DNA of 50,254 nt from IMG/VR virus record IMGVR_UViG_3300037091_000091, positions 1 through 50,254 of that record. One strand, given 5' to 3'. A program made the position numbers and the translations under genes. This document shows, piece by piece, positions 1 to 50,254 of this stretch. The stretch comes from a virus. The notes below the pieces were generated by a model. That model made no database searches and was not told the origin of the DNA. It saw nothing but the letters and a program-made list of their open reading frames with translations. Within the stretch, counting starts at the first letter, position 1; each line of letters starts with the position of its first letter.

Positions 1-400
1 TCTGCCCCGCGTAATTCGTTGGCGAAGTGTTGGTGAGGGCCGCAATCACCGGGGGAGTATAAAGGGCCACGGTAAATGTGTCAACCGATTGCGTAACGGT
101 AATTCCATATCCTTGCTTTATCGTGGTTAGGACGGGATGCAGAACCGTGTCCGCTTTATACGCAGCCCGCACCGTGTCCTTCTCGTGCTTGCAGGTGTCC
201 GCTAGGTGCGCCACGCCTGCGCTGTCTGCCGTATCAATTGCCGCGCTCCAAATTTGGCCCAGCGCGTCAAATTTTGCCGTGCCGGGTTGCGTACCCTTTG
301 TGCGGGTTACGCGCAGGGCGTGACAATTCACGGTGTCATAATTAACTGGTGTTGCAAACGCGGGCAAGCACAAGGCCAAAAGCAAAAGCAGTTTTTTCAT
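1..400 (-). CDS. Secreted phage protein, 3' end outside window
   Basis: An open frame starts with ATG at 400 and runs off the left edge with 133 codons visible. The start is preceded by an AGGAA ribosome site. The first 17 residues are a typical Sec signal peptide: a Lys-Lys n-region, a Leu-rich core (LLLLLALCLP) and an AFA cleavage site, so the product is probably exported to the periplasm. The mature part has Thr/Val-rich segments and recurring spaced Asp-Thr, with two Cys (CHAL and DTCKHEKDT) that could form a disulfide. No family recognised. It is the last visible gene of the leftward late operon, a position where lysis genes are common; a spanin or endolysin-accessory role is possible but no motif shows it. 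Confidence 0.7.
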   Translation of the reverse strand, partial: MKKLLLLLALCLPAFATPVNYDTVNCHALRVTRTKGTQPGTAKFDALGQIWSAAIDTADSAGVAHLADTCKHEKDTVRAAYKADTVLHPVLTTIKQGYGITVTQSVDTFTVALYTPPVIAALTNTSPTNYAGQ

Positions 401-408
401 ACGGGTTC

Positions 409-786
409 CTATGGTGTAAATATAACTGAACTCAGAACTAGCTGACGATTATGGTTTGATCCGTCAGGGTACACAAGCTGAATAGTATCGTAATCCCCTA
501 AAAGTATCCAGGGAACCGCCGCCCCCACAGCCGGATTGGGGGCAGAAGTAAGGATAGGTATTTCTCGGACAATAAGTGTCTGGCCTCCCTGGTTTTGTTG
601 ACCACCCTTAATAGCCGAAATACTTGCCGATATTTGAACAGAAGATACCCCGCTTTTGACCTTTCCAATGCTGCTCTCAAGTCTGTTCAGCAATAGAAAA
701 GCATCATCCACCGACCCCTTGAGGGCACGTATGGCTTTCTTGGAATCATTGAAGTCAACGATCTGTGGGGTATGTTTTGTATTCAT
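409..786 (-). CDS. Hypothetical late-operon protein (125 aa)
   Basis: A 125-residue protein starting at ATG 786, overlapping the end of the upstream gene by 4 nt (ATGA). The N-terminal half (residues 10-60) is predicted helical and coiled-coil-like (DDAFLLLNRLESSIGKVKSG). The C-terminal half is beta-rich and ends in a segment (YPDGSNHNRQLVLSS) reminiscent of small beta-sandwich tail proteins. It contains no catalytic motif and no signal peptide. Its place directly after tail and glycosyltransferase-like genes makes a minor tail or tail-fibre-associated protein plausible; this is inference from context only. Confidence 0.6.
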   Translation of the reverse strand: MNTKHTPQIVDFNDSKKAIRALKGSVDDAFLLLNRLESSIGKVKSGVSSVQISASISAIKGGQQNQGGQTLIVREIPILTSAPNPAVGAAVPWILLGDYDTIQLVYPDGSNHNRQLVLSSVIFTP

Positions 787-1280
787 ACAATTGAAACCCG
801 TTTTCGATTATCCAAATATCTAAATGAATAATCCAAATCATCTAAGTATTCTCTTACCTTGTAACACAAACACAATTTATCAGTTGGTGCAAGCCATGAT
901 ATTTGGCTTAATAGCTGTGTTCTTATCACAATACATTTAATGTCAACATGCTCCGAGTCAAGTTTGCTTATCTCATACTTTGATAAAGCTACAGCGTCCA
1001 ATTCTGGCACTCTTTCTATTTCCGCTTTAGCTTCCGCCAGATTGGTAGTGAACAACTGCAAACAATCCGAATCCGCCATGCATACAACCGGGTCGCTTAT
1101 CGTTTTTGCCATTAAACTGCATATTTCTCTCGATCTTGCTTCCGAAAAACGATGTACATCATCTTTAACACAAGGAACACCAATTGTAATTATCTCGGCT
1201 TTTTCAGTCTGTGCTCCATAAGCATCTATGATTTTTTCAGGTAACCCCTTCTGGGACTGCATTGGAATTAATATTTTCAT
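783..1280 (-). CDS. Glycosyltransferase-like (GT-A fold) protein
   Basis: A 165-residue protein with the outline of a small nucleotide-diphospho-sugar transferase: an N-terminal beta strand (MKILIPMQSQKG), a central VVCMADSDCLQLF segment whose D-S-D fits the metal-binding DxD of GT-A enzymes, and a following region on source-sugar choice (ELDAVALSKYE). It is shorter than usual GT-A domains (about 200-250 residues), so it may be a trimmed member or a binding-only relative. It overlaps the giant tail gene by 4 nt and is therefore translationally coupled to it, which suggests it acts on the tail protein or on host glycan met by the tail. Family assignment rests on the DxD and fold outline only. 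Confidence 0.5.
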   Translation of the reverse strand: MKILIPMQSQKGLPEKIIDAYGAQTEKAEIITIGVPCVKDDVHRFSEARSREICSLMAKTISDPVVCMADSDCLQLFTTNLAEAKAEIERVPELDAVALSKYEISKLDSEHVDIKCIVIRTQLLSQISWLAPTDKLCLCYKVREYLDDLDYSFRYLDNRKRVSIV

Positions 1281-4200
1281 GCCTGTGATAGCGTCCTGTT
1301 TCCACCAGCCAAAACGTCATTGTAGTAGTATGTTAAAGTTGATTCAAGCATAGGGTAAGCTGCTCCATTCAAATTAAATACTCGAAGATCAAAGATTGAA
1401 TGTAAACAATGTGGCATAAAAATAAATCCTGTTTCAATCTGTGTATTAAATCGCCCTATAGCAGAAAAAACAACCGGCGCTCCAAGGTCTACGCTAACTT
1501 GGCTGCTATTAGTGCCGTTATTATATTGAATTAATAAATAATGCCATCCACTCGTCGGAATAGTAACAGAATCGTCAGGGTCTGCCGGATCGTGTGCTAT
1601 TAATTTTCCAGTCACCCCATCAATAGAAATAGTTGATTGATATGGTAAAAATAAAGATTCTATCACAATACCATTGGCGCTGGTCGCCGCTGCTGGATTA
1701 TACCAAAACCCAATAGCAAAAGCATGATTTGTCATGTCAATTATTGAAGGAATACATAAACCAACCTGTCCAATATTAACATAAGCAGAATAAGTATTAC
1801 CGTCCGGCCCTAATATTCTTGCAATAGTGGAAAGAGCGCCTACCCCTAGCGTGGTCATACCCTGCAAAACATTTCCACTAGCGAGGCTAAGAAGTTGAGA
1901 AGTGCGGCCAATTCCGGCTACCGGCGACAAAATAACTGCCTGCGACGTATGTTCGGTGTCTCCAGAATTAGTAGGTGTTCGCTTATCGCTTGATTTGTAA
2001 TACGACAGAAGCCCCGTCATCTGCCAACCAGCGCCGTTGAACGTAATGGAATACCTTATCCTGTGGCCTCTTACTTTTAAGTCGAAATTTATATCATCAT
2101 TATTACCTACCATAGAGGAAACCGTTACGGTTTGCCCTATGTCATTTTGTGCGGTCATGGCAATAGTTAATGGAGTCACGGGATAACTGCTTCCCGGAAC
2201 AGAATCTATAAAAGAAACACCACCAACAGGATCAATATTCGATTTATCAGGGTTCAAGAAAATATGAGATTCCATTTGCTCTATAAAAAATGCTTGCGAT
2301 GTTCCGGTATCGTCAGAGGTTATATGGGTTGATGTAATAGGTGCCATAATGCACAAGGTGTAGTAGTAATCATCATACATATTTGAGTTGTCAATAGCGG
2401 CATAATTGAACCTGAAAAATTCTCCCGGCACAGCACGAACAGGAACAGAATCACCCGTTTTGCTCATAATAAGAGCATTATACAGATAAGAGAATTTGTT
2501 GTTAATAAAATGAACACCCATTTCTCCAAGGGGCAAATCATTAAATTCTCCCTGCCCAATGGCAAACATGCCGGGAAGTATTATATAATAAAACCTGTTA
2601 TTTTCATAGCATAGACCAGATAGGTCATTTCCTCTTACAAATAGCCCATATTGAGGATCATAATCAATGGTTCTCTCAAACAGTTTAAAAATTTTATTTC
2701 TTATTTTACCAAGCGATAAAGAATCTCCGAAAGAGTTTCCGTCAAATAAACAAATATCCGCAGTTTTATACAGTATAACCGCATATAGACCAGCGTCAAT
2801 TTTGCACAATTCATCCATACCATCACATCCGTTATTTTCTCCAATGATTTTCGGTGGAGGAAGAACTCTGACAATCATACCATTTGATTCATCGGTAAAG
2901 TCTATATCAAGGTTGGTTTGAACAACATGACACGACTTCAAAGAGAATATACCAACCGCATCGGAATGTGAACTAAACGCCGTAATTGGTTCAGACACCT
3001 TATCGGTCTGATGATTTGGGTCATAATCTCCAATCAGGTATCTGTAATTATTAGGAAGCTCCGAATAATAGTACGAAATATTACAACTTGCAATAAGAAA
3101 GCCAGGCAGCATTTCTCCGCAAAAACGACTTGATCCGTCCCAAGGAATTGCTCTCATGAAACGAGTTTTGATACCAAAATTTCCGATTTTGGGTGATATT
3201 TCAGCATCTGTATAGCTATCGAGATAAGACCAATTCATTGCCCTAAACGCCATACAGGCGGCAGCTTCTGTAGCAAAATTAGCATCTACAGTGATTGTCT
3301 GAGCTATGCTATCATAAGTGGTAACAATCCTAATATCGCCATAATCAAGAAAACATTGTTCGCCTACTTGTGGAGTAAGAACATAAGGAGCATACGAGCC
3401 AAGAGTATAGTTTTGTAGTGCGGTGCCATTTATTCCACTTTTGTTGGTAGACCATATATGGTTTACGGTCATGGTTTTTCCAGACAATGAACAATCGAAT
3501 ATCCAATGGCTTTCTATCGTTGCCCAAGCTTTAAGGTAGTCATAGCAATAACTAGGGTCAATAAATGTAAAAAGTGTAAATGGATTCACACCATCAATCG
3601 TAAGTTGGATATTTACCGAGGTTGTTGATCCAGATACAAGAGATAATATTTTTGCCCATGCAAGATAATATCCAAAGGCTGTTCCGTATGGCCACTGCCA
3701 CACAATAGGCATTATTCTTCCCACGTCAGCAGTGGTAAAATGTCCCTGCTTTGTTGTGAAAGTGCCTATGTCCGTACCAGAAGTAATTTGTAACCCGGAT
3801 GTAGAGCCATCACCATAAAAAGCTTTCATTATGGGTATATCATCAAGAAGGGCAAAGGCATTTGGATCGTTGCCAACCGTAAGAACATCATTGGTATTTA
3901 TATCTTCAGTACCATAAACGCTATAGTGCGTGGCCGGATCACAGGCTGTACCGCTAGTATTAGGTGACAAATTATCATTAAAATATTTTGCTGCCACAGT
4001 TGTCAAATCAACCAGCAACGCCCCATTTGCAATACTATTAGCATTGAGCCTTCCCGCTCCGCTGACATCCGGCACTACTGAATTAGTAAGGTAATTTAGT
4101 TGATGTACTGTAGTTGCTATTAGTATGGCCTGTATCCATGCACCTGTTCCATCCGTCGCCTGCGTAATAGTTATGTCAGGATACCGCGATGTAATTATTG

Positions 4201-7200
4201 AAGCAAAAGAATCTATCAAGCTGTTTATGGTAACAGGGTCTTGATCTGACAATATAAAAGCTATTTGTACATTATCCCATTGCGGCCCGGAAATTAAAAA
4301 TACCGGCGTGCTTGAACCGGAAATCAAAAAACCTATTGTGGCAAAATCACTGGCAGAATTGACAAAAATTATTGAATTAAGGTCTGATGTCACCCCGGAC
4401 ACTTCCGCGCCCCAAGTAATCCCGTCTGCCGAAGAAATGATCTTCCCGCCGTTTCCCGATGCCCTGAAAAGAGCGTTGCCATAAGCGATAGAAAATAGGT
4501 CGGTTGTAATTCCTGATTGTTGCGATTCCCAAGTAATGGCATCGTCAGAAGTGAAAATTGCGCCACCACTACCAACAGTAATATAAAGACTGTTTCCGTA
4601 AGTAAGTGCAAGTAAATTGTTGGCAATGGGTAAACTTCGTTTTGTCCACGTTAATGCGTCTGCGGAAGTAAATACTGTTCCTGCATCTCCAACAATCACG
4701 TACTGGCTCGTATAGACAATTCCTCGGAAACTTCCTCCTATTGTTGCAGTAGTTTTCAGAGTCCATGTTGTTGCGTCAGAAGAATCATACATTATTCCCT
4801 TATCTGTGGTTGCGATATATTTGGCATTTCCATAAGCGACACAAATAAGATTGTCGGTTATGTTTGTTGTTTTGGGTGTCCAAGTGGTTGAATTTGTCGA
4901 GGTTGTTACTTTTCCAGAATCACCAACAGCAATTAGAATATTAGTATAGTTTGTAACTGAATTTAAGTTAGCAGTTACCCCAGAAGTTCGTATTTGAAAA
5001 ACACTATCATCTCCCATGATTAAACTTGCGAGGACAGAAGCAATTATCCCATCATCTCCAACAACCGTAATGTTTCCGTTTGAGTCTGCTGTCACAGAGT
5101 TTAAATTGTAATTTTGGGGAAGAAAAGTATAACCACCCCAAGCAGAAGCGTCGGATTGTTTTGAAAAAACTATATTTACATGATAACCCGTCGAGTTTCT
5201 TCCAACAGCAACCCATATACCAGTGTAATGAGTTATTGAAGTAAAATCCATCGGCGTGAAAGGAACTATACCTGTCCACGTTACCAAGTCGCTTGATCTA
5301 ACAATAGTTGCTAAATCACCTACTGCGACATAGGTTGAATTTGCAAAAGCAACCGATTTCAGGTTACTAATTTGTCCAGAAGATCGTATAATCCAAGCCG
5401 TCCCATTCGTAGAAGTAATTATTGTTCCGTAATCTCCCACAGCAACAAAGTTGGTTCCGTCCCATATAATTGCGTTGATATTTTTTGTAGTACCAGATGT
5501 TTGCGTATACCATGTTGTTTCGTCTGGAGAGGTTTGGATTAAGCCAGAAGGACCAACAATCACATAAAGGTTAGTGCCGTTATAAACAATTGCGCACGGA
5601 TTTATTGTCGTCTTTGCCCATGTATTTCCAGCATCAGCAGAGGTAGCAATATCTCTGCCGCCAACCGCGACAAGTTTACCCGCATATCCCTGTGCTATGC
5701 CTTTCAAATCCCGTGTTGTATTTGATGTTTTCTGAGTCCACGTTGTTCCTGTAGAATCAGAAATTAATATTACCCCACCTTGGCCTACGGCTACAAATTT
5801 TTGAACACCTTGATAGCTATAATATGCGACAGCGTAAAGAATACTGGAAAAGGTGCCCGAAAGCCTGGTTGTCCATGAATTTCCATCCGTAGATGTTTGA
5901 ATCAATCCGGGGCCTACCGCAACATAAATACCATTGCCGTAACAAACAGCATAATGGTTGCCAAGATTCGTTCCCGTCTTTGGTGACCACGTATTAGTAT
6001 TAACATAGACAGGAAGATCAAATTCGTATGTGCCGCCCGGTGTAAAATTTGACAACGATGGATAGCATATTAGTTTTCCGTTTGTCTGTGCTCCATTATC
6101 ACTTAGTAAAGCCCCAGGATTTCCCGTTTCTCCATTTAGCCAGTTCGTTCCCGAAATTGGCTGAACGGTAGGCGACGTAAAATAGCTCAAATAGTTAACT
6201 GTTGTGGTAAGCCGTATCGCCCCTATAGGAACACCAGAGTTATTGCTGTTAGTTTCAACCAGAATGTCAGGAAAATAAGAGATAATTCCCGGCGCAATAG
6301 AGTCCCTTATGGTGTCAATAGTTACCGGAGTAATTGTTGACATATTGAACAGTATGGTTTTTGCTGCTGCTCCTGATTCCGCAAGAGCAAAAGCATAAGT
6401 ACTGCCGGGAGTAAAATAACTTATTGTTGGGTAAAACGTTAATTGTCCATACAGTTGTCCATTAGCAGTTGCCGTGCCAAGCAGCGTATAGTCGGGGTCT
6501 TTTATGGTTGGCCCAAACTGCTGTGCGCCAGATTCGTGTTGTAGCGCATTTTCTGTACTTATATTTCTGTTAGCAAATATTGGGTAATTTGACGAATCTC
6601 CAACAAAACGACTTTTGGTATAAAGATACCGCCTATTATAACCATTTGTGATAGGTGCATCTGTACAGTTTTTTAGCGGTGCATCTACACTATACTGAGG
6701 ATAAGCAGTGTTATTTTCTGCGGCCTTCCAGTATTGATTGTTCTCCGTGTCAATTATCCATATTCCAAGATAAAGATTTGTCGGAGAGCTATTGCCGAAA
6801 GGATCGTTGTCTGGAATTAAAACTACCAGATTGTCATTGTCCCTGATTATCGTTTTGCAGTTGGGAATAGGGCTTACGCCTACCTGCGTTATAGCCGCCC
6901 AAGAATAATCCCCCGGAGAACACTGGTAAAGCGTAGTCCCTACATGAACGATATTTTTCTGATTATAAGCATTGAACCATTGTCCGTTAAGCGGGTATTT
7001 AAACTGTCCTATACGGCTGGTAACAGTTTGCGGTAAGTCTACTGTGCAGGTATTGTTTGCTGTCCCAACCCCCACGTCGGTAATTTTAGCCGTTTGGTAA
7101 ATTGCAGCATTACTACCGTTGAAATATCCATCCTTATTATCATAGCAAACAAATTTACCTATATCGGCAGAAGTAAAACTATAACCAACTACGGTGACAG

Positions 7201-7480
7201 TAGTTCCCAATTGCGACATGGATGATATTGTATAATAACTGCCAGGATTAGCGCCGAATAGTGGCGGCAATCCCATATTGTCATCTTGTCTGTCTGTTAT
7301 ACCATCACGCGACTTTACGAAGCTGCCGTAACAAACCTGATTTACAAGGGAAAGCTGGAATTTTTTGTCGATAGCGGCACCAGGCATATCAGATGTCTCG
7401 CCAAAAAACTGATCACGCATACGAGTGATTGGCTCTTGGTTCTGTGCCCTGCTGCGTTTTTCAAACGTTCTTCGTGCCAT
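1277..7480 (-). CDS. Giant tail/receptor-binding protein with double beta-propeller
   Basis: A 2067-residue protein, the largest in the window. The N-terminus (residues 1-100, DQFFGET...) looks like a virion attachment region. Residues about 505-1035 hold roughly 13 repeats of about 41 residues with the pattern YVAVGxxGxIxTSxDxxTW, the signature of sialidase/Ycf48-type (BNR-like) beta-propeller blades, enough for two propellers. The propeller block is flanked on both sides by related 85-residue modules (about 383-470 and 1080-1165, both beginning PVTI and ending NGALL- or PGALL-like). The C-terminal 170 residues resemble a LamG/concanavalin-type lectin (FAIGFWYNPA, GWHYLLIQYNNGT). The architecture fits a glycan- or host-binding tail protein. 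No catalytic sialidase residues were identified. The start ATG is preceded by TTAGGT. Confidence 0.8.
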   Translation of the reverse strand: MARRTFEKRSRAQNQEPITRMRDQFFGETSDMPGAAIDKKFQLSLVNQVCYGSFVKSRDGITDRQDDNMGLPPLFGANPGSYYTISSMSQLGTTVTVVGYSFTSADIGKFVCYDNKDGYFNGSNAAIYQTAKITDVGVGTANNTCTVDLPQTVTSRIGQFKYPLNGQWFNAYNQKNIVHVGTTLYQCSPGDYSWAAITQVGVSPIPNCKTIIRDNDNLVVLIPDNDPFGNSSPTNLYLGIWIIDTENNQYWKAAENNTAYPQYSVDAPLKNCTDAPITNGYNRRYLYTKSRFVGDSSNYPIFANRNISTENALQHESGAQQFGPTIKDPDYTLLGTATANGQLYGQLTFYPTISYFTPGSTYAFALAESGAAAKTILFNMSTITPVTIDTIRDSIAPGIISYFPDILVETNSNNSGVPIGAIRLTTTVNYLSYFTSPTVQPISGTNWLNGETGNPGALLSDNGAQTNGKLICYPSLSNFTPGGTYEFDLPVYVNTNTWSPKTGTNLGNHYAVCYGNGIYVAVGPGLIQTSTDGNSWTTRLSGTFSSILYAVAYYSYQGVQKFVAVGQGGVILISDSTGTTWTQKTSNTTRDLKGIAQGYAGKLVAVGGRDIATSADAGNTWAKTTINPCAIVYNGTNLYVIVGPSGLIQTSPDETTWYTQTSGTTKNINAIIWDGTNFVAVGDYGTIITSTNGTAWIIRSSGQISNLKSVAFANSTYVAVGDLATIVRSSDLVTWTGIVPFTPMDFTSITHYTGIWVAVGRNSTGYHVNIVFSKQSDASAWGGYTFLPQNYNLNSVTADSNGNITVVGDDGIIASVLASLIMGDDSVFQIRTSGVTANLNSVTNYTNILIAVGDSGKVTTSTNSTTWTPKTTNITDNLICVAYGNAKYIATTDKGIMYDSSDATTWTLKTTATIGGSFRGIVYTSQYVIVGDAGTVFTSADALTWTKRSLPIANNLLALTYGNSLYITVGSGGAIFTSDDAITWESQQSGITTDLFSIAYGNALFRASGNGGKIISSADGITWGAEVSGVTSDLNSIIFVNSASDFATIGFLISGSSTPVFLISGPQWDNVQIAFILSDQDPVTINSLIDSFASIITSRYPDITITQATDGTGAWIQAILIATTVHQLNYLTNSVVPDVSGAGRLNANSIANGALLVDLTTVAAKYFNDNLSPNTSGTACDPATHYSVYGTEDINTNDVLTVGNDPNAFALLDDIPIMKAFYGDGSTSGLQITSGTDIGTFTTKQGHFTTADVGRIMPIVWQWPYGTAFGYYLAWAKILSLVSGSTTSVNIQLTIDGVNPFTLFTFIDPSYCYDYLKAWATIESHWIFDCSLSGKTMTVNHIWSTNKSGINGTALQNYTLGSYAPYVLTPQVGEQCFLDYGDIRIVTTYDSIAQTITVDANFATEAAACMAFRAMNWSYLDSYTDAEISPKIGNFGIKTRFMRAIPWDGSSRFCGEMLPGFLIASCNISYYYSELPNNYRYLIGDYDPNHQTDKVSEPITAFSSHSDAVGIFSLKSCHVVQTNLDIDFTDESNGMIVRVLPPPKIIGENNGCDGMDELCKIDAGLYAVILYKTADICLFDGNSFGDSLSLGKIRNKIFKLFERTIDYDPQYGLFVRGNDLSGLCYENNRFYYIILPGMFAIGQGEFNDLPLGEMGVHFINNKFSYLYNALIMSKTGDSVPVRAVPGEFFRFNYAAIDNSNMYDDYYYTLCIMAPITSTHITSDDTGTSQAFFIEQMESHIFLNPDKSNIDPVGGVSFIDSVPGSSYPVTPLTIAMTAQNDIGQTVTVSSMVGNNDDINFDLKVRGHRIRYSITFNGAGWQMTGLLSYYKSSDKRTPTNSGDTEHTSQAVILSPVAGIGRTSQLLSLASGNVLQGMTTLGVGALSTIARILGPDGNTYSAYVNIGQVGLCIPSIIDMTNHAFAIGFWYNPAAATSANGIVIESLFLPYQSTISIDGVTGKLIAHDPADPDDSVTIPTSGWHYLLIQYNNGTNSSQVSVDLGAPVVFSAIGRFNTQIETGFIFMPHCLHSIFDLRVFNLNGAAYPMLESTLTYYYNDVLAGGNRTLSQA

Positions 7481-7502
7481 AATACCTAACTATATAATAT
7501 AC

Positions 7503-9251
7503 CTATTCTCTGACTAAAAAGTTCTGAAATCCCCACAAGTTTGCCTTATCAATTTCCTTATCTTTGCGTTCGTTAAACCAATTAGTCGCATGCAGTCCAG
7601 GGTTCCAGGTAAATTCTTTACTTATGAATTGGCCCAAATATGGTTTACAAATATTAAGTATATAATCATGTGGCAAATCCTCTACTCTGCAAAATCCATT
7701 TTGGGGATTTTCTATTGCCCACATAACAGCCGCAACAAGAGATATGCTCACTTGAATAGTTGTGCTATTTTGTAAAGGAACTAATCTTTTCGCGTCCCTT
7801 ATATTTAAAGATGTTCCACACCACCAAATATGTTTTTTATCATATCCTCCTATTAGGCACCCTAACGTATCGGCTCCACCGACAATCTCATTATCATAAA
7901 TTATTCTTTGTCTAGGCAGTGGCCGGTAATCATTACCACGAAGCTCATTCATTGATGCAATGGCGCAATCCGCCATGCAATATCCATAATAACTTGTAGG
8001 GCGGTATTTATTGTCTTTTGTTGTCAAGAAGCGGGAAATGGAATAACTTTCTCCATGTCTAATCAAAACTCCAACAATTTGGTCTCCTTCTTCCGTGGTA
8101 CTAATCATTTCAGCCCTATTGCCCGTTGCCTCATTGTTTTTGTCAACGTCTTTTTGGGTTATCTCAATTGTATCATCTTTATTGTGAGGAACAAAAACTT
8201 TCACTTTAGTGTCCATCCCCATTCTTGAAAGAAATATCTGATTTTTTGGCCCAACATCCGGCACGGTTGAGTTTTCCGGCATTTCTTTTTCGTGTGTACC
8301 CCATCCAAGTTCTGCCGGTGACGTTCCCTCCTCAACAAACCCCAATACACTCCATGTATTCAAAAATTCCCCTGGTTGTCGTGGCGTGTTGCTTATCTGC
8401 GTGTCCCGTTCGGTGTCTAGTACCACCTTTACGCCCAACTTCTGTGCTAGGGTAGCATAATCGTTTTCTTTTGTAGATTCAATGGATACCCCGCGCTTCT
8501 TGGCAAGATCAATCAATCCCTGCTTCATGAAGTGGGAGATAAGGCCAGGATTAGCGCCGTGGTCAATTACCGCCGTGGTGCCTTTGTTGTCGGGCCAAGA
8601 GTTGATTTCCTCGTCAAGTTCCTGTTGTCTGGCATAAAGACTCTTATCGTAAGGGCTGCGCTCATCAAAACCTTCTGTATAGTCCCACTCCTCAACGCTG
8701 GTGTTCACGTAAAGTATTCCGTTGTCCCGGCAATATTGCAAGAGCTCACGGCAATCTATGTCGTAAGCCAAATCAATGAGCAAATCACCTTCGGAAAGAA
8801 ACTCCTCCATTGTTTCGGTGAAGTTATCCTCTACCACGCGCCGCTGTACAAAGGTTACACCCTGTTCAATCCACTTCTCAAGCACTTTTGACTTGTCTAG
8901 AGCATCCAAAATGGTGATATTGGCAAGATCCACCTCCAAATGCCGCAAAAGGATAGGTAAAACACACTCCGCCACGCTGCCAAAGCCGAAAAACACTATT
9001 TTATTGTCCCAAGGTAGCGTTTTTGCGGCTATAGGAGCGGGTTCTGCGGGTGGCTGCGGCTCTTCCTCGCCTACCTGTCCGTTATCCACAAGGTTAACCG
9101 CCTCTTCGCTCACGTTGGGGCTAGGAGCCTCGTCAGGATGCGAAATAGGCTTATCCTGGCCCTTGCCAGTAATCTTGCCTACAACTTGGCCTATGCCCTC
9201 TGGCACGTCCTGGAGGGGCTTTTTAAGGCGTTCTACAATGTCTTTTACCAT
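7503..9251 (-). CDS. hss: Homospermidine synthase (auxiliary metabolic gene)
   Basis: A 582-residue enzyme predicted to make the polyamine homospermidine from putrescine (two putrescines, or putrescine plus spermidine) with bound NAD. After an 80-residue Pro/Glu-rich N-terminal extension absent from bacterial enzymes, it has a Rossmann motif (FFGFGSVAECVLPIL), then family blocks DHGANPGLISHF, ERDTQISNTP and NTWSVLGFVEEG followed by AELGWGTHEKEMPEN, and the C-terminal NSTTIQVS and PYLGQF blocks. These match the Blastochloris-type homospermidine synthase throughout, including the Trp in the NTWS block described as substrate-contacting. ATG 9251 is preferred over TTG 9254 because AAGGGG lies 6 nt upstream. 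It sits between virion genes, so it is expressed late. The extension may tether it to another protein or to the capsid; that is inference. Confidence 0.92.
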   Translation of the reverse strand: MVKDIVERLKKPLQDVPEGIGQVVGKITGKGQDKPISHPDEAPSPNVSEEAVNLVDNGQVGEEEPQPPAEPAPIAAKTLPWDNKIVFFGFGSVAECVLPILLRHLEVDLANITILDALDKSKVLEKWIEQGVTFVQRRVVEDNFTETMEEFLSEGDLLIDLAYDIDCRELLQYCRDNGILYVNTSVEEWDYTEGFDERSPYDKSLYARQQELDEEINSWPDNKGTTAVIDHGANPGLISHFMKQGLIDLAKKRGVSIESTKENDYATLAQKLGVKVVLDTERDTQISNTPRQPGEFLNTWSVLGFVEEGTSPAELGWGTHEKEMPENSTVPDVGPKNQIFLSRMGMDTKVKVFVPHNKDDTIEITQKDVDKNNEATGNRAEMISTTEEGDQIVGVLIRHGESYSISRFLTTKDNKYRPTSYYGYCMADCAIASMNELRGNDYRPLPRQRIIYDNEIVGGADTLGCLIGGYDKKHIWWCGTSLNIRDAKRLVPLQNSTTIQVSISLVAAVMWAIENPQNGFCRVEDLPHDYILNICKPYLGQFISKEFTWNPGLHATNWFNERKDKEIDKANLWGFQNFLVRE

Positions 9252-9254
9252 CAA

Positions 9255-9710
9255 CTACCCCTTTGGTGTGAACCTGATACCGGATGGTGCAGGCATTTTG
9301 CGCGACATTCCGGCCTCACTTGCCGCTATTGCCTTCATCTGAGCTGGTTTGGTTACAACAGGTCCAGCCTTACCACTGTGTAGCTTACCAGCGTACCCTT
9401 CCTTCATCACCTTGGCAAACTTGTTCTTCTTTTTCTTCTTAAGCGATACCGTACCCTTGGCAAATCCAAAGCGGTTTTTTGATTTTGCATAAGAGCTATC
9501 AGAAGGTTCTGGAATTGGTGAAGGTTTCTCTGATGCTTTTCTTTTCATATATTCCGCGTTTGTGCTGTCAACCCAACGCCTATCCTCGTTGGTTTCCTTT
9601 ATGCCGGTAATACGCTCAAAATCAGCGGCCCTATCATCAGAAGTAGAATCAGAATCCGCACTTCCCTTTGAATAATGGTCGCGTGATTTGCTTATAAACA
9701 TTCCATTCAT
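9255..9710 (-). CDS. Basic hypothetical virion-region protein (151 aa)
   Basis: A 151-residue protein of no recognised family. The N-terminal half is Ser/Asp-rich and polar. The middle has a run of lysines (SLKKKKKNKFAKV) and the C-terminus is Gly/Lys/Pro-rich, ending PAPSGIRFTPKG. Similar strings (GIRFNFAKGTP) occur in the virion protein at 17354-19108, which hints at a shared origin or a shared short binding motif. It is probably disordered and nucleic-acid-binding, and could be an internal virion protein. Its TAG stop lies 3 nt before the homospermidine synthase ATG, and that gene's ribosome site is inside this gene, so the two are coupled. Confidence 0.65.
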   Translation of the reverse strand: MNGMFISKSRDHYSKGSADSDSTSDDRAADFERITGIKETNEDRRWVDSTNAEYMKRKASEKPSPIPEPSDSSYAKSKNRFGFAKGTVSLKKKKKNKFAKVMKEGYAGKLHSGKAGPVVTKPAQMKAIAASEAGMSRKMPAPSGIRFTPKG

Positions 9711-9713
9711 AAG

Positions 9714-9863
9714 TTACTCCTTGCTACCCGTGGGGTATGTGGGCTTGCTCACCGGAGCGCATTTTTCATTTCCCGGCTTTGCCATGTTGGGGTGATTCAT
9801 GCGCGACTTCACCGATTCCGGGCTGTACTTTTTAAGTTCCTTTTCGTATTCTACATTAGACAT
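9714..9863 (-). CDS. Small hypothetical protein (49 aa)
   Basis: A 49-codon frame with a strong ribosome site (GAAGGAGC, 6 nt before the ATG) overlapping the preceding gene by 8 nt and ending 3 nt before the next gene. The product begins MSNVEYEKELKKYSPES and is Lys/Pro/Ser-rich. No family is recognised. It is too short for usual gene-length cut-offs, but the excellent ribosome site and the exact fit between neighbours support it as real. It belongs to a run of four small polar proteins (9255-10344). Confidence 0.7.
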   Translation of the reverse strand: MSNVEYEKELKKYSPESVKSRMNHPNMAKPGNEKCAPVSKPTYPTGSKE

Positions 9864-10059
9864 TGAAAGCTCCTTCTATTGGGTTTTTTGTGGCGTTTCG
9901 ATACGTCGGGCCAGTCTTGCCGTTGCTCGAAACAGGGTCAGTTTCCAACTCTTTTATGTCCTTTTTCTTTGACGCATAATCAGCATCAATCTTTCGGGCA
10001 AGCGCGTCTTTGTCCATACGCATGTCTGCGCCCTTGTTAATTGGCGTGTAACATTCCAT
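9856..10059 (-). CDS. Small hypothetical protein (67 aa), paralog-like
   Basis: A 67-residue protein with an AGGAGTGAC ribosome site. It contains KDALARKIDADYASKKKDI, which parallels VDALASKIKGDISAHNDEL in the next upstream gene (10063-10344). Both then carry a TYRNA or EYRNA segment and a Pro/Lys-rich tail. The pair looks like an old duplication. Both are charged and helical with disordered ends. Function unknown; placed between internal virion protein genes and the homospermidine synthase. Confidence 0.65.
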   Translation of the reverse strand: MECYTPINKGADMRMDKDALARKIDADYASKKKDIKELETDPVSSNGKTGPTYRNATKNPIEGAFNV

Positions 10060-10062
10060 TTG

Positions 10063-10344
10063 TCACTCCTTTGTTTTTGGTGTGTGAGGATCGCTGGCAT
10101 CAGCGTTTATATTCTGGCTAAGATCAAACTTCTTTACCGGATGCCCTGCGCGGTCAGCCGGATAATAATTGACATCCTTTATAATCTTTGCCGGTGACGG
10201 GTCGGCGTTGCGGTACTCAAGCTCGTCGTTGTGCGCCGAAATGTCGCCTTTGATTTTTGATGCCAGAGCGTCTACATCTGTCCTGATCGGCACGCCGGGG
10301 CGCGGGTTAAGTTTCGATTCTCTGTCAACGGGGTTCATGTCCAT
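10063..10344 (-). CDS. Small hypothetical protein (93 aa), paralog-like
   Basis: A 93-residue protein starting at ATG 10344 after AAAGGAG. It shares the DALAxKIxxD helix and the YRNA motif with the 67-residue protein encoded just downstream. The remainder is polar, rich in Asp, Lys and Pro (KFDLSQNINADASDPHTP), and probably disordered. No catalytic or membrane features. The gene lies 20 nt downstream of the 1569-residue polyvalent protein and may encode a small virion or scaffolding accessory. Confidence 0.65.
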   Translation of the reverse strand: MDMNPVDRESKLNPRPGVPIRTDVDALASKIKGDISAHNDELEYRNADPSPAKIIKDVNYYPADRAGHPVKKFDLSQNINADASDPHTPKTKE

Positions 10345-10364
10345 AAATATACTCCTTTCGAGAG

Positions 10365-13300
10365 TTATTTGCGTTTAGATTTCATACGTGAAACAACATC
10401 GGAAACACCTTTTTTATTTTTATCTCTACTGGCCTGCATAGCGGCCAATGTGCCCGCAATGCCAGCGCCGCCGGTAACGGCGAACATCGGCTGTCCTTCA
10501 CCCATAACAGATGCACGCATGGCGGGGGTGATGGTCATGGAGTGAACAGGCTTTTTACCCTGTGCGTATTCTGTAGCAATTGGCAAATCTGGATTAGAAG
10601 CGGTTTCATTTAAGTATGCATCTTTTACACTTGTGCCCCACTTCTTGCCATACTTGTTAGCGTAATCGACAAGGATTTTGTCGTAGAAGCCCTTCATGCC
10701 CTCGCCGCCGACTTTCAAGTCTACTCCAGACAAGTCCCTTACGTTGCCGCCGCCCTTGCGGGGTGTTCCTTCGCCATTAACAATCTTAGTGGTCACGTCC
10801 TTGCCAACAATTCCTTCAAGGTCATTGGGCGTTTGGCCGTGCTTGGTGATAACTGTTTCGCCGTCTTTTATTGCAGCTATTTCATAGGTTCCGTCCCCGT
10901 CTAGGCGATACCCGATATTGTCTATCTGCTTGCTCAAATCATACCGTTCTGCTTGCGGTTCTCCCGGAGTCCATTCCACCCTGTCATAACCCTTTTCAGC
11001 GGCTTCACGCAATATGCGCTTGAAGGCAAGTTCGTGCCATGTTTTTGAGAAGGGGGCCGCGGGAGTGCGTTGCTGATTCAATCCATCTATGGCCGCTTCA
11101 CGAGAATTAAATGTACCCACGGCCTCGTCACCCTTAAACAATGTCACCCCGCCTAAATTCCTTTGTCGCGTGACATAACCTTCGGGAAGATCAAGCATGT
11201 CATTTTTTGGGAACTTATACCCCTTCTTCCGTCCCGCCTGGTGCCAATCGCTCTGAATCTCTTCTATGAAAAGAACCTTCTTGCCGTCTGCGTCAACGCG
11301 GTCATTCAGGCGCATGTGGGCGAGTACGTTGGGTTCGTCCCAGTGGGGGGAACGATAACCGGTTTCTTGCGGTGTACTTCTTGCATTCCTGTCTTTTGCC
11401 GCCGCTATTGCTTTTTGCTCATTCTCAAATCCGCCTAAAAAAACTTCACCATTCTTGTTGTTCTTGAGTGTCCATTTGCCATTTTCAAGTATTGGAACAT
11501 ATTCGTTTTTTACTTTTTGCGACGGCAGCCTCAGCAGCACTTCCCGGTAGTTTTCGCCGCCGGGGAGTTGGTAGGAACCAAACTTAGTTTCAACCACATT
11601 TCCACCACCGCCATAAACATCATCAGCAACCGTGGAGGCCCAATTTTCATCTTTGGCAAGCTCTGGAAACTTCTTTGTAAGTTCCCTATAAGCATCACCA
11701 TCATTGGCAAGGGTCAGCCACAAAGCATCATCAACATCACCCTGCCATTCTTTCGCAAGCTTCACAACTCTTGGAGTAGCATATTTACTTTTCAAATTTA
11801 TTTTGCCAAGGTTTTGTCCTTTTGTTACCTCTTCCAACTTCACCTTATTCTGCTCAATGAAATCCTGTATCTCCTGCTTGGTAACGGTCTGGTCGCCCTT
11901 TTCCTTTAGGTAATCATCCAGCCCGATCCACTTCATCTCGTCGGCCTTGGTGCCCTTACCTTTGGCAGGATCGAGCATAGACAACCACTGGCTCGCGGGT
12001 GCCTTTGGCATAGTAATATCGGACACGGCTTTTGCGGCGTTGCTGTAGAGCGGGTCTGCAACCTTGCCACCAGTGGCTATCGCGCCGGATTCACCTTTCA
12101 ACATATCAATCACGTTCTGCATTGAGCCGCGCTCCCCCTCAATTGCCGCCTGTTCCTCATGGGACGCTTCTTCTGATTTTCTTTCGTCCTGTTCTGCGGC
12201 GTACTTAGCTTCTTCCCCACCATCCTCTACCTTACCCGCGTTCACCACATGCCCTTTAGTAACCCTTTCCGCCTGTCCACGGCTTGTTTCCGCACTGCGG
12301 ATTTCCTGCATAACCTCATCCCACGTTACCGGCATTTCGCCTTCAGGCTGGCCCAAATCCTCTGTCCAGTATTGCTTTCCTTCATCCGGTGTCATTTCCT
12401 CGCTGCGTAATTCCATTTCACTAGGGCCATAATCACCAGCACTAAATTCAAACGAGTGCCCCTGTAATATTCCTTGTGTTCGTGGAGTAATGTTTACAGG
12501 CTCGCCCGTCTTGGTAGACTCACCCATGACGTAAGCCCACTGGTCTTTCCTGTCGTCACGGAGCGTACCGTTTTCGTCATGGTCAATATGCCACTTGACT
12601 TGTCGGCGCACATTATCACGCCACAATACGCGGTTTGCTTGGGGATTGTCTGTTAAGTCGTGGGTATAAACTTCGCCTGGCTTTCGCTCTTTGCGCTCGG
12701 CAATGCGAGTCAGGCGGTCTTGTGTGGCTTGGTCTTCCGGGCTTAAGCTGCCTTGCGGCTCAGTCTCGCTGCCCTGCGGAAGAACATCTTGTGGCGGCTT
12801 GCTCTCACCTTGGGCGACTTCACCGCTTTGACTTGGTGCACCTTCAACGGGTGGAACTTCGGCACCACGGGGGAGTTGCTCTGCGGCGCGTTTTGCTTCA
12901 ATTTCAGCACGGAGTTCTTCAGAGCGTTGTGAAACATCTCGTCTGTCGCGTCCGAAGGCAGACCATACTCGCTCAACATCTGCGGGGTCAGGATTGTAGG
13001 CATAAACTTTTCTCCCTTCATCATAAGTATAACCTATTTTTTTGAAAAAGTCTATGTTATTATCATTTTTCTTTGATGCTATCTCGTCCGGCGTTATTGG
13101 CTCGTCAGGAAATAGCTCAGATTTTGCATTTTTCTGCGCTTCTATTTCCGTCGCTTTTGCATCACGTTCTGTCCGTAATTGTGCTATCTGCGCCTGCTGT
13201 ATCTCTGGGGTAATAGGTGCTTCCGATGGCTTTTGCCCACGAATACGCTCAATAAGTTGCTCATGCGGGGTCTTTGCCGCCGCTCCGGGCGCTCCTTTTG

Positions 13301-15074
13301 GGGCGGTTGGGGGTGGCTCGACGGGAGCACTAGCCCCCCCTAGATCAATGTACCCGCCTTCATTGCCAAGATTCTTAATTGTCTGCGGTATACCGGGCTT
13401 TGGTACTGGTGCGCCCGGTTCCTGGCCGGGAATGAATTGCGTCTGCATAGTGCCCTGTGGGGCGGGTAGAGCAGCGGGTGGTTCTGGCGGCGGCTCTGGG
13501 ATTTTCGCGCCTTTTCTCATTCCCGAAACGACCTTTGCCCTGTCCGACAATCCATACACCTTCTTGAACATTGCAGCGACAGCCCTGTCAGGATTGTTGA
13601 TAGCCTTGTATAATTCCTTCAATCCGCGCCCAGCTACACCCTTGGCAATCAGCAATGGATTCATAGTAAGAACACCGGCGGCCAAATCTCCACCGGTAAA
13701 AATATCGGTCATGTCTATAATACTTTTCCCCGCTTTACGAGCGTTCACAATAGCGCGGTGATTTACTTCTTTTTCAATTGCTTTCAACGAGCCATATTTA
13801 TTCTTTAGCCCCTGATATCCTTCACCAACTGCGCCGGTTATTTTATTGTCCAGTTCTTCCCGCATAAGGTTAGCAACCGAGCCATCAATTCGGGCTTTTG
13901 CTTTCGCAGTTCGGCCTTCATAAAAACCAGCAAGGGAACTATTCAAATCTTTTATTCTTGCTTCAATAATTTCTGGCGATTGGCCCTGCAATTCCTGTAT
14001 TTCGGCTTTTAAGGATTCGGCATAAGCCCGCGTTTCCGGGTTTTCTTTCAAATCCTTGCTTACTTTGTCAATTTTAGCTATGATCGGAGCAACGTCAAGT
14101 TGAGCACCTTTATCGCCAGCAGCAAGCGCCATGTCGTGATATTGCTTGTAAAGTATTTTTTTCGTCTGATCTACGGCTTGTGCCATTTCAGCCGAGCTTC
14201 TTGGGTGAGGTGCAGACTCTCCATTTTCATCAACTATTTTTACATTATCACGGTTATCCGCAATGGTTTTTACTGCGTCGTTAGCATCTAAATAAAACTT
14301 GTCATGCCGCGCCAATGTTTTCTTTCCGACAACTGTTGGTTTAATTCCCTTGCTGATACCCTTTTTTACCGCTTTCGCTATCTGCTCATCAACCTTTACT
14401 TGTTTTTGTACGATGTCTTTCTTTGCCATTCTCTCAGCAAATGGAGCCACAATACCCTTTTCGAGTTTTTCCGCACCTTTAGCCAATAGTTGTGTGCCTT
14501 TTCCAACAGGAGCTACCATCGAAATGTCACCCACAGAACTTGTAATATCCTTTGCTCTTTGTGGCAACTGCTTCCATGTTTCTACCGCACCCGCTGGAAT
14601 ATCACTCACTTTATTACCGCCAGGAAGTGGAATGTTTCCAATTCCCCTAACAACCTTTTGTAATCCGCTTTCAGTGGCTTGCGCTGCTGGTTGAATTGCT
14701 TGCTGAACAGGTTGCGGAGTAATAGATTTTAACGCATCCGCCGTTGTTCCTATTGCTGCTTTTCCAAGCTCCCACGGTACACCTACCGCTAATCCTGCCG
14801 CTTCACCGAGTCCACTTAGCGCCTGCTCTGGTAATGTGGGCGCTCTTTCTGTTCTTTCCGATCTCGCCGCTGCGCCTGCTGCAATATCTTTCCCGGCCTG
14901 TACAAAGCGTGGCCCCACAGCCGCTTTAGCACCAGACATAAGCAGCGGCCCGAGACGTGACATAAGGTTCTGGACGTGCGCGGGCTGTTGTCCACCGGCA
15001 GCGCCAGACACGGGGGAGGCAAGGTCGGATATGTCCTCGACAGGTGAAGCAAGGTCGGTAATATCTTCAGACAT
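10365..15074 (-). CDS. Large polyvalent internal virion protein (1569 aa)
   Basis: A 1569-residue multidomain protein. The N-terminus has a near-perfect internal repeat (DITDLASPV, DISDLASPV). Residues about 20-230 are Ala/Gly/Pro-rich with amphipathic stretches, 230-500 are long coiled-coil helices, and 520-800 are Pro/Ala/Gln linkers. The last 600 residues carry blocks typical of large polyvalent-protein-associated domains of phages and mobile elements: WIGLDDYLKEKG with TKQEIQDFI, an LFIEEIQSDWHQAGR block, KTWHELAFKRILREAAEKGY, and MKGFYDKILVDYANKYGKKW. Such giants are usually packaged and ejected with DNA. No Zn-protease, lysozyme or ART motif was evident to me. The gene sits between other virion proteins, in agreement with an ejected internal protein. 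Confidence 0.75.
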   Translation of the reverse strand: MSEDITDLASPVEDISDLASPVSGAAGGQQPAHVQNLMSRLGPLLMSGAKAAVGPRFVQAGKDIAAGAAARSERTERAPTLPEQALSGLGEAAGLAVGVPWELGKAAIGTTADALKSITPQPVQQAIQPAAQATESGLQKVVRGIGNIPLPGGNKVSDIPAGAVETWKQLPQRAKDITSSVGDISMVAPVGKGTQLLAKGAEKLEKGIVAPFAERMAKKDIVQKQVKVDEQIAKAVKKGISKGIKPTVVGKKTLARHDKFYLDANDAVKTIADNRDNVKIVDENGESAPHPRSSAEMAQAVDQTKKILYKQYHDMALAAGDKGAQLDVAPIIAKIDKVSKDLKENPETRAYAESLKAEIQELQGQSPEIIEARIKDLNSSLAGFYEGRTAKAKARIDGSVANLMREELDNKITGAVGEGYQGLKNKYGSLKAIEKEVNHRAIVNARKAGKSIIDMTDIFTGGDLAAGVLTMNPLLIAKGVAGRGLKELYKAINNPDRAVAAMFKKVYGLSDRAKVVSGMRKGAKIPEPPPEPPAALPAPQGTMQTQFIPGQEPGAPVPKPGIPQTIKNLGNEGGYIDLGGASAPVEPPPTAPKGAPGAAAKTPHEQLIERIRGQKPSEAPITPEIQQAQIAQLRTERDAKATEIEAQKNAKSELFPDEPITPDEIASKKNDNNIDFFKKIGYTYDEGRKVYAYNPDPADVERVWSAFGRDRRDVSQRSEELRAEIEAKRAAEQLPRGAEVPPVEGAPSQSGEVAQGESKPPQDVLPQGSETEPQGSLSPEDQATQDRLTRIAERKERKPGEVYTHDLTDNPQANRVLWRDNVRRQVKWHIDHDENGTLRDDRKDQWAYVMGESTKTGEPVNITPRTQGILQGHSFEFSAGDYGPSEMELRSEEMTPDEGKQYWTEDLGQPEGEMPVTWDEVMQEIRSAETSRGQAERVTKGHVVNAGKVEDGGEEAKYAAEQDERKSEEASHEEQAAIEGERGSMQNVIDMLKGESGAIATGGKVADPLYSNAAKAVSDITMPKAPASQWLSMLDPAKGKGTKADEMKWIGLDDYLKEKGDQTVTKQEIQDFIEQNKVKLEEVTKGQNLGKINLKSKYATPRVVKLAKEWQGDVDDALWLTLANDGDAYRELTKKFPELAKDENWASTVADDVYGGGGNVVETKFGSYQLPGGENYREVLLRLPSQKVKNEYVPILENGKWTLKNNKNGEVFLGGFENEQKAIAAAKDRNARSTPQETGYRSPHWDEPNVLAHMRLNDRVDADGKKVLFIEEIQSDWHQAGRKKGYKFPKNDMLDLPEGYVTRQRNLGGVTLFKGDEAVGTFNSREAAIDGLNQQRTPAAPFSKTWHELAFKRILREAAEKGYDRVEWTPGEPQAERYDLSKQIDNIGYRLDGDGTYEIAAIKDGETVITKHGQTPNDLEGIVGKDVTTKIVNGEGTPRKGGGNVRDLSGVDLKVGGEGMKGFYDKILVDYANKYGKKWGTSVKDAYLNETASNPDLPIATEYAQGKKPVHSMTITPAMRASVMGEGQPMFAVTGGAGIAGTLAAMQASRDKNKKGVSDVVSRMKSKRK

Positions 15075-15081
15075 ATTTTGC

Positions 15082-16563
15082 CTATTTTTTAACGTGTTCT
15101 ACGCCGTTATAAATAAAATGAGCACCGGAAGGTAACGCCTGCACTTCTGCACGGGTTGACAATGTAGGAGCATTACCTTTCGCGCCAGATGTTGGTATTC
15201 CCGTTGTTTTCATCGGGTTTGTTGCCGGATTGCTCGTTATTGGCATGTTCTGGCCCTGTACTTGGTTGTAATATTGCTTATCCAAATCAACGCCAAGAGA
15301 TTTTATCCTTTGGTGCATAAGCTCTAAAACCTTTTGCGGTGCCGTTGTTTTCGTGTCGCCTGTTGTATAATTCCAAAGCTCCTTCAATTTCCCCTGAGCC
15401 GATGCCTGCATAACCTTATCAACGCTACCCTCTGCAATCTGCCCTGATAAAGTAAGTATTTTTGCATAGTCCATAGCAAGGTCACGGTACATCCATGTTG
15501 GAATATTTTCATATTTACCACCGCTGTTTTTAAGAGCATCATCAAACGTCGAGGTCGCTCTTTGCGCGGCTTGCCGCTGCATATTAAGTTGTCGCGCCGT
15601 TCCGCCCCTAGCCTGCTGTCCAACCTTTCCGCTTACTACATCTGGCCTGAGTTGCGCTGCCGCTTTTGCGTGAGATTGCTCTCCACCATACGCAATCATC
15701 TGGCTTGAGGGAGAAAATTTAGGATTTATTTTCATTGCCGTAGCGATAATATTTTCTCTCTTTTGGCCCTTTTGTCCGAATGCAGGATAAATAGAAATGG
15801 CTTGTTGGAAATTAATTTCGCCATTAGCAAGTTTTCTCGCTATTGCAAATTCAATTGGGTTATCCGTTTCGCTGTAAATCATTCCCGCACCACCAGCCGT
15901 AGTTGATTTTCCTGTTGCTGTTGTTGTTTCTTTAACCGGCTTTTCCTCCTGTTGCATACTCGCTTCACGCGCCTTGGCAAAATCAGCTTCCGTTTTTTCC
16001 ATTGGCCTGCCAAGTTGTCCTTCTTTTTCAGGCATACCAGAAACAGCTTCTTCTCCCAGAGACATAGCAGTTTTTTCAAAAGGTGTCTGCGGCACCCCTT
16101 GAACATGCTGTTTTGCCACGTCGGTTACCGGGCCTAATTCAAAATCAACGCGCCTGTTAATATCTTCCCCTGTTGGTGCAATATTTTTAGTATAATCCTG
16201 ATATGCTTTTTGTCCTTCTTTTGTATCAGCAACCCCAGCCTGTTGTAATGTGGTCTGAAAAGCAGCGGGCGAATAATCATATTTATTCGCTATGCCCTGT
16301 GCAGCAGGTAAGTTGGTTTGTGCGGTGGCTCCTTGATTGTATTCCCGCGCACGCACTTCTTCCGAAGCGGTTTTAACAGGCATTTTTATACCCTGTACGG
16401 AACTTTGCGCTGGATAATCCGATTTTTGAGCAACCAATCTACCTGCGGCAATTTCCTTCTGTGCATCATCGGAGTGCAAATATTTCCCGTCATCAGTCTG
16501 GTAAACTTGAACTGGCTGACCATCAAGAGTCGTCGTATTGAACATCTGTACTATTCTAGGCAT
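15082..16563 (-). CDS. Putative internal virion protein (493 aa)
   Basis: A 493-residue protein, Gln/Ala/Thr-rich, with no signal peptide or membrane segment. The N-terminal part contains a YQTDDGKYLHSDDAQKEI segment resembling a short beta-hairpin domain; the middle is low complexity (KPVKETTTATGKSTTAG); residues 230-420 are more ordered and helical (FAIARKLANGEINFQQAI, WMYRDLAMDYAKIL). It ends with a small beta unit (ALPSGAHFIYNGVEHVKK). Only 7 nt separate it from the polyvalent protein gene. Composition and place resemble podovirus internal or ejection proteins; the family is not recognised. Confidence 0.6.
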   Translation of the reverse strand: MPRIVQMFNTTTLDGQPVQVYQTDDGKYLHSDDAQKEIAAGRLVAQKSDYPAQSSVQGIKMPVKTASEEVRAREYNQGATAQTNLPAAQGIANKYDYSPAAFQTTLQQAGVADTKEGQKAYQDYTKNIAPTGEDINRRVDFELGPVTDVAKQHVQGVPQTPFEKTAMSLGEEAVSGMPEKEGQLGRPMEKTEADFAKAREASMQQEEKPVKETTTATGKSTTAGGAGMIYSETDNPIEFAIARKLANGEINFQQAISIYPAFGQKGQKRENIIATAMKINPKFSPSSQMIAYGGEQSHAKAAAQLRPDVVSGKVGQQARGGTARQLNMQRQAAQRATSTFDDALKNSGGKYENIPTWMYRDLAMDYAKILTLSGQIAEGSVDKVMQASAQGKLKELWNYTTGDTKTTAPQKVLELMHQRIKSLGVDLDKQYYNQVQGQNMPITSNPATNPMKTTGIPTSGAKGNAPTLSTRAEVQALPSGAHFIYNGVEHVKK

Positions 16564-16571
16564 ATTTGCTC

Positions 16572-17192
16572 CTATGTTCTTCCAGCCGTCAATCCTTTAG
16601 CGACCCCAGAAGCCCACGCACCGGCAAGTTTTAATTGTCCCGCTCTGTCTGATTGATTTTCTCCAAACTGAATCGCATTCTGCTGCTGTGTTTGCCCAGC
16701 CCCACGCAAATTTGAGGCTGTTGTAGCCTCAGCCATAGCAAGATTTTTACGCCCAACATTACGGTTGAAAATTTGGTTCGCTACTTGCTGATTTTCAGAT
16801 GTGTTTTGGCGTAAATCATTGTAGACGGCAGCAACATCTCCAAATATTCCACTGGTCATTCCTCCCATACCGCCGCCACCACCACCACTTGACCCTCCAC
16901 CGCCACCACCCTGTACTTGCGGGGCTTGAACAAAATCGTTTGGCATGGTTCCTATTTGTTCACCAGAAGAAGATTGTGAGGAAGAACCAGAAGGAGCATT
17001 TACTTGCATGCCGTTTGATAGAGTAATCACGTTTTTACCCGCACCCTGTACAGCTTCAGAGCCACCTATGGGTGCTATTCCGGTATTGGCCTGATTAACA
17101 TCATGAAATGTTCCCTGATCAAACTTCTGGCGCGGATACTTAATATCCACTGAACCACCATCGTGATAGCTATATCTAACTCCGGTTATCAT
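16572..17192 (-). CDS. Glycine-rich virion protein (206 aa)
   Basis: A 206-residue protein with a polyglycine/serine linker in the middle (GGGGGSSGGGGGGMGG) between a beta-rich N-terminal part and a helical, Gln/Asn/Ala-rich C-terminal part (NQQVANQIFNRNVG). The C-terminal helix resembles those of podovirus stub or ejection proteins, but the family is not recognised. Its ATG overlaps the TGA of the endonuclease remnant at 17189-17342 by 4 nt, so it may now depend on reinitiation or on readthrough of the upstream message; the GGTACGCA before the ATG is a modest ribosome site. Confidence 0.6.
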   Translation of the reverse strand: MITGVRYSYHDGGSVDIKYPRQKFDQGTFHDVNQANTGIAPIGGSEAVQGAGKNVITLSNGMQVNAPSGSSSQSSSGEQIGTMPNDFVQAPQVQGGGGGGSSGGGGGGMGGMTSGIFGDVAAVYNDLRQNTSENQQVANQIFNRNVGRKNLAMAEATTASNLRGAGQTQQQNAIQFGENQSDRAGQLKLAGAWASGVAKGLTAGRT

Positions 17193-17342
17193 TGCGTACC
17201 TCTCTTTTCTTGGGCTAATTGCCTTACTATAGCGTGCTCTTTATTTGCTTTGCTAATTTTCCTTTTTGTTTCTTCTGACAAATGTTTTCCAGAACAATGT
17301 TGTTGGGTCACAAAGAGCATAAATAAAGGTTGTATTACTCAA
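17189..17342 (-). pseudogene. GIY-YIG homing endonuclease remnant
   Basis: Starting at TTG 17342, 6 nt after a good GAGGTG ribosome site, the frame reads SNTTFIYALCDPTT, nearly identical to the N-terminus of the intact GIY-YIG enzyme at 19797-20504 (NTTFIYSLADPIT). It then meets a stop after 29 codons. In another frame, the following bases encode HCSGKHLSEETKRKISKANKEH, a clear NUMOD3 DNA-binding repeat, ending at TGA 17189. About 100-150 residues, including the YIG half and the catalytic Glu, are missing between the two pieces. It is therefore an internally deleted, frameshifted scar of a second endonuclease inserted between two virion genes. A 43-codon frame (17189-17320) could still be translated. 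Confidence 0.8.
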
Positions 17343-17353
17343 TTACATCACCT

Positions 17354-19108
17354 CTATGTTTGAGTAAGTGCTGAATTATTGCTTGAACTCATTGGAGAAA
17401 GCCCGTAACTCATAGAAGTTGCTGCATTCATCGGGCCTTCCTGATACGCCGCTTGAGCCGCATTAAGCTTGCTCATGTCCTGATATACACCGTACTGATT
17501 AAGTAAAGCAATCTTGTCAGCCGATAACTGAACTCCACTGTCATTACTTGCTGCATAGGTAGACAGTTCGGCTGCTAAAGATACCGCTTCTGCATTCCCC
17601 GCCTTAACTCCTGCAAGCAATTCCTTACCCGCAGGATTATTCTCAAGGCTTTGTGCAAACTGTTGCCCATTTTGGCTATTTTGTATCCATGCCAAAGGAG
17701 CACTTGCAACATGATTAACAAACGCATTTGTCGCAGGATCAGCAATGTTGCCAGCGGCTACATTAGTCACGGCATCCGTTAAGGCTTGCGGATTATACTG
17801 TGCTCCCAAGGTCGTTTTCAATCCTGTCGAAAGTAGCCCTGTTGCCTCGTTTGATAACGCGGTTTTGGTTGCTATGGACTGTGCATCGGTGCCTGTTATT
17901 GAATTGGCAATGTTAAACAGTGATTGTGCCGCGCCATTCAAATTTCCCGATTGCCGCTGCTGCTCAAGGTTAGTAAAATCAACTGGCGATTGTCCCATTG
18001 CGGCGAGAGCCTTATTCACGCTACCCCAATCACCGCTTTGATAAGCAAGCTGCATCTGTGTCTGTAAGTCAGCGGCTTGTTGCTTTTGGGCGTTCCCGGC
18101 AAGCTCAGTATTTGTCGCCGCTATTTTCGATTCCGTTCCAGCTTGTTGTTGCGCTGCTGATGTCCGACCCGCCGATGTGTCCTGTCCAATACCTTGCTGT
18201 GCAAGATTCTGGTCGTTAGTCATAGCACCCACGGCACCCTGCTTTTGTATTGCTTCATCAGCGGCTTTTGCCTGTGTTTTATAGAGTGATGTCTGTGTAA
18301 CATCCGTCGGTGAAAAGCCTATTCCCTGAACCGAAGGCTTTATTGCCGCTGCCTGCGGGCCATTTACTACAGGAGCTTGTGTTGAAGTAGTAGAAGTTGT
18401 GGACTGTTGCGGAACAGCTACTGCCGGTGCTGGTGCAGCGGCGGTATTTTGTTTAACTTGGGGAGTCGCTACTGTTTGATTCGGCACAGGATTAATACCC
18501 GTCGTTCCTGATGCATGTCTCTGCCGTGGGTCTATTTCCGTCGCTCCAAGCGGTGACTCACGAGTGTTTGTCAGCATACCTCCGGGATATTGCGTCATGC
18601 CCGTTGATACTTGCGGTGTCCCTTTTGCAAAATTGAATCGGATTCCTGCCGTTCCTCTTGCAAAGCCCGGAGCACCCGCCCTCATACCATCCATCCCCTG
18701 TTGTGGCTGCTGTTGGTAATCCATAGGCCGAACCGTGCCATGAAGCGCATCTTCCTCCGGCTGCCCACCCGTCACCGGCCCTTTCCCCCCGTGAAGCTGA
18801 ATGCCTGTTGGCCCAAGTTTTTCATTCATTGCCGATAGAAAATTCTCGCGTCCCCCCATTTTTGCAATAACTTCTGGCGGTATCACTTCTTCACCATGCC
18901 GCAACATGGCTGGTATAGCGTCCTGTCGCTGTCCCATTTTATCATCAAGCTGCCGTTGCGCGTCCTTTGGCTTAAACATTCCCGGCTTCTGTGGCGAGTT
19001 AATGCCTTGCGTGAAATAGCTCTGCGGGAGAATCGTTCTTTGCTGCGGGATTTGTGATTTTTCCATTTCTTGCCTCACCCATGCGGGTTGTTCTATGCGG
19101 AGAATCAT
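17354..19108 (-). CDS. Putative internal virion/tail protein (584 aa)
   Basis: A 584-residue protein rich in Gln, Ala and Thr. Residues 60-110 hold a motif AMLRHGEEVIPPEVIAKMGG typical of phage tail or tape-measure-like segments that carry a GEEVIP turn. Residues about 140-260 are disordered and Pro/Thr-rich (STTSTTSTQAP), and the C-terminal 300 residues are helical (NQNLAQQGIGQDTS, AKTALSNEATGLLS). There is no signal peptide. The gene follows the putative adaptor gene by 9 nt, and its end supplies the ribosome site of the endonuclease remnant. Likely a structural or ejected protein; function not recognised. Confidence 0.6.
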   Translation of the reverse strand: MILRIEQPAWVRQEMEKSQIPQQRTILPQSYFTQGINSPQKPGMFKPKDAQRQLDDKMGQRQDAIPAMLRHGEEVIPPEVIAKMGGRENFLSAMNEKLGPTGIQLHGGKGPVTGGQPEEDALHGTVRPMDYQQQPQQGMDGMRAGAPGFARGTAGIRFNFAKGTPQVSTGMTQYPGGMLTNTRESPLGATEIDPRQRHASGTTGINPVPNQTVATPQVKQNTAAAPAPAVAVPQQSTTSTTSTQAPVVNGPQAAAIKPSVQGIGFSPTDVTQTSLYKTQAKAADEAIQKQGAVGAMTNDQNLAQQGIGQDTSAGRTSAAQQQAGTESKIAATNTELAGNAQKQQAADLQTQMQLAYQSGDWGSVNKALAAMGQSPVDFTNLEQQRQSGNLNGAAQSLFNIANSITGTDAQSIATKTALSNEATGLLSTGLKTTLGAQYNPQALTDAVTNVAAGNIADPATNAFVNHVASAPLAWIQNSQNGQQFAQSLENNPAGKELLAGVKAGNAEAVSLAAELSTYAASNDSGVQLSADKIALLNQYGVYQDMSKLNAAQAAYQEGPMNAATSMSYGLSPMSSSNNSALTQT

Positions 19109-19117
19109 AACGACTCC

Positions 19118-19792
19118 TTACAGTCCCATAGCTTCAACGGAACTGTCGGGATGTGAATTATTATATTTCTGCAATAATATTTTCGACACGAATTGCTCTT
19201 GTACTGTTTTCAATCCATCTTCAAACCGGCCATTGTCGAGAGAATCTATGAGTATCTGGCAACCCGCCACGACATCCATGTGAAAACGTTCCTCGATTTG
19301 CAATGTTGAACTAAATGATGTTATTTGGTTTCCAGCCTGATAACCGTAAATGTAGTATAGGTTGGTAGTAGTATTCGGGTCAAACTGGAAAAGTACAGTA
19401 GCAACACCAGAGCCGAAAGCCGGGGTAATTACAACGGGAACTTGCCGATACTTATATCCACCCAAAATAATCTCATTAGTGTTGAACGCATACTCGGTGT
19501 TGTTTCTTCCAAAAGCGGGGTTATTAGGATATTCGTAAGCAGAAGTCCATTTTGTTACATCAACAAGAATATATTTGCATTTGTAATACGTGGAAGACAA
19601 AGAATACAGGTAAGTGCCCTTCGTTGTTGTCAAGAAAGGGAGTTTGCCAGTTGAAGCATCAAATACAAGATTTTCGGTTTGATCTCCCTTCAGCACCATC
19701 TGTACAAATTGATTTAACAAACTAAGAACCCTGGTTGTGTTCCAATCAGGATTTTGTAAAATTAGCAAATTGCAAATTTCCTGAACAGTCAT
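19118..19792 (-). CDS. Putative head-tail adaptor / tail-tube-like protein (224 aa)
   Basis: A 224-residue protein with a helical N-terminus (MTVQEICNLLILQNPDW... VLSLLNQFVQMVLKG), a beta-rich centre with many Tyr and Asn, and a helical C-terminus (ERFHMDVVAGCQILIDSLDNG). This helix-beta-helix outline and the location two genes after the capsid fit the adaptor proteins that join portal and tail in podoviruses. I recognise no defining motif, so the role is inferred from context. It is followed by the large virion protein after 9 nt. Confidence 0.6.
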   Translation of the reverse strand: MTVQEICNLLILQNPDWNTTRVLSLLNQFVQMVLKGDQTENLVFDASTGKLPFLTTTKGTYLYSLSSTYYKCKYILVDVTKWTSAYEYPNNPAFGRNNTEYAFNTNEIILGGYKYRQVPVVITPAFGSGVATVLFQFDPNTTTNLYYIYGYQAGNQITSFSSTLQIEERFHMDVVAGCQILIDSLDNGRFEDGLKTVQEQFVSKILLQKYNNSHPDSSVEAMGL

Positions 19793-19796
19793 ATAT

Positions 19797-20504
19797 TTAA
19801 ATCCTTAATTTACTAAATTTATCTTTTAACGTATTTCTCATTTTTTCTTTAGTTTCTTCAGAATGATGTCGCCCAGAAAAACCAATTGTTGGTGCTCGTC
19901 CCTTTTGAGAAAGTGATATTTTTTTCTTATGTTCTTCCGTATGCTTATGGCCAGTATGAGATTTTTTCATTTTTAATCTTGTTACTTCTGATATTTTAAT
20001 TCCCCTATGAGATTCTCCCATTTTTGTTTTTGTTTCTTCTGTATGATGTTTTCCTAGCCACGGTTTTAGACCTTTATGGCTCTGAGAAATTTTATTTTTT
20101 GTTTCTTCTGAATGGTGCTTGTTCCTAAATAGAGAATGTTTTCCCCTTAGAGAAGAATGTAAACTCATTATTCTTTTAGTTTTTTCCGAATGTCGCTTCC
20201 CCTTCATTCCTAAACTTGCTATTCCACCTTCGGCGGTATTAGTTAATTGACACCCACACCGTTTTTCAAAGGCTATCCAGTCGCGCTCTTTTTTCTCCCA
20301 TTCTGTCTTGTCGCATTCCTCAAGAATCTGCCTTATTGGAAGCAACCCCCGTTTCAATAAAGAGCGAATCCATGAAGTTTTGTGAGTGTGCTTTTTATCA
20401 ATTAAGTGCTCACAATACCTCCGATACGGATCGTTTGCTTTCCCAACATATCGCACTTCAAAAGTAATGGGGTCTGCCAAGGAATAAATAAAAGTTGTAT
20501 TCAT
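19797..20504 (-). CDS. GIY-YIG homing endonuclease with NUMOD3 repeats
   Basis: A 235-residue free-standing homing endonuclease that would cut a cognate phage site and copy its own gene in. Residues 5-30 form the GIY-YIG module (FIYSLADP... RYVGKANDPYRR), followed by the catalytic Glu in KKERDWIAFEKR (about residue 73). The C-terminal half carries five or six NUMOD3 DNA-binding repeats of the type HHSEETKxKISxSHKG. ATG 20504 is chosen because GAGGGG lies 7 nt upstream and because the remnant at 17342 aligns from the same residue; a longer frame starts at 20543. It sits between two virion genes and uses the end of the preceding gene. Confidence 0.92.
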   Translation of the reverse strand: MNTTFIYSLADPITFEVRYVGKANDPYRRYCEHLIDKKHTHKTSWIRSLLKRGLLPIRQILEECDKTEWEKKERDWIAFEKRCGCQLTNTAEGGIASLGMKGKRHSEKTKRIMSLHSSLRGKHSLFRNKHHSEETKNKISQSHKGLKPWLGKHHTEETKTKMGESHRGIKISEVTRLKMKKSHTGHKHTEEHKKKISLSQKGRAPTIGFSGRHHSEETKEKMRNTLKDKFSKLRI

Positions 20505-20526
20505 TAACAAACCCCTCACTATTTGT

Positions 20527-21051
20527 TTAAGCAGCGCCATCAATCGGCATTTTCACATCGGAAACAATGTAATTAAAAGGGTCGCCTTCCTTGTCCATCT
20601 TTTGATATTTCGGAGTAGGATCAATTTTCTTTTCCGCAATATCCTTTTTCACCTTTTCAATCTGCGCCTTTAAATCTTCCGGTGCTTCCATGATTGTCAA
20701 AAGTGCCGCCCGCTCTCCTCTTTGAATCGTCAAAAGCTGACGGACATTATTGGGGTTGGTAAGAACATCCCTATTGTGCTTGCAATCAGGGATAACGGCA
20801 AACAAAACATTTGTCCGCTTGTCCCGATAGAAAGTACACGGCTTGTTCTCATTAACCTTTACCTCTGTGGAGATACCGCCACCAACTCCACTTCCCTGAA
20901 AAACACTGATTCCATAAAGACCGAAGAGTTGGTCGCCATCTGTTTTTGAGAAATCCTTGTGCCTCAAAACTATGTACGGCATCGGTTCGGGAACTGCGCT
21001 CTCCATGTCACTAATCGCCATTGCGATTTGTTTAATGTCCTGGAAACCCAT
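20527..21051 (-). CDS. Hypothetical capsid-proximal protein (174 aa)
   Basis: A 174-residue protein following the capsid gene across a terminator. It has a central beta-rich part (PYIVLRHKDFSKTDGDQLFG, FAVIPDCKHNRDVL) and a charged C-terminal coiled-coil (LKAQIEKVKKDIAEKK). It lacks a signal or membrane segment. A head decoration, head-closure or capsid-stabilising role is plausible from the position; the family is not recognised. Being beyond the terminator, it may be made at lower levels than the capsid. Confidence 0.6.
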   Translation of the reverse strand: MGFQDIKQIAMAISDMESAVPEPMPYIVLRHKDFSKTDGDQLFGLYGISVFQGSGVGGGISTEVKVNENKPCTFYRDKRTNVLFAVIPDCKHNRDVLTNPNNVRQLLTIQRGERAALLTIMEAPEDLKAQIEKVKKDIAEKKIDPTPKYQKMDKEGDPFNYIVSDVKMPIDGAA

Positions 21052-21080
21052 AAAACCCTCCCATGTTGGGAATATTGTTT

Positions 21081-21113
21081 AAAAATTGGTGAGGGAGAAT
21101 TGTCTCCCCCACC
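21081..21113 (-). terminator. Rho-independent terminator after the capsid gene
   Basis: On the minus strand, an 11-bp stem (GGTGGGGGAGA / TCTCCCTCACC, one G-U pair) closes a CAAT loop and is followed by AATTTTT. It begins 15 nt after the capsid stop codon. It probably limits transcription into the downstream virion genes, giving more capsid mRNA than tail mRNA. Confidence 0.85.
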
Positions 21114-21127
21114 GTTACTTCCTACCG

Positions 21128-22453
21128 TTAGTAGGTCTGACCAGTCTGTATGTTCCAATATGCAGACTGCTTATAGAACCACGTAACCGCGCTTGAAAAG
21201 TTATCAAGCGTTGTCGATGAGGTGGACGTTGACACCGTTTGTCCACTCGACGGAACGTATTCAACCCTGTTGAAGCCCATCGTATCAAACAGGCCCGTTG
21301 CTTTGAACCTTTTGAAATCCTGGACTTCGTACTCGGTATGTACGCCCGCATCAACTTCGGCAATACCGTGCATCCCCATCAGGAAACCGGGTTCCCAGAT
21401 GTCGCCGGTGGTGTGCCGTTGGTCGTTCTCGCCGGGTTTCAGGTACTTAACTTCAAGTACGCTGTTGTACGGCGATGTCGTTCCAAGGCCGGAACCTGAA
21501 CCGCTGCCGCTGCCGTATGTTTTGGCAGTAGGTGATCTCGGGTTTTCCACAAACAGGACATTACGAGCACGACCGAGCACGAGGGGCAGCGACGCTTCCT
21601 CAGTGTTCAGTTTTGTCGTTGCCTGCCAAACCGCTCCCATCGAACCGTTGCTGATAGGACTCAATGTCCTTGTAACCTGGCTGGAAGGAATCGCATAAAT
21701 ATACGATCCGCGTCCGCCAAGGTTAAAGGGTTTGAGTTTGCCGGTATAATTCGCCCACTCTGCAATCGTAAGCGCAAACGGGAAGTCAAAACCCATTTCG
21801 TAAAGGTTTGTATGGCCGTTTTTCGCTAAATCCATTGTGGCCGCAATAACACCGCTGAAAAAGTTCGCGTTCATGTTATAGTTTGACCACGGCTGGTTAG
21901 CCAGATTCACGCCCTTAACGAACGTGTTCCTGTGCGCTGATACTGAAAGGTTTGTCGGCGACTCCAGAAGGTTCGGTGAAACCTGCCAGAGTATCGCAAA
22001 CTGCATGTAGTAGTCCATGAGTTCCTTCCAATACGTCGCCAGAAGATCAGAAGCCTTGTCCTTGATAGCGTAAGGAGCAGTATCCAGATAGGAAATGCCG
22101 TACTGGTCGAGCTTCATGCTGTGGGAAACATCGTTGTAATAAGCGATGAACTGCTTGATTACAGGGTCTTCCACATTATTAATCTCATCAGCGGCATTGC
22201 CCTTGGTTTCCTGTCCCGAAAGCCACATGAGCAAGGGGAAATTGGTTTGGTGCGCCTGCCCTGCCTCGGGCGGCATCTTAAGCAGCCACGCGGCGGGAAT
22301 GGGTGTCATCTTATCAATGACATTGCCGGACAGGTGAAAAAAGATACTCTCAGGAAGGCTCTTCATCTGTACGAGCTTCTCGAAAGCTTGGATTTTCAAT
22401 GCGGTCGCAGCGGTAATAAGGTTCTGCGACTGCAAGGCTGTATAACTTGCCAT
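21128..22453 (-). CDS. Major capsid protein
   Basis: A 441-residue protein in the place expected of the major capsid protein, directly after portal and scaffold and before a terminator. The N-terminus (MASYTALQSQNLITAATALK) and central features (NTFVKGVNLANQPWSNYNMN, FDFPFALTIAEWANYTGKL, RTLSPISNGSMGAVWQ) are those of HK97-fold coat proteins of the N4-gp56/DUF4043 type; this family link is my reading of the pattern. A Gly-Ser stretch (GSGSGSGSGLG) around residue 330 is probably an exposed loop. It would form the icosahedral shell with the scaffold encoded upstream. Confidence 0.8.
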   Translation of the reverse strand: MASYTALQSQNLITAATALKIQAFEKLVQMKSLPESIFFHLSGNVIDKMTPIPAAWLLKMPPEAGQAHQTNFPLLMWLSGQETKGNAADEINNVEDPVIKQFIAYYNDVSHSMKLDQYGISYLDTAPYAIKDKASDLLATYWKELMDYYMQFAILWQVSPNLLESPTNLSVSAHRNTFVKGVNLANQPWSNYNMNANFFSGVIAATMDLAKNGHTNLYEMGFDFPFALTIAEWANYTGKLKPFNLGGRGSYIYAIPSSQVTRTLSPISNGSMGAVWQATTKLNTEEASLPLVLGRARNVLFVENPRSPTAKTYGSGSGSGSGLGTTSPYNSVLEVKYLKPGENDQRHTTGDIWEPGFLMGMHGIAEVDAGVHTEYEVQDFKRFKATGLFDTMGFNRVEYVPSSGQTVSTSTSSTTLDNFSSAVTWFYKQSAYWNIQTGQTY

Positions 22454-22465
22454 AATAAATTCTTT

Positions 22466-23752
22466 CTATCCCGCGTACTTTTCCGCGAAAGCCTGCGCCT
22501 CCTCGAATTTTTGGTATCGCGGGTCTTTTGTGCGTTTCCAAATGGCAAGCGTTTCCGGTGGCGTACTTATCCATTTTTGAGCTTGTTCGATAGTCATAGC
22601 GTCGGGATTCGTGTCGGCCGTTGACAAATTATTAGGTAAGGTCGGCGGTCTATTCGTAACCCGCTGTACCTGATCTAAAACCTGTTGCTGACCTTGAGTA
22701 TGTGCCGCCGCTACGGTCTGATCGTTAAGCTCTGGATGTTCAACCTGAAACGCTGCCCACGCACTGTTAATGGATTTTAGTTTACGTTGTGTAATATCGA
22801 GCCGCCCCTGGCTATCAATAGGGCAATAATCTTCCTTGAGCATGGATTCAATAATCGTCCATTTATCAAAGTCACCAGGAGGAACAACAAGCTGGGCTTG
22901 TTCGGAACCGTACTGCTGTATTGCGGCATTGATCTGTTCGGGAGTCCATTGCGTCTTTATCGCAGGAACCTTTGCCTGAAGCTGAGTAATCTCATTCATC
23001 AGGTTAAGGTAATGCGAATCAAAAACGCTTTTCTGCTCACGATACGTCATGTCTGTACGGATTTGTCCAAACTCCTCACGAAGCTTTTTGTTCTCATCCT
23101 CGGCTGCCTGTAGCCTGGGGGACAACCGTTTTTCTGCTTGCATGGCGGCAGTATCAAGAATCTCCGCCATTTTCTCTGCAAAATTTTCAGGGGTTAAGTC
23201 CTTAAAAAACTCTTTAGGGTCTATCCCTGCTTCCTCGGCTTTATGAACCATGTCTGTCGTCGCTGCCGCCTGTTGGCCTTTGGGCGGGTGAGCGGGGACA
23301 CGCTTCAAGTCCTCAAGCTCTCTTTGCAAAGCGGTATACTGTTGTTCCAAATCTCTCATCCTCTGGAGTTCCTTATAAGTTGTGCCGCGTTCGGCATTGA
23401 ATTTATCAAGGCTAATCCGCAAGGATTTGAAGTTTTGAAGCAACTGATCTTTGTTATCAAAGACTATCTTTCGGCCATCGTCCAAAACAACCTCAATGGC
23501 CTCACTGGGGGATGTTTTAGATTGTGGCTTAGATTTCCCTTTTAGTACTGTAGTCTGCTTTTCCTCTGGCGCGGCTTGGTCTTCGGGAGCTGCCTCACCG
23601 CCAGGAACCTCTTCCTCTTCTGGCGCTGTCAATTCCGCCGCAAGTTGCTCCGGGGTAGAAGCGGCTACGTGTTCCAACTCCTCTTTCGACAAATCATTGA
23701 CATTGGGAATTTCAACCCCAGTGTCCAATTCTTGTGTTGCCTTGTCTGGCAT
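22466..23752 (-). CDS. Capsid scaffolding protein
   Basis: A 428-residue acidic, Gln/Glu-rich, strongly helical protein between portal and capsid genes, as expected of a scaffold. Residues 25-75 are Glu/Pro-rich and disordered (PEEEEVPGGEAAPEDQ), residues 100-290 form long coiled-coils (YKELQRMRDLEQQYTALQ, KLREEFGQIRTDM), and the C-terminus is basic and helical (KDPRYQKFEEAQAFAEK), suiting it to bind the coat. ATG 23752 is chosen because GAGGAG is 5 nt upstream; the same frame remains open 35 codons further into the portal gene, but no ribosome site supports an earlier start. Confidence 0.8.
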   Translation of the reverse strand: MPDKATQELDTGVEIPNVNDLSKEELEHVAASTPEQLAAELTAPEEEEVPGGEAAPEDQAAPEEKQTTVLKGKSKPQSKTSPSEAIEVVLDDGRKIVFDNKDQLLQNFKSLRISLDKFNAERGTTYKELQRMRDLEQQYTALQRELEDLKRVPAHPPKGQQAAATTDMVHKAEEAGIDPKEFFKDLTPENFAEKMAEILDTAAMQAEKRLSPRLQAAEDENKKLREEFGQIRTDMTYREQKSVFDSHYLNLMNEITQLQAKVPAIKTQWTPEQINAAIQQYGSEQAQLVVPPGDFDKWTIIESMLKEDYCPIDSQGRLDITQRKLKSINSAWAAFQVEHPELNDQTVAAAHTQGQQQVLDQVQRVTNRPPTLPNNLSTADTNPDAMTIEQAQKWISTPPETLAIWKRTKDPRYQKFEEAQAFAEKYAG

Positions 23753-23765
23753 GGTTACTCCTCTG

Positions 23766-25910
23766 TTAAGTTTGAGACGGACTTGCCGTCTGGCTTGCCC
23801 CTTGCGGAGCTGTGAGTGGTTGTAAATTCTGCTGTAATTTTTGCTGGGCCTCGGCATGTGGGGGCTGTTGCGGCTGTCCCTGTTGTTGCCCTGGTTCCTG
23901 TCCTTGCTGTGACCCCACCTCTATGCCAATTTTCTTCAATGCCTGTACTTTTGCTTCGGGTTCAAGATCGGCGTACCTGAAAGCCAACGTCGGCGGCTTC
24001 TGTTGTGCGCCGCCAGGAGGCGTGTTAAGCATTGCATCCATTCTCATCTTACCAAGCTGGTTACGCCGCTCAATCATCTGGGCGCGTATCTTTTCTTCCT
24101 CATCATCACACGGAATAGTTTCAAGAATTTTTCCCTGTGTCATGCCTATTAGCTCAATGTTGTTCACAGCGTCTTTGTAAAGAAGGTTCAATACGTCCAT
24201 GTGAGTCATGCGCTTTGTAAACTGAGAATTAGGAGATTTCGGGGAGAGAGTAACTACAATGCGGCATCGCTGTAAACTTCCCAAATCGTTATCTATTGCA
24301 ATGTCACCACTGGGTAAAGTTTTTATATCATTAATAACTATTTCCGAGCCATCATTCTTATAGAATGTTCGTTTAGTTTTACTATAGAGTATTTTTCCAG
24401 CATCAACATAAGCCTCACCAGCTTCAAGTAGGAAATTCTCTATGTTTCTCATTAAAACAAGCTGCGCCTGCTCAATAATTTGCATCTTCATGTTGAATAG
24501 AATGCCAGGCTCGCCGGCGTGTTCGCTTTTTCCCTCGGCGGCAGGATTTAGCGGTAGAACATCATTGTTCAATTCATAAAGTATTTTAGAAAGCTGATTA
24601 AATATCCCGGCATCAACGTCATTGTGCGGAAAGGGTAAAAACATTGACTTCCCTGATGCAAAAGCGGCAGGGCTGCCAAAGAATTTATAGAACGGATCGC
24701 TCCAACGCTTTTTAATCTCCTCCATTTTTGTATCATCGTTACCAACAATCTCAGGATTGACAGCCCCGCCGCCATGAGCAGCCGAATCAATAATTCCTTG
24801 TGAGTTGTTTATCAGTTTGTTAATAGCATCCTGCATGTTAGTAAGCACATCCATGATTCCAAAAGGCTCACCGACAATACGCTCTGATGCAAGAGGGAAA
24901 AATCTGAGGCGTTTGATCTGGAATATATCATATCCGTCGTAAAGGGGTTGTTCAGGAACAATACCAGGACATATTGTGCAAATTTTTGGCTTTTTTATTG
25001 TTTGATAAATGGAATGAATGTCTTCATATTTTATTTTGTTTGCTTCAACGAAATCCTTTTTAACTTGGTAGTCATCGGTCTTGGGCAACTCAAGATTTGC
25101 GTTAATGGCAACCTCTACAACATCTTCTTCCTCAACAACGTAATTATATTCCACTACATCATATTGCCCATTCATGGTTTTAGACTGTGTATAGTCTTTG
25201 TAATCTGAGATTTTTGGAGTATCAAAATTTCCGCCCAGTGTTAAATCCATTAGGAGGTTTCTTTGTATTCTCTCTGTTTGGTCTGGGTAGAGCTGCATGA
25301 TCTGGTCGGCGGTGAGCTTCATGTATTTGAAAACAAAATTTAAGTCTTTGCTTACGCCCGTTCTCCAATTAGGATCATAAGCAACCATCCCTGGCTGGCA
25401 CACTTCCCACCCTATGCGCCCCATAGGGTCAATTTCATTGGTAAAAATCATCTCCATTACAGAATCAGAAATCAGCGCATAGATGATGTGCATGAGAAAG
25501 TTGTAGTCCCAGCGCGAATAACTCTGGTCAACCTTCATCATGTCCTGGATAGCATACATCAGCGTATTACGCTTGCCATCCATAGGCAACACGTCAATGT
25601 CCCAGATGTTCTTTACGATTGCCGCAGCAAGCCCCTGAACCTTGCGTTTGGAAAGATTCATCACAATAGGCACACGGCGGGCCTTGTCCAGTTTTTTAAT
25701 CTGCTCTGGGTCGAGTTGGTATCCGCAGTATTTGTCGAGGTTTAAAAAGAGGCGGTCACGACGAGGAATTAAAGCGTTGAGACAATTCTGGAAGCGGGTA
25801 TTAACGAAATTTACCTTCTGCTGTCCGACACCCATCGCCCGTTCGATAACGGCAGCGGCGGCAGTAGCGGCACTCTCTGGCAAACCTTCTTGTAGCTGAT
25901 TTTCTGGCAT
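23766..25910 (-). CDS. Portal protein
   Basis: A 714-residue portal, which would form the dodecameric ring through which DNA is packaged and ejected. Typical P22-type portal blocks are seen: N-terminal helices with RRDRLFLNLDKYCGYQL, VPIVMNLSKRKVQGLAA, then GWEVCQPGMVAYDPNW (wing), ASERIVGEPFGIMDVLTNMQ and NKLINNSQG (clip region), and a long C-terminal helix with a Gln/Pro-rich disordered tail (QEPGQQQGQPQQPPHAEAQQ). The size is close to P22 gp1 (725 residues). Its promoter with an upstream activator box lies at 25981-26032. Confidence 0.88.
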   Translation of the reverse strand: MPENQLQEGLPESAATAAAAVIERAMGVGQQKVNFVNTRFQNCLNALIPRRDRLFLNLDKYCGYQLDPEQIKKLDKARRVPIVMNLSKRKVQGLAAAIVKNIWDIDVLPMDGKRNTLMYAIQDMMKVDQSYSRWDYNFLMHIIYALISDSVMEMIFTNEIDPMGRIGWEVCQPGMVAYDPNWRTGVSKDLNFVFKYMKLTADQIMQLYPDQTERIQRNLLMDLTLGGNFDTPKISDYKDYTQSKTMNGQYDVVEYNYVVEEEDVVEVAINANLELPKTDDYQVKKDFVEANKIKYEDIHSIYQTIKKPKICTICPGIVPEQPLYDGYDIFQIKRLRFFPLASERIVGEPFGIMDVLTNMQDAINKLINNSQGIIDSAAHGGGAVNPEIVGNDDTKMEEIKKRWSDPFYKFFGSPAAFASGKSMFLPFPHNDVDAGIFNQLSKILYELNNDVLPLNPAAEGKSEHAGEPGILFNMKMQIIEQAQLVLMRNIENFLLEAGEAYVDAGKILYSKTKRTFYKNDGSEIVINDIKTLPSGDIAIDNDLGSLQRCRIVVTLSPKSPNSQFTKRMTHMDVLNLLYKDAVNNIELIGMTQGKILETIPCDDEEEKIRAQMIERRNQLGKMRMDAMLNTPPGGAQQKPPTLAFRYADLEPEAKVQALKKIGIEVGSQQGQEPGQQQGQPQQPPHAEAQQKLQQNLQPLTAPQGASQTASPSQT

Positions 25911-25980
25911 GTCGCTCTCGGCACCGAACCGAAGAGCGGCATAAGGTGAGATTCAGTTGAAGATATGAATACTCGAACTC

Positions 25981-26009
25981 AATATAACATCAAATTATCA
26001 ACAATGCAA
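25981..26009 (-). promoter_or_regulatory. Leftward promoter before the portal gene
   Basis: Minus-strand TTGCAT, 17-bp spacer, TATATT, a near-consensus sigma-70 promoter. Transcription would begin about 60 nt upstream of the portal ATG and serve the portal, scaffold and capsid genes independently of the accessory operon upstream. Confidence 0.75.
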
Positions 26010-26015
26010 GACCTT

Positions 26016-26032
26016 TTTACATAAATCGGTAA
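26016..26032 (-). promoter_or_regulatory. Putative activator box (copy 1)
   Basis: Plus-strand TTTACATAAATCGGTAA, 6 bp upstream of the -35 of the portal promoter. The same box (one base different) occurs at the same distance upstream of the terminase promoter (36623-36639). TTAC...GTAA arms give it weak dyad symmetry. Position just upstream of -35 is typical for an activator of sigma-70 RNA polymerase. Confidence 0.65.
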
Positions 26033-26039
26033 TTATACC

Positions 26040-26441
26040 TTAATTCAATATCCAAGTCGTGTCTTTGGTGACAATCAAAGTATCTGCGCCATTACCGGCA
26101 AAATACAACAAACCATTACAGGTAAAATATGAGCGCAACGTATCATTTATGCCATTAGAGAAAATACGTATGGTATCGCCAGTAGGAATACCTATTTCAG
26201 AACCATACCACGCCGGTATAGAGTGCCATGTTCCAAACTGTTTAAACGACATACTGTCAGTGCTGTCCCTGTATAAAACTCTTGAGGTATCTTTGCTTAC
26301 TATCCGGTCATCAAACGGAGGTGATATTTGTGGATCGTAATAAATCTTAACAACCCTCCAAGCTATCACCGCAGTTTTAGGTGCTGTCGGATTGCTGCAA
26401 CACAACAAAACTCCTACTAAAAAAATAATTACCTTTTTCAT
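26040..26441 (-). CDS. Putative lipoprotein (133 aa)
   Basis: A 133-residue protein with an n-region Lys pair, a hydrophobic core and Cys at residues 14-15 (IIFLVGVLLCCSNPTAPK), followed by Ser/Asn/Pro/Thr, a typical lipoprotein signal with a somewhat loose lipobox. The mature part is beta-rich with Asp-Thr pairs. The start has a perfect AGGAGGT ribosome site overlapping the end of the small basic gene. It would be anchored in the cell envelope. A phage lipoprotein of this type may prevent superinfection; that is inference, and there is no family match I recognise. Confidence 0.7.
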   Translation of the reverse strand: MKKVIIFLVGVLLCCSNPTAPKTAVIAWRVVKIYYDPQISPPFDDRIVSKDTSRVLYRDSTDSMSFKQFGTWHSIPAWYGSEIGIPTGDTIRIFSNGINDTLRSYFTCNGLLYFAGNGADTLIVTKDTTWILN

Positions 26442-26578
26442 TTTTTACCTCCTTGTTTATTGTTCCCTTTTCTTATTCTCCTGTAATAATCCGAATTGCC
26501 ACGCCGCTTAGAATCTCCCTTCCCGGATTTGCCACCCTTTCGACCGATCTTAGAAAAGTACTTACTTATTTTATCCAT
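26438..26578 (-). CDS. Small basic protein (46 aa)
   Basis: A 46-residue, very basic protein with MDKISKYFSKIGRKGGKSGK and a C-terminal KGNNKQGGKK. It resembles short KGG-rich phage and plasmid proteins that bind nucleic acids, but no named family is certain. Its stop overlaps the lipoprotein ATG (ATGA). The -10 of a perfect promoter ends 6 nt upstream of the ATG and no ribosome site exists, so the message may be leaderless. Confidence 0.6.
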   Translation of the reverse strand: MDKISKYFSKIGRKGGKSGKGDSKRRGNSDYYRRIRKGNNKQGGKK

Positions 26579-26584
26579 ACTTAT

Positions 26585-26613
26585 ATTATACACTCAAGCG
26601 GCTTGTGTGTCAA
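26585..26613 (-). promoter_or_regulatory. Consensus sigma-70 promoter (TTGACA-17-TATAAT)
   Basis: Minus-strand TTGACA, 17-bp spacer, TATAAT, exactly consensus. It overlaps the 3' end of the small zinc-ribbon gene and drives the small basic protein and lipoprotein. With no activator box nearby, it is expected to be constitutive, even in a repressed prophage, which suits a superinfection-exclusion lipoprotein. Confidence 0.85.
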
Positions 26614-26846
26614 GATATATTTTGATATTCCAGTAACAGCCACATAAACCTAATTTCATCCTTATCAATATCAATCAACTTTAGCGGCTTGCCGGGAACT
26701 CTTATAATCCTGAAAAACGCACTACATTTATGACAAAAAGCATAATCCTTTCCCGGTATTACAAGAGCGTTACATAAAGTATCGTGCCTGCCGCCCTTGT
26801 TGCGCAGCCTGGGACACCTCACGGCCTGTAGCGCGGGGTGGGTCAT
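26610..26846 (-). CDS. Small zinc-ribbon-like protein (78 aa)
   Basis: A 78-residue protein with four spaced Cys (RCPRL, TLCNAL, FCHKC), suggesting one zinc-binding site of Com-like or rubredoxin-like type, followed by a basic linker and a helical C-terminus (DEIRFMWLLLEYQN). It overlaps the preceding glycosyltransferase by 4 nt (ATGA). A translational or nucleic-acid-binding role would match the Cys arrangement; this is inference. Confidence 0.55.
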   Translation of the reverse strand: MTHPALQAVRCPRLRNKGGRHDTLCNALVIPGKDYAFCHKCSAFFRIIRVPGKPLKLIDIDKDEIRFMWLLLEYQNIS

Positions 26847-27394
26847 TTAGCCCTCGCGTAATATTCGTAAATTGGAGTTTCGATCATTACCTCTGTCTTC
26901 AATAGCGGTAACAGATTCATGCTGTAATCCCTGTCCTCACCGATTATTGTGTTTGGGAACCCGGCCTGTAATGCAAGTTCACGACGCACTGGATTTAAAT
27001 GGTTTGGGCAACGGTAATATTTGTTTCCCTCTTGTGACCACGCCTTATGCTTGATTGAATGTTCGAAAACACCATTGTATTGCCCATTGACGATATATAT
27101 CCCTCTTATCCCAACAACGTCCGGCTTGCTTGCCAGTGCATCCATAATCAGCTTACAATAAGAGTGAGATACCTTGTCATCGTCGTCCACGAATACTATA
27201 TATTCCCCCACCGCGTCGCTCAGGAGCTTGTTGCGCTTGTAGCCAGTTGTCTGTTCACCCTTATCTTTGTTGCATACAATCTCAATGTCAGAATCAGCAT
27301 TAATCAATTCCGCTTGCTCGTAAAGATCAGACATAAGATTTTTGAGCATGTCTGCACGGTCTAAAAGTGTTGGTATAAGGATGGATAGTATCAT
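26843..27394 (-). CDS. Family 2 glycosyltransferase
   Basis: A 183-residue protein with the start of a GT2 catalytic domain (MILSILIPTLLDRADMLKNL), a YKRNKLLSDAVGEYIVFVDDDD segment that contains the DDD metal/nucleotide-binding motif, and an AGFPNTIIGEDRDYSMNL segment typical of the acceptor half (ED catalytic base). It is short for the family, fitting a single-domain enzyme. The gene abuts the radical SAM gene and lies within a block of glycosyltransferases. The sugar donor cannot be deduced. Confidence 0.8.
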   Translation of the reverse strand: MILSILIPTLLDRADMLKNLMSDLYEQAELINADSDIEIVCNKDKGEQTTGYKRNKLLSDAVGEYIVFVDDDDKVSHSYCKLIMDALASKPDVVGIRGIYIVNGQYNGVFEHSIKHKAWSQEGNKYYRCPNHLNPVRRELALQAGFPNTIIGEDRDYSMNLLPLLKTEVMIETPIYEYYARAK

Positions 27395-28309
27395 TTATAC
27401 AAAACTCACATCTTCCAATTTTTTGCAATCGTTTATCAGTTTATTAATCTCGTTATTTTTACAACAAATCTGACAATCATCGAGCACGGGCAAGCTCTTG
27501 GGCATTTTTTCACACAAATCCACAAAGCGATTTTCATAAATGCTGCCAATGTTGTATTCTTGATGATGTCTCATGTACATACAGGGCGACATCATGCCGT
27601 TTTCCCAAATCATGGTTGAAAAATGAAAGCCTTGGCAAAGCGTATATCCTCGATCTTTTTTTGAGCATTCGTGGAATTTATAAGGTGTGATAATCAACTT
27701 GTCGTCTTTAATGTCTGGGAGATTAATCTCTATTGTCTTGCCCATAATATTGAGCGCGGGTCGAACCTGGAGATACCGTAACTCCATCTTGTGAACAAGC
27801 CGCAAGCCCTCCTTAATGTCCCAATCGTCCTCTTTTCCCCGGTAATTAACACACAAACCCACATTGGCATTTTGCTGTCTTAGCAAAAATATGTGTCCGT
27901 CAGGCCATGACTCATTTGTTTTTGATACACGAATCCATTTAAGAAAGCTGGCTCGGTATTTCGGTTTTAACAAAGCATTGGTAAACAAGCCTTGGTTCAA
28001 TTTTGTTTGTGATGCCACACGGAAAACAAGATCAGAAAAATCCGGGTGCAAGGTTGGTTCGCCGCCGCCGCTCCAAGTTATGGCCTCAAGACCATGAGTG
28101 TCAGCATCAAGAAGAAAGGCGAACAATGGCCCCCAGTGAATGAACTTTTCTTTTACGTTCTTATCTTCCTTGTAAAAACAAGCGGAGCACTTTGCATCAC
28201 ATACGCTCGAAGGTGAAATTTCTATATTGATAATCGGAACGGTTTCGCCAGTAAGGAACTTTGGAAATTGCGGATGTGAAGCAAGTTTTAATTGTGGCGC
28301 GAAGATCAT
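27395..28309 (-). CDS. Radical SAM enzyme with C-terminal Cys cluster
   Basis: A 304-residue radical S-adenosylmethionine protein. The CxxxCxxC that holds the 4Fe-4S cluster is at residues 37, 41 and 44 (CDAKCSAC), followed by a GGGEPTLHPD block for SAM binding. The C-terminal part has further Cys (KFHECSKKDRG, CQGF, SPCMYM, DDCQICCKN) in a SPASM/Twitch-like arrangement, so extra clusters are likely. Relatives modify peptides or small molecules. Its neighbours are glycosyltransferases, hence a role in a glycan or peptide modification pathway is suggested. The substrate is unknown. Confidence 0.88.
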   Translation of the reverse strand: MIFAPQLKLASHPQFPKFLTGETVPIINIEISPSSVCDAKCSACFYKEDKNVKEKFIHWGPLFAFLLDADTHGLEAITWSGGGEPTLHPDFSDLVFRVASQTKLNQGLFTNALLKPKYRASFLKWIRVSKTNESWPDGHIFLLRQQNANVGLCVNYRGKEDDWDIKEGLRLVHKMELRYLQVRPALNIMGKTIEINLPDIKDDKLIITPYKFHECSKKDRGYTLCQGFHFSTMIWENGMMSPCMYMRHHQEYNIGSIYENRFVDLCEKMPKSLPVLDDCQICCKNNEINKLINDCKKLEDVSFV

Positions 28310-28941
28310 ATTGTTCCGACTTTTTTCAACCGCTTATAATGTTTTTCCATTGCGTCCGTGGCAAGAGGGGCCCTATCCTTGTAAACAGAAAAAGAATAAT
28401 GAACGCAAACAGTATCTTTTTCATTACTTTCATAAAAGGTATTGAACTTGCGAGGTATTTCTTGAACGTCTATTGCCTGTTCTCCGAGTTCCATATTAAC
28501 ATAATATTGTTCCCAAGACGGCCAGTTTTTGGGATTGTTGCCCCATTTATTAAAACACCCCTCAAAAAAGGCTTGATACTTTTGTGGCATTCCCACAAGT
28601 CCGCAATTATAACGATAATAAGGAAATGTACTAAGGCCATTAAATTCAACACAAGCCGCAATCCGGTTCATGTCAAGATAATCAAAGATGTCCACATCGA
28701 ATAGCTGCGGCAATATGTCGAGGTTCCAACAAAGTAAATAATTATAACCTGGATACAATTTATGTCCTAACAACCACAACCATGAATTGTGCTTTGCGTC
28801 AACCTTGGGCCTCTCGGTAATTACTATCAATTCATGATTGTGCCGCTCAAAATACTTGCGAATAACTTCGAGGCACATAGCGCCATGAGTTTTTACCCAA
28901 TCCATGTCAGGAATAGCGGTAACAAGAACAGCATTTTTCAT
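28306..28941 (-). CDS. Glycosyltransferase-like protein (211 aa, GT-A type)
   Basis: A 211-residue protein with GT8-like features: an N-terminal strand (MKNAVLVTAIPDMDWVKTHG), LLGHKLYPGYNYLLCWNLDILPQ as the donor-binding strand with a single D in the expected DxD place, and an acceptor-side NCGLVGMPQKYQAFFEGC block. The usual DxD is not strict (NLD). It lies between the radical SAM gene and the GroES-like gene with 4-nt overlaps on both sides. Assigned from the fold pattern; the reaction is unknown. Confidence 0.6.
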   Translation of the reverse strand: MKNAVLVTAIPDMDWVKTHGAMCLEVIRKYFERHNHELIVITERPKVDAKHNSWLWLLGHKLYPGYNYLLCWNLDILPQLFDVDIFDYLDMNRIAACVEFNGLSTFPYYRYNCGLVGMPQKYQAFFEGCFNKWGNNPKNWPSWEQYYVNMELGEQAIDVQEIPRKFNTFYESNEKDTVCVHYSFSVYKDRAPLATDAMEKHYKRLKKVGTI

Positions 28942-29291
28942 TCCACCACCGCCAGCACCTTATCTGCATCCAGCAACATACACCCCTTACCATCTAATCC
29001 ATGCTCACCACAATCAATACCGTTCATTCCCATACCCTCCATGCCGCCGGTCATTTTAAACATCTTTTCCACCATGACACGAACACCAAGAGGAATATTG
29101 TCAGCATTATCGCCTTTGCCCTTGGCGAGCACAACGCCATACCAGCAATTGTCCAGAGACTTTACACTGTCCGGGATTAGTATAGCGCCCTTTTGTTTGG
29201 GCTTCTCCATGCGCAAGAGAACGCGGTCACCATGCGGCTGCATAGTGTCACGTTTGACTTCAGGCATGTCATCATGGATAGGGTCGCTCAT
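28938..29291 (-). CDS. GroES-like co-chaperonin
   Basis: A 117-residue homologue of the GroES/Hsp10 cap that closes the host GroEL cage. The core is clear: HGDRVLLRMEKPKQKGAILIPDS (strand and mobile loop, with the hydrophobic ILI tripeptide that contacts GroEL), GVVLAKGKG, LGVRVMVEKMF, and the C-terminal LLDADKVLAVVE. A Met/Gly/Cys-rich insert at about residues 80-100 (KMTGGMEGMGMNGIDCG, with DGKGC) replaces the roof or hinge region of the bacterial form. No GroEL is in the window. It could help fold the capsid or the large virion proteins, as T4 gp31 does. Confidence 0.85.
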   Translation of the reverse strand: MSDPIHDDMPEVKRDTMQPHGDRVLLRMEKPKQKGAILIPDSVKSLDNCWYGVVLAKGKGDNADNIPLGVRVMVEKMFKMTGGMEGMGMNGIDCGEHGLDGKGCMLLDADKVLAVVE

Positions 29292-29998
29292 ATTAACCCA
29301 CTTTCTAATAGGTTGTCATACATAACTTCAATAAACGGCCAAATAGCCTCACGCGCCACATCAATTCCGCCAGCCATTTCATGCACACCCATATTTTCTA
29401 ACCGCCGAAATGTTTCGTCGTGGCTGTTCTTGCCACTTGTGTGGTTGTGTTTAACCACCACGTTTGGCAGAAAATAATTGCACTTTGCCATATCCGCCAG
29501 CCGCCCCCATATTTCATCCATCCAGAACCGCTTGAACGCACTACACATAAACTCACCACCGCAGGCTTCAACAAACTTGCGTGTAGTAAATATATTCACC
29601 GGGCAAGCGCCGTGGGAGCAAAAGCCGTCCTCACAGTGGACTATTCCGATGCCATTTTTCTCGTTAATCTTAGCAAGAATTTGAACATCCCATCCCGAAG
29701 TTTCAAAAGCCATATCATCACCAAGCATAGTGACCAAAACATCGTCACCTTTATGCGCCGTTTCATTGTACATCTGGTTGAAATATGCTGATAAGTTTGG
29801 TTCACCGGAGTTCTCCTTTAGTATGCAACAATTTATAGGCCAAACAAAATCTTTGTATGAATCATCCTTTTCATTGAGTAAGATTGTCCAGCACAGATTG
29901 TCTTCATTTGTTGCTGTTTCCAATGCGGAATCAATAAACGTCCGCAGCATTGCAGGCCGTTTATATGACGGCACCATAAGATTAATGCGATCAAACAT
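29288..29998 (-). CDS. Glycosyltransferase-like protein (236 aa, GT2 type)
   Basis: A 236-residue protein: N-terminal strand with Arg (INLMVPSYKRPAMLRTFIDS), a central VLVTMLGDDMAFET (DD donor/metal motif), and an acceptor-side CGGEFMCSAFKRFWMDEIWG with a D-E pair. The overall order matches GT2. It overlaps its neighbours by 1 to 4 nt. It may decorate a virion or cell-surface component; donor and acceptor are unknown. Confidence 0.75.
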   Translation of the reverse strand: MFDRINLMVPSYKRPAMLRTFIDSALETATNEDNLCWTILLNEKDDSYKDFVWPINCCILKENSGEPNLSAYFNQMYNETAHKGDDVLVTMLGDDMAFETSGWDVQILAKINEKNGIGIVHCEDGFCSHGACPVNIFTTRKFVEACGGEFMCSAFKRFWMDEIWGRLADMAKCNYFLPNVVVKHNHTSGKNSHDETFRRLENMGVHEMAGGIDVAREAIWPFIEVMYDNLLESGLI

Positions 29999-30177
29999 TA
30001 TTGTTTCCCGTACATATTCAAGCGTTCCATTACGAACCAGAATAATAGCAATATCAGTATTCCAAAATCAAGAACGTCGCTTCGAGCCCATTCTTCCTCT
30101 AGCACAAAACAGCAACCACAAACGCCACCCACAAAACACACCAACACTATCAGCAGTATCCTGGTTATGATACTCAT
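29998..30177 (-). CDS. Small two-helix membrane protein (59 aa)
   Basis: A 59-residue protein with two predicted membrane helices (residues 2-25, ITRILLIVLVCFVGGVC; residues 38-52, ILILLLFWFVMER) joined by an acidic loop (LEEEWARSD). Its stop and start overlap neighbours by 1 and 4 nt. A small two-helix protein is compatible with a class II holin, but a C-rich first helix and no endolysin nearby make that only a possibility. It could also anchor a glycan-modifying enzyme. Confidence 0.6.
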   Translation of the reverse strand: MSIITRILLIVLVCFVGGVCGCCFVLEEEWARSDVLDFGILILLLFWFVMERLNMYGKQ

Positions 30178-30644
30178 ATAACCTCCTTCACCATGAATAT
30201 TTCTTTACAATCCTTGTTATTATGGCGACAAATTTTACAATCTTCTAGCCACGTGGTTTTTATAACATAATCATCATCTACCGTATGAAAGCCGTACTGC
30301 TTGAAAAACTCTGGCACAAGCGTAAACACAAACATTCTTTTTATGCACCTTTCACCGATTTCCCTTGCAATTTCCATCATAAGAAAATCGCCGTAGCCTT
30401 GCTTGCGGTATTCCGGGTCAACAACAAGCGAGCGTATTTCAGCTATGGACTGCTCGCCTATTTGGTAGAATATCCTATACGATGCGCAACCAATTATCCT
30501 ATCGTCACACCTGACAATGGCAAAGCTGGGCAAGTGATCTGCCACATAATCAACGCAGCGCGGCAGCACGCTTCCCGTTTCCGCTTCTGCCGCTATCAGC
30601 GCGGATATTTCAAAGATGTCGGATGCGTTTACTTCAAACAGCAT
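30174..30644 (-). CDS. GNAT acetyltransferase (ArgA-like)
   Basis: A 156-residue GCN5-related acetyltransferase. The acetyl-CoA-binding block is evident (IRSLVVDPEYRKQGYGDFLM, with the Q/RxxGxG/A loop), and the C-terminal FVFTLVPEFFKQYGF and a WLEDCKICRHNNKDC tail resemble small bacterial N-acetylglutamate synthases that have a trailing Cys motif. In context it may acetylate a sugar or amino-sugar. It overlaps the membrane protein gene downstream by 4 nt (ATGA). Confidence 0.82.
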   Translation of the reverse strand: MLFEVNASDIFEISALIAAEAETGSVLPRCVDYVADHLPSFAIVRCDDRIIGCASYRIFYQIGEQSIAEIRSLVVDPEYRKQGYGDFLMMEIAREIGERCIKRMFVFTLVPEFFKQYGFHTVDDDYVIKTTWLEDCKICRHNNKDCKEIFMVKEVI

Positions 30645-30650
30645 ATTGCC

Positions 30651-31766
30651 TCATTCAAAGCAGAATATTTTCTTATTCGATTGTCCACCATTGGAAACCT
30701 TTGCTATGTATTTTGACATACAGTTTGCTCCACCCTCGTAAGATAAAATATTATCCGGTGTCATTTCCCTAAAGAATTTCTGGCTGACAGGGTTCCCCCC
30801 ATAAAAATGTACACACTCACTCCCCGCCGCATCGTTGCCGCAAATATCAAAATTACCGCTCCAAAACCTGTTTGAGCCGTCAGGCGCAAGCAACGGGTAA
30901 AAATGATTTTGCTCAAGGATATGGTTTGTTCCATTGCGCGTGTCTTTAAACCACGCCAGCCAAGCATTGTCCTCAAGGCTGCTATGAACAATGGCGGATA
31001 TGCCTGACGAATTGTAGAACTTTGGATCGTAGCTGCCAAGCATCTTTCCGTAGAAATCACCAACCACAGCCCCGCCCTGTTTGCTACCGAATATGCCAAT
31101 GTAGAACACGGTTTGCCCGCCACAAACAAAATCATAGTGGTTGCTTAAGCCGGTTAATGGCTTTAACACAACCTGGTCCAGGTCCAAGTACCAACCGCCC
31201 TGCTGCCCAAGGATCTCCACGCTAAATATGTCGCTCACGTTCGGCGGTGGCATAGTATAGACGCGCTTGTCGGCAGGCGCATATTCACGTAGCTCCACCC
31301 CAAGACGTTCCACCGCTTCCTGGATATAATTATGCTTCTGTGGCCGCAGAGCCTCACGCGCCATGCGCTTATCCACAACTTTTTGCAGTTTAGAAGTAAG
31401 TGTTTCTTGCGTTGTGCAAGTCTTTAGTGCGGCCTTAATAGCGGCCTGGTCATACCGTATTGAGTCCCACGGCGCAGGCTCTTTACTGTGCAGAAGCACG
31501 TCATAGGCAACATCGCGTAGATTTTGTTCTACCTTTACACCCTCAGTCTCAAGCTCACGGTAAAGCTTTTCAAGCTCCTCACCGTTGAACTGGAAGTCCA
31601 CAAAGATCCCGCAGCCCCAATGATCCTTGTCGGCACAACGGCACTGGTACAACGCCATAGGCCAATCAGGGTGCTGCAAACGAAACGTGGCAAGTGTCAA
31701 ATATCTAGTATAAGGCAACGCTGTGTTTTGTCCCCAGAAAAAAAAGGCCTGATGAGAAATTGGCAT
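30651..31766 (-). CDS. Glycosyltransferase with DxD sugar-binding motif (371 aa)
   Basis: A 371-residue protein whose GGWYLDLDQVVLKPL segment is the hallmark of the DxD sugar-binding region of GT32-type glycosyltransferases. The N-terminus (FFFWGQNTALPYTRYLTLATF) has the usual first strand, and residues 90-170 are an inserted helical region not seen in short members. It probably transfers a hexose from a nucleotide sugar using a metal ion held by DxD. It is the largest member of the glycosyltransferase block. Confidence 0.82.
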   Translation of the reverse strand: MPISHQAFFFWGQNTALPYTRYLTLATFRLQHPDWPMALYQCRCADKDHWGCGIFVDFQFNGEELEKLYRELETEGVKVEQNLRDVAYDVLLHSKEPAPWDSIRYDQAAIKAALKTCTTQETLTSKLQKVVDKRMAREALRPQKHNYIQEAVERLGVELREYAPADKRVYTMPPPNVSDIFSVEILGQQGGWYLDLDQVVLKPLTGLSNHYDFVCGGQTVFYIGIFGSKQGGAVVGDFYGKMLGSYDPKFYNSSGISAIVHSSLEDNAWLAWFKDTRNGTNHILEQNHFYPLLAPDGSNRFWSGNFDICGNDAAGSECVHFYGGNPVSQKFFREMTPDNILSYEGGANCMSKYIAKVSNGGQSNKKIFCFE

Positions 31767-31769
31767 AAT

Positions 31770-32066
31770 TTATCCTTTCGCTACTATTTTTCTCAGTTTC
31801 CTTCTCTGCCACTTATCCAATCGTGGAACAGTGTTTGGTGGCGTTTTATATGTGCTATGCACAATTATATGGTCACCAAGTTTATAACGAGCCAATGAGT
31901 CGTTTTTATTTGCCTCATCAACCATTTGTCGTGTTGTCAACATAATAATCTTTTTTGATTGATGACTAATCATGCCACGCAGATAAGTACGCTCAGTAAG
32001 GTTTTCTGCCTTGCGGCGGGTCTGGTACTGCTCGAAAGATTCGGTTGGTTTACGCTCAAGCGACAT
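31770..32066 (-). CDS. Basic hypothetical protein (98 aa)
   Basis: A 98-residue very basic protein (LDKWQRRKLRKIVAKG at the end), with a helical N-terminus (ESFEQYQTRRKAENLTERTY) and a central LTTRQMVDEANKNDSLARYK. No catalytic motif is seen. It directly follows a GIY-YIG remnant, so it might be the residual C-terminal DNA-binding part of that endonuclease, or an independent phage gene. It is too diverged to decide. Confidence 0.5.
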   Translation of the reverse strand: MSLERKPTESFEQYQTRRKAENLTERTYLRGMISHQSKKIIMLTTRQMVDEANKNDSLARYKLGDHIIVHSTYKTPPNTVPRLDKWQRRKLRKIVAKG

Positions 32067-32068
32067 TT

Positions 32069-32221
32069 TTAAACCCCCATCTTTAATGTTACATAAAATT
32101 TCTTCTTACAATTACAGTGTTGTAGCAATCTTTGATATGGATTATACGATTTACCAATATATCTCACATCATGAGTATTGGGATCAACTAAGGCATAAAT
32201 ATAAATTGATTTACAAATCAT
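32069..32221 (-). pseudogene. Truncated GIY-YIG endonuclease (50 aa)
   Basis: A 50-codon frame starting at ATG 32221 (inside the end of the preceding glycosyltransferase) encodes IYIYALVDPNTHDVRYIGKSYNPYQRLLQHC, a clear GIY-YIG N-terminal module that matches the intact enzyme at 19797-20504 (FIYSLADP... RYVGKANDPYRR). It stops after a short Lys-rich tail, before the catalytic Glu and any DNA-binding repeats. It is therefore a decayed homing endonuclease. It lies between two genes of the glycosyltransferase block, so this boundary has been an insertion site. Confidence 0.8.
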
Positions 32222-32957
32222 AACTGTATAATTCCCATTCAGGCTCTAAATTGCATACTTGTCCAACATACGCCTCTGCCGTTAAACTGCTTTCTCCTGG
32301 TTTTCTATTTATTGGGGGAGCGAGTTTTTCTTTTCCTGTAAATTTCAAACAAGCATAATCAGCAACATGAGCAAGATGATTGTCCCTTATTAAATTCCAT
32401 ATTTTTCTCGAAAGGAACTCCTGATCGACTCCATAGAACTTTCCCCGGTCACTCTCATAGCCATGCTCAGTTAAGCCCACATACCAGTCCTCCCAAAACT
32501 CTACAAGAAGCTCCTGCATGGTTGTATGGCACACTTCCGGCAGAAATGAATTAACCATGCCAAATGTAGCGCCCAAAATCCAGCCACCGTGCGACTCACA
32601 ATCCCTGATAATGTGAAACGGCAACCCGGACTCCTCCCATTCCTTCACACAGGCCGCGTCCCGTGGCGTTAGGCGGCTATCCGTATCACGGACAATAAAC
32701 CGGTCAACATAGACATCATCCGCCACCTTGAGCCGCCAGAATAGCCCCACAAAGCCCACGCCAGTATGCTCCGGCATTATCTCCGCACCCTCGGCCTTAA
32801 GGTCATCTACAACGCGCTTTGGTACGTCGTCAGCACAGTAGAACCTGCACGTCCAGCCGGGGAACAGCTTGGGCGCAAGACGGGCGTTGGCTATTGCGCC
32901 GCAGCAGTATTGCTTGGATTGCCCCCACAAGGAAAAGCTTATGACGCGCTTACTCAC
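32211..32957 (-). CDS. Glycosyltransferase-like protein (248 aa, GT-A type)
   Basis: A 248-residue protein beginning at GTG 32957, supported by GGTGG 5 nt upstream. RFIVRDTDSRLTPRDAACVK carries the RDTDSR motif (DxD) of GT-A-like enzymes found in bacterial and viral hexosyltransferases. GGWILGATFGM and SDRGKFYGVDQEFLSRKIW are the acceptor-side and catalytic-base regions. Donor and acceptor are unknown. The 3' end overlaps the truncated GIY-YIG frame by 11 nt. Confidence 0.75.
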   Translation of the reverse strand: MSKRVISFSLWGQSKQYCCGAIANARLAPKLFPGWTCRFYCADDVPKRVVDDLKAEGAEIMPEHTGVGFVGLFWRLKVADDVYVDRFIVRDTDSRLTPRDAACVKEWEESGLPFHIIRDCESHGGWILGATFGMVNSFLPEVCHTTMQELLVEFWEDWYVGLTEHGYESDRGKFYGVDQEFLSRKIWNLIRDNHLAHVADYACLKFTGKEKLAPPINRKPGESSLTAEAYVGQVCNLEPEWELYSYDL

Positions 32958-33135
32958 CTAAACCACCAATAGTAAGAAAGTCCAATATTTCCCTATCAAG
33001 TTTTTTTCTATTTGCTTTAACTAATAACTTGGCCATCTTAGCTAAAACAGGACTTTGAAATCTTCCGTCCCATTTTACTTTTTTAACTCGCTTAGGATTT
33101 CTTCCCACGCCTTGTACACGACGCTTCTGTTCCAT
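32950..33135 (-). CDS. Small basic hypothetical protein (61 aa)
   Basis: A 61-residue basic protein (NPKRVKKVKWDGRF, LVKANRKKLDREIL) with an AAGGAT ribosome site 6 nt before its ATG. It overlaps the end of the GT-B-like gene by 61 nt and the next gene by 8 nt. The overlap is unusually long for this operon; the composition looks like a real protein, but a shadow frame remains possible. Confidence 0.45.
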   Translation of the reverse strand: MEQKRRVQGVGRNPKRVKKVKWDGRFQSPVLAKMAKLLVKANRKKLDREILDFLTIGGLGE

Positions 33136-34082
33136 TGGTTATCCTTTTCCATTTCTGTGCTTGTCCACTCCAAAAACGCATCATCATACCGCTTATCATC
33201 AAGCTGCGCCAGATTATCAAAAGTGATAATATGCGGGAATGTCTCACTGTAGAAATCTGCCAAATCAAGCACAGATTCTATTGTGCCAAATCCGTACTTG
33301 CCGTGCTGTGTTGTTGACCAGAAACATTGTTCAAGCACACCGGCCCCACTCCGGTACATTTTAAGTAAAAACTCTTTCGACGGATAGAACAGCGGTATGC
33401 AGGCGGTGTACTGCTCAAACATGCTCATGGTCGAAATATTATACGGCATATGAATAATACCACGGAAAGACTGTATATCATTCCACGTATGCGGGTGAAA
33501 ATCGTCATACCTATTCAGCGTGCCATCAATGCGCCATTTTCGTGATCCATCATACAGCAAAAACTCACTGCGCTTTGGTGCCCATTTCATCCCGGTATAT
33601 TCACACAGCGACGGAATGTATTTACACTCTTTCTTGCCATTTGTACGGTCCTCAAAATAAGCCTTGTCCAACTTGTTGTTAGCTGATACAATCACGGGAT
33701 CACTGACAAGAAAATCATTGAGCACTTTGAGGCTTGGCTCATTGTCTGTATAGGGGAAATCATATCTGATTGGTATGTGAACAATAACGCGCTTGTCTGT
33801 AAATTGCTTGTAGAGCAGGGCGAACACGGGCGGATAGCAGCATACGTATCCGTCATAAGCTGATAATCTTTCATGGTAAGTATCATAAAACTCTCGCCAC
33901 AATTCTTTCTCGACAATACTGCCAATATTATTTTCAACCAGTGGAACATGCTTGCGCTCCCTTCCCATCACCCACGAATGGCCGGAAATGCTGTCAATAT
34001 CAAGCTCGTGACCAAGTTTACGCCAGATAAATTCAAGGTCGCTGTTCACCGAAACGTGCTGGTCGAGATTATACAGTTTCAT
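33075..34082 (-). CDS. Glycosyltransferase-like protein (335 aa, GT-B type)
   Basis: A 335-residue protein with a GT-B outline: an N-terminal Rossmann-like half (DQHVSVNSDLEFIWRKLGHE, KRVIVHIPIRYDFPYTD) and a C-terminal half with RGIIHMPYNISTMSMFEQYT and ACIPLFYPSKEFLLKMYRSG. This last segment, MPYNxSTMSxFE...IPLFxPS, is the donor-binding region of such enzymes. It starts immediately after the small gene at 34079-34243 (ATGA overlap). Donor and acceptor are unknown. Confidence 0.72.
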   Translation of the reverse strand: MKLYNLDQHVSVNSDLEFIWRKLGHELDIDSISGHSWVMGRERKHVPLVENNIGSIVEKELWREFYDTYHERLSAYDGYVCCYPPVFALLYKQFTDKRVIVHIPIRYDFPYTDNEPSLKVLNDFLVSDPVIVSANNKLDKAYFEDRTNGKKECKYIPSLCEYTGMKWAPKRSEFLLYDGSRKWRIDGTLNRYDDFHPHTWNDIQSFRGIIHMPYNISTMSMFEQYTACIPLFYPSKEFLLKMYRSGAGVLEQCFWSTTQHGKYGFGTIESVLDLADFYSETFPHIITFDNLAQLDDKRYDDAFLEWTSTEMEKDNQWNRSVVYKAWEEILSELKK

Positions 34083-34243
34083 TCCGAGACCTTTTTGACT
34101 TCTTTTTTATTTTTATAAACATCATCAATCACCTTCATGATTTCACTTGCACATGTTTTAGCAATATAATCTATATCTTTTTGCACAATAGGTTCATTTT
34201 GTTCCTCCCTGTGGGCTATAATTGCCTTGGCTGATTCAAACAT
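34079..34243 (-). CDS. Small helical hypothetical protein (54 aa)
   Basis: A 54-residue helical, Lys/Glu-rich protein (MFESAKAIIAHREEQNEPIV..., YKNKKEVKKVSE) between the terminase and the GT-B gene. The start has AGGGGTGG 5 nt upstream; the stop overlaps the next start (ATGA). No family recognised. It could be a terminase-associated small protein, but nothing beyond its location supports that. Confidence 0.65.
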   Translation of the reverse strand: MFESAKAIIAHREEQNEPIVQKDIDYIAKTCASEIMKVIDDVYKNKKEVKKVSE

Positions 34244-34245
34244 TT

Positions 34246-36096
34246 TTACCACCCCTGCGCATATCCTTTATCTATTGGTTTCAACGTTCCGTCCGGGTTA
34301 CGCTCGCGCCCCTTTAATGTCAGCTCCTGTTCCTTCTGGTATTCAAACTTTTCTTTGCTGAACATTTTGAGCGGCTTTCTGTTGTCCTCGGCTTTAACCT
34401 TGATTGCTATGTTATTTACGATATACAGCAACGCTTCTAAGTGCGGGGAAAGGTTCTTTACTTCCGTATCGCTTTGCATGGCTTGTCGTAGAGATTCTGC
34501 TTGGCTATTCATGGTGAACTTTCGCCGGTCAATTACGTTATTAAGAAAATACAACGTTCCAATAGCGTCAAACGTCTGGTCAATAACAACCGGAACCTTC
34601 TGCGCGATTAACTGGCTCACAAGGTTCTGCACCGCAGCGCCATTGGTAGGATTCATTACGGGCGGCGCTACATTCATGGCTTTTTTCACAGATTCGCAGT
34701 AAGCCTTTATGTTCTCAATAGTGTTCATTGTAGCTTCAAAATTAACATGCAAAAGTCCATTATCCTTATCCCATTGGCAGGTGACAATAGTCGCCCAATT
34801 TTCACGCACCGCAAAGCCGTTTATAACCTCGTAGAACCCACCCAGCGGATCATCCTTAACAAACTTTGATATGTCATGTACCAAACACTTCATGCGCTCG
34901 ATAGCCTGTAGGTGTTTGCTTATAACGGCATAGCGACGAGCAGCCATACTATGTCCAAAATCATCCATAGGCTTATCGGTAAAAGTGCCATCATCTTTCT
35001 GAATGTAACGAAAATTGCGCTGCTCTTTGATTGAGTCTACACTGCGCTTAGTCCAGACCTGGCGGTATTCATTAACCTTCAAAATACCAGCACGAACGCT
35101 ATCTGGACCTTTTTCCACACCCTTTATGTTGAATCCGTATGAGGCAATTTCTTTAATTGATTTAGGCTCTGCACTATCAGCAAATATTTCGTCATGGTTT
35201 TTGCGAACACCTAAAGATTCCATACGGCGGGAAATTTGCGGATTGGTGAGGCCGGTTTCGTATATTAGCTGATCACAATAAAGCTGGTCACCGACCACCA
35301 TACATTTAATCAATGAGGTTTCGTCAGTAAAGCCAAAGTCTAGCCCGAAAAACTCAGGGCCGGAGCCGGGCAGCGGCATTTCGTCACAAGTGGTAAACAG
35401 CGGGTGTACAAGCCCCTCAATGTTACCCACAAGACCCAAGCCATAAACATTCCACCAATTTACATCTCTTTCCCTACGTGATTCAATCTTATCTATTGTG
35501 TCTTTGGGAAGAACCTGTCGAGCCTGCATATAGGTGGAATGAATAAAGCATATTTGTTTGTGATCTTCTGGAAAACAATCTTTTGTAAAATCGTTTATTC
35601 CGTTTTGTTGTAGTAATTGATGTATCCAAAATTCAGAAACGGGGTTATAATCAACAAAAGTACAGCCCTCCGTTCTTACATCAAGTTCATCAAAAGAATC
35701 CATTGTAATGTTATTACACTCGTTGAGAAAAAGAATATTTCTCCTACCACCACGCAACCTGGCGGAATCATCCGCGCTGAAAAACTCCATCTGGGATTTA
35801 TCAAACTTGTAAATATGATCCGTTCTATTGAACGCCATATCGTCAAACTTTTCACCCATTATTTTTTGAAAATCACGGATTGCTCCGCGCTTAAGGTGAG
35901 GAATTGATTCAGATACAACAGAAATTATACCAGCATTGTAAAAAGATGATGCAGCTAATACGATAAGCAATTGAAGAATTGAATAGGTTTTACTACTTGA
36001 AGTTCCACCCTGATTCACAATGACTTTATAACCCTCCTCGAACGCCCTGCGGTTACGAGAAAATACTGTTGTGGTTTCAAGATTCGGGAGAATCAT
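34246..36096 (-). CDS. terL: Terminase large subunit
   Basis: A 616-residue packaging motor and nuclease. The ATPase half has a Walker A at residues about 30-37 (GGTSSSKT) and a Walker B with catalytic Glu (ILFLNECNNI). The nuclease half starts with FFGLDFGFTDETSLIKCMV and has an ADSAEPKSIKEI block with acidic metal ligands. It would pump DNA into the prohead through the portal. ATG 36096 is preferred over a TTG at 36123, although its upstream GTGGGCCGG is only a fair ribosome site; it overlaps the small subunit gene by 20 nt. Confidence 0.93.
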   Translation of the reverse strand: MILPNLETTTVFSRNRRAFEEGYKVIVNQGGTSSSKTYSILQLLIVLAASSFYNAGIISVVSESIPHLKRGAIRDFQKIMGEKFDDMAFNRTDHIYKFDKSQMEFFSADDSARLRGGRRNILFLNECNNITMDSFDELDVRTEGCTFVDYNPVSEFWIHQLLQQNGINDFTKDCFPEDHKQICFIHSTYMQARQVLPKDTIDKIESRRERDVNWWNVYGLGLVGNIEGLVHPLFTTCDEMPLPGSGPEFFGLDFGFTDETSLIKCMVVGDQLYCDQLIYETGLTNPQISRRMESLGVRKNHDEIFADSAEPKSIKEIASYGFNIKGVEKGPDSVRAGILKVNEYRQVWTKRSVDSIKEQRNFRYIQKDDGTFTDKPMDDFGHSMAARRYAVISKHLQAIERMKCLVHDISKFVKDDPLGGFYEVINGFAVRENWATIVTCQWDKDNGLLHVNFEATMNTIENIKAYCESVKKAMNVAPPVMNPTNGAAVQNLVSQLIAQKVPVVIDQTFDAIGTLYFLNNVIDRRKFTMNSQAESLRQAMQSDTEVKNLSPHLEALLYIVNNIAIKVKAEDNRKPLKMFSKEKFEYQKEQELTLKGRERNPDGTLKPIDKGYAQGW

Positions 36097-36532
36097 CCGG
36101 CCCACACAGCATCTTTTTGACAAAGCTTGCTGTAGCTTGATCGGTAACTATAATTTGAGGTGGTACTGATTTTATTTTTTCACCACCAGAGGTAATGTCG
36201 TGATTGTCGCGGAATTTATTTATATTTTTTGCGAGAAAGATTGCAGACGGCGCGTTGTAGCCGTGTATTTTACCAGTTGCACCCTGCTCAAGAAGGTCAA
36301 AATAGTAACGCTTGTATTCGCGCTCTGCTTCTTCTATCTTTTCGGTGGGAAAATCAACTGGGAAATCTTTTATATATCGTTCTATTGTTTTGTCAGAACA
36401 CTCTGGAAAATATGAAGGATACCCGCCTTTTTTCAAGTAAGAACAATATCTTTCACACAAAGCTTGACGTTCTTTTGGGGTTTTGTACTTTTCTGCAAAG
36501 TTGTTATTAGGAGGGGCACCTTCAGCAGCCAT
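36077..36532 (-). CDS. terS: Terminase small subunit
   Basis: A 151-residue protein upstream of and overlapping the large terminase. ATG 36532 has AAGGTG 6 nt before it, better than TTG 36547. It contains a KTPKERQALCERYCSYLKKG helix and ECSDKTIERYIKDFP, an HTH-like DNA-binding region, a coiled-coil (EEAEREYKRYYFDLLEQG) and a C-terminal segment with SAIFLAKNINKFRDNHDI typical of small terminases. It would recognise the packaging site and hand DNA to TerL. First gene after the leftward promoter at 36588-36616. Confidence 0.82.
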   Translation of the reverse strand: MAAEGAPPNNNFAEKYKTPKERQALCERYCSYLKKGGYPSYFPECSDKTIERYIKDFPVDFPTEKIEEAEREYKRYYFDLLEQGATGKIHGYNAPSAIFLAKNINKFRDNHDITSGGEKIKSVPPQIIVTDQATASFVKKMLCGPDDSPES

Positions 36533-36587
36533 ATAACGCACCTTCAAGCAAAGCAGCTCATGTTAAGGTTTGTAACGGTCAATAAGT

Positions 36588-36616
36588 AATTTACGATAAA
36601 AAGCAATAGTTGTCAA
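36588..36616 (-). promoter_or_regulatory. Leftward promoter before terminase
   Basis: Minus-strand TTGACA, 17-bp spacer, TAAATT. The transcript would begin about 50 nt upstream of the small terminase ATG and read the whole leftward operon. An activator-like box lies 6 bp upstream of the -35. Confidence 0.8.
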
Positions 36617-36622
36617 GCACTA

Positions 36623-36639
36623 TTTACACAAATCGGTAA
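36623..36639 (-). promoter_or_regulatory. Putative activator box (copy 2)
   Basis: Plus-strand TTTACACAAATCGGTAA, identical to the box at 26016-26032 except for one base, and at exactly the same 6-bp distance from the -35. Here the dyad extends to TTTAC...GTAAA. A third, less similar copy overlaps the rightward promoter at 41962-41990. Confidence 0.7.
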
Positions 36640-36730
36640 AAAGGTAATACTTATATATATTGGACGCTATTAGCGCGTTATTTGTCACGACCTGTCTGTA
36701 AAAATAAATTGCAGCTATAGCATTATTTTC

Positions 36731-36759
36731 TTGACACGGCAATGGGCTTGTTGTATTGT
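36731..36759 (+). promoter_or_regulatory. Rightward promoter before replication genes
   Basis: TTGACA, 17-bp spacer, TATTGT. It begins TTGACACGG, as does the promoter at 45806. The start point would be near 36766, giving a 110-nt leader ahead of the replication gene. With the leftward promoter 115 bp away it forms the divergent control region. Confidence 0.75.
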
Positions 36760-36765
36760 TATAGC

Positions 36766-36875
36766 ATGCTCAGGAATTTCCACGTAAATTTATAGCCTGT
36801 CCGTAGCGCAAAGCTCCGGCGCATAGCTGTATTTCCCTGAGCAGGAATACAGGCAGGCTTTTTAATTGAGGCTTT
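36766..36875 (+). ncRNA. Structured 5' leader with predicted pseudoknot
   Basis: The leader contains a hairpin, CTGTATTTCC / GGAATACAG (36827-36836 and 36844-36852, one bulged base), whose seven-base loop CTGAGCA is exactly complementary to TGCTCAG at 36767-36773, the first bases of the transcript. A further pair AGCCTG (36794-36799) / CAGGCT (36854-36859) is followed by TTTT and could act as an attenuator. It resembles a regulatory leader rather than coding sequence. No known riboswitch class was recognised. Confidence 0.6.
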
Positions 36876-37628
36876 GTGGGATATACTAAACTTGATGAGG
36901 GTATTTTACTTTCTTCAATAATGGCCTGTGATCCTAAAACATTTAAGGTGTGGATTGCTTTACTCGCCGCATGTAAGCCGGATGGAATAGCTCCCGTATC
37001 TTCTGTTGGTATTTCTTCTGTTTGCAGATTATCACTTGATGAAACAAAAGCGGCAATCGAAGAACTGTCCTCTCCGGACACAGAAAGCCGATCTATTCAA
37101 AATGAAGGAAAACGAATTGAGCGTGTAGATGGTGGATACCGAATAATAAATTATCAGAAGTTTCGTGAGTTAAACTACAAGGAAGCTGATGCAAAAAGGA
37201 AATATGAAGAGAGAAAGAAAAAGACTTGTCCGGAAATGTCCGGAGATATGGCGGACATTAATGCTTCTGCTTCTGCTTCTGCTTCTTGTATTAAAGAGGG
37301 AATGCAAGGGGGGAATGATTTTTCAACGCTTTTTTTGGAGTTTTGGAGTTCATACCCGCGCAAGGAAGGTAAGGGCGCAGCTTATAAATCGTGGATGAAA
37401 ATATCATCACCGGGCGAAACGCTCCAATTAATATTGATTGCCCTTGAATGGCAGAAACAGACAGAACAATGGAAAAAAGATAATGGACAATACATTCCAA
37501 TGCCTGCAACATATTTAAACCAACAACGATGGTTAGATGAAAAACATAAAATAATTTTGCCAACACACATTTTATCAGCCGGGGAAAAACAGATACAAAA
37601 AGAACGAATGAAAGAACTTAATGGTTAA
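36876..37628 (+). CDS. Replication organizer (DnaD/replication protein O-like)
   Basis: A 250-residue protein starting at GTG 36876 (GAGG 4 nt upstream). The N-terminal 100 residues begin with the MGYTKLDEGILLSSI pattern of phage replisome organizers and hold a winged-helix region. The middle has a Ser-Ala repeat (INASASASASC) from a GCTTCT microsatellite, and the C-terminal half has FLEFWSSYPRKEGKGAAYKS, a signature of DnaD/helicase-loader-like proteins. It probably binds the phage origin and recruits the adjacent helicase; it overlaps that gene by 8 nt. Confidence 0.8.
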   Translation: MGYTKLDEGILLSSIMACDPKTFKVWIALLAACKPDGIAPVSSVGISSVCRLSLDETKAAIEELSSPDTESRSIQNEGKRIERVDGGYRIINYQKFRELNYKEADAKRKYEERKKKTCPEMSGDMADINASASASASCIKEGMQGGNDFSTLFLEFWSSYPRKEGKGAAYKSWMKISSPGETLQLILIALEWQKQTEQWKKDNGQYIPMPATYLNQQRWLDEKHKIILPTHILSAGEKQIQKERMKELNG

Positions 37629-39408
37629 CATTGCTATTGTGCCTGAGAAAATGTTATCTGTTCCAAATTGGATAGTCTGGAAACGTGAAATACGTGAGGG
37701 TAAAGAAACGAAAGTACCATATAGGGCAAATAGTTTTGGAAAAGCAGAAAGCAATAATTCAAAAACCTGGACGGATTTTAACACAGCATTATCCGTTTCA
37801 AATGATTTTGATGGTATAGGGTTTCAGTCTGGGATTGAGCCGGAGGCATTTATTTTAATTGATCTTGACCATTGTCTTAGTGATGCAAGTGATTTTATTG
37901 AGCCTTGGGCGTTAGAAATAATAGAGGAGGCAAATAGTTACACCGAAATATCCCCAAGTGGGGATGGCTTCCATGTTTTTTGTGGTGGAAAACTTTTAAA
38001 ACCTTCGGTGAAAACACAAAAAGCGGAAATTTATGGTTGCAAAAGATATTTTACTTTTACTGGAAACGTCTTTCAAAATAAAAAAGATTTTAGAGAACTA
38101 AACGAAGATGAAATAAATAAAATTTACGAAATGATACAAAAAACAAAACAAAATAAAACAGAAACATTGTTAAATTATAATAATAATACTACAAAAATAA
38201 ACGATCTTCCAGAAAAAATGTTCAAAGCTATAAACGGATTTAAAATACAGGCTCTTTGGCAAGGAGATACCTCCGCATATTCAGGAGATCATTCATCCGC
38301 AGATATGGCGTTATGTAATCATCTTGCTTTCTGGACATCAAGAAATTTTATAGAAATAGATTCTTTATTTCGGCAATCAGGATTAATGCGCCCTAAATGG
38401 GATAAAGTACATTTTGCTAATGGATATACCTATGGGCAAATAACAATAGAGCGGGCGATTAATAACTGTTCCAATACTATAGGTGATAAAAACATAAAAA
38501 TAGGTGAACAGATTGACGGGCAACCGAGAGAAATAAACTGTGATAAGATTGCAAGCGTTTCGGGGGTAATGGAATATTTAGAAAGTGTCAAACAATTTTA
38601 TAATAATGGAAAACAAGCAGGATTGTCTACTGGATGGAATAATATTAATAAAATATTTACAATGGTGCCATCTTTACTTTATGTCATTACTGGTTATCCA
38701 GGTAGCGGAAAAACAGAATTTATACTTGATATTAGTAACAACCTTGCGGTTTCACATGATTTTACTTGGGCTATTTATTCACCGGAAAATTATCCGGCAC
38801 CGTTTATAATTCAAAACCTGACTGAAAAAAACAAAAAAATGTCTTTCTTTGGATCAAACAGGATGAACTTTAGTGACGTAGAAGAATCTATGAAATTTCT
38901 TGAAGAACATTATAAATTAATAGGGATCAACAACGAGTCCGTTACTTTAGATATGATATTAAACACAGCCAAAGATTTGAATATTGACGGATTAATTATT
39001 GATCCATATAATGAACTTGAACATACTCGGCCAACCGAAATGTCCTTGACTGAATTTGTTGGATATAATTTAATGAAGTTGCGCCGTTATGCAAGAATAA
39101 ATAATCAAATCGTTATTGTTTCTGGACATCCAGCAAAACCAAAGAAGAACGAAGATGGTTCTTATTTGGTTCCTGAATTATATGATATAAGCGATTCTGC
39201 ACATTGGAGAAATAAGCCGGACATAGGAATAATTATTTATAGAAACGAAAAAACAGGATTAACAGATATACATTGTAAAAAAATGAGATTTAAAAATCAC
39301 GGTTGCTTAGGGGTTGAATCTTTGGAGTTTGATATTACTAAAGGAACATTTAGCCAACAAAAAACAGAAGAAGAAAAAAAACAAGAAGGAAGGGGAGATA
39401 TATGGTGA
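37621..39408 (+). CDS. Primase-helicase (PrimPol plus DnaB/Twinkle-like)
   Basis: A 595-residue fusion. The N-terminal about 180 residues carry a PrimPol-type domain (FILIDLDHCL acidic motif, ISPSGDGFHVFCGGK, GCKRYFTFTGN). Residues about 290-590 form a RecA-like helicase core: Walker A GYPGSGKTEF at about 359-367, DGLIIDPYNELEHTRP (Walker B), ARINNQIVIVSGHPAKPKK, and a final GxTDIHCKKMRF (arginine-finger region) as in T7 gp4/Twinkle. It would prime and unwind phage DNA. The last residues lie against the TnpB element, and the stop may be the result of insertion, although the C-terminus looks natural (KKQEGRGDIW). Confidence 0.85.
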   Translation: MVNIAIVPEKMLSVPNWIVWKREIREGKETKVPYRANSFGKAESNNSKTWTDFNTALSVSNDFDGIGFQSGIEPEAFILIDLDHCLSDASDFIEPWALEIIEEANSYTEISPSGDGFHVFCGGKLLKPSVKTQKAEIYGCKRYFTFTGNVFQNKKDFRELNEDEINKIYEMIQKTKQNKTETLLNYNNNTTKINDLPEKMFKAINGFKIQALWQGDTSAYSGDHSSADMALCNHLAFWTSRNFIEIDSLFRQSGLMRPKWDKVHFANGYTYGQITIERAINNCSNTIGDKNIKIGEQIDGQPREINCDKIASVSGVMEYLESVKQFYNNGKQAGLSTGWNNINKIFTMVPSLLYVITGYPGSGKTEFILDISNNLAVSHDFTWAIYSPENYPAPFIIQNLTEKNKKMSFFGSNRMNFSDVEESMKFLEEHYKLIGINNESVTLDMILNTAKDLNIDGLIIDPYNELEHTRPTEMSLTEFVGYNLMKLRRYARINNQIVIVSGHPAKPKKNEDGSYLVPELYDISDSAHWRNKPDIGIIIYRNEKTGLTDIHCKKMRFKNHGCLGVESLEFDITKGTFSQQKTEEEKKQEGRGDIW

Positions 39409-40680
39409 CTGCTCCCACGACTAAAGTCGTGGGCTTCCATGAGTCCTGACCAGTGCTTTCGCCTTACGGCGAGGCACAGGTCGCTCAACAGACTCCAATC
39501 CGAGTCTGAGTATCTCTAAGGCAGAGTTTAAATCTCTACCTGTCTTAAAACCGCAGTGAGGACAATTATGAACACGAACCTCAATAGTCTTAGTCACGGT
39601 AGTGCCACACTGCGAGCATCGCTGACTGGTTCCTCTTGGGTCTACTCCCACTATGATCCGCCCAGCGTTTTCAGCTTTGGCGGTCATATACTGAATCAGA
39701 GTAGACCAAGAAGCATCAGCTATGCTTTTAGAATATTTCTTTTGCTCAAGCATATCTTTAACATTCAGGTTTTCATGAGCAATGAAATCATATTTATCAA
39801 CGAGTTTCTTGGAAGCCTTATGACAAAAATCCTCTCTCTTGTTTTTTATCCTCTCATGGATCATAGCCAAAACTCTTTTATGTTTGGCTTTAAAAGTTAT
39901 ATTCTCACGCCTTTTGGCTTGAGCAAAAGCCTTTTGTTCAAGATTAAAAAATCGAGGTTTATCTATTTTAGACCCATCAGAGCACTGGATATAGGTGATA
40001 AGACCCAAATCAATTCCAGCAATTTTTCCGGTTTTTGTGAGAGGCTCAGGTTTTTCTGTTTCACAGGAAAAATAAACATACCATTTACCGGTAGGAGTTT
40101 TTTTAACGGTACAAGTTTTAATAGTACCTTCGACAGGTCTATGGAGAACAATCTTTACGCGGTCGATCTTGGAAAGATAAACCCCGTCAGGATGGAGTCT
40201 AAATCCGGCCTGTGGGTAGGTTATGGAATGATACCAACCTTTACCTTTAAATCTTGGAAAACCTGGGTTCTCTCCTGCCTTACAACGCCGCCAAAAGGCT
40301 TTGAAAGCAAGGTCAACTCGGAGTTGAGCATTTTGAAGAACCTGAGAAAAGACTTCATTAAGTTCTGGTTTAACAGTTTTCCATTTAGTGAGTTCTATTT
40401 GACTGGCATAAAGAGAGATAGATTTTTTCTCAGATTCCCAAGTATTTTTTCTAAGTGCAAGAGTTTCGTTATAGACCCAACGAGTCTGTTCCAAAATGTT
40501 ATTCATTTTGGTTGTTTGAAGTTTAGTTGGGTATAATCTATATTTAAAAGTCTTACGCATATAAGACTAATATAATCTATTTGCCTAAGAAATGCATGAT
40601 TTATTTTAAATTAGACTGGCTCACTTTCATCCCACGGCTAAAGACGCTCGAAGACTCGCTCCGTGGGCTTTCTCGTTCGC
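39409..40680 (-). mobile_element. IS605-type element carrying only tnpB
   Basis: An element on the minus strand bounded by palindromes. At the tnpB 3' end lies CCCACGACTAAAGTCGTGGG (39414-39433), and upstream of tnpB an imperfect palindrome with arms CCCACGG and CCGTGGG (40631-40667). No Y1 transposase gene (tnpA) is present, so mobilisation would need a host enzyme. It sits in the rightward operon in opposite orientation. End positions are estimates from the hairpins. Confidence 0.8.
39421..40560 (-). CDS. tnpB: TnpB RNA-guided nuclease (IS605 OrfB)
   Basis: A 379-residue TnpB, the transposon-borne ancestor of Cas12. The RuvC residues are present: D184 (GIDLGL), E263 (HENLN) and D343 (GRDLNSA). 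The zinc finger has CSQCG at 315-318 and CPHCG at 333-336. The N-terminus (MRKTFKYRLYPTKLQTTKMN) and length are normal, so the enzyme looks intact. Known TnpB uses an omega-RNA from the 3' end of its own gene and the right end, with a guide read from flanking DNA: here the guide would be the complement of the bases just left of 39409, the 3' end of the primase-helicase. The stop codon lies in the end hairpin. Confidence 0.93.
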   Translation of the reverse strand: MRKTFKYRLYPTKLQTTKMNNILEQTRWVYNETLALRKNTWESEKKSISLYASQIELTKWKTVKPELNEVFSQVLQNAQLRVDLAFKAFWRRCKAGENPGFPRFKGKGWYHSITYPQAGFRLHPDGVYLSKIDRVKIVLHRPVEGTIKTCTVKKTPTGKWYVYFSCETEKPEPLTKTGKIAGIDLGLITYIQCSDGSKIDKPRFFNLEQKAFAQAKRRENITFKAKHKRVLAMIHERIKNKREDFCHKASKKLVDKYDFIAHENLNVKDMLEQKKYSKSIADASWSTLIQYMTAKAENAGRIIVGVDPRGTSQRCSQCGTTVTKTIEVRVHNCPHCGFKTGRDLNSALEILRLGLESVERPVPRRKAKALVRTHGSPRL

Positions 40681-40741
40681 AGGATCGTAAACTCGGCCAT
40701 AAACACCCTTATCGGGGCTGGAGTGGCCCACGAGGTGCATC

Positions 40742-40882
40742 ATGCAGCAGAGGCTCAAATATCCAAGCATTGAAAAGTGGCGCGAGTACGAAACTGAGAA
40801 GCGCAAAATAGAAGAGCGCAATCTTACGCCTGAACAATACGAGGCCGCAATAAAGGAATTATGCGAAAAGCTAAAAATATGA
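40742..40882 (+). CDS. Small helical hypothetical protein (46 aa)
   Basis: A 46-residue charged helical protein (WREYETEKRKIEERNLTPEQ) with GAGGTG before its ATG. It is the first phage gene after the TnpB element. Its TGA overlaps the ATG of the next gene. A family was not recognised, but the ribosome site and fit support it. Confidence 0.7.
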   Translation: MQQRLKYPSIEKWREYETEKRKIEERNLTPEQYEAAIKELCEKLKI

Positions 40883-41046
40883 GCACTCCCACCCCCTGCC
40901 CCCTGCTTGGCGGCGCTCCCCAGGACTGCGCCACATGCCCGGAGCTGGGCATATGCCACGAAACAACGTATGGGGATGTGCCCGAATTGCGCAGACGCCT
41001 AGAGCGCATGGAAGCGTACTGGAAACAAAAGCAGGCCGCTAAATGA
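40879..41046 (+). CDS. Small Cys-rich hypothetical protein (55 aa)
   Basis: A 55-residue protein starting at ATG 40879, overlapping the previous stop by 4 nt. Its N-terminal half holds Cys residues in PCPLLGG... DCATCPELGIC, a likely single zinc or iron-sulfur site; the C-terminal half is a charged helix (ELRRRLERMEAYWKQKQ). The earlier start at 40861 lies inside the previous gene and has no ribosome site. Function unknown; small Cys-rich early proteins of phages often bind host proteins. Confidence 0.65.
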   Translation: MSTPTPCPLLGGAPQDCATCPELGICHETTYGDVPELRRRLERMEAYWKQKQAAK

Positions 41047-41297
41047 TTAAGCGAGAGTTGCGCGTTGGTGATGTTGTACAAATTGATCCCGCACACGACC
41101 CGCGCTTTGGCGGGTGCTTTATGGTTGTTTCGGAACCAAAATCGTTTGGCGCGATGGGATATTGTGCATCTCCGGAAGAAAGCGGTCTGTTTTATTATCG
41201 TTGCTCTTTTGAAAATATGGAATTTATAGGTCATGCCGAATGGATGAATAAAAGCGATATGGGGGCCAATAATGGTAGTTGTAAATGTGATAATTAA
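41043..41297 (+). CDS. Conserved early hypothetical protein (84 aa)
   Basis: An 84-residue protein with VGDVVQIDPAHDPRFGGCF and SFGAMGYC, patterns I recognise from many short phage proteins of unknown function. Residues 5-70 look like a small beta-barrel. It overlaps the preceding gene by 4 nt (ATGA). No catalytic residues are obvious. Confidence 0.7.
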   Translation: MIKRELRVGDVVQIDPAHDPRFGGCFMVVSEPKSFGAMGYCASPEESGLFYYRCSFENMEFIGHAEWMNKSDMGANNGSCKCDN

Positions 41298-41478
41298 CGG
41301 CAAGAAAATCGGCAAAGATATTGCGCAGTATGATGTAACGGTAAATATTCTGCGGCGCGAGGATGCAAACGATATTGAGGTTCAATACGCAAAAGTTTTG
41401 GAATCAATATTGACAAACGTAACGAAGCGTATGGCATATAAAATAATCAAACATGAAGAAATTAAGAAACCCACATGA
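41272..41478 (+). CDS. Hypothetical early protein (68 aa)
   Basis: A 68-residue protein whose ATG follows GGGGCC by 4 nt and overlaps the previous gene by 26 nt. It has a beta-strand N-terminus (VVVNVIINGKKIG) and a helical C-terminus with a KYxIIKHEEIKK end. No family recognised. The end is coupled to the next gene (ATGA). Confidence 0.6.
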   Translation: MVVVNVIINGKKIGKDIAQYDVTVNILRREDANDIEVQYAKVLESILTNVTKRMAYKIIKHEEIKKPT

Positions 41479-41660
41479 AAAATAACTTCACCCTTGCCAA
41501 CATTACGTGTCTATCGGCTTTTCTTGTCGTGCTTGAGCTGGACGATGCAATAGCTAAAAGGGATGATAAACGTATCATAGCCATATTGGATCTGTTTCTG
41601 GCATACTGGATTTTGACATCCTCTGCTGGGGCTAAAGCCCCGCAGATTCCTGGAAACTAA
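41475..41660 (+). CDS. Small hydrophobic protein with a palindrome-altered C-terminus (61 aa)
   Basis: A 61-residue protein with a hydrophobic N-terminal region (LANITCLSAFLVVLELDDAI) and a second hydrophobic helix (RIIAILDLFLAYWILTSS). The last 12 residues (AGAKAPQIPGN) are encoded by an IS200/IS605-like palindrome at 41623-41645, so the original C-terminus appears to have been replaced. It may be membrane-associated. Overlaps its predecessor by 4 nt. Confidence 0.6.
   Translation: MKNNFTLANITCLSAFLVVLELDDAIAKRDDKRIIAILDLFLAYWILTSSAGAKAPQIPGN
41623..41645 (+). repeat. IS200/IS605-like bulged hairpin (copy c)
   Basis: CTGC-T-GGGGCT AA AGCCCC-GCAG: a 10-bp stem with one unpaired T after four pairs and an AA (CTAAAG) turn. 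The same architecture recurs at 45047, 45258 and 47968. An unpaired T in the stem is a known feature of hairpins recognised by Y1 (TnpA) transposases. Confidence 0.7.
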
Positions 41661-41728
41661 TCATGCACAAGTGCACAATCAGCGCCAAGTTGGTTCACGC
41701 TTCGTCGGAGTGTGCGACGGGGGGCCGC

Positions 41729-41929
41729 ATGACCATCCCCACACCAGCAGCCGCTGCCCGCCTCACTGCCATAGTGCGCCAGGCAGAGCGCCGGAATGCG
41801 CACCTGTATGATGCAGCGCCCCGGCGGGTGCAGCACCACAAGCGGTACAAGCTGGACACGGACCAGCTGCGGTTCGGGTTTGGGCGCGGCATAGCGCATG
41901 GGGCGAGAAGGGCCGGGAACGGGAGCTGA
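41729..41929 (+). CDS. Small basic hypothetical protein (66 aa)
   Basis: A 66-residue Arg/Ala-rich protein (MTIPTPAAAARLTAIVRQAE). ATG 41729 has GGGGG 4-5 nt upstream and is preferred; an in-frame ATG at 41663 lies just after the palindrome and has no good ribosome site. The high GC of this stretch differs from its AT-richer neighbours, so recent acquisition is possible. Antisense frames over the same region are also open, which lowers confidence. Confidence 0.45.
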   Translation: MTIPTPAAAARLTAIVRQAERRNAHLYDAAPRRVQHHKRYKLDTDQLRFGFGRGIAHGARRAGNGS

Positions 41930-41961
41930 TTGGCATGGCTGTAAAATAAAAAAGAAATATG

Positions 41962-41990
41962 TTGACAAGTTTACGCAAACAGGTTATATT
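41962..41990 (+). promoter_or_regulatory. Rightward promoter with operator-like box in the spacer
   Basis: TTGACA, 17-bp spacer, TATATT. The spacer and -10 edge hold TTTACGCAAACAGGTTA (41970-41986), which matches 13 of 17 bases of the box upstream of the two leftward promoters. A protein bound there would block RNA polymerase. Serves the zinc-ribbon and HNH genes. Confidence 0.75.
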
Positions 41991-42003
41991 AGATAAGGAA
42001 GTT

Positions 42004-42132
42004 ATGAAACACAAAAACAGAACACAGAAAAAATGCTTACGGTGCGGGTGGGTATGGTTTCCGAGGAAAAAGGAAGCTCGCCAATGTCCAAATTGCAAAA
42101 CAGCATATTGGGACAAGGCGAAGACGAATTAG
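42004..42132 (+). CDS. Zinc-ribbon protein (42 aa)
   Basis: A 42-residue basic protein with one complete zinc ribbon: KKCLRCGWVWFPRKKE followed by RQCPNCKTAYWD. ATG 42004 follows AAGGAAG. This ribbon type is widespread as a stand-alone protein or N-terminal domain in phages. It overlaps the HNH gene start by 49 nt. It may bind DNA or the HNH protein. Confidence 0.75.
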   Translation: MKHKNRTQKKCLRCGWVWFPRKKEARQCPNCKTAYWDKAKTN

Positions 42133-42545
42133 GGCCGGAAGATAATAAACCGGAATACGACAAGGCAATTTATGATTGGCGCAGTATTGTTTATCATCCG
42201 GAGGACGACAAAAATCTTACACCATTTTTTATTCGTATGGCAAATCATGTTAAGCATAGAGATAATTATATTTGTCAAAGTTGTAGAAAAAAGTTTAGAA
42301 AATATGATCTTTCGGCGCATCACATTGTTTCAAGAGAAAGGGGAGGAAAAGACATTATGGATAATTTGATCTCCCTTTGCGAACCATGCCACAATGAAAT
42401 AGAACCTCTTAATCTTGAAAAAGCCGACATTATTGATTTTAAATCCGATCAGCTGCCGCCGCCGTCTAAGGTTTTAGTTGCCCAGGGCGGGGATGATTGG
42501 CATAAATGGGTATACGGTGGTTATTCCAGACCAGAAATGGCTTAA
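42084..42545 (+). CDS. HNH endonuclease (153 aa)
   Basis: A 153-residue HNH nuclease. The domain reads RDNYICQSCRKKFRKYDL, SAHHIVSRERGGKDIM, DNLISLCEPCHNEIE, with the central His pair and Asn and with two CxxC knuckles that hold zinc. The N-terminal 50 residues are acidic. ATG 42084 is chosen (AAGGAAG upstream); an earlier in-frame ATG at 42033 would lie entirely over the zinc-ribbon gene. HNH proteins of this type are often homing enzymes or help packaging; its location in the early region away from terminase favours a homing or recombination role. Confidence 0.85.
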   Translation: MSKLQNSILGQGEDELGPEDNKPEYDKAIYDWRSIVYHPEDDKNLTPFFIRMANHVKHRDNYICQSCRKKFRKYDLSAHHIVSRERGGKDIMDNLISLCEPCHNEIEPLNLEKADIIDFKSDQLPPPSKVLVAQGGDDWHKWVYGGYSRPEMA

Positions 42546-42678
42546 AAATGACTTATCTATATAAATCAATGGTTTACAATTGTACCCAAAACAGCATAGC
42601 TACTTTGCTATTCTGGAGCATCGCTTTAAGTGCAGGACGCGCCCGGCATACAGAATTAGGGCATACCAGAGGTATCCT

Positions 42679-42939
42679 ATGACCATCACCACCACACAGC
42701 ACCGCAAACCTGGCCGCCCACCACATTCGCAAAACGGCGCAGTCAAAACCGGCCGGCACTTGTACACAAAGGACGCTCACAGCATGGACAATATCCCGGT
42801 GGCCAAGCGCGGCTATCAAAAATGGCCGCAGGCCAACGATGCGGACAGGTCAGCGCAAAGCGCGGCAATCCTGGCGCGGTATGGCCTGAGTGTGGCTGAT
42901 GTGAAACAGCAGGCAAAAAAGGAAGGGATGGCAAAGTGA
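42679..42939 (+). CDS. Small basic hypothetical protein (86 aa)
   Basis: An 86-residue protein starting at ATG 42679 with GAGG 6 nt upstream. The N-terminal region is rich in His/Arg/Pro (TQHRKPGRPPHSQNGAVK), like an AT-hook-type DNA-binding tail, and the C-terminal helix is AILARYGLSVADVKQQAKKE. A longer frame starting at 42580 lacks a ribosome site. The 130 bp before it hold nothing I recognise. Confidence 0.55.
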   Translation: MTITTTQHRKPGRPPHSQNGAVKTGRHLYTKDAHSMDNIPVAKRGYQKWPQANDADRSAQSAAILARYGLSVADVKQQAKKEGMAK

Positions 42940-43883
42940 AAACGTATAAAGGCTTCGACAAAGATTTAAAATGTAATGGCTTTCCGTTTGAGGTTGGCAA
43001 AGAATATCAGGAAACCGATATTAAACTTTGTAAGAAAGGTTTTCATTCTTGCAAAAATCCGCTTGATGTTTTAAAATATTATGGGCCTGCCGGAAATAGG
43101 TTTTGTGAGGTTGAAAGCGATGGCAAAATCATAGAGGCAACAGACGATACTAAAATATGTGCTGAAAAAATAAAAATAGAAACGGAAATTAACCTAAAAT
43201 CAATTATTGATTTAGGTATTAAGTTTCTTTTTGAAAAAATAAAAATATCAAAACTCGGATATTACAGCCATGCAGCCACGTCAGGAAAATACAGCCCTGC
43301 AGCCACGTCAGGAGATTCAAGCCATGCAGCCACGTCAGGAGATTCAAGCCATGCAGCCACGTCAGGATATTCAAGCCATGCAGCCACGTCAGGAAATTAC
43401 AGCCCTGCAGCCACGTCAGGAAAATACAGCCCTGCAGCCACGTCAGGATATTACAGCCATGCAGCCACGTCAGGATATTACAGCCATGCAGCCACGTCAG
43501 GAGATTCAAGCCATGCAGCCACGTCAGGATATTACAGCCATGCAGCCACGTCAGGAGATTACAGCCATGCAGCCACGTCAGGAAATTACAGCCCTGCAGC
43601 CACGTCAGGAGATTCAAGCCATGCAGCCACGTCAGGATATTACAGCCCTGCAGCCACGTCAGGATATTACAGCCATGCAGCCACGTCAGGAAAAAATTCG
43701 ATTGCAGTAGCAATTGGAAAAAATTCAAAAGCAAAATCAACAACCGGCAACTGGATTGTATGTTCTGAATATGATTCTGACGGAAACGTCAAAACCGTAA
43801 AGACAGTAAAAGTCGATGGAAAGAAAATTAAAGCAGATACATGGTACACGCTAAAAAATGGTAAATTTACGAGGGTAAAATGA
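42936..43883 (+). CDS. Protein with 16 tandem 9-residue repeats
   Basis: A 315-residue protein beginning at GTG 42936. Residues 1-108 form an N-terminal domain (TYKGFDKDLKCNGFPFEVGK, KKGFHSCKNPLDVLKYY) of a type that I associate with DUF7666-like phage proteins. Residues 109-252 are 16 repeats of nine residues with the pattern (Y/D/N/K)(Y/S)S(H/P)AATSG. The C-terminal 60 residues start KNSIAVAIGKNSKAKSTTG, a YadA-head-like motif, and end in a beta hairpin. The repeats would form a beta-helix or beta-roll. Function unknown. It is coupled to the previous gene (GTGA overlap). Confidence 0.8.
   Translation: MKTYKGFDKDLKCNGFPFEVGKEYQETDIKLCKKGFHSCKNPLDVLKYYGPAGNRFCEVESDGKIIEATDDTKICAEKIKIETEINLKSIIDLGIKFLFEKIKISKLGYYSHAATSGKYSPAATSGDSSHAATSGDSSHAATSGYSSHAATSGNYSPAATSGKYSPAATSGYYSHAATSGYYSHAATSGDSSHAATSGYYSHAATSGDYSHAATSGNYSPAATSGDSSHAATSGYYSPAATSGYYSHAATSGKNSIAVAIGKNSKAKSTTGNWIVCSEYDSDGNVKTVKTVKVDGKKIKADTWYTLKNGKFTRVK
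43260..43691 (+). repeat. 27-bp tandem repeat array (16 units)
   Basis: Sixteen 27-bp units with GCAGCCACGTCAGGA almost constant and a variable start. Copy number may change by slippage or recombination in units of nine codons without breaking the frame. Because the unit length is a multiple of three and lacks stops, other frames over the array are open too; they are not genes. Confidence 0.95.
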
Positions 43884-43984
43884 ATTACTACCCCGATCCG
43901 CCCGACAAGCACAAACTGCTCCTGGCCGCACTGTTTTTTGCCCTGGTAGCCGTAGCGCTGATAATCCGGTATTGTGGAGGATAA
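43880..43984 (+). CDS. Small membrane protein (34 aa)
   Basis: A 34-residue protein with one membrane helix (LLLAALFFALVAVALII), a Pro/Asp/His-rich N-terminus and a short Cys-Gly-Gly end. GAGGG lies 4 nt before its ATG, and both ends touch neighbouring genes (ATGA at 43880; the next ATG starts at 43985). Small single-helix early proteins are common in phages; function unknown. Confidence 0.65.
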   Translation: MNYYPDPPDKHKLLLAALFFALVAVALIIRYCGG

Positions 43985-44218
43985 ATGAAATTTGTTGACC
44001 TCAAACAGCAGCAGGTGGAACGCATCCTAGCGCACCGGCACAAGCAACAGCCACAGTTTGAGCGTTTGCATATTAAATGTTCCTGGTGCGGACGTACTAA
44101 GGTGCGCGGGGTGTTTATGTACGTGCCTGCCGCGAAAGATGACAAGCCGGTCAGCCACGGAATTTGCAAAACCTGTCTCGATAAAATAATAATCAAACAT
44201 AACAAGGAGGTATCGTGA
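43985..44218 (+). CDS. Small zinc-finger protein (77 aa)
   Basis: A 77-residue protein with CSWCGRTKVRG and GICKTCLDKI, two CxxC knuckles for one zinc. The N-terminus is a helix (LKQQQVERILAHRHKQQ). It follows the membrane protein gene with no gap and has GGAGG 4 nt before the ATG. The arrangement resembles small phage regulators, but the partner is unknown. Confidence 0.7.
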   Translation: MKFVDLKQQQVERILAHRHKQQPQFERLHIKCSWCGRTKVRGVFMYVPAAKDDKPVSHGICKTCLDKIIIKHNKEVS

Positions 44219-44421
44219 GTATTTCAGTAGATGTCCGAAAGTACGCAGCATTACAAAAAAAGGAAGATAAATTGCGCACCCGTGCCGCTGCCGTGAATGT
44301 GGAAAGATCCGACCTTAGCGCCATGTACAATGCCGTAGGTGAAGGGGCATTGAAATTATTTGAAGATGCCCTGGCGGAATATTACGCACGACAGGAACGG
44401 GCAAAGAGTGAGGCGGCATAG
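44215..44421 (+). CDS. Small helical hypothetical protein (68 aa)
   Basis: A 68-residue highly helical protein starting at GTG 44215 after an AAGGAGG site; its start overlaps the previous stop by 4 nt. Charged residues alternate with Ala and Leu (YAALQKKEDKLRTRAAAVN, LKLFEDALAEYYARQERA), suggesting a coiled-coil. No family recognised. Confidence 0.65.
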   Translation: MSISVDVRKYAALQKKEDKLRTRAAAVNVERSDLSAMYNAVGEGALKLFEDALAEYYARQERAKSEAA

Positions 44422-44422
44422 A

Positions 44423-44608
44423 ATGGAAAAAGTCTATTCCATCAAATCATTGCCGGACCTATTCCGCACCATGAACCGCGCATTTTCCGCGCCGGTGCCT
44501 GATGGCAAGAGCTGCATGGAAATAATAGACGACGCAATCAAGGCGCAGGCTGACGCGCAGGCGCGGGTTGTGGCAGAGGCGAGGGAACTGACGCATGAAA
44601 ATGATTAA
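44423..44608 (+). CDS. Small helical hypothetical protein (61 aa)
   Basis: A 61-residue protein starting at ATG 44423, one base after the previous stop and with GAGGCGG upstream. It has a helical body (LPDLFRTMNRAFSAPV) and an Ala/Gln/Arg-rich C-terminal helix. A longer frame from 44360 has no ribosome site. Overlaps the next start by 14 nt. No family recognised. Confidence 0.6.
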   Translation: MEKVYSIKSLPDLFRTMNRAFSAPVPDGKSCMEIIDDAIKAQADAQARVVAEARELTHEND

Positions 44609-44768
44609 CCCACCTCGTTATTTTATCTATGATGGGCGGTATCGTTTTGACGAAGAAAGTGCTCTTGTAATGGATATGGAAAACAGCCTAGACGAGGCGC
44701 GACGGATGGCTCCCGAATATGGCGATGCCGTTATAGTGGATTCAAAAACAGGAGAAATAGTTGAATGA
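44595..44768 (+). CDS. Small hypothetical protein (57 aa)
   Basis: A 57-residue acidic protein (MKMINPPRYFIYDGRYRFDE, ending SKTGEIVE) preceded by GAGGGAA. The last four bases overlap the start of the next gene (ATGA). The pattern YFIYDGRYRFDEE and EAYGDAVIVD-like end look like a small beta-alpha phage protein of a type often seen in early operons. Function unknown. Confidence 0.6.
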   Translation: MKMINPPRYFIYDGRYRFDEESALVMDMENSLDEARRMAPEYGDAVIVDSKTGEIVE

Positions 44769-44962
44769 AAACCGAGAGTCAACAATATGAACGCCTCGAT
44801 GCAATTATCAATAAGCGTACCGAGCGCGGCATTGAGGAAAATGACCCACTGGCGGATGCACTGGAACGGGAACTGAGGGGAGAAGAATCCTGCCCAGAAT
44901 GTGGCGCAATGGTTGAATCCGGCGTATGTCAGGCGGCAAACTGTAAATCGAGGTTATTGTGA
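44765..44962 (+). CDS. Small zinc-ribbon protein (65 aa)
   Basis: A 65-residue protein: helical charged N-terminus (QQYERLDAIINKRTERGIEE) and a C-terminal zinc ribbon (SCPECGAMVESG, VCQAANCKS). Coupled to its predecessor through ATGA. It may bind DNA or a host protein; nothing more specific can be seen. Confidence 0.65.
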   Translation: MKTESQQYERLDAIINKRTERGIEENDPLADALERELRGEESCPECGAMVESGVCQAANCKSRLL

Positions 44963-44965
44963 ACA

Positions 44966-45085
44966 ATGGGTAGACCTCCTAAAAAATTAGATTTTTTTGT
45001 GAATAAAGATGGGTGTTTTGTTTGCACAAGCCACCACAGTAAATATCCCCTGCGACTAAAGTCGCGGGGCTTTAAACTTGATTAG
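44966..45085 (+). pseudogene. HNH endonuclease N-terminal fragment cut by an insertion
   Basis: A 39-codon frame starts MGRPPKKLDFFVNKDGCFVC and continues TSHHSKYP, the start of an HNH homing endonuclease (...GCxxCTSHxxxxxGYP...). The frame then enters the palindrome at 45047 and ends at TAG 45085. All of the HNH catalytic part is missing, and no continuation is found after the element. It is a truncated relict. Confidence 0.6.
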
Positions 45086-45297
45086 GAACCTTATGTTCTT
45101 TAACCGATTTTTCAGCGCAATTTACGGTACGCCCTTGAAAACATGCAATATCAGGTTTGCCTTGTTTTCTCAGAAGATGCCTGATTCATCTGGTTTTAAT
45201 ATATACTTTTTAATTGAGAAAATCAACACTTATTTTAAGAGAGGGGCGGCAATTCCTCCACAATGGCTAAAGCCATGTGGTATCCTTGCCGTTTAAT
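45047..45297 (+). mobile_element. MITE-like element with palindromic ends
   Basis: A 250-bp non-coding stretch bounded by two bulged hairpins: CCCC-T-GCGACT AA AGTCGC-GGGG (45047-45069) and CCAC-A-ATGGCT AA AGCCAT-GTGG (45258-45280). The interior has no recognisable ORF of family origin; it includes a possible minus-strand promoter. It looks like an internally deleted IS200/IS605 relative. It interrupts the HNH fragment on its left and ends 2 bases before the next ATG on its right. Confidence 0.6.
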
Positions 45298-45299
45298 TT

Positions 45300-45791
45300 A
45301 TGAACATTTCTCTTTTCAGTATTGACGCGGCATATCAATTGGCGCAGGACAGGGCCGAGGAATATGCCGCCGAGCACAACGGAGAGATTTTACCGGAGTT
45401 TGACACGGAATTAACCGCGCTCGAAATGGACAGAGACAAGAAAATAGACTGCACAATCCGGTACTATAAAAACCAACTTGCCCTTGCCGATATGATAGAG
45501 GCGGAGCTGGACGCGCTCAAATCCCGTATCAAAGTCCACCGCAACAATGCGGAGCGAAACAAAAATTATCTTGGCTACATCATACAGCCAGGTCAAAAGC
45601 TGGAATACGGGTGCGGCAAAATATCATGGCGCAAATCCGAGCGCGTGGAGGTACAGGACATTAACGCCCTGCCGGAAAGTTTCGTCAAGGTGGAGCGGTC
45701 TGCCATGCTCACCGAAATTAAGGCCGCACTCAAGCAGGGTATAATTTTACCGGCGCGTATTGTGGAAATGCAAAATATTCAGGTGAAATAA
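45300..45791 (+). CDS. Gp157-like protein (163 aa)
   Basis: A 163-residue coiled-coil protein with the layout of phage Gp157 family members: N-terminal helices (LTALEMDRDKKIDCTIRYYK, MIEAELDALKSRIKVHRNNA), a beta stretch (GQKLEYGCGKISWRKSERVE), NALPESFVKVERSAMLTEIK, and a C-terminal KAALKQGIILPARIVE. Gp157 proteins are linked with phage replication and recombination genes and with resistance to superinfection. The ATG follows the MITE-like element directly, with no ribosome site, so the insertion may have cut its normal leader; initiation could be inefficient. Confidence 0.78.
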   Translation: MNISLFSIDAAYQLAQDRAEEYAAEHNGEILPEFDTELTALEMDRDKKIDCTIRYYKNQLALADMIEAELDALKSRIKVHRNNAERNKNYLGYIIQPGQKLEYGCGKISWRKSERVEVQDINALPESFVKVERSAMLTEIKAALKQGIILPARIVEMQNIQVK

Positions 45792-45805
45792 ACTTTAAAA
45801 TAAAT

Positions 45806-45834
45806 TTGACACGGACAAAAAAAATGCTTATATT
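45806..45834 (+). promoter_or_regulatory. Rightward sigma-70 promoter
   Basis: TTGACA, 17-bp spacer, TATATT, near consensus, starting TTGACACGG like the promoter at 36731. The transcript would start about 45841 and run through a long untranslated structured region before the gene at 46114. Confidence 0.8.
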
Positions 45835-45840
45835 TAACAT

Positions 45841-46113
45841 TGTCGGACATCCTCGGTTTTACTGCATGAGTGATAGCATGCGGAATTGGAAAGCCCTTTT
45901 CGCTCACCTCTTCCTCGCCTGTCTATCACCAGGCAGGATAGAGAAACAGATAAGCGGAGAGGGCTTTTCTATTTCCCGGCAACCCCCGAAGAGTAAAGGT
46001 GGGGAGTATCTTTTTTCCTTGTAGGCTTTTTTCTTTTCTTTCTTTTTGTTCATCGGACTTGTTTTTCTTTCTTTTCATTTTTAAACGTGGTTAACTTTAA
46101 CAGGAGGTACAAA
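45841..46113 (+). ncRNA. Long structured leader or small RNA
   Basis: A 270-nt stretch without a supported gene (a 72-codon frame lacks a ribosome site and runs over the structures). A 17-bp stem, GGAAAGCCCTTTTCGCT with AGCGGAGAGGGCTTTTC (45888-45904 / 45953-45969, a few G-U pairs), encloses two competing hairpins (GCCTG/CAGGC and TCTATC/GATAGA). A GC-rich element with CCCC and GGGG arms then precedes TCTTTTTTCC, a possible terminator. It shares blocks TAGCATGC, GGAATT, GCCTGTC, CAGGCAGG and ATTTCCC with the leader at 36766. Confidence 0.6.
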
Positions 46114-46536
46114 ATGAATCTTTCCGATCTCAAGACAAGTAACTTTTTACGCAAGGAAGATGTTGGCGTTGGTTGTCTGGTAACAATTTCTGCATTGACA
46201 CAGGAAAATGTGGCACAGCAGGGAGCTGAGCCGGATATGAAAACGGCTCTTCACTTTTCGGAACTGGACAAGCCGCTGGTGTTAAACATCACGAACGGAC
46301 AGATTATCGCCCGCATCACCGGTTTCGATGACAACATTGAAACAAACTGGATAGGTACAAAGATTGTGCTCTACCATGACCCGAATGTATCCTATGCCGG
46401 AAAACTTGTCGGTGGCATCCGTGTACGCGCCCCGAAAGCTGGAAGCGTCCCGGATAAGGTTTTGCCGCTGAAACAGCCAAATCCTTATCCTTTAGCCGGG
46501 AGACAGCCGGGTGAAGATTCCAGTTTGCCATTTTAA
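46114..46536 (+). CDS. Conserved phage protein with SSB-like C-terminal tip (140 aa)
   Basis: A 140-residue protein starting at ATG 46114 after a strong GGAGG. The N-terminal part (LSDLKTSNFLRKEDVGVGCL, PLVLNITNGQIIARITG) and WIGTKIVLYHDPNVSYAGKL followed by VGGIRVRAPK are conserved in a phage family of unknown function. The C-terminus is Gly/Pro/Asp-rich and ends EDSSLPF, like the acidic tip of single-stranded-DNA-binding proteins (DDIPF). It may be a phage SSB substitute or recruit host replication proteins; this is inference from the tip. Confidence 0.75.
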   Translation: MNLSDLKTSNFLRKEDVGVGCLVTISALTQENVAQQGAEPDMKTALHFSELDKPLVLNITNGQIIARITGFDDNIETNWIGTKIVLYHDPNVSYAGKLVGGIRVRAPKAGSVPDKVLPLKQPNPYPLAGRQPGEDSSLPF

Positions 46537-46561
46537 TTAAAATATTGCTTCCTTTCTAATT

Positions 46562-46984
46562 ATGAAAGATAAATTTGTCCCAAAATTTCTTGGTAAAAAA
46601 ATAGACGGTAAGTTTCATTTTGATAGAGGGGAACAAAACCGTTATAATGCTTATCTGTATGGGATAAGAGAAGGCTCGGAAATGTTCCTGGCAATGGGAC
46701 ACAAAAACAAGGGAACCGTTAGAAGCCTTCAACAGAACAGATATTATTTCGGAGTGGTGGTAGAGTTGTTATCAGCGCATACCGGGTACACGCCGGAAGA
46801 AATGCACGAGGCGCTGAAAATAAAATTTCTCCTTGTGAAACGACAAGGCTTACCGGATACGGTTATGAGTACGGCGCGGTTAACGAAAGATCAATTTTGT
46901 GAATACATCGAAAAAATACAACGGTGGGCAGCAACAGAAATGGGATGCGTTATACCAGATCCGGAAAGCGTGATGATAGTATGA
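46562..46984 (+). CDS. NinB-like recombination protein (140 aa)
   Basis: A 140-residue protein: a basic N-terminus, then RSLQQNRYYFGVVVELLSAH, GYTPEEMHEALKIKFL, and ARLTKDQFCEYIEKIQRWAA followed by TEMGCVIPDPE. This order and the SLQQNRYY motif are those of NinB/Orf-like phage recombination mediators that bind single-stranded DNA. The ATG lacks a clear ribosome site, so it may be translated through coupling to the previous gene. The neighbours (SSB-like tip protein, PD-(D/E)XK-type nuclease) suit a recombination module. Confidence 0.72.
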   Translation: MKDKFVPKFLGKKIDGKFHFDRGEQNRYNAYLYGIREGSEMFLAMGHKNKGTVRSLQQNRYYFGVVVELLSAHTGYTPEEMHEALKIKFLLVKRQGLPDTVMSTARLTKDQFCEYIEKIQRWAATEMGCVIPDPESVMIV

Positions 46985-47015
46985 CAGGCGCAACCTTCAA
47001 CCAGCGGCGGGCAAG

Positions 47016-47159
47016 ATGAAAATTATACTACACTATCCCAAAGACTTCCCGAAAGCGGCCAAGCCAACCATCACGGAGTGGCTACAGGAACAGGTTGACA
47101 ACAAGCGCGGGCAATCGCCGTTAAAATATGTGGAGAAAATTGAGGTGGTGGAGGAATGA
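47016..47159 (+). CDS. Small hypothetical protein (47 aa)
   Basis: A 47-residue protein: a helical start (KIILHYPKDFPKAAKPTITE) and a C-terminal KYVEKIEVVEE strand. GGCGGG precedes the ATG. The last four bases overlap the next gene (ATGA). No family recognised; probably part of the recombination module. Confidence 0.6.
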   Translation: MKIILHYPKDFPKAAKPTITEWLQEQVDNKRGQSPLKYVEKIEVVEE

Positions 47160-47443
47160 AAAGCTACGCCTTCTCACGCAAAGACGAAAACCACACAGCT
47201 ATCGTACACTGCCTGCAAAAATTGGGGGCAACAGTGTTTGATTTATCCGCACTCGGTGAAAGCGCCCCTGATATTGCAATAGGATTTCGCGACGTTACGT
47301 ATCTAGCGGAGATCAAGAGCGGCAAGAAAAAGCTTCGGCCTGGACAACTGGCGCTGAAGATTTGGTGGAGAGGCTCAAAAATTTACACCTTACGGGATGA
47401 GTTAGATTGTATGTCGCTATTGTTTAACAAGGGGAAACCATGA
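47156..47443 (+). CDS. PD-(D/E)XK-type nuclease (VRR-NUC-like, 95 aa)
   Basis: A 95-residue single-domain nuclease. The catalytic array can be read as E/N near residues 11-12 (KDENHTAIVHCLQ), SAPDIAIGF (catalytic D) and AEIKSGKKKLRPGQ (E-x-K), the PD-(D/E)XK pattern, in the order used by VRR-NUC and Holliday-junction-resolvase-like proteins. Domain size and short form match many phage members. It could process branched DNA during replication or recombination. Confidence 0.8.
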   Translation: MKSYAFSRKDENHTAIVHCLQKLGATVFDLSALGESAPDIAIGFRDVTYLAEIKSGKKKLRPGQLALKIWWRGSKIYTLRDELDCMSLLFNKGKP

Positions 47444-47664
47444 ATCCACAATCTGAAATACTTGCCCACTACCTGCGCGGTGAATCTCTTACAGTATTAG
47501 AGGCGTTGCGGTTATACCACTCTACTGAGTTACGCAGGATCAACAGCCGCATCAACGCCGAGCTGCTTCCAGAGGGCAAAATGATTGTCGGTGAGTTTGA
47601 ACCGGGTCAGAACTACAAACGGTATTGGCTAGTAAAAACCACGCAGATAAGGATGGTAATATGA
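47440..47664 (+). CDS. Small HTH protein (74 aa)
   Basis: A 74-residue protein with a helix-turn-helix unit (ILAHYLRGESLTVLEALRLY, HSTELRRINSRINAELL) like the small HTH proteins common in phages that control part selection (HTH_55-like). The C-terminal beta part (MIVGEFEPGQNYKRYWLV) may be a wing. Overlaps both neighbours by 4 nt (ATGA). Could be a DNA-binding regulator; whether it recognises the box at 26016 and 36623 is unknown. Confidence 0.7.
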   Translation: MNPQSEILAHYLRGESLTVLEALRLYHSTELRRINSRINAELLPEGKMIVGEFEPGQNYKRYWLVKTTQIRMVI

Positions 47665-47963
47665 AAATAAACCTTGCTGGTACAAATAAATTTATTTCTA
47701 TCCGGTGCTACCGTAAATTTAAAATGTACGGTCATTGGTGGGGAATACACGGGCAACTTTATATAAATGAAAAAGGAAAAACAGTTGCATCAAAACAAAA
47801 CTATTTATGCTCATGCTATACGGGCGGGGCTTATGTCGGAGGTGTTTGCGAACTTTCTGTTGCTGCAACATTTAAGCTAGCAAAACAATTTCTAATAAAA
47901 AAAGGCAAAAACGAGACCATAAAAGCGATAACGCATATATTAAAAAAACAGAAAACGTTGTAA
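47661..47963 (+). CDS. Hypothetical early protein (100 aa)
   Basis: A 100-residue protein starting at ATG 47661 with AAGGATGG upstream, chosen over 47625. It has a beta-strand start with aromatic residues (FKMYGHWWGIHGQLYI), a CSCYTGGAYVGG segment and a basic helical C-terminus (FKLAKQFLIKKGKN). No family recognised. Overlaps the HTH gene by 4 nt. Confidence 0.65.
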   Translation: MKINLAGTNKFISIRCYRKFKMYGHWWGIHGQLYINEKGKTVASKQNYLCSCYTGGAYVGGVCELSVAATFKLAKQFLIKKGKNETIKAITHILKKQKTL

Positions 47964-47967
47964 CAAT

Positions 47968-47990
47968 CCACTGCGGCTAAAGCCGTGTGG
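47968..47990 (+). repeat. IS200/IS605-like bulged hairpin (copy f)
   Basis: CCAC-TG-CGGCT AA AGCCG-T-GTGG followed by TTTCCCTGCCGTCTAAGC. The copy at 45258 is followed by TATCCTTGCCGTTTAA, and the one at 41623 by ATTCCTGGAAACTAA, so the three share the flank as well as the hairpin. All stand just before a gene start. Confidence 0.65.
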
Positions 47991-48009
47991 TTTCCCTGCC
48001 GTCTAAGCT

Positions 48010-48234
48010 ATGATTTCCGAACCTACCATCCACGCCTTTCTTGACCGACACGGCCATATTGACAAATGTAAAAAGTGCGGCATGGTTGTGTGGTGCATAT
48101 TTGATAAAAAAGCACAACCGCGCCTATATACAAGTGATTTGGTAGAGCATAACCATGTGGAATCTACAACGCCCAAGGTTAAAAAGTTGATTGAGACTGA
48201 GCGGCGTAGTCCTGGAGGATCAGGTACATGGTAA
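48010..48234 (+). CDS. Small zinc-binding-like protein (74 aa)
   Basis: A 74-residue protein with DKCKKCGMVVWCIF as a partial zinc knuckle and a HxH (VEHNHVE) that could complete the site. Its ATG follows the palindrome at 47968 and lacks a good ribosome site. Function unknown. Confidence 0.5.
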   Translation: MISEPTIHAFLDRHGHIDKCKKCGMVVWCIFDKKAQPRLYTSDLVEHNHVESTTPKVKKLIETERRSPGGSGTW

Positions 48235-48353
48235 AACCGAACTACAACATTGACCGCATCGCCTGGACGCTCATGTTTTGGGCGATAGTCATACTGCTGC
48301 CAGTGGCGGGTGTACTGCTGGCGGGTTGTTGGGTGCTGGGCGCGAGGCCGTAA
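48228..48353 (+). CDS. Small membrane protein (41 aa)
   Basis: A 41-residue protein with one membrane helix (LMFWAIVILLPVAGVLLAGC). GGAGG is 9 nt upstream of the ATG. It overlaps the previous gene by 7 nt. Small membrane early proteins are common; a role in host takeover or exclusion is possible. No family recognised. Confidence 0.6.
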   Translation: MVKPNYNIDRIAWTLMFWAIVILLPVAGVLLAGCWVLGARP

Positions 48354-48417
48354 AAATAAATAAAATAAATTAGGTTTTTATTATTATTAGTATTATATTT
48401 ATATATAGGTAATTAAA

Positions 48418-48627
48418 ATGGTAAAACAATCAAAAGCATACGATGCGATGACATTAGTGACTGTGCTAATGTCGTTGGAATTTTCCAAGGTATGCCGATT
48501 ACATTCCGTAAAATATCCTAACTGCAAAAGGAAAAGCGGATCGGCAGGACATTTTTTAAAAGAAGCAGCAAAGGAAAAATTGATAAAATTAGGTCTTTCC
48601 GAAAGATACGTAAAATCATTGAGATAG
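48418..48627 (+). CDS. Small basic hypothetical protein (69 aa)
   Basis: A 69-residue basic, helical protein (MVKQSKAYDAMTLVTVLMSL, ending GLSERYVKSLR) with a weak TAGG site before its ATG. The 60 bp upstream are very A/T-rich (TATATTTATATATAGG), so a promoter there is possible. No family recognised. Confidence 0.55.
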   Translation: MVKQSKAYDAMTLVTVLMSLEFSKVCRLHSVKYPNCKRKSGSAGHFLKEAAKEKLIKLGLSERYVKSLR

Positions 48628-48650
48628 TTATATATAGATCATCTAATAGC

Positions 48651-48685
48651 TAGTTGGCAGAAATAAAGCCGGAGAGCGAGATTAT
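48651..48685 (+). repeat. Intergenic module D (cassette-like repeat)
   Basis: AGTTGGCAGAAATAAAGCC followed by GGAGAGCGAGATTATAT, ending in the start of the methylase gene. It aligns with the modules at 49355, 49690 and 50127, which share ACGTTRGGC-like and GATATTATAGG-like blocks. The module supplies the ribosome-site region of the gene that follows. Confidence 0.5.
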
Positions 48686-49330
48686 ATGTGCGCCCATAAA
48701 TACAAAGTCATTTTAGCTGATCCACCGTGGAGTTATTCTAATTCCGGGTGTCGGGGGGCGGCGGCAAACCAGTATTCTACCATGTCGCTTTCGGATATGA
48801 AACAACTTCCGGTGTCCGAATTTACCGATCCTGATTGCGTGTTGGTAATGTGGGCGACATGGCCAAAACTTGCGGAAGATTGTTTGCCGCTAATGCAGGC
48901 TTGGGGCTTTGATTATGTTACCGGCTTTCCGTGGGTAAAAGTTACGAGTGTTTCAACAAACCTTTGGGGTGTATTGGAAATTAAGGTGCCGTATGGTATC
49001 GGTTTCTGGATTCGTGGCTGTACTGAACCGGTGCTTATCGGTAGGCGTGGAAGCCCCAAGCCGCCCCCCAATGGCTTTATTGGACTTCTTTCTGAAAATC
49101 TATTTCATTCCCGAAAGCCGGAGTCAATCTATCACTTTTGCGAGTCTATGCCAGGGCCGTACTTGGAAATGTTTGCCCGGCGCAAGCGTAGCGGATGGGA
49201 TGCTTTCGGGAACGAAATAAAAGACGGAATACAAATGGGCGCACCAGAAAATAAGGAATCCGGCTTTACATCTGCCAACACCCGCAGTATGCCAGTTGCG
49301 CAGTTGTTAGCGGATTTTCCTTGTTTATAG
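48686..49330 (+). CDS. MT-A70-type adenine methyltransferase (214 aa)
   Basis: A 214-residue N6-adenine DNA methylase of the MT-A70/Dam-like class. DPPW is at residues 12-15, with SAM-binding elements before (YKVILADPPW) and after (VMWATWPKLAED, FDYVTGFPWVKV). A WIRGCTEPVLIGRRGSP block and HSRKPESIYHFCESMPGPYLEMF complete the family pattern. It would methylate phage DNA against host restriction. The C-terminal tail (MGAPENKESGF) shares DNA sequence with the end of the gene at 49737. Confidence 0.9.
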   Translation: MCAHKYKVILADPPWSYSNSGCRGAAANQYSTMSLSDMKQLPVSEFTDPDCVLVMWATWPKLAEDCLPLMQAWGFDYVTGFPWVKVTSVSTNLWGVLEIKVPYGIGFWIRGCTEPVLIGRRGSPKPPPNGFIGLLSENLFHSRKPESIYHFCESMPGPYLEMFARRKRSGWDAFGNEIKDGIQMGAPENKESGFTSANTRSMPVAQLLADFPCL

Positions 49331-49354
49331 GCGCAACCAGCACACATGCGGGGA

Positions 49355-49403
49355 ACGTTGGCTGCAATAGCGGCCAAGAGCGTTATAAATAGGAGCGCGG
49401 CTT
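49355..49403 (+). repeat. Intergenic module A (cassette-like repeat)
   Basis: ACGTTGGCTGCAATAGCGGC with a downstream GTTATAAATAGGAGCGCGG, located between the methylase and the next gene. It aligns with modules at 49690 and 50127. Confidence 0.5.
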
Positions 49404-49673
49404 ATGAATCAAATTTGCGATAAGTGTAAATATGTTTCCGGTTTTTCATCTGAATTTCCGTGCAATAGATGCGTTGTAATAGCTATCAATTGTTTTGTGC
49501 CAAACAACGCCGCGCTCAATTCAGAGGAGTTGGCCGCTACAGTTCCGGCAGTAGCCGCAGCCAACAAACAAAGTGACGAAATTAAACCTTGCTCCCGGCT
49601 TTCAGATTGTGCTTTTGTTCGTCAAGAAGGTTTTTGTTGCAATACAAAGTGTAAGGTATACGATCCGGTTTAA
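49404..49673 (+). CDS. Cys-rich hypothetical protein (89 aa)
   Basis: An 89-residue protein with Cys pairs at both ends (ICDKCKYVSGF, CNRCVVIAINC, EGFCCNTKCKVYD), two likely metal sites or disulfides, and an Ala/Pro-rich middle (ELAATVPAVAAANKQ) resembling a linker. The Ala-rich stretch shares DNA sequence with the ends of the neighbouring genes. No family recognised. Confidence 0.6.
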   Translation: MNQICDKCKYVSGFSSEFPCNRCVVIAINCFVPNNAALNSEELAATVPAVAAANKQSDEIKPCSRLSDCAFVRQEGFCCNTKCKVYDPV

Positions 49674-49689
49674 CTTCGCCCTTTGTCAA

Positions 49690-49736
49690 ACGTTGTGCAA
49701 AATTGCAGCCGAGATCAAATATTATAGGGGGTCGAA
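49690..49736 (+). repeat. Intergenic module B (cassette-like repeat)
   Basis: ACGTTGTGCAAAATTGCAGC with a downstream ATATTATAGGGGG that serves as ribosome site of the next gene. It aligns with modules at 49355 and 50127. Confidence 0.5.
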
Positions 49737-50090
49737 ATGTGGCCGTTCAAAAAGTCGGTTCCTAAAGTTGACGAAGAATGGGAGGCTCTCTGCAAACGCT
49801 TGAAAGCAGTGGAAGTCTTTGCTCCAGTTGGTTCTTTTGTTGAGTACCTTGGTGTTAAAATGATGGTCGTTAAGCATCACGAGCTTTATCTGATGCTTTA
49901 TACTAAGTCAATTTATGTTCCTGGTTTAAAGTTGGAATGGATGGATAGTATGCAGCATTTGCAGAGAGCCTTTTTAAGAGATTGGGAGTTTCCTCTTTGC
50001 AAAGTTATTTCGACCCCTGAAAATAAGGAGTCGGCTGCAACTATCGCACAACAGCCGCAGCCAGAAAACGCGGCAGCACTGGCGGAGTAG
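49737..50090 (+). CDS. Hypothetical protein with Ala/Gln-rich tail (117 aa)
   Basis: A 117-residue protein, aromatic-rich in the middle (VEYLGVKMMVVKHHELYLM) and beta-like. The tail is Ala/Gln/Pro-rich (TPENKESAATIAQQPQPENA) and shares sequence with the methylase tail. It may be modular: a folded core plus an exchangeable tail. No family recognised. Confidence 0.6.
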   Translation: MWPFKKSVPKVDEEWEALCKRLKAVEVFAPVGSFVEYLGVKMMVVKHHELYLMLYTKSIYVPGLKLEWMDSMQHLQRAFLRDWEFPLCKVISTPENKESAATIAQQPQPENAAALAE

Positions 50091-50126
50091 TTTTTTATAG
50101 GCCGCGTCATCTGGCGAGTGCGGCAC

Positions 50127-50178
50127 ACGTTAGGCGAAATTCTCCACCGCAAAGCCAGATATTATAGGCGGCGCGAAA
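50127..50178 (+). repeat. Intergenic module C (cassette-like repeat)
   Basis: ACGTTAGGCGAAATTC with a downstream AGATATTATAGGCGGCGCG. It includes GTTAGGC, which has the form of the integron R' box, but no complementary R'' box is found nearby. Confidence 0.5.
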
Positions 50179-50194
50179 ACCAAGAAAGAAAACC

Positions 50195-50254
50195 ATGAAA
50201 ACAAGAAAGACATTAAATCCCGAACGGCTTTATTATTTGCGTGACGCTCGTCAG
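50195..50254 (+). CDS. Start of a gene running off the right edge
   Basis: ATG 50195 opens a frame of 20 codons that continues past the window (MKTRKTLNPERLYYLRDARQ). The upstream AGGCGG is 15 or more bases away, with a closer GAAAG. Too short to assign. Confidence 0.45.
   Translation, partial: MKTRKTLNPERLYYLRDARQ

Follow-up and report, generated by a model that had tools for sequence, protein, structure and literature searches.

The gene for a homospermidine synthase (HSS) lies among virion genes in the viral DNA analysed here (the 50,254-nucleotide IMG/VR record IMGVR_UViG_3300037091_000091, hereafter the window), which raises the question of what a polyamine enzyme is doing there. An earlier note on this DNA suggested that the enzyme, which has an extra N-terminal domain, might be packaged or delivered to the assembly site, making homospermidine for DNA condensation. 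The open reading frame was found where that note had placed it, with genes for a P22-type portal protein and a large terminase subunit on the same strand (Table 1), and from this gene order we infer late expression.

Table 1. Coordinates of the HSS gene, its parts and related genes in the window
Feature	Position	Strand	Basis or remark
HSS gene, 582 aa, complete	7503..9251	-	Pfam, PDB sequence and fold matches; catalytic residues invariant
Variable head, codons 1-48, two short helices, flexible/low-confidence	9108..9251	-	AF2 pLDDT 36-64
Conserved proline-rich arm (LVDNGQVGEEEPQPPAEPAPIAAK), codons 49-80, predicted to dock on the enzyme	9012..9107	-	All 12 clade members with readable start
NAD-binding (Rossmann) domain, codons 85-228	8568..8999	-	PF03435 (Sacchrp_dh_NADP) 1.9e-22
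Saccharopine-dehydrogenase-like C-terminal/catalytic domain, codons 232-542	7626..8558	-	PF16653 (Sacchrp_dh_C) 1.9e-18
Acidic insert relative to cellular HSS, codons 356-392	8076..8186	-	Alignments; cellular matches break at 356/390
Shine-Dalgarno AAAGGGG region for ATG 9251, inside 3' end of upstream gene	9256..9266	-	
Upstream neighbour gene, 151 aa, lysine-rich	9255..9710	-	C-terminus similar in L010
2067-aa tail-like protein, directly downstream of HSS	1277..7480	-	Role inferred; homologue downstream of HSS in L010
1569-aa protein at ejection/internal-protein position of P22-like late operon	10365..15074	-	Role inferred from position
Portal protein, P22-type	23766..25910	-	PF16510 1.5e-16; phrog_156 4.5e-18
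Terminase large subunit	34246..36123	-	phrog_2 8.3e-28

The window enzyme and its gene

Pfam domains, PDB sequences and the predicted fold all identified the window protein as HSS, as the note had read it. Its PDB matches were HSS chains only (phmmer, best E=1.8e-89), and neither NCBIfam nor PHROGs gave a family for it. The AlphaFold2 (AF2) model, with a mean pLDDT of 89.4, was matched by Foldseek to solved HSS structures at E~1e-46, with a TM(target) of 0.90-0.93 and 31-35% identity in the structural alignment, against only ~1e-12 and a TM of ~0.7 for carboxyspermidine dehydrogenase (CASDH); saccharopine dehydrogenases fit the model far less well than solved HSS do. Bacterial HSS is an NAD-bound enzyme related to carboxyspermidine dehydrogenase, and the solved bacterial forms (B. 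viridis 4PLP/4XQ9, P. aeruginosa 6Y87 and L. pneumophila 2PH5) share their fold, domains and active-site residues with the window protein. The note had called the enzyme near-complete in its family blocks; the qualifier can go, since both domains are there over their full length.

We took the substrate-binding and catalytic residues of B. viridis HSS (Krossa et al.), together with E117, from PMC4725965 and located all nine in the window protein, where E117, N162, E210, W229 and E237 correspond to E187, N234, E281, W300 and E308, and H296, E298, Y323 and D361 to H399, E401, Y422 and D461. The nine are invariant in a 56-sequence alignment. Purifying selection on HSS is seen in a pN of 0.13-0.28 against a near-saturated pS of 0.74-0.89; these values are quoted in place of a dN/dS figure because synonymous sites are saturated in most pairs. 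On these residues the window enzyme is apparently active and would convert two putrescine molecules to homospermidine. This reaction turns a divalent into a trivalent amine and needs no S-adenosylmethionine.

The reading frame runs from an ATG at 9251 to a stop codon at 7505-7503, with an alternative TTG start at 9254. A strong Shine-Dalgarno sequence, AAAGGGG, stands 6 nt ahead of the ATG, within the last codons of the preceding gene, and none of the later starts around the Rossmann domain is preceded by a site of similar quality. The gene is tightly packed in its operon: the upstream stop codon is 3 nt from the ATG, and the downstream gene follows after 22 nt. Promoter-like and terminator-like sites nearby were not above expectation or were on the wrong strand. 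The 151-aa upstream protein contains 32 K/R and 17 D/E, has a strong Shine-Dalgarno sequence of its own and may serve as a DNA-binding protein inside the virion. Downstream, the 2067-aa protein has many propeller-like 'VAVG..G.I.TS.DG.TWT' repeats and a PF19755 match. The 1569-aa protein gave no match in a Pfam search; its last part is 71% identical in L010, where it too lies upstream of HSS.

Another IMG/VR contig, 57.9 kb long, shares 99.96% identity with the window over 19 kb. The sister contig G001 matches, at its end (L156:13770-17495), the window's other end (45300-49330), so the genome appears to be circular or circularly permuted and about 62 kb long. For the window portal, the phage record collection yielded no relative. 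Between the portal and terminase genes (26843-31766) lie glycosyltransferases and a weak radical-SAM match, and a GroES-like protein (28938-29291) and a GNAT acetyltransferase (30174-30644) are encoded there too. The genome also encodes an IS605 OrfB/TnpB-like protein (39421-40560), an MT-A70 family DNA methyltransferase (48686-49330) and, within the structural operon, a NUMOD3 homing-endonuclease-like ORF (19797-20543). A gene adjoining HSS in L016 (11719-12063, minus strand) also looks GroES-like by eye.

A phage-only clade in virion modules

Scans of IMG/VR yielded 12 further contigs with a closely related HSS (L009-L017 and L152-L154). These proteins are 54-67% identical to the window protein, the best cellular forms about 45-50%. 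In the tree, the window protein and its relatives (12 full-length phage proteins) were monophyletic with a support of 100, on a long stem of 0.65-0.9 changes per column; other phage HSS (a T4-like group, and Motura with two other large phages) were placed elsewhere or left out of the tree. No HSS of the phage clade was found at E<=1e-95 in 334 Omnitrophota genomes, a weak search with no positive control.

The HSS gene lies in the virion module of every clade contig, in 12 distinct phages with four gene orders and two unrelated head types, P22-like and portal/MuF/scaffold/capsid. Among the P22-like phages, it follows the inferred ejection block in the window, L010 and L015 (where it overlaps the gene of a 770-aa protein) and the tailspike in L016 and L154. 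The order in L016 (contig G009), where several labels were inferred from gene order and length, is terminase-like, portal-like, capsid-like, DNA-ejection family (phrog_598), two large proteins, tailspike-like and HSS. In L013 and L152 the order is small terminase (inferred), large terminase, portal, MuF, HSS, scaffold and major capsid, and the same order is seen as far as HSS in L011, L012, L014 and L153. In L009 the HSS ATG falls within the 3' end of the portal gene, and MuF, scaffold-like and capsid genes come after HSS; L017 is a fragment that begins within HSS and continues with scaffold-, MuF- and capsid-like genes. HSS is not fused to MuF; in L009 and L011-L014 the two are separate genes lying near each other.

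Phage-encoded HSS was already known, as was one virion-associated viral HSS. Like the window, Achromobacter phage Motura and Ralstonia phage phiRSL1 encode HSS (PMC9992855), and the phiRSL1 enzyme is reported to be functional (PMC9992855, Li et al. 2023); the records searched contained no match to phiRSL1, which is likened here by its description. In contrast to the window protein, to which it is ~28% identical, Motura HSS has no extension, adjoins a glutathionylspermidine synthase gene and does not lie in a virion module. A phage-only clade that spans two head types, its position in virion modules and the N-terminal arm and head were not found in the literature searched, mostly without subscription journals.

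Two other groups of records contained HSS. In L155 (contig G025), an HSS outside the clade (47%) is followed by an ornithine/arginine-decarboxylase-family gene (together L155:9980-12684), the one hit when the records were searched for putrescine-making decarboxylases. The opposite strand of this contig carries phage-like portal genes, and the pair is probably a bacterial operon next to a prophage. T4-like contigs L018-L048 carry another, distinct clade of phage HSS (for example at L048:7061, L020:9959, L026:6394 and L041:3688). Its short N-terminal leaders, MKLHEIAQ, MKTFKAFRQQL and MKNFIDFLAEQ, recall T4 capsid-targeting sequences, which is suggestive only; in L048 such a leader is also present on other ORFs (MKLSEIAM, MKLDEINP), and in L026 HSS lies, by eye, among neck-like genes. 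If these T4-type leaders are real, HSS packaging would have arisen twice.

The N-terminal arm and head

The Shine-Dalgarno sequence at ATG 9251 and the retention of the arm in 11 further phage genes indicate that the N-terminal extension is real. It was described in the note as an 80-residue acidic and proline-rich segment; the length is right, and the composition holds for residues ~36-80 (9 D/E, 1 K/R and 9 P) but not for residues 1-35 (7 K/R and 5 D/E). The note's statement that bacterial forms do not show it held for the cellular HSS examined: none has the arm. Most of them have 10-25 residues ahead of the Rossmann motif, and longer N-termini may be an artefact of picking the farthest ATG. 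Unlike bacterial HSS, the window protein combines a head and arm of ~80 residues, an insert of ~37 residues (codons 356-392) that the note had not mentioned and that varies in length within the phage clade, membership of a phage-only clade and a place in a virion operon.

Comparison across relatives, which the note had proposed, separated a conserved arm from a variable head. The arm (consensus LVpNGQxGExEPQLPAkPAPIAxK) adjoins the Rossmann fold, and its pattern V-x-N/K-G-x-x-G-E-x-E-P-Q/K/R ... P-I/V-A is kept in 12/12 clade proteins with a readable start. The AF2 models give it a pLDDT of 88-91 in the window protein (from residue 51) and 82-91 in L013, and it is predicted to pack on the enzyme body. 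The head is flexible or helical and 3-51 residues long; it is not universal, since it has three residues in the P22-like L016 and nine in L154. Mean pairwise identity within the clade is 0.59 for the arm, 0.36 for the head and 0.65-0.68 for the body, the enzyme domains being the best-conserved parts. This bears on whether the protein is a catalytically dead HSS fold that now has a structural or minor role in the virion, as the virion-module position and the phage-specific arm and insert might suggest. With the nine substrate and catalytic residues invariant in full-length clade members, and the enzyme domains changing least, we reject this reading on active-site conservation and regard it as highly improbable.

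The heads appear to differ by virion type. Those of portal/MuF-type phages are mutually similar, and the heads of the window and L010 are similar to each other only. L009 has the enzyme body nearest to the window and L010, yet its head resembles those of other portal/MuF-type phages (z 4.5-13, 0-1 of 400 shuffles) and not those of the window and L010 (z -1.0 and -0.6). These comparisons fit a head adapted to the virion type. However, L009 and the portal/MuF group are not firmly split in a tree of the body alone (bootstrap 82, p-AU 0.118), so the agreement of head with virion type may reflect shared descent. A head swap by recombination was considered, and at this p-AU proof was not reached.

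We also considered whether the arm is a general virion-targeting motif or the head a shared domain. Scanning IMG/VR with a degenerate DNA pattern for the arm (20 stretches) gave convincing in-frame matches that were all HSS genes, and a profile and phmmer search of phage contigs, with an IMG/VR scan, placed the head on HSS only. Neither part was found on other phage proteins in these searches, and the head matched no known capsid-targeting signal and no other protein of the clade phages.

Virion attachment, late expression and polyamine chemistry

The explanation we tentatively prefer, at close to an even chance, is an active, late-made HSS attached by arm and head to virion assembly, perhaps for delivery. 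An HSS of a phage-only lineage would be made late, along with the virion proteins, and would catalyse the formation of homospermidine from two putrescines with NAD+ as a bound cofactor. The arm, packed on the enzyme body as predicted, would present the variable head peptide, which would tie HSS to some part of the virion; MuF or ejection proteins, close to the portal, are the likeliest partners. In this way HSS would become part of the particle, inside it or on its surface, and would work where virions are assembled, be delivered together with the DNA, or both, converting host putrescine (2+) to homospermidine (3+), to the possible benefit of the phage. The phage records searched, several being fragments, yielded no putrescine-making (ornithine/arginine) decarboxylase of the PF02784 family, and HSS would therefore depend on putrescine from the host.

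Known systems offer precedents for such cargo. The MuF protein of SPP1 binds the portal, and for enzymes fused to MuF delivery into the host has been proposed (PMC5576092, PMC5512222). Like MuF-linked, polyvalent and T4 internal proteins, which are packaged and injected, the window HSS combines an added N-terminal segment with a gene beside portal, MuF or ejection genes; it differs in that it is not fused to MuF, has no known targeting peptide and, in an uncultivated phage represented by metagenome contigs, is at most a candidate for injection. A further precedent is the HSS of chlorovirus PBCV-1, a virus of a eukaryotic alga; this enzyme is reported from purified particles (PMC7019647) and is likened by description, not sequence, to the window enzyme, a candidate for packaging.

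The virion-module position may, on the other hand, merely give late expression, and the arm could merely stabilise the enzyme. HSS would then be a soluble, active enzyme in the structural operon for late, strong expression, supplying more trivalent polyamine for translation, packaging or burst, with the arm as a structural element and no tether. We give this rather less than an even chance. The intact active site agrees with it, as do the known and active phage HSS elsewhere (PMC9992855), the docking of the arm on the enzyme itself in the AF2 model, the restriction of arm and head to HSS and the clade members nearly without a head. It leaves unexplained, however, the repeated portal, MuF or ejection adjacency in four arrangements, the similarity of heads by virion type, and why Motura HSS, outside the clade, lacks both the virion position and the arm. 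Because of the portal/ejection position, the docked arm with its exchangeable head and the PBCV-1 HSS, we consider virion attachment slightly likelier than late expression alone; the position, the docked arm, the virion-type heads and PBCV-1 are circumstantial backing for the note's packaged or delivered enzyme. A bolder version is less likely, though a fair possibility: the phage-only HSS, as a mobile virion cargo with a docked adaptor arm and a head exchanged to suit P22-like or portal/MuF-type virions, would travel in the particle and, on infection, turn host putrescine into homospermidine ahead of phage gene expression.

The note's full model, in which HSS inside the particle supplies homospermidine to neutralise and condense the packaged DNA, fares less well. 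Trivalent cations do condense DNA better than divalent putrescine, and the late, virion-linked gene position suits the model. Phage JG004, moreover, needs host spermidine synthesis (PMC3120641). Against this, PBCV-1 virions hold HSS, yet particle polyamines cover only ~0.2% of DNA phosphates (PMC7019647), too little for neutralisation, which weakens condensation as a purpose. A supply of putrescine within the capsid is also doubtful, and the absence of a PF02784 decarboxylase from the phage records searched counts against the model. Condensation of packaged DNA thus found no direct support, and we consider it improbable.

Even if HSS is merely expressed late, the phages described here add one more clade to the few phage HSS described. 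If it is in the particle, it would be a metabolic enzyme, rather than a toxin or anti-restriction protein, carried by tailed phages and common to unrelated virion types. The clade offers a testable case for the role of virion-associated HSS, a question that has stood since PBCV-1.
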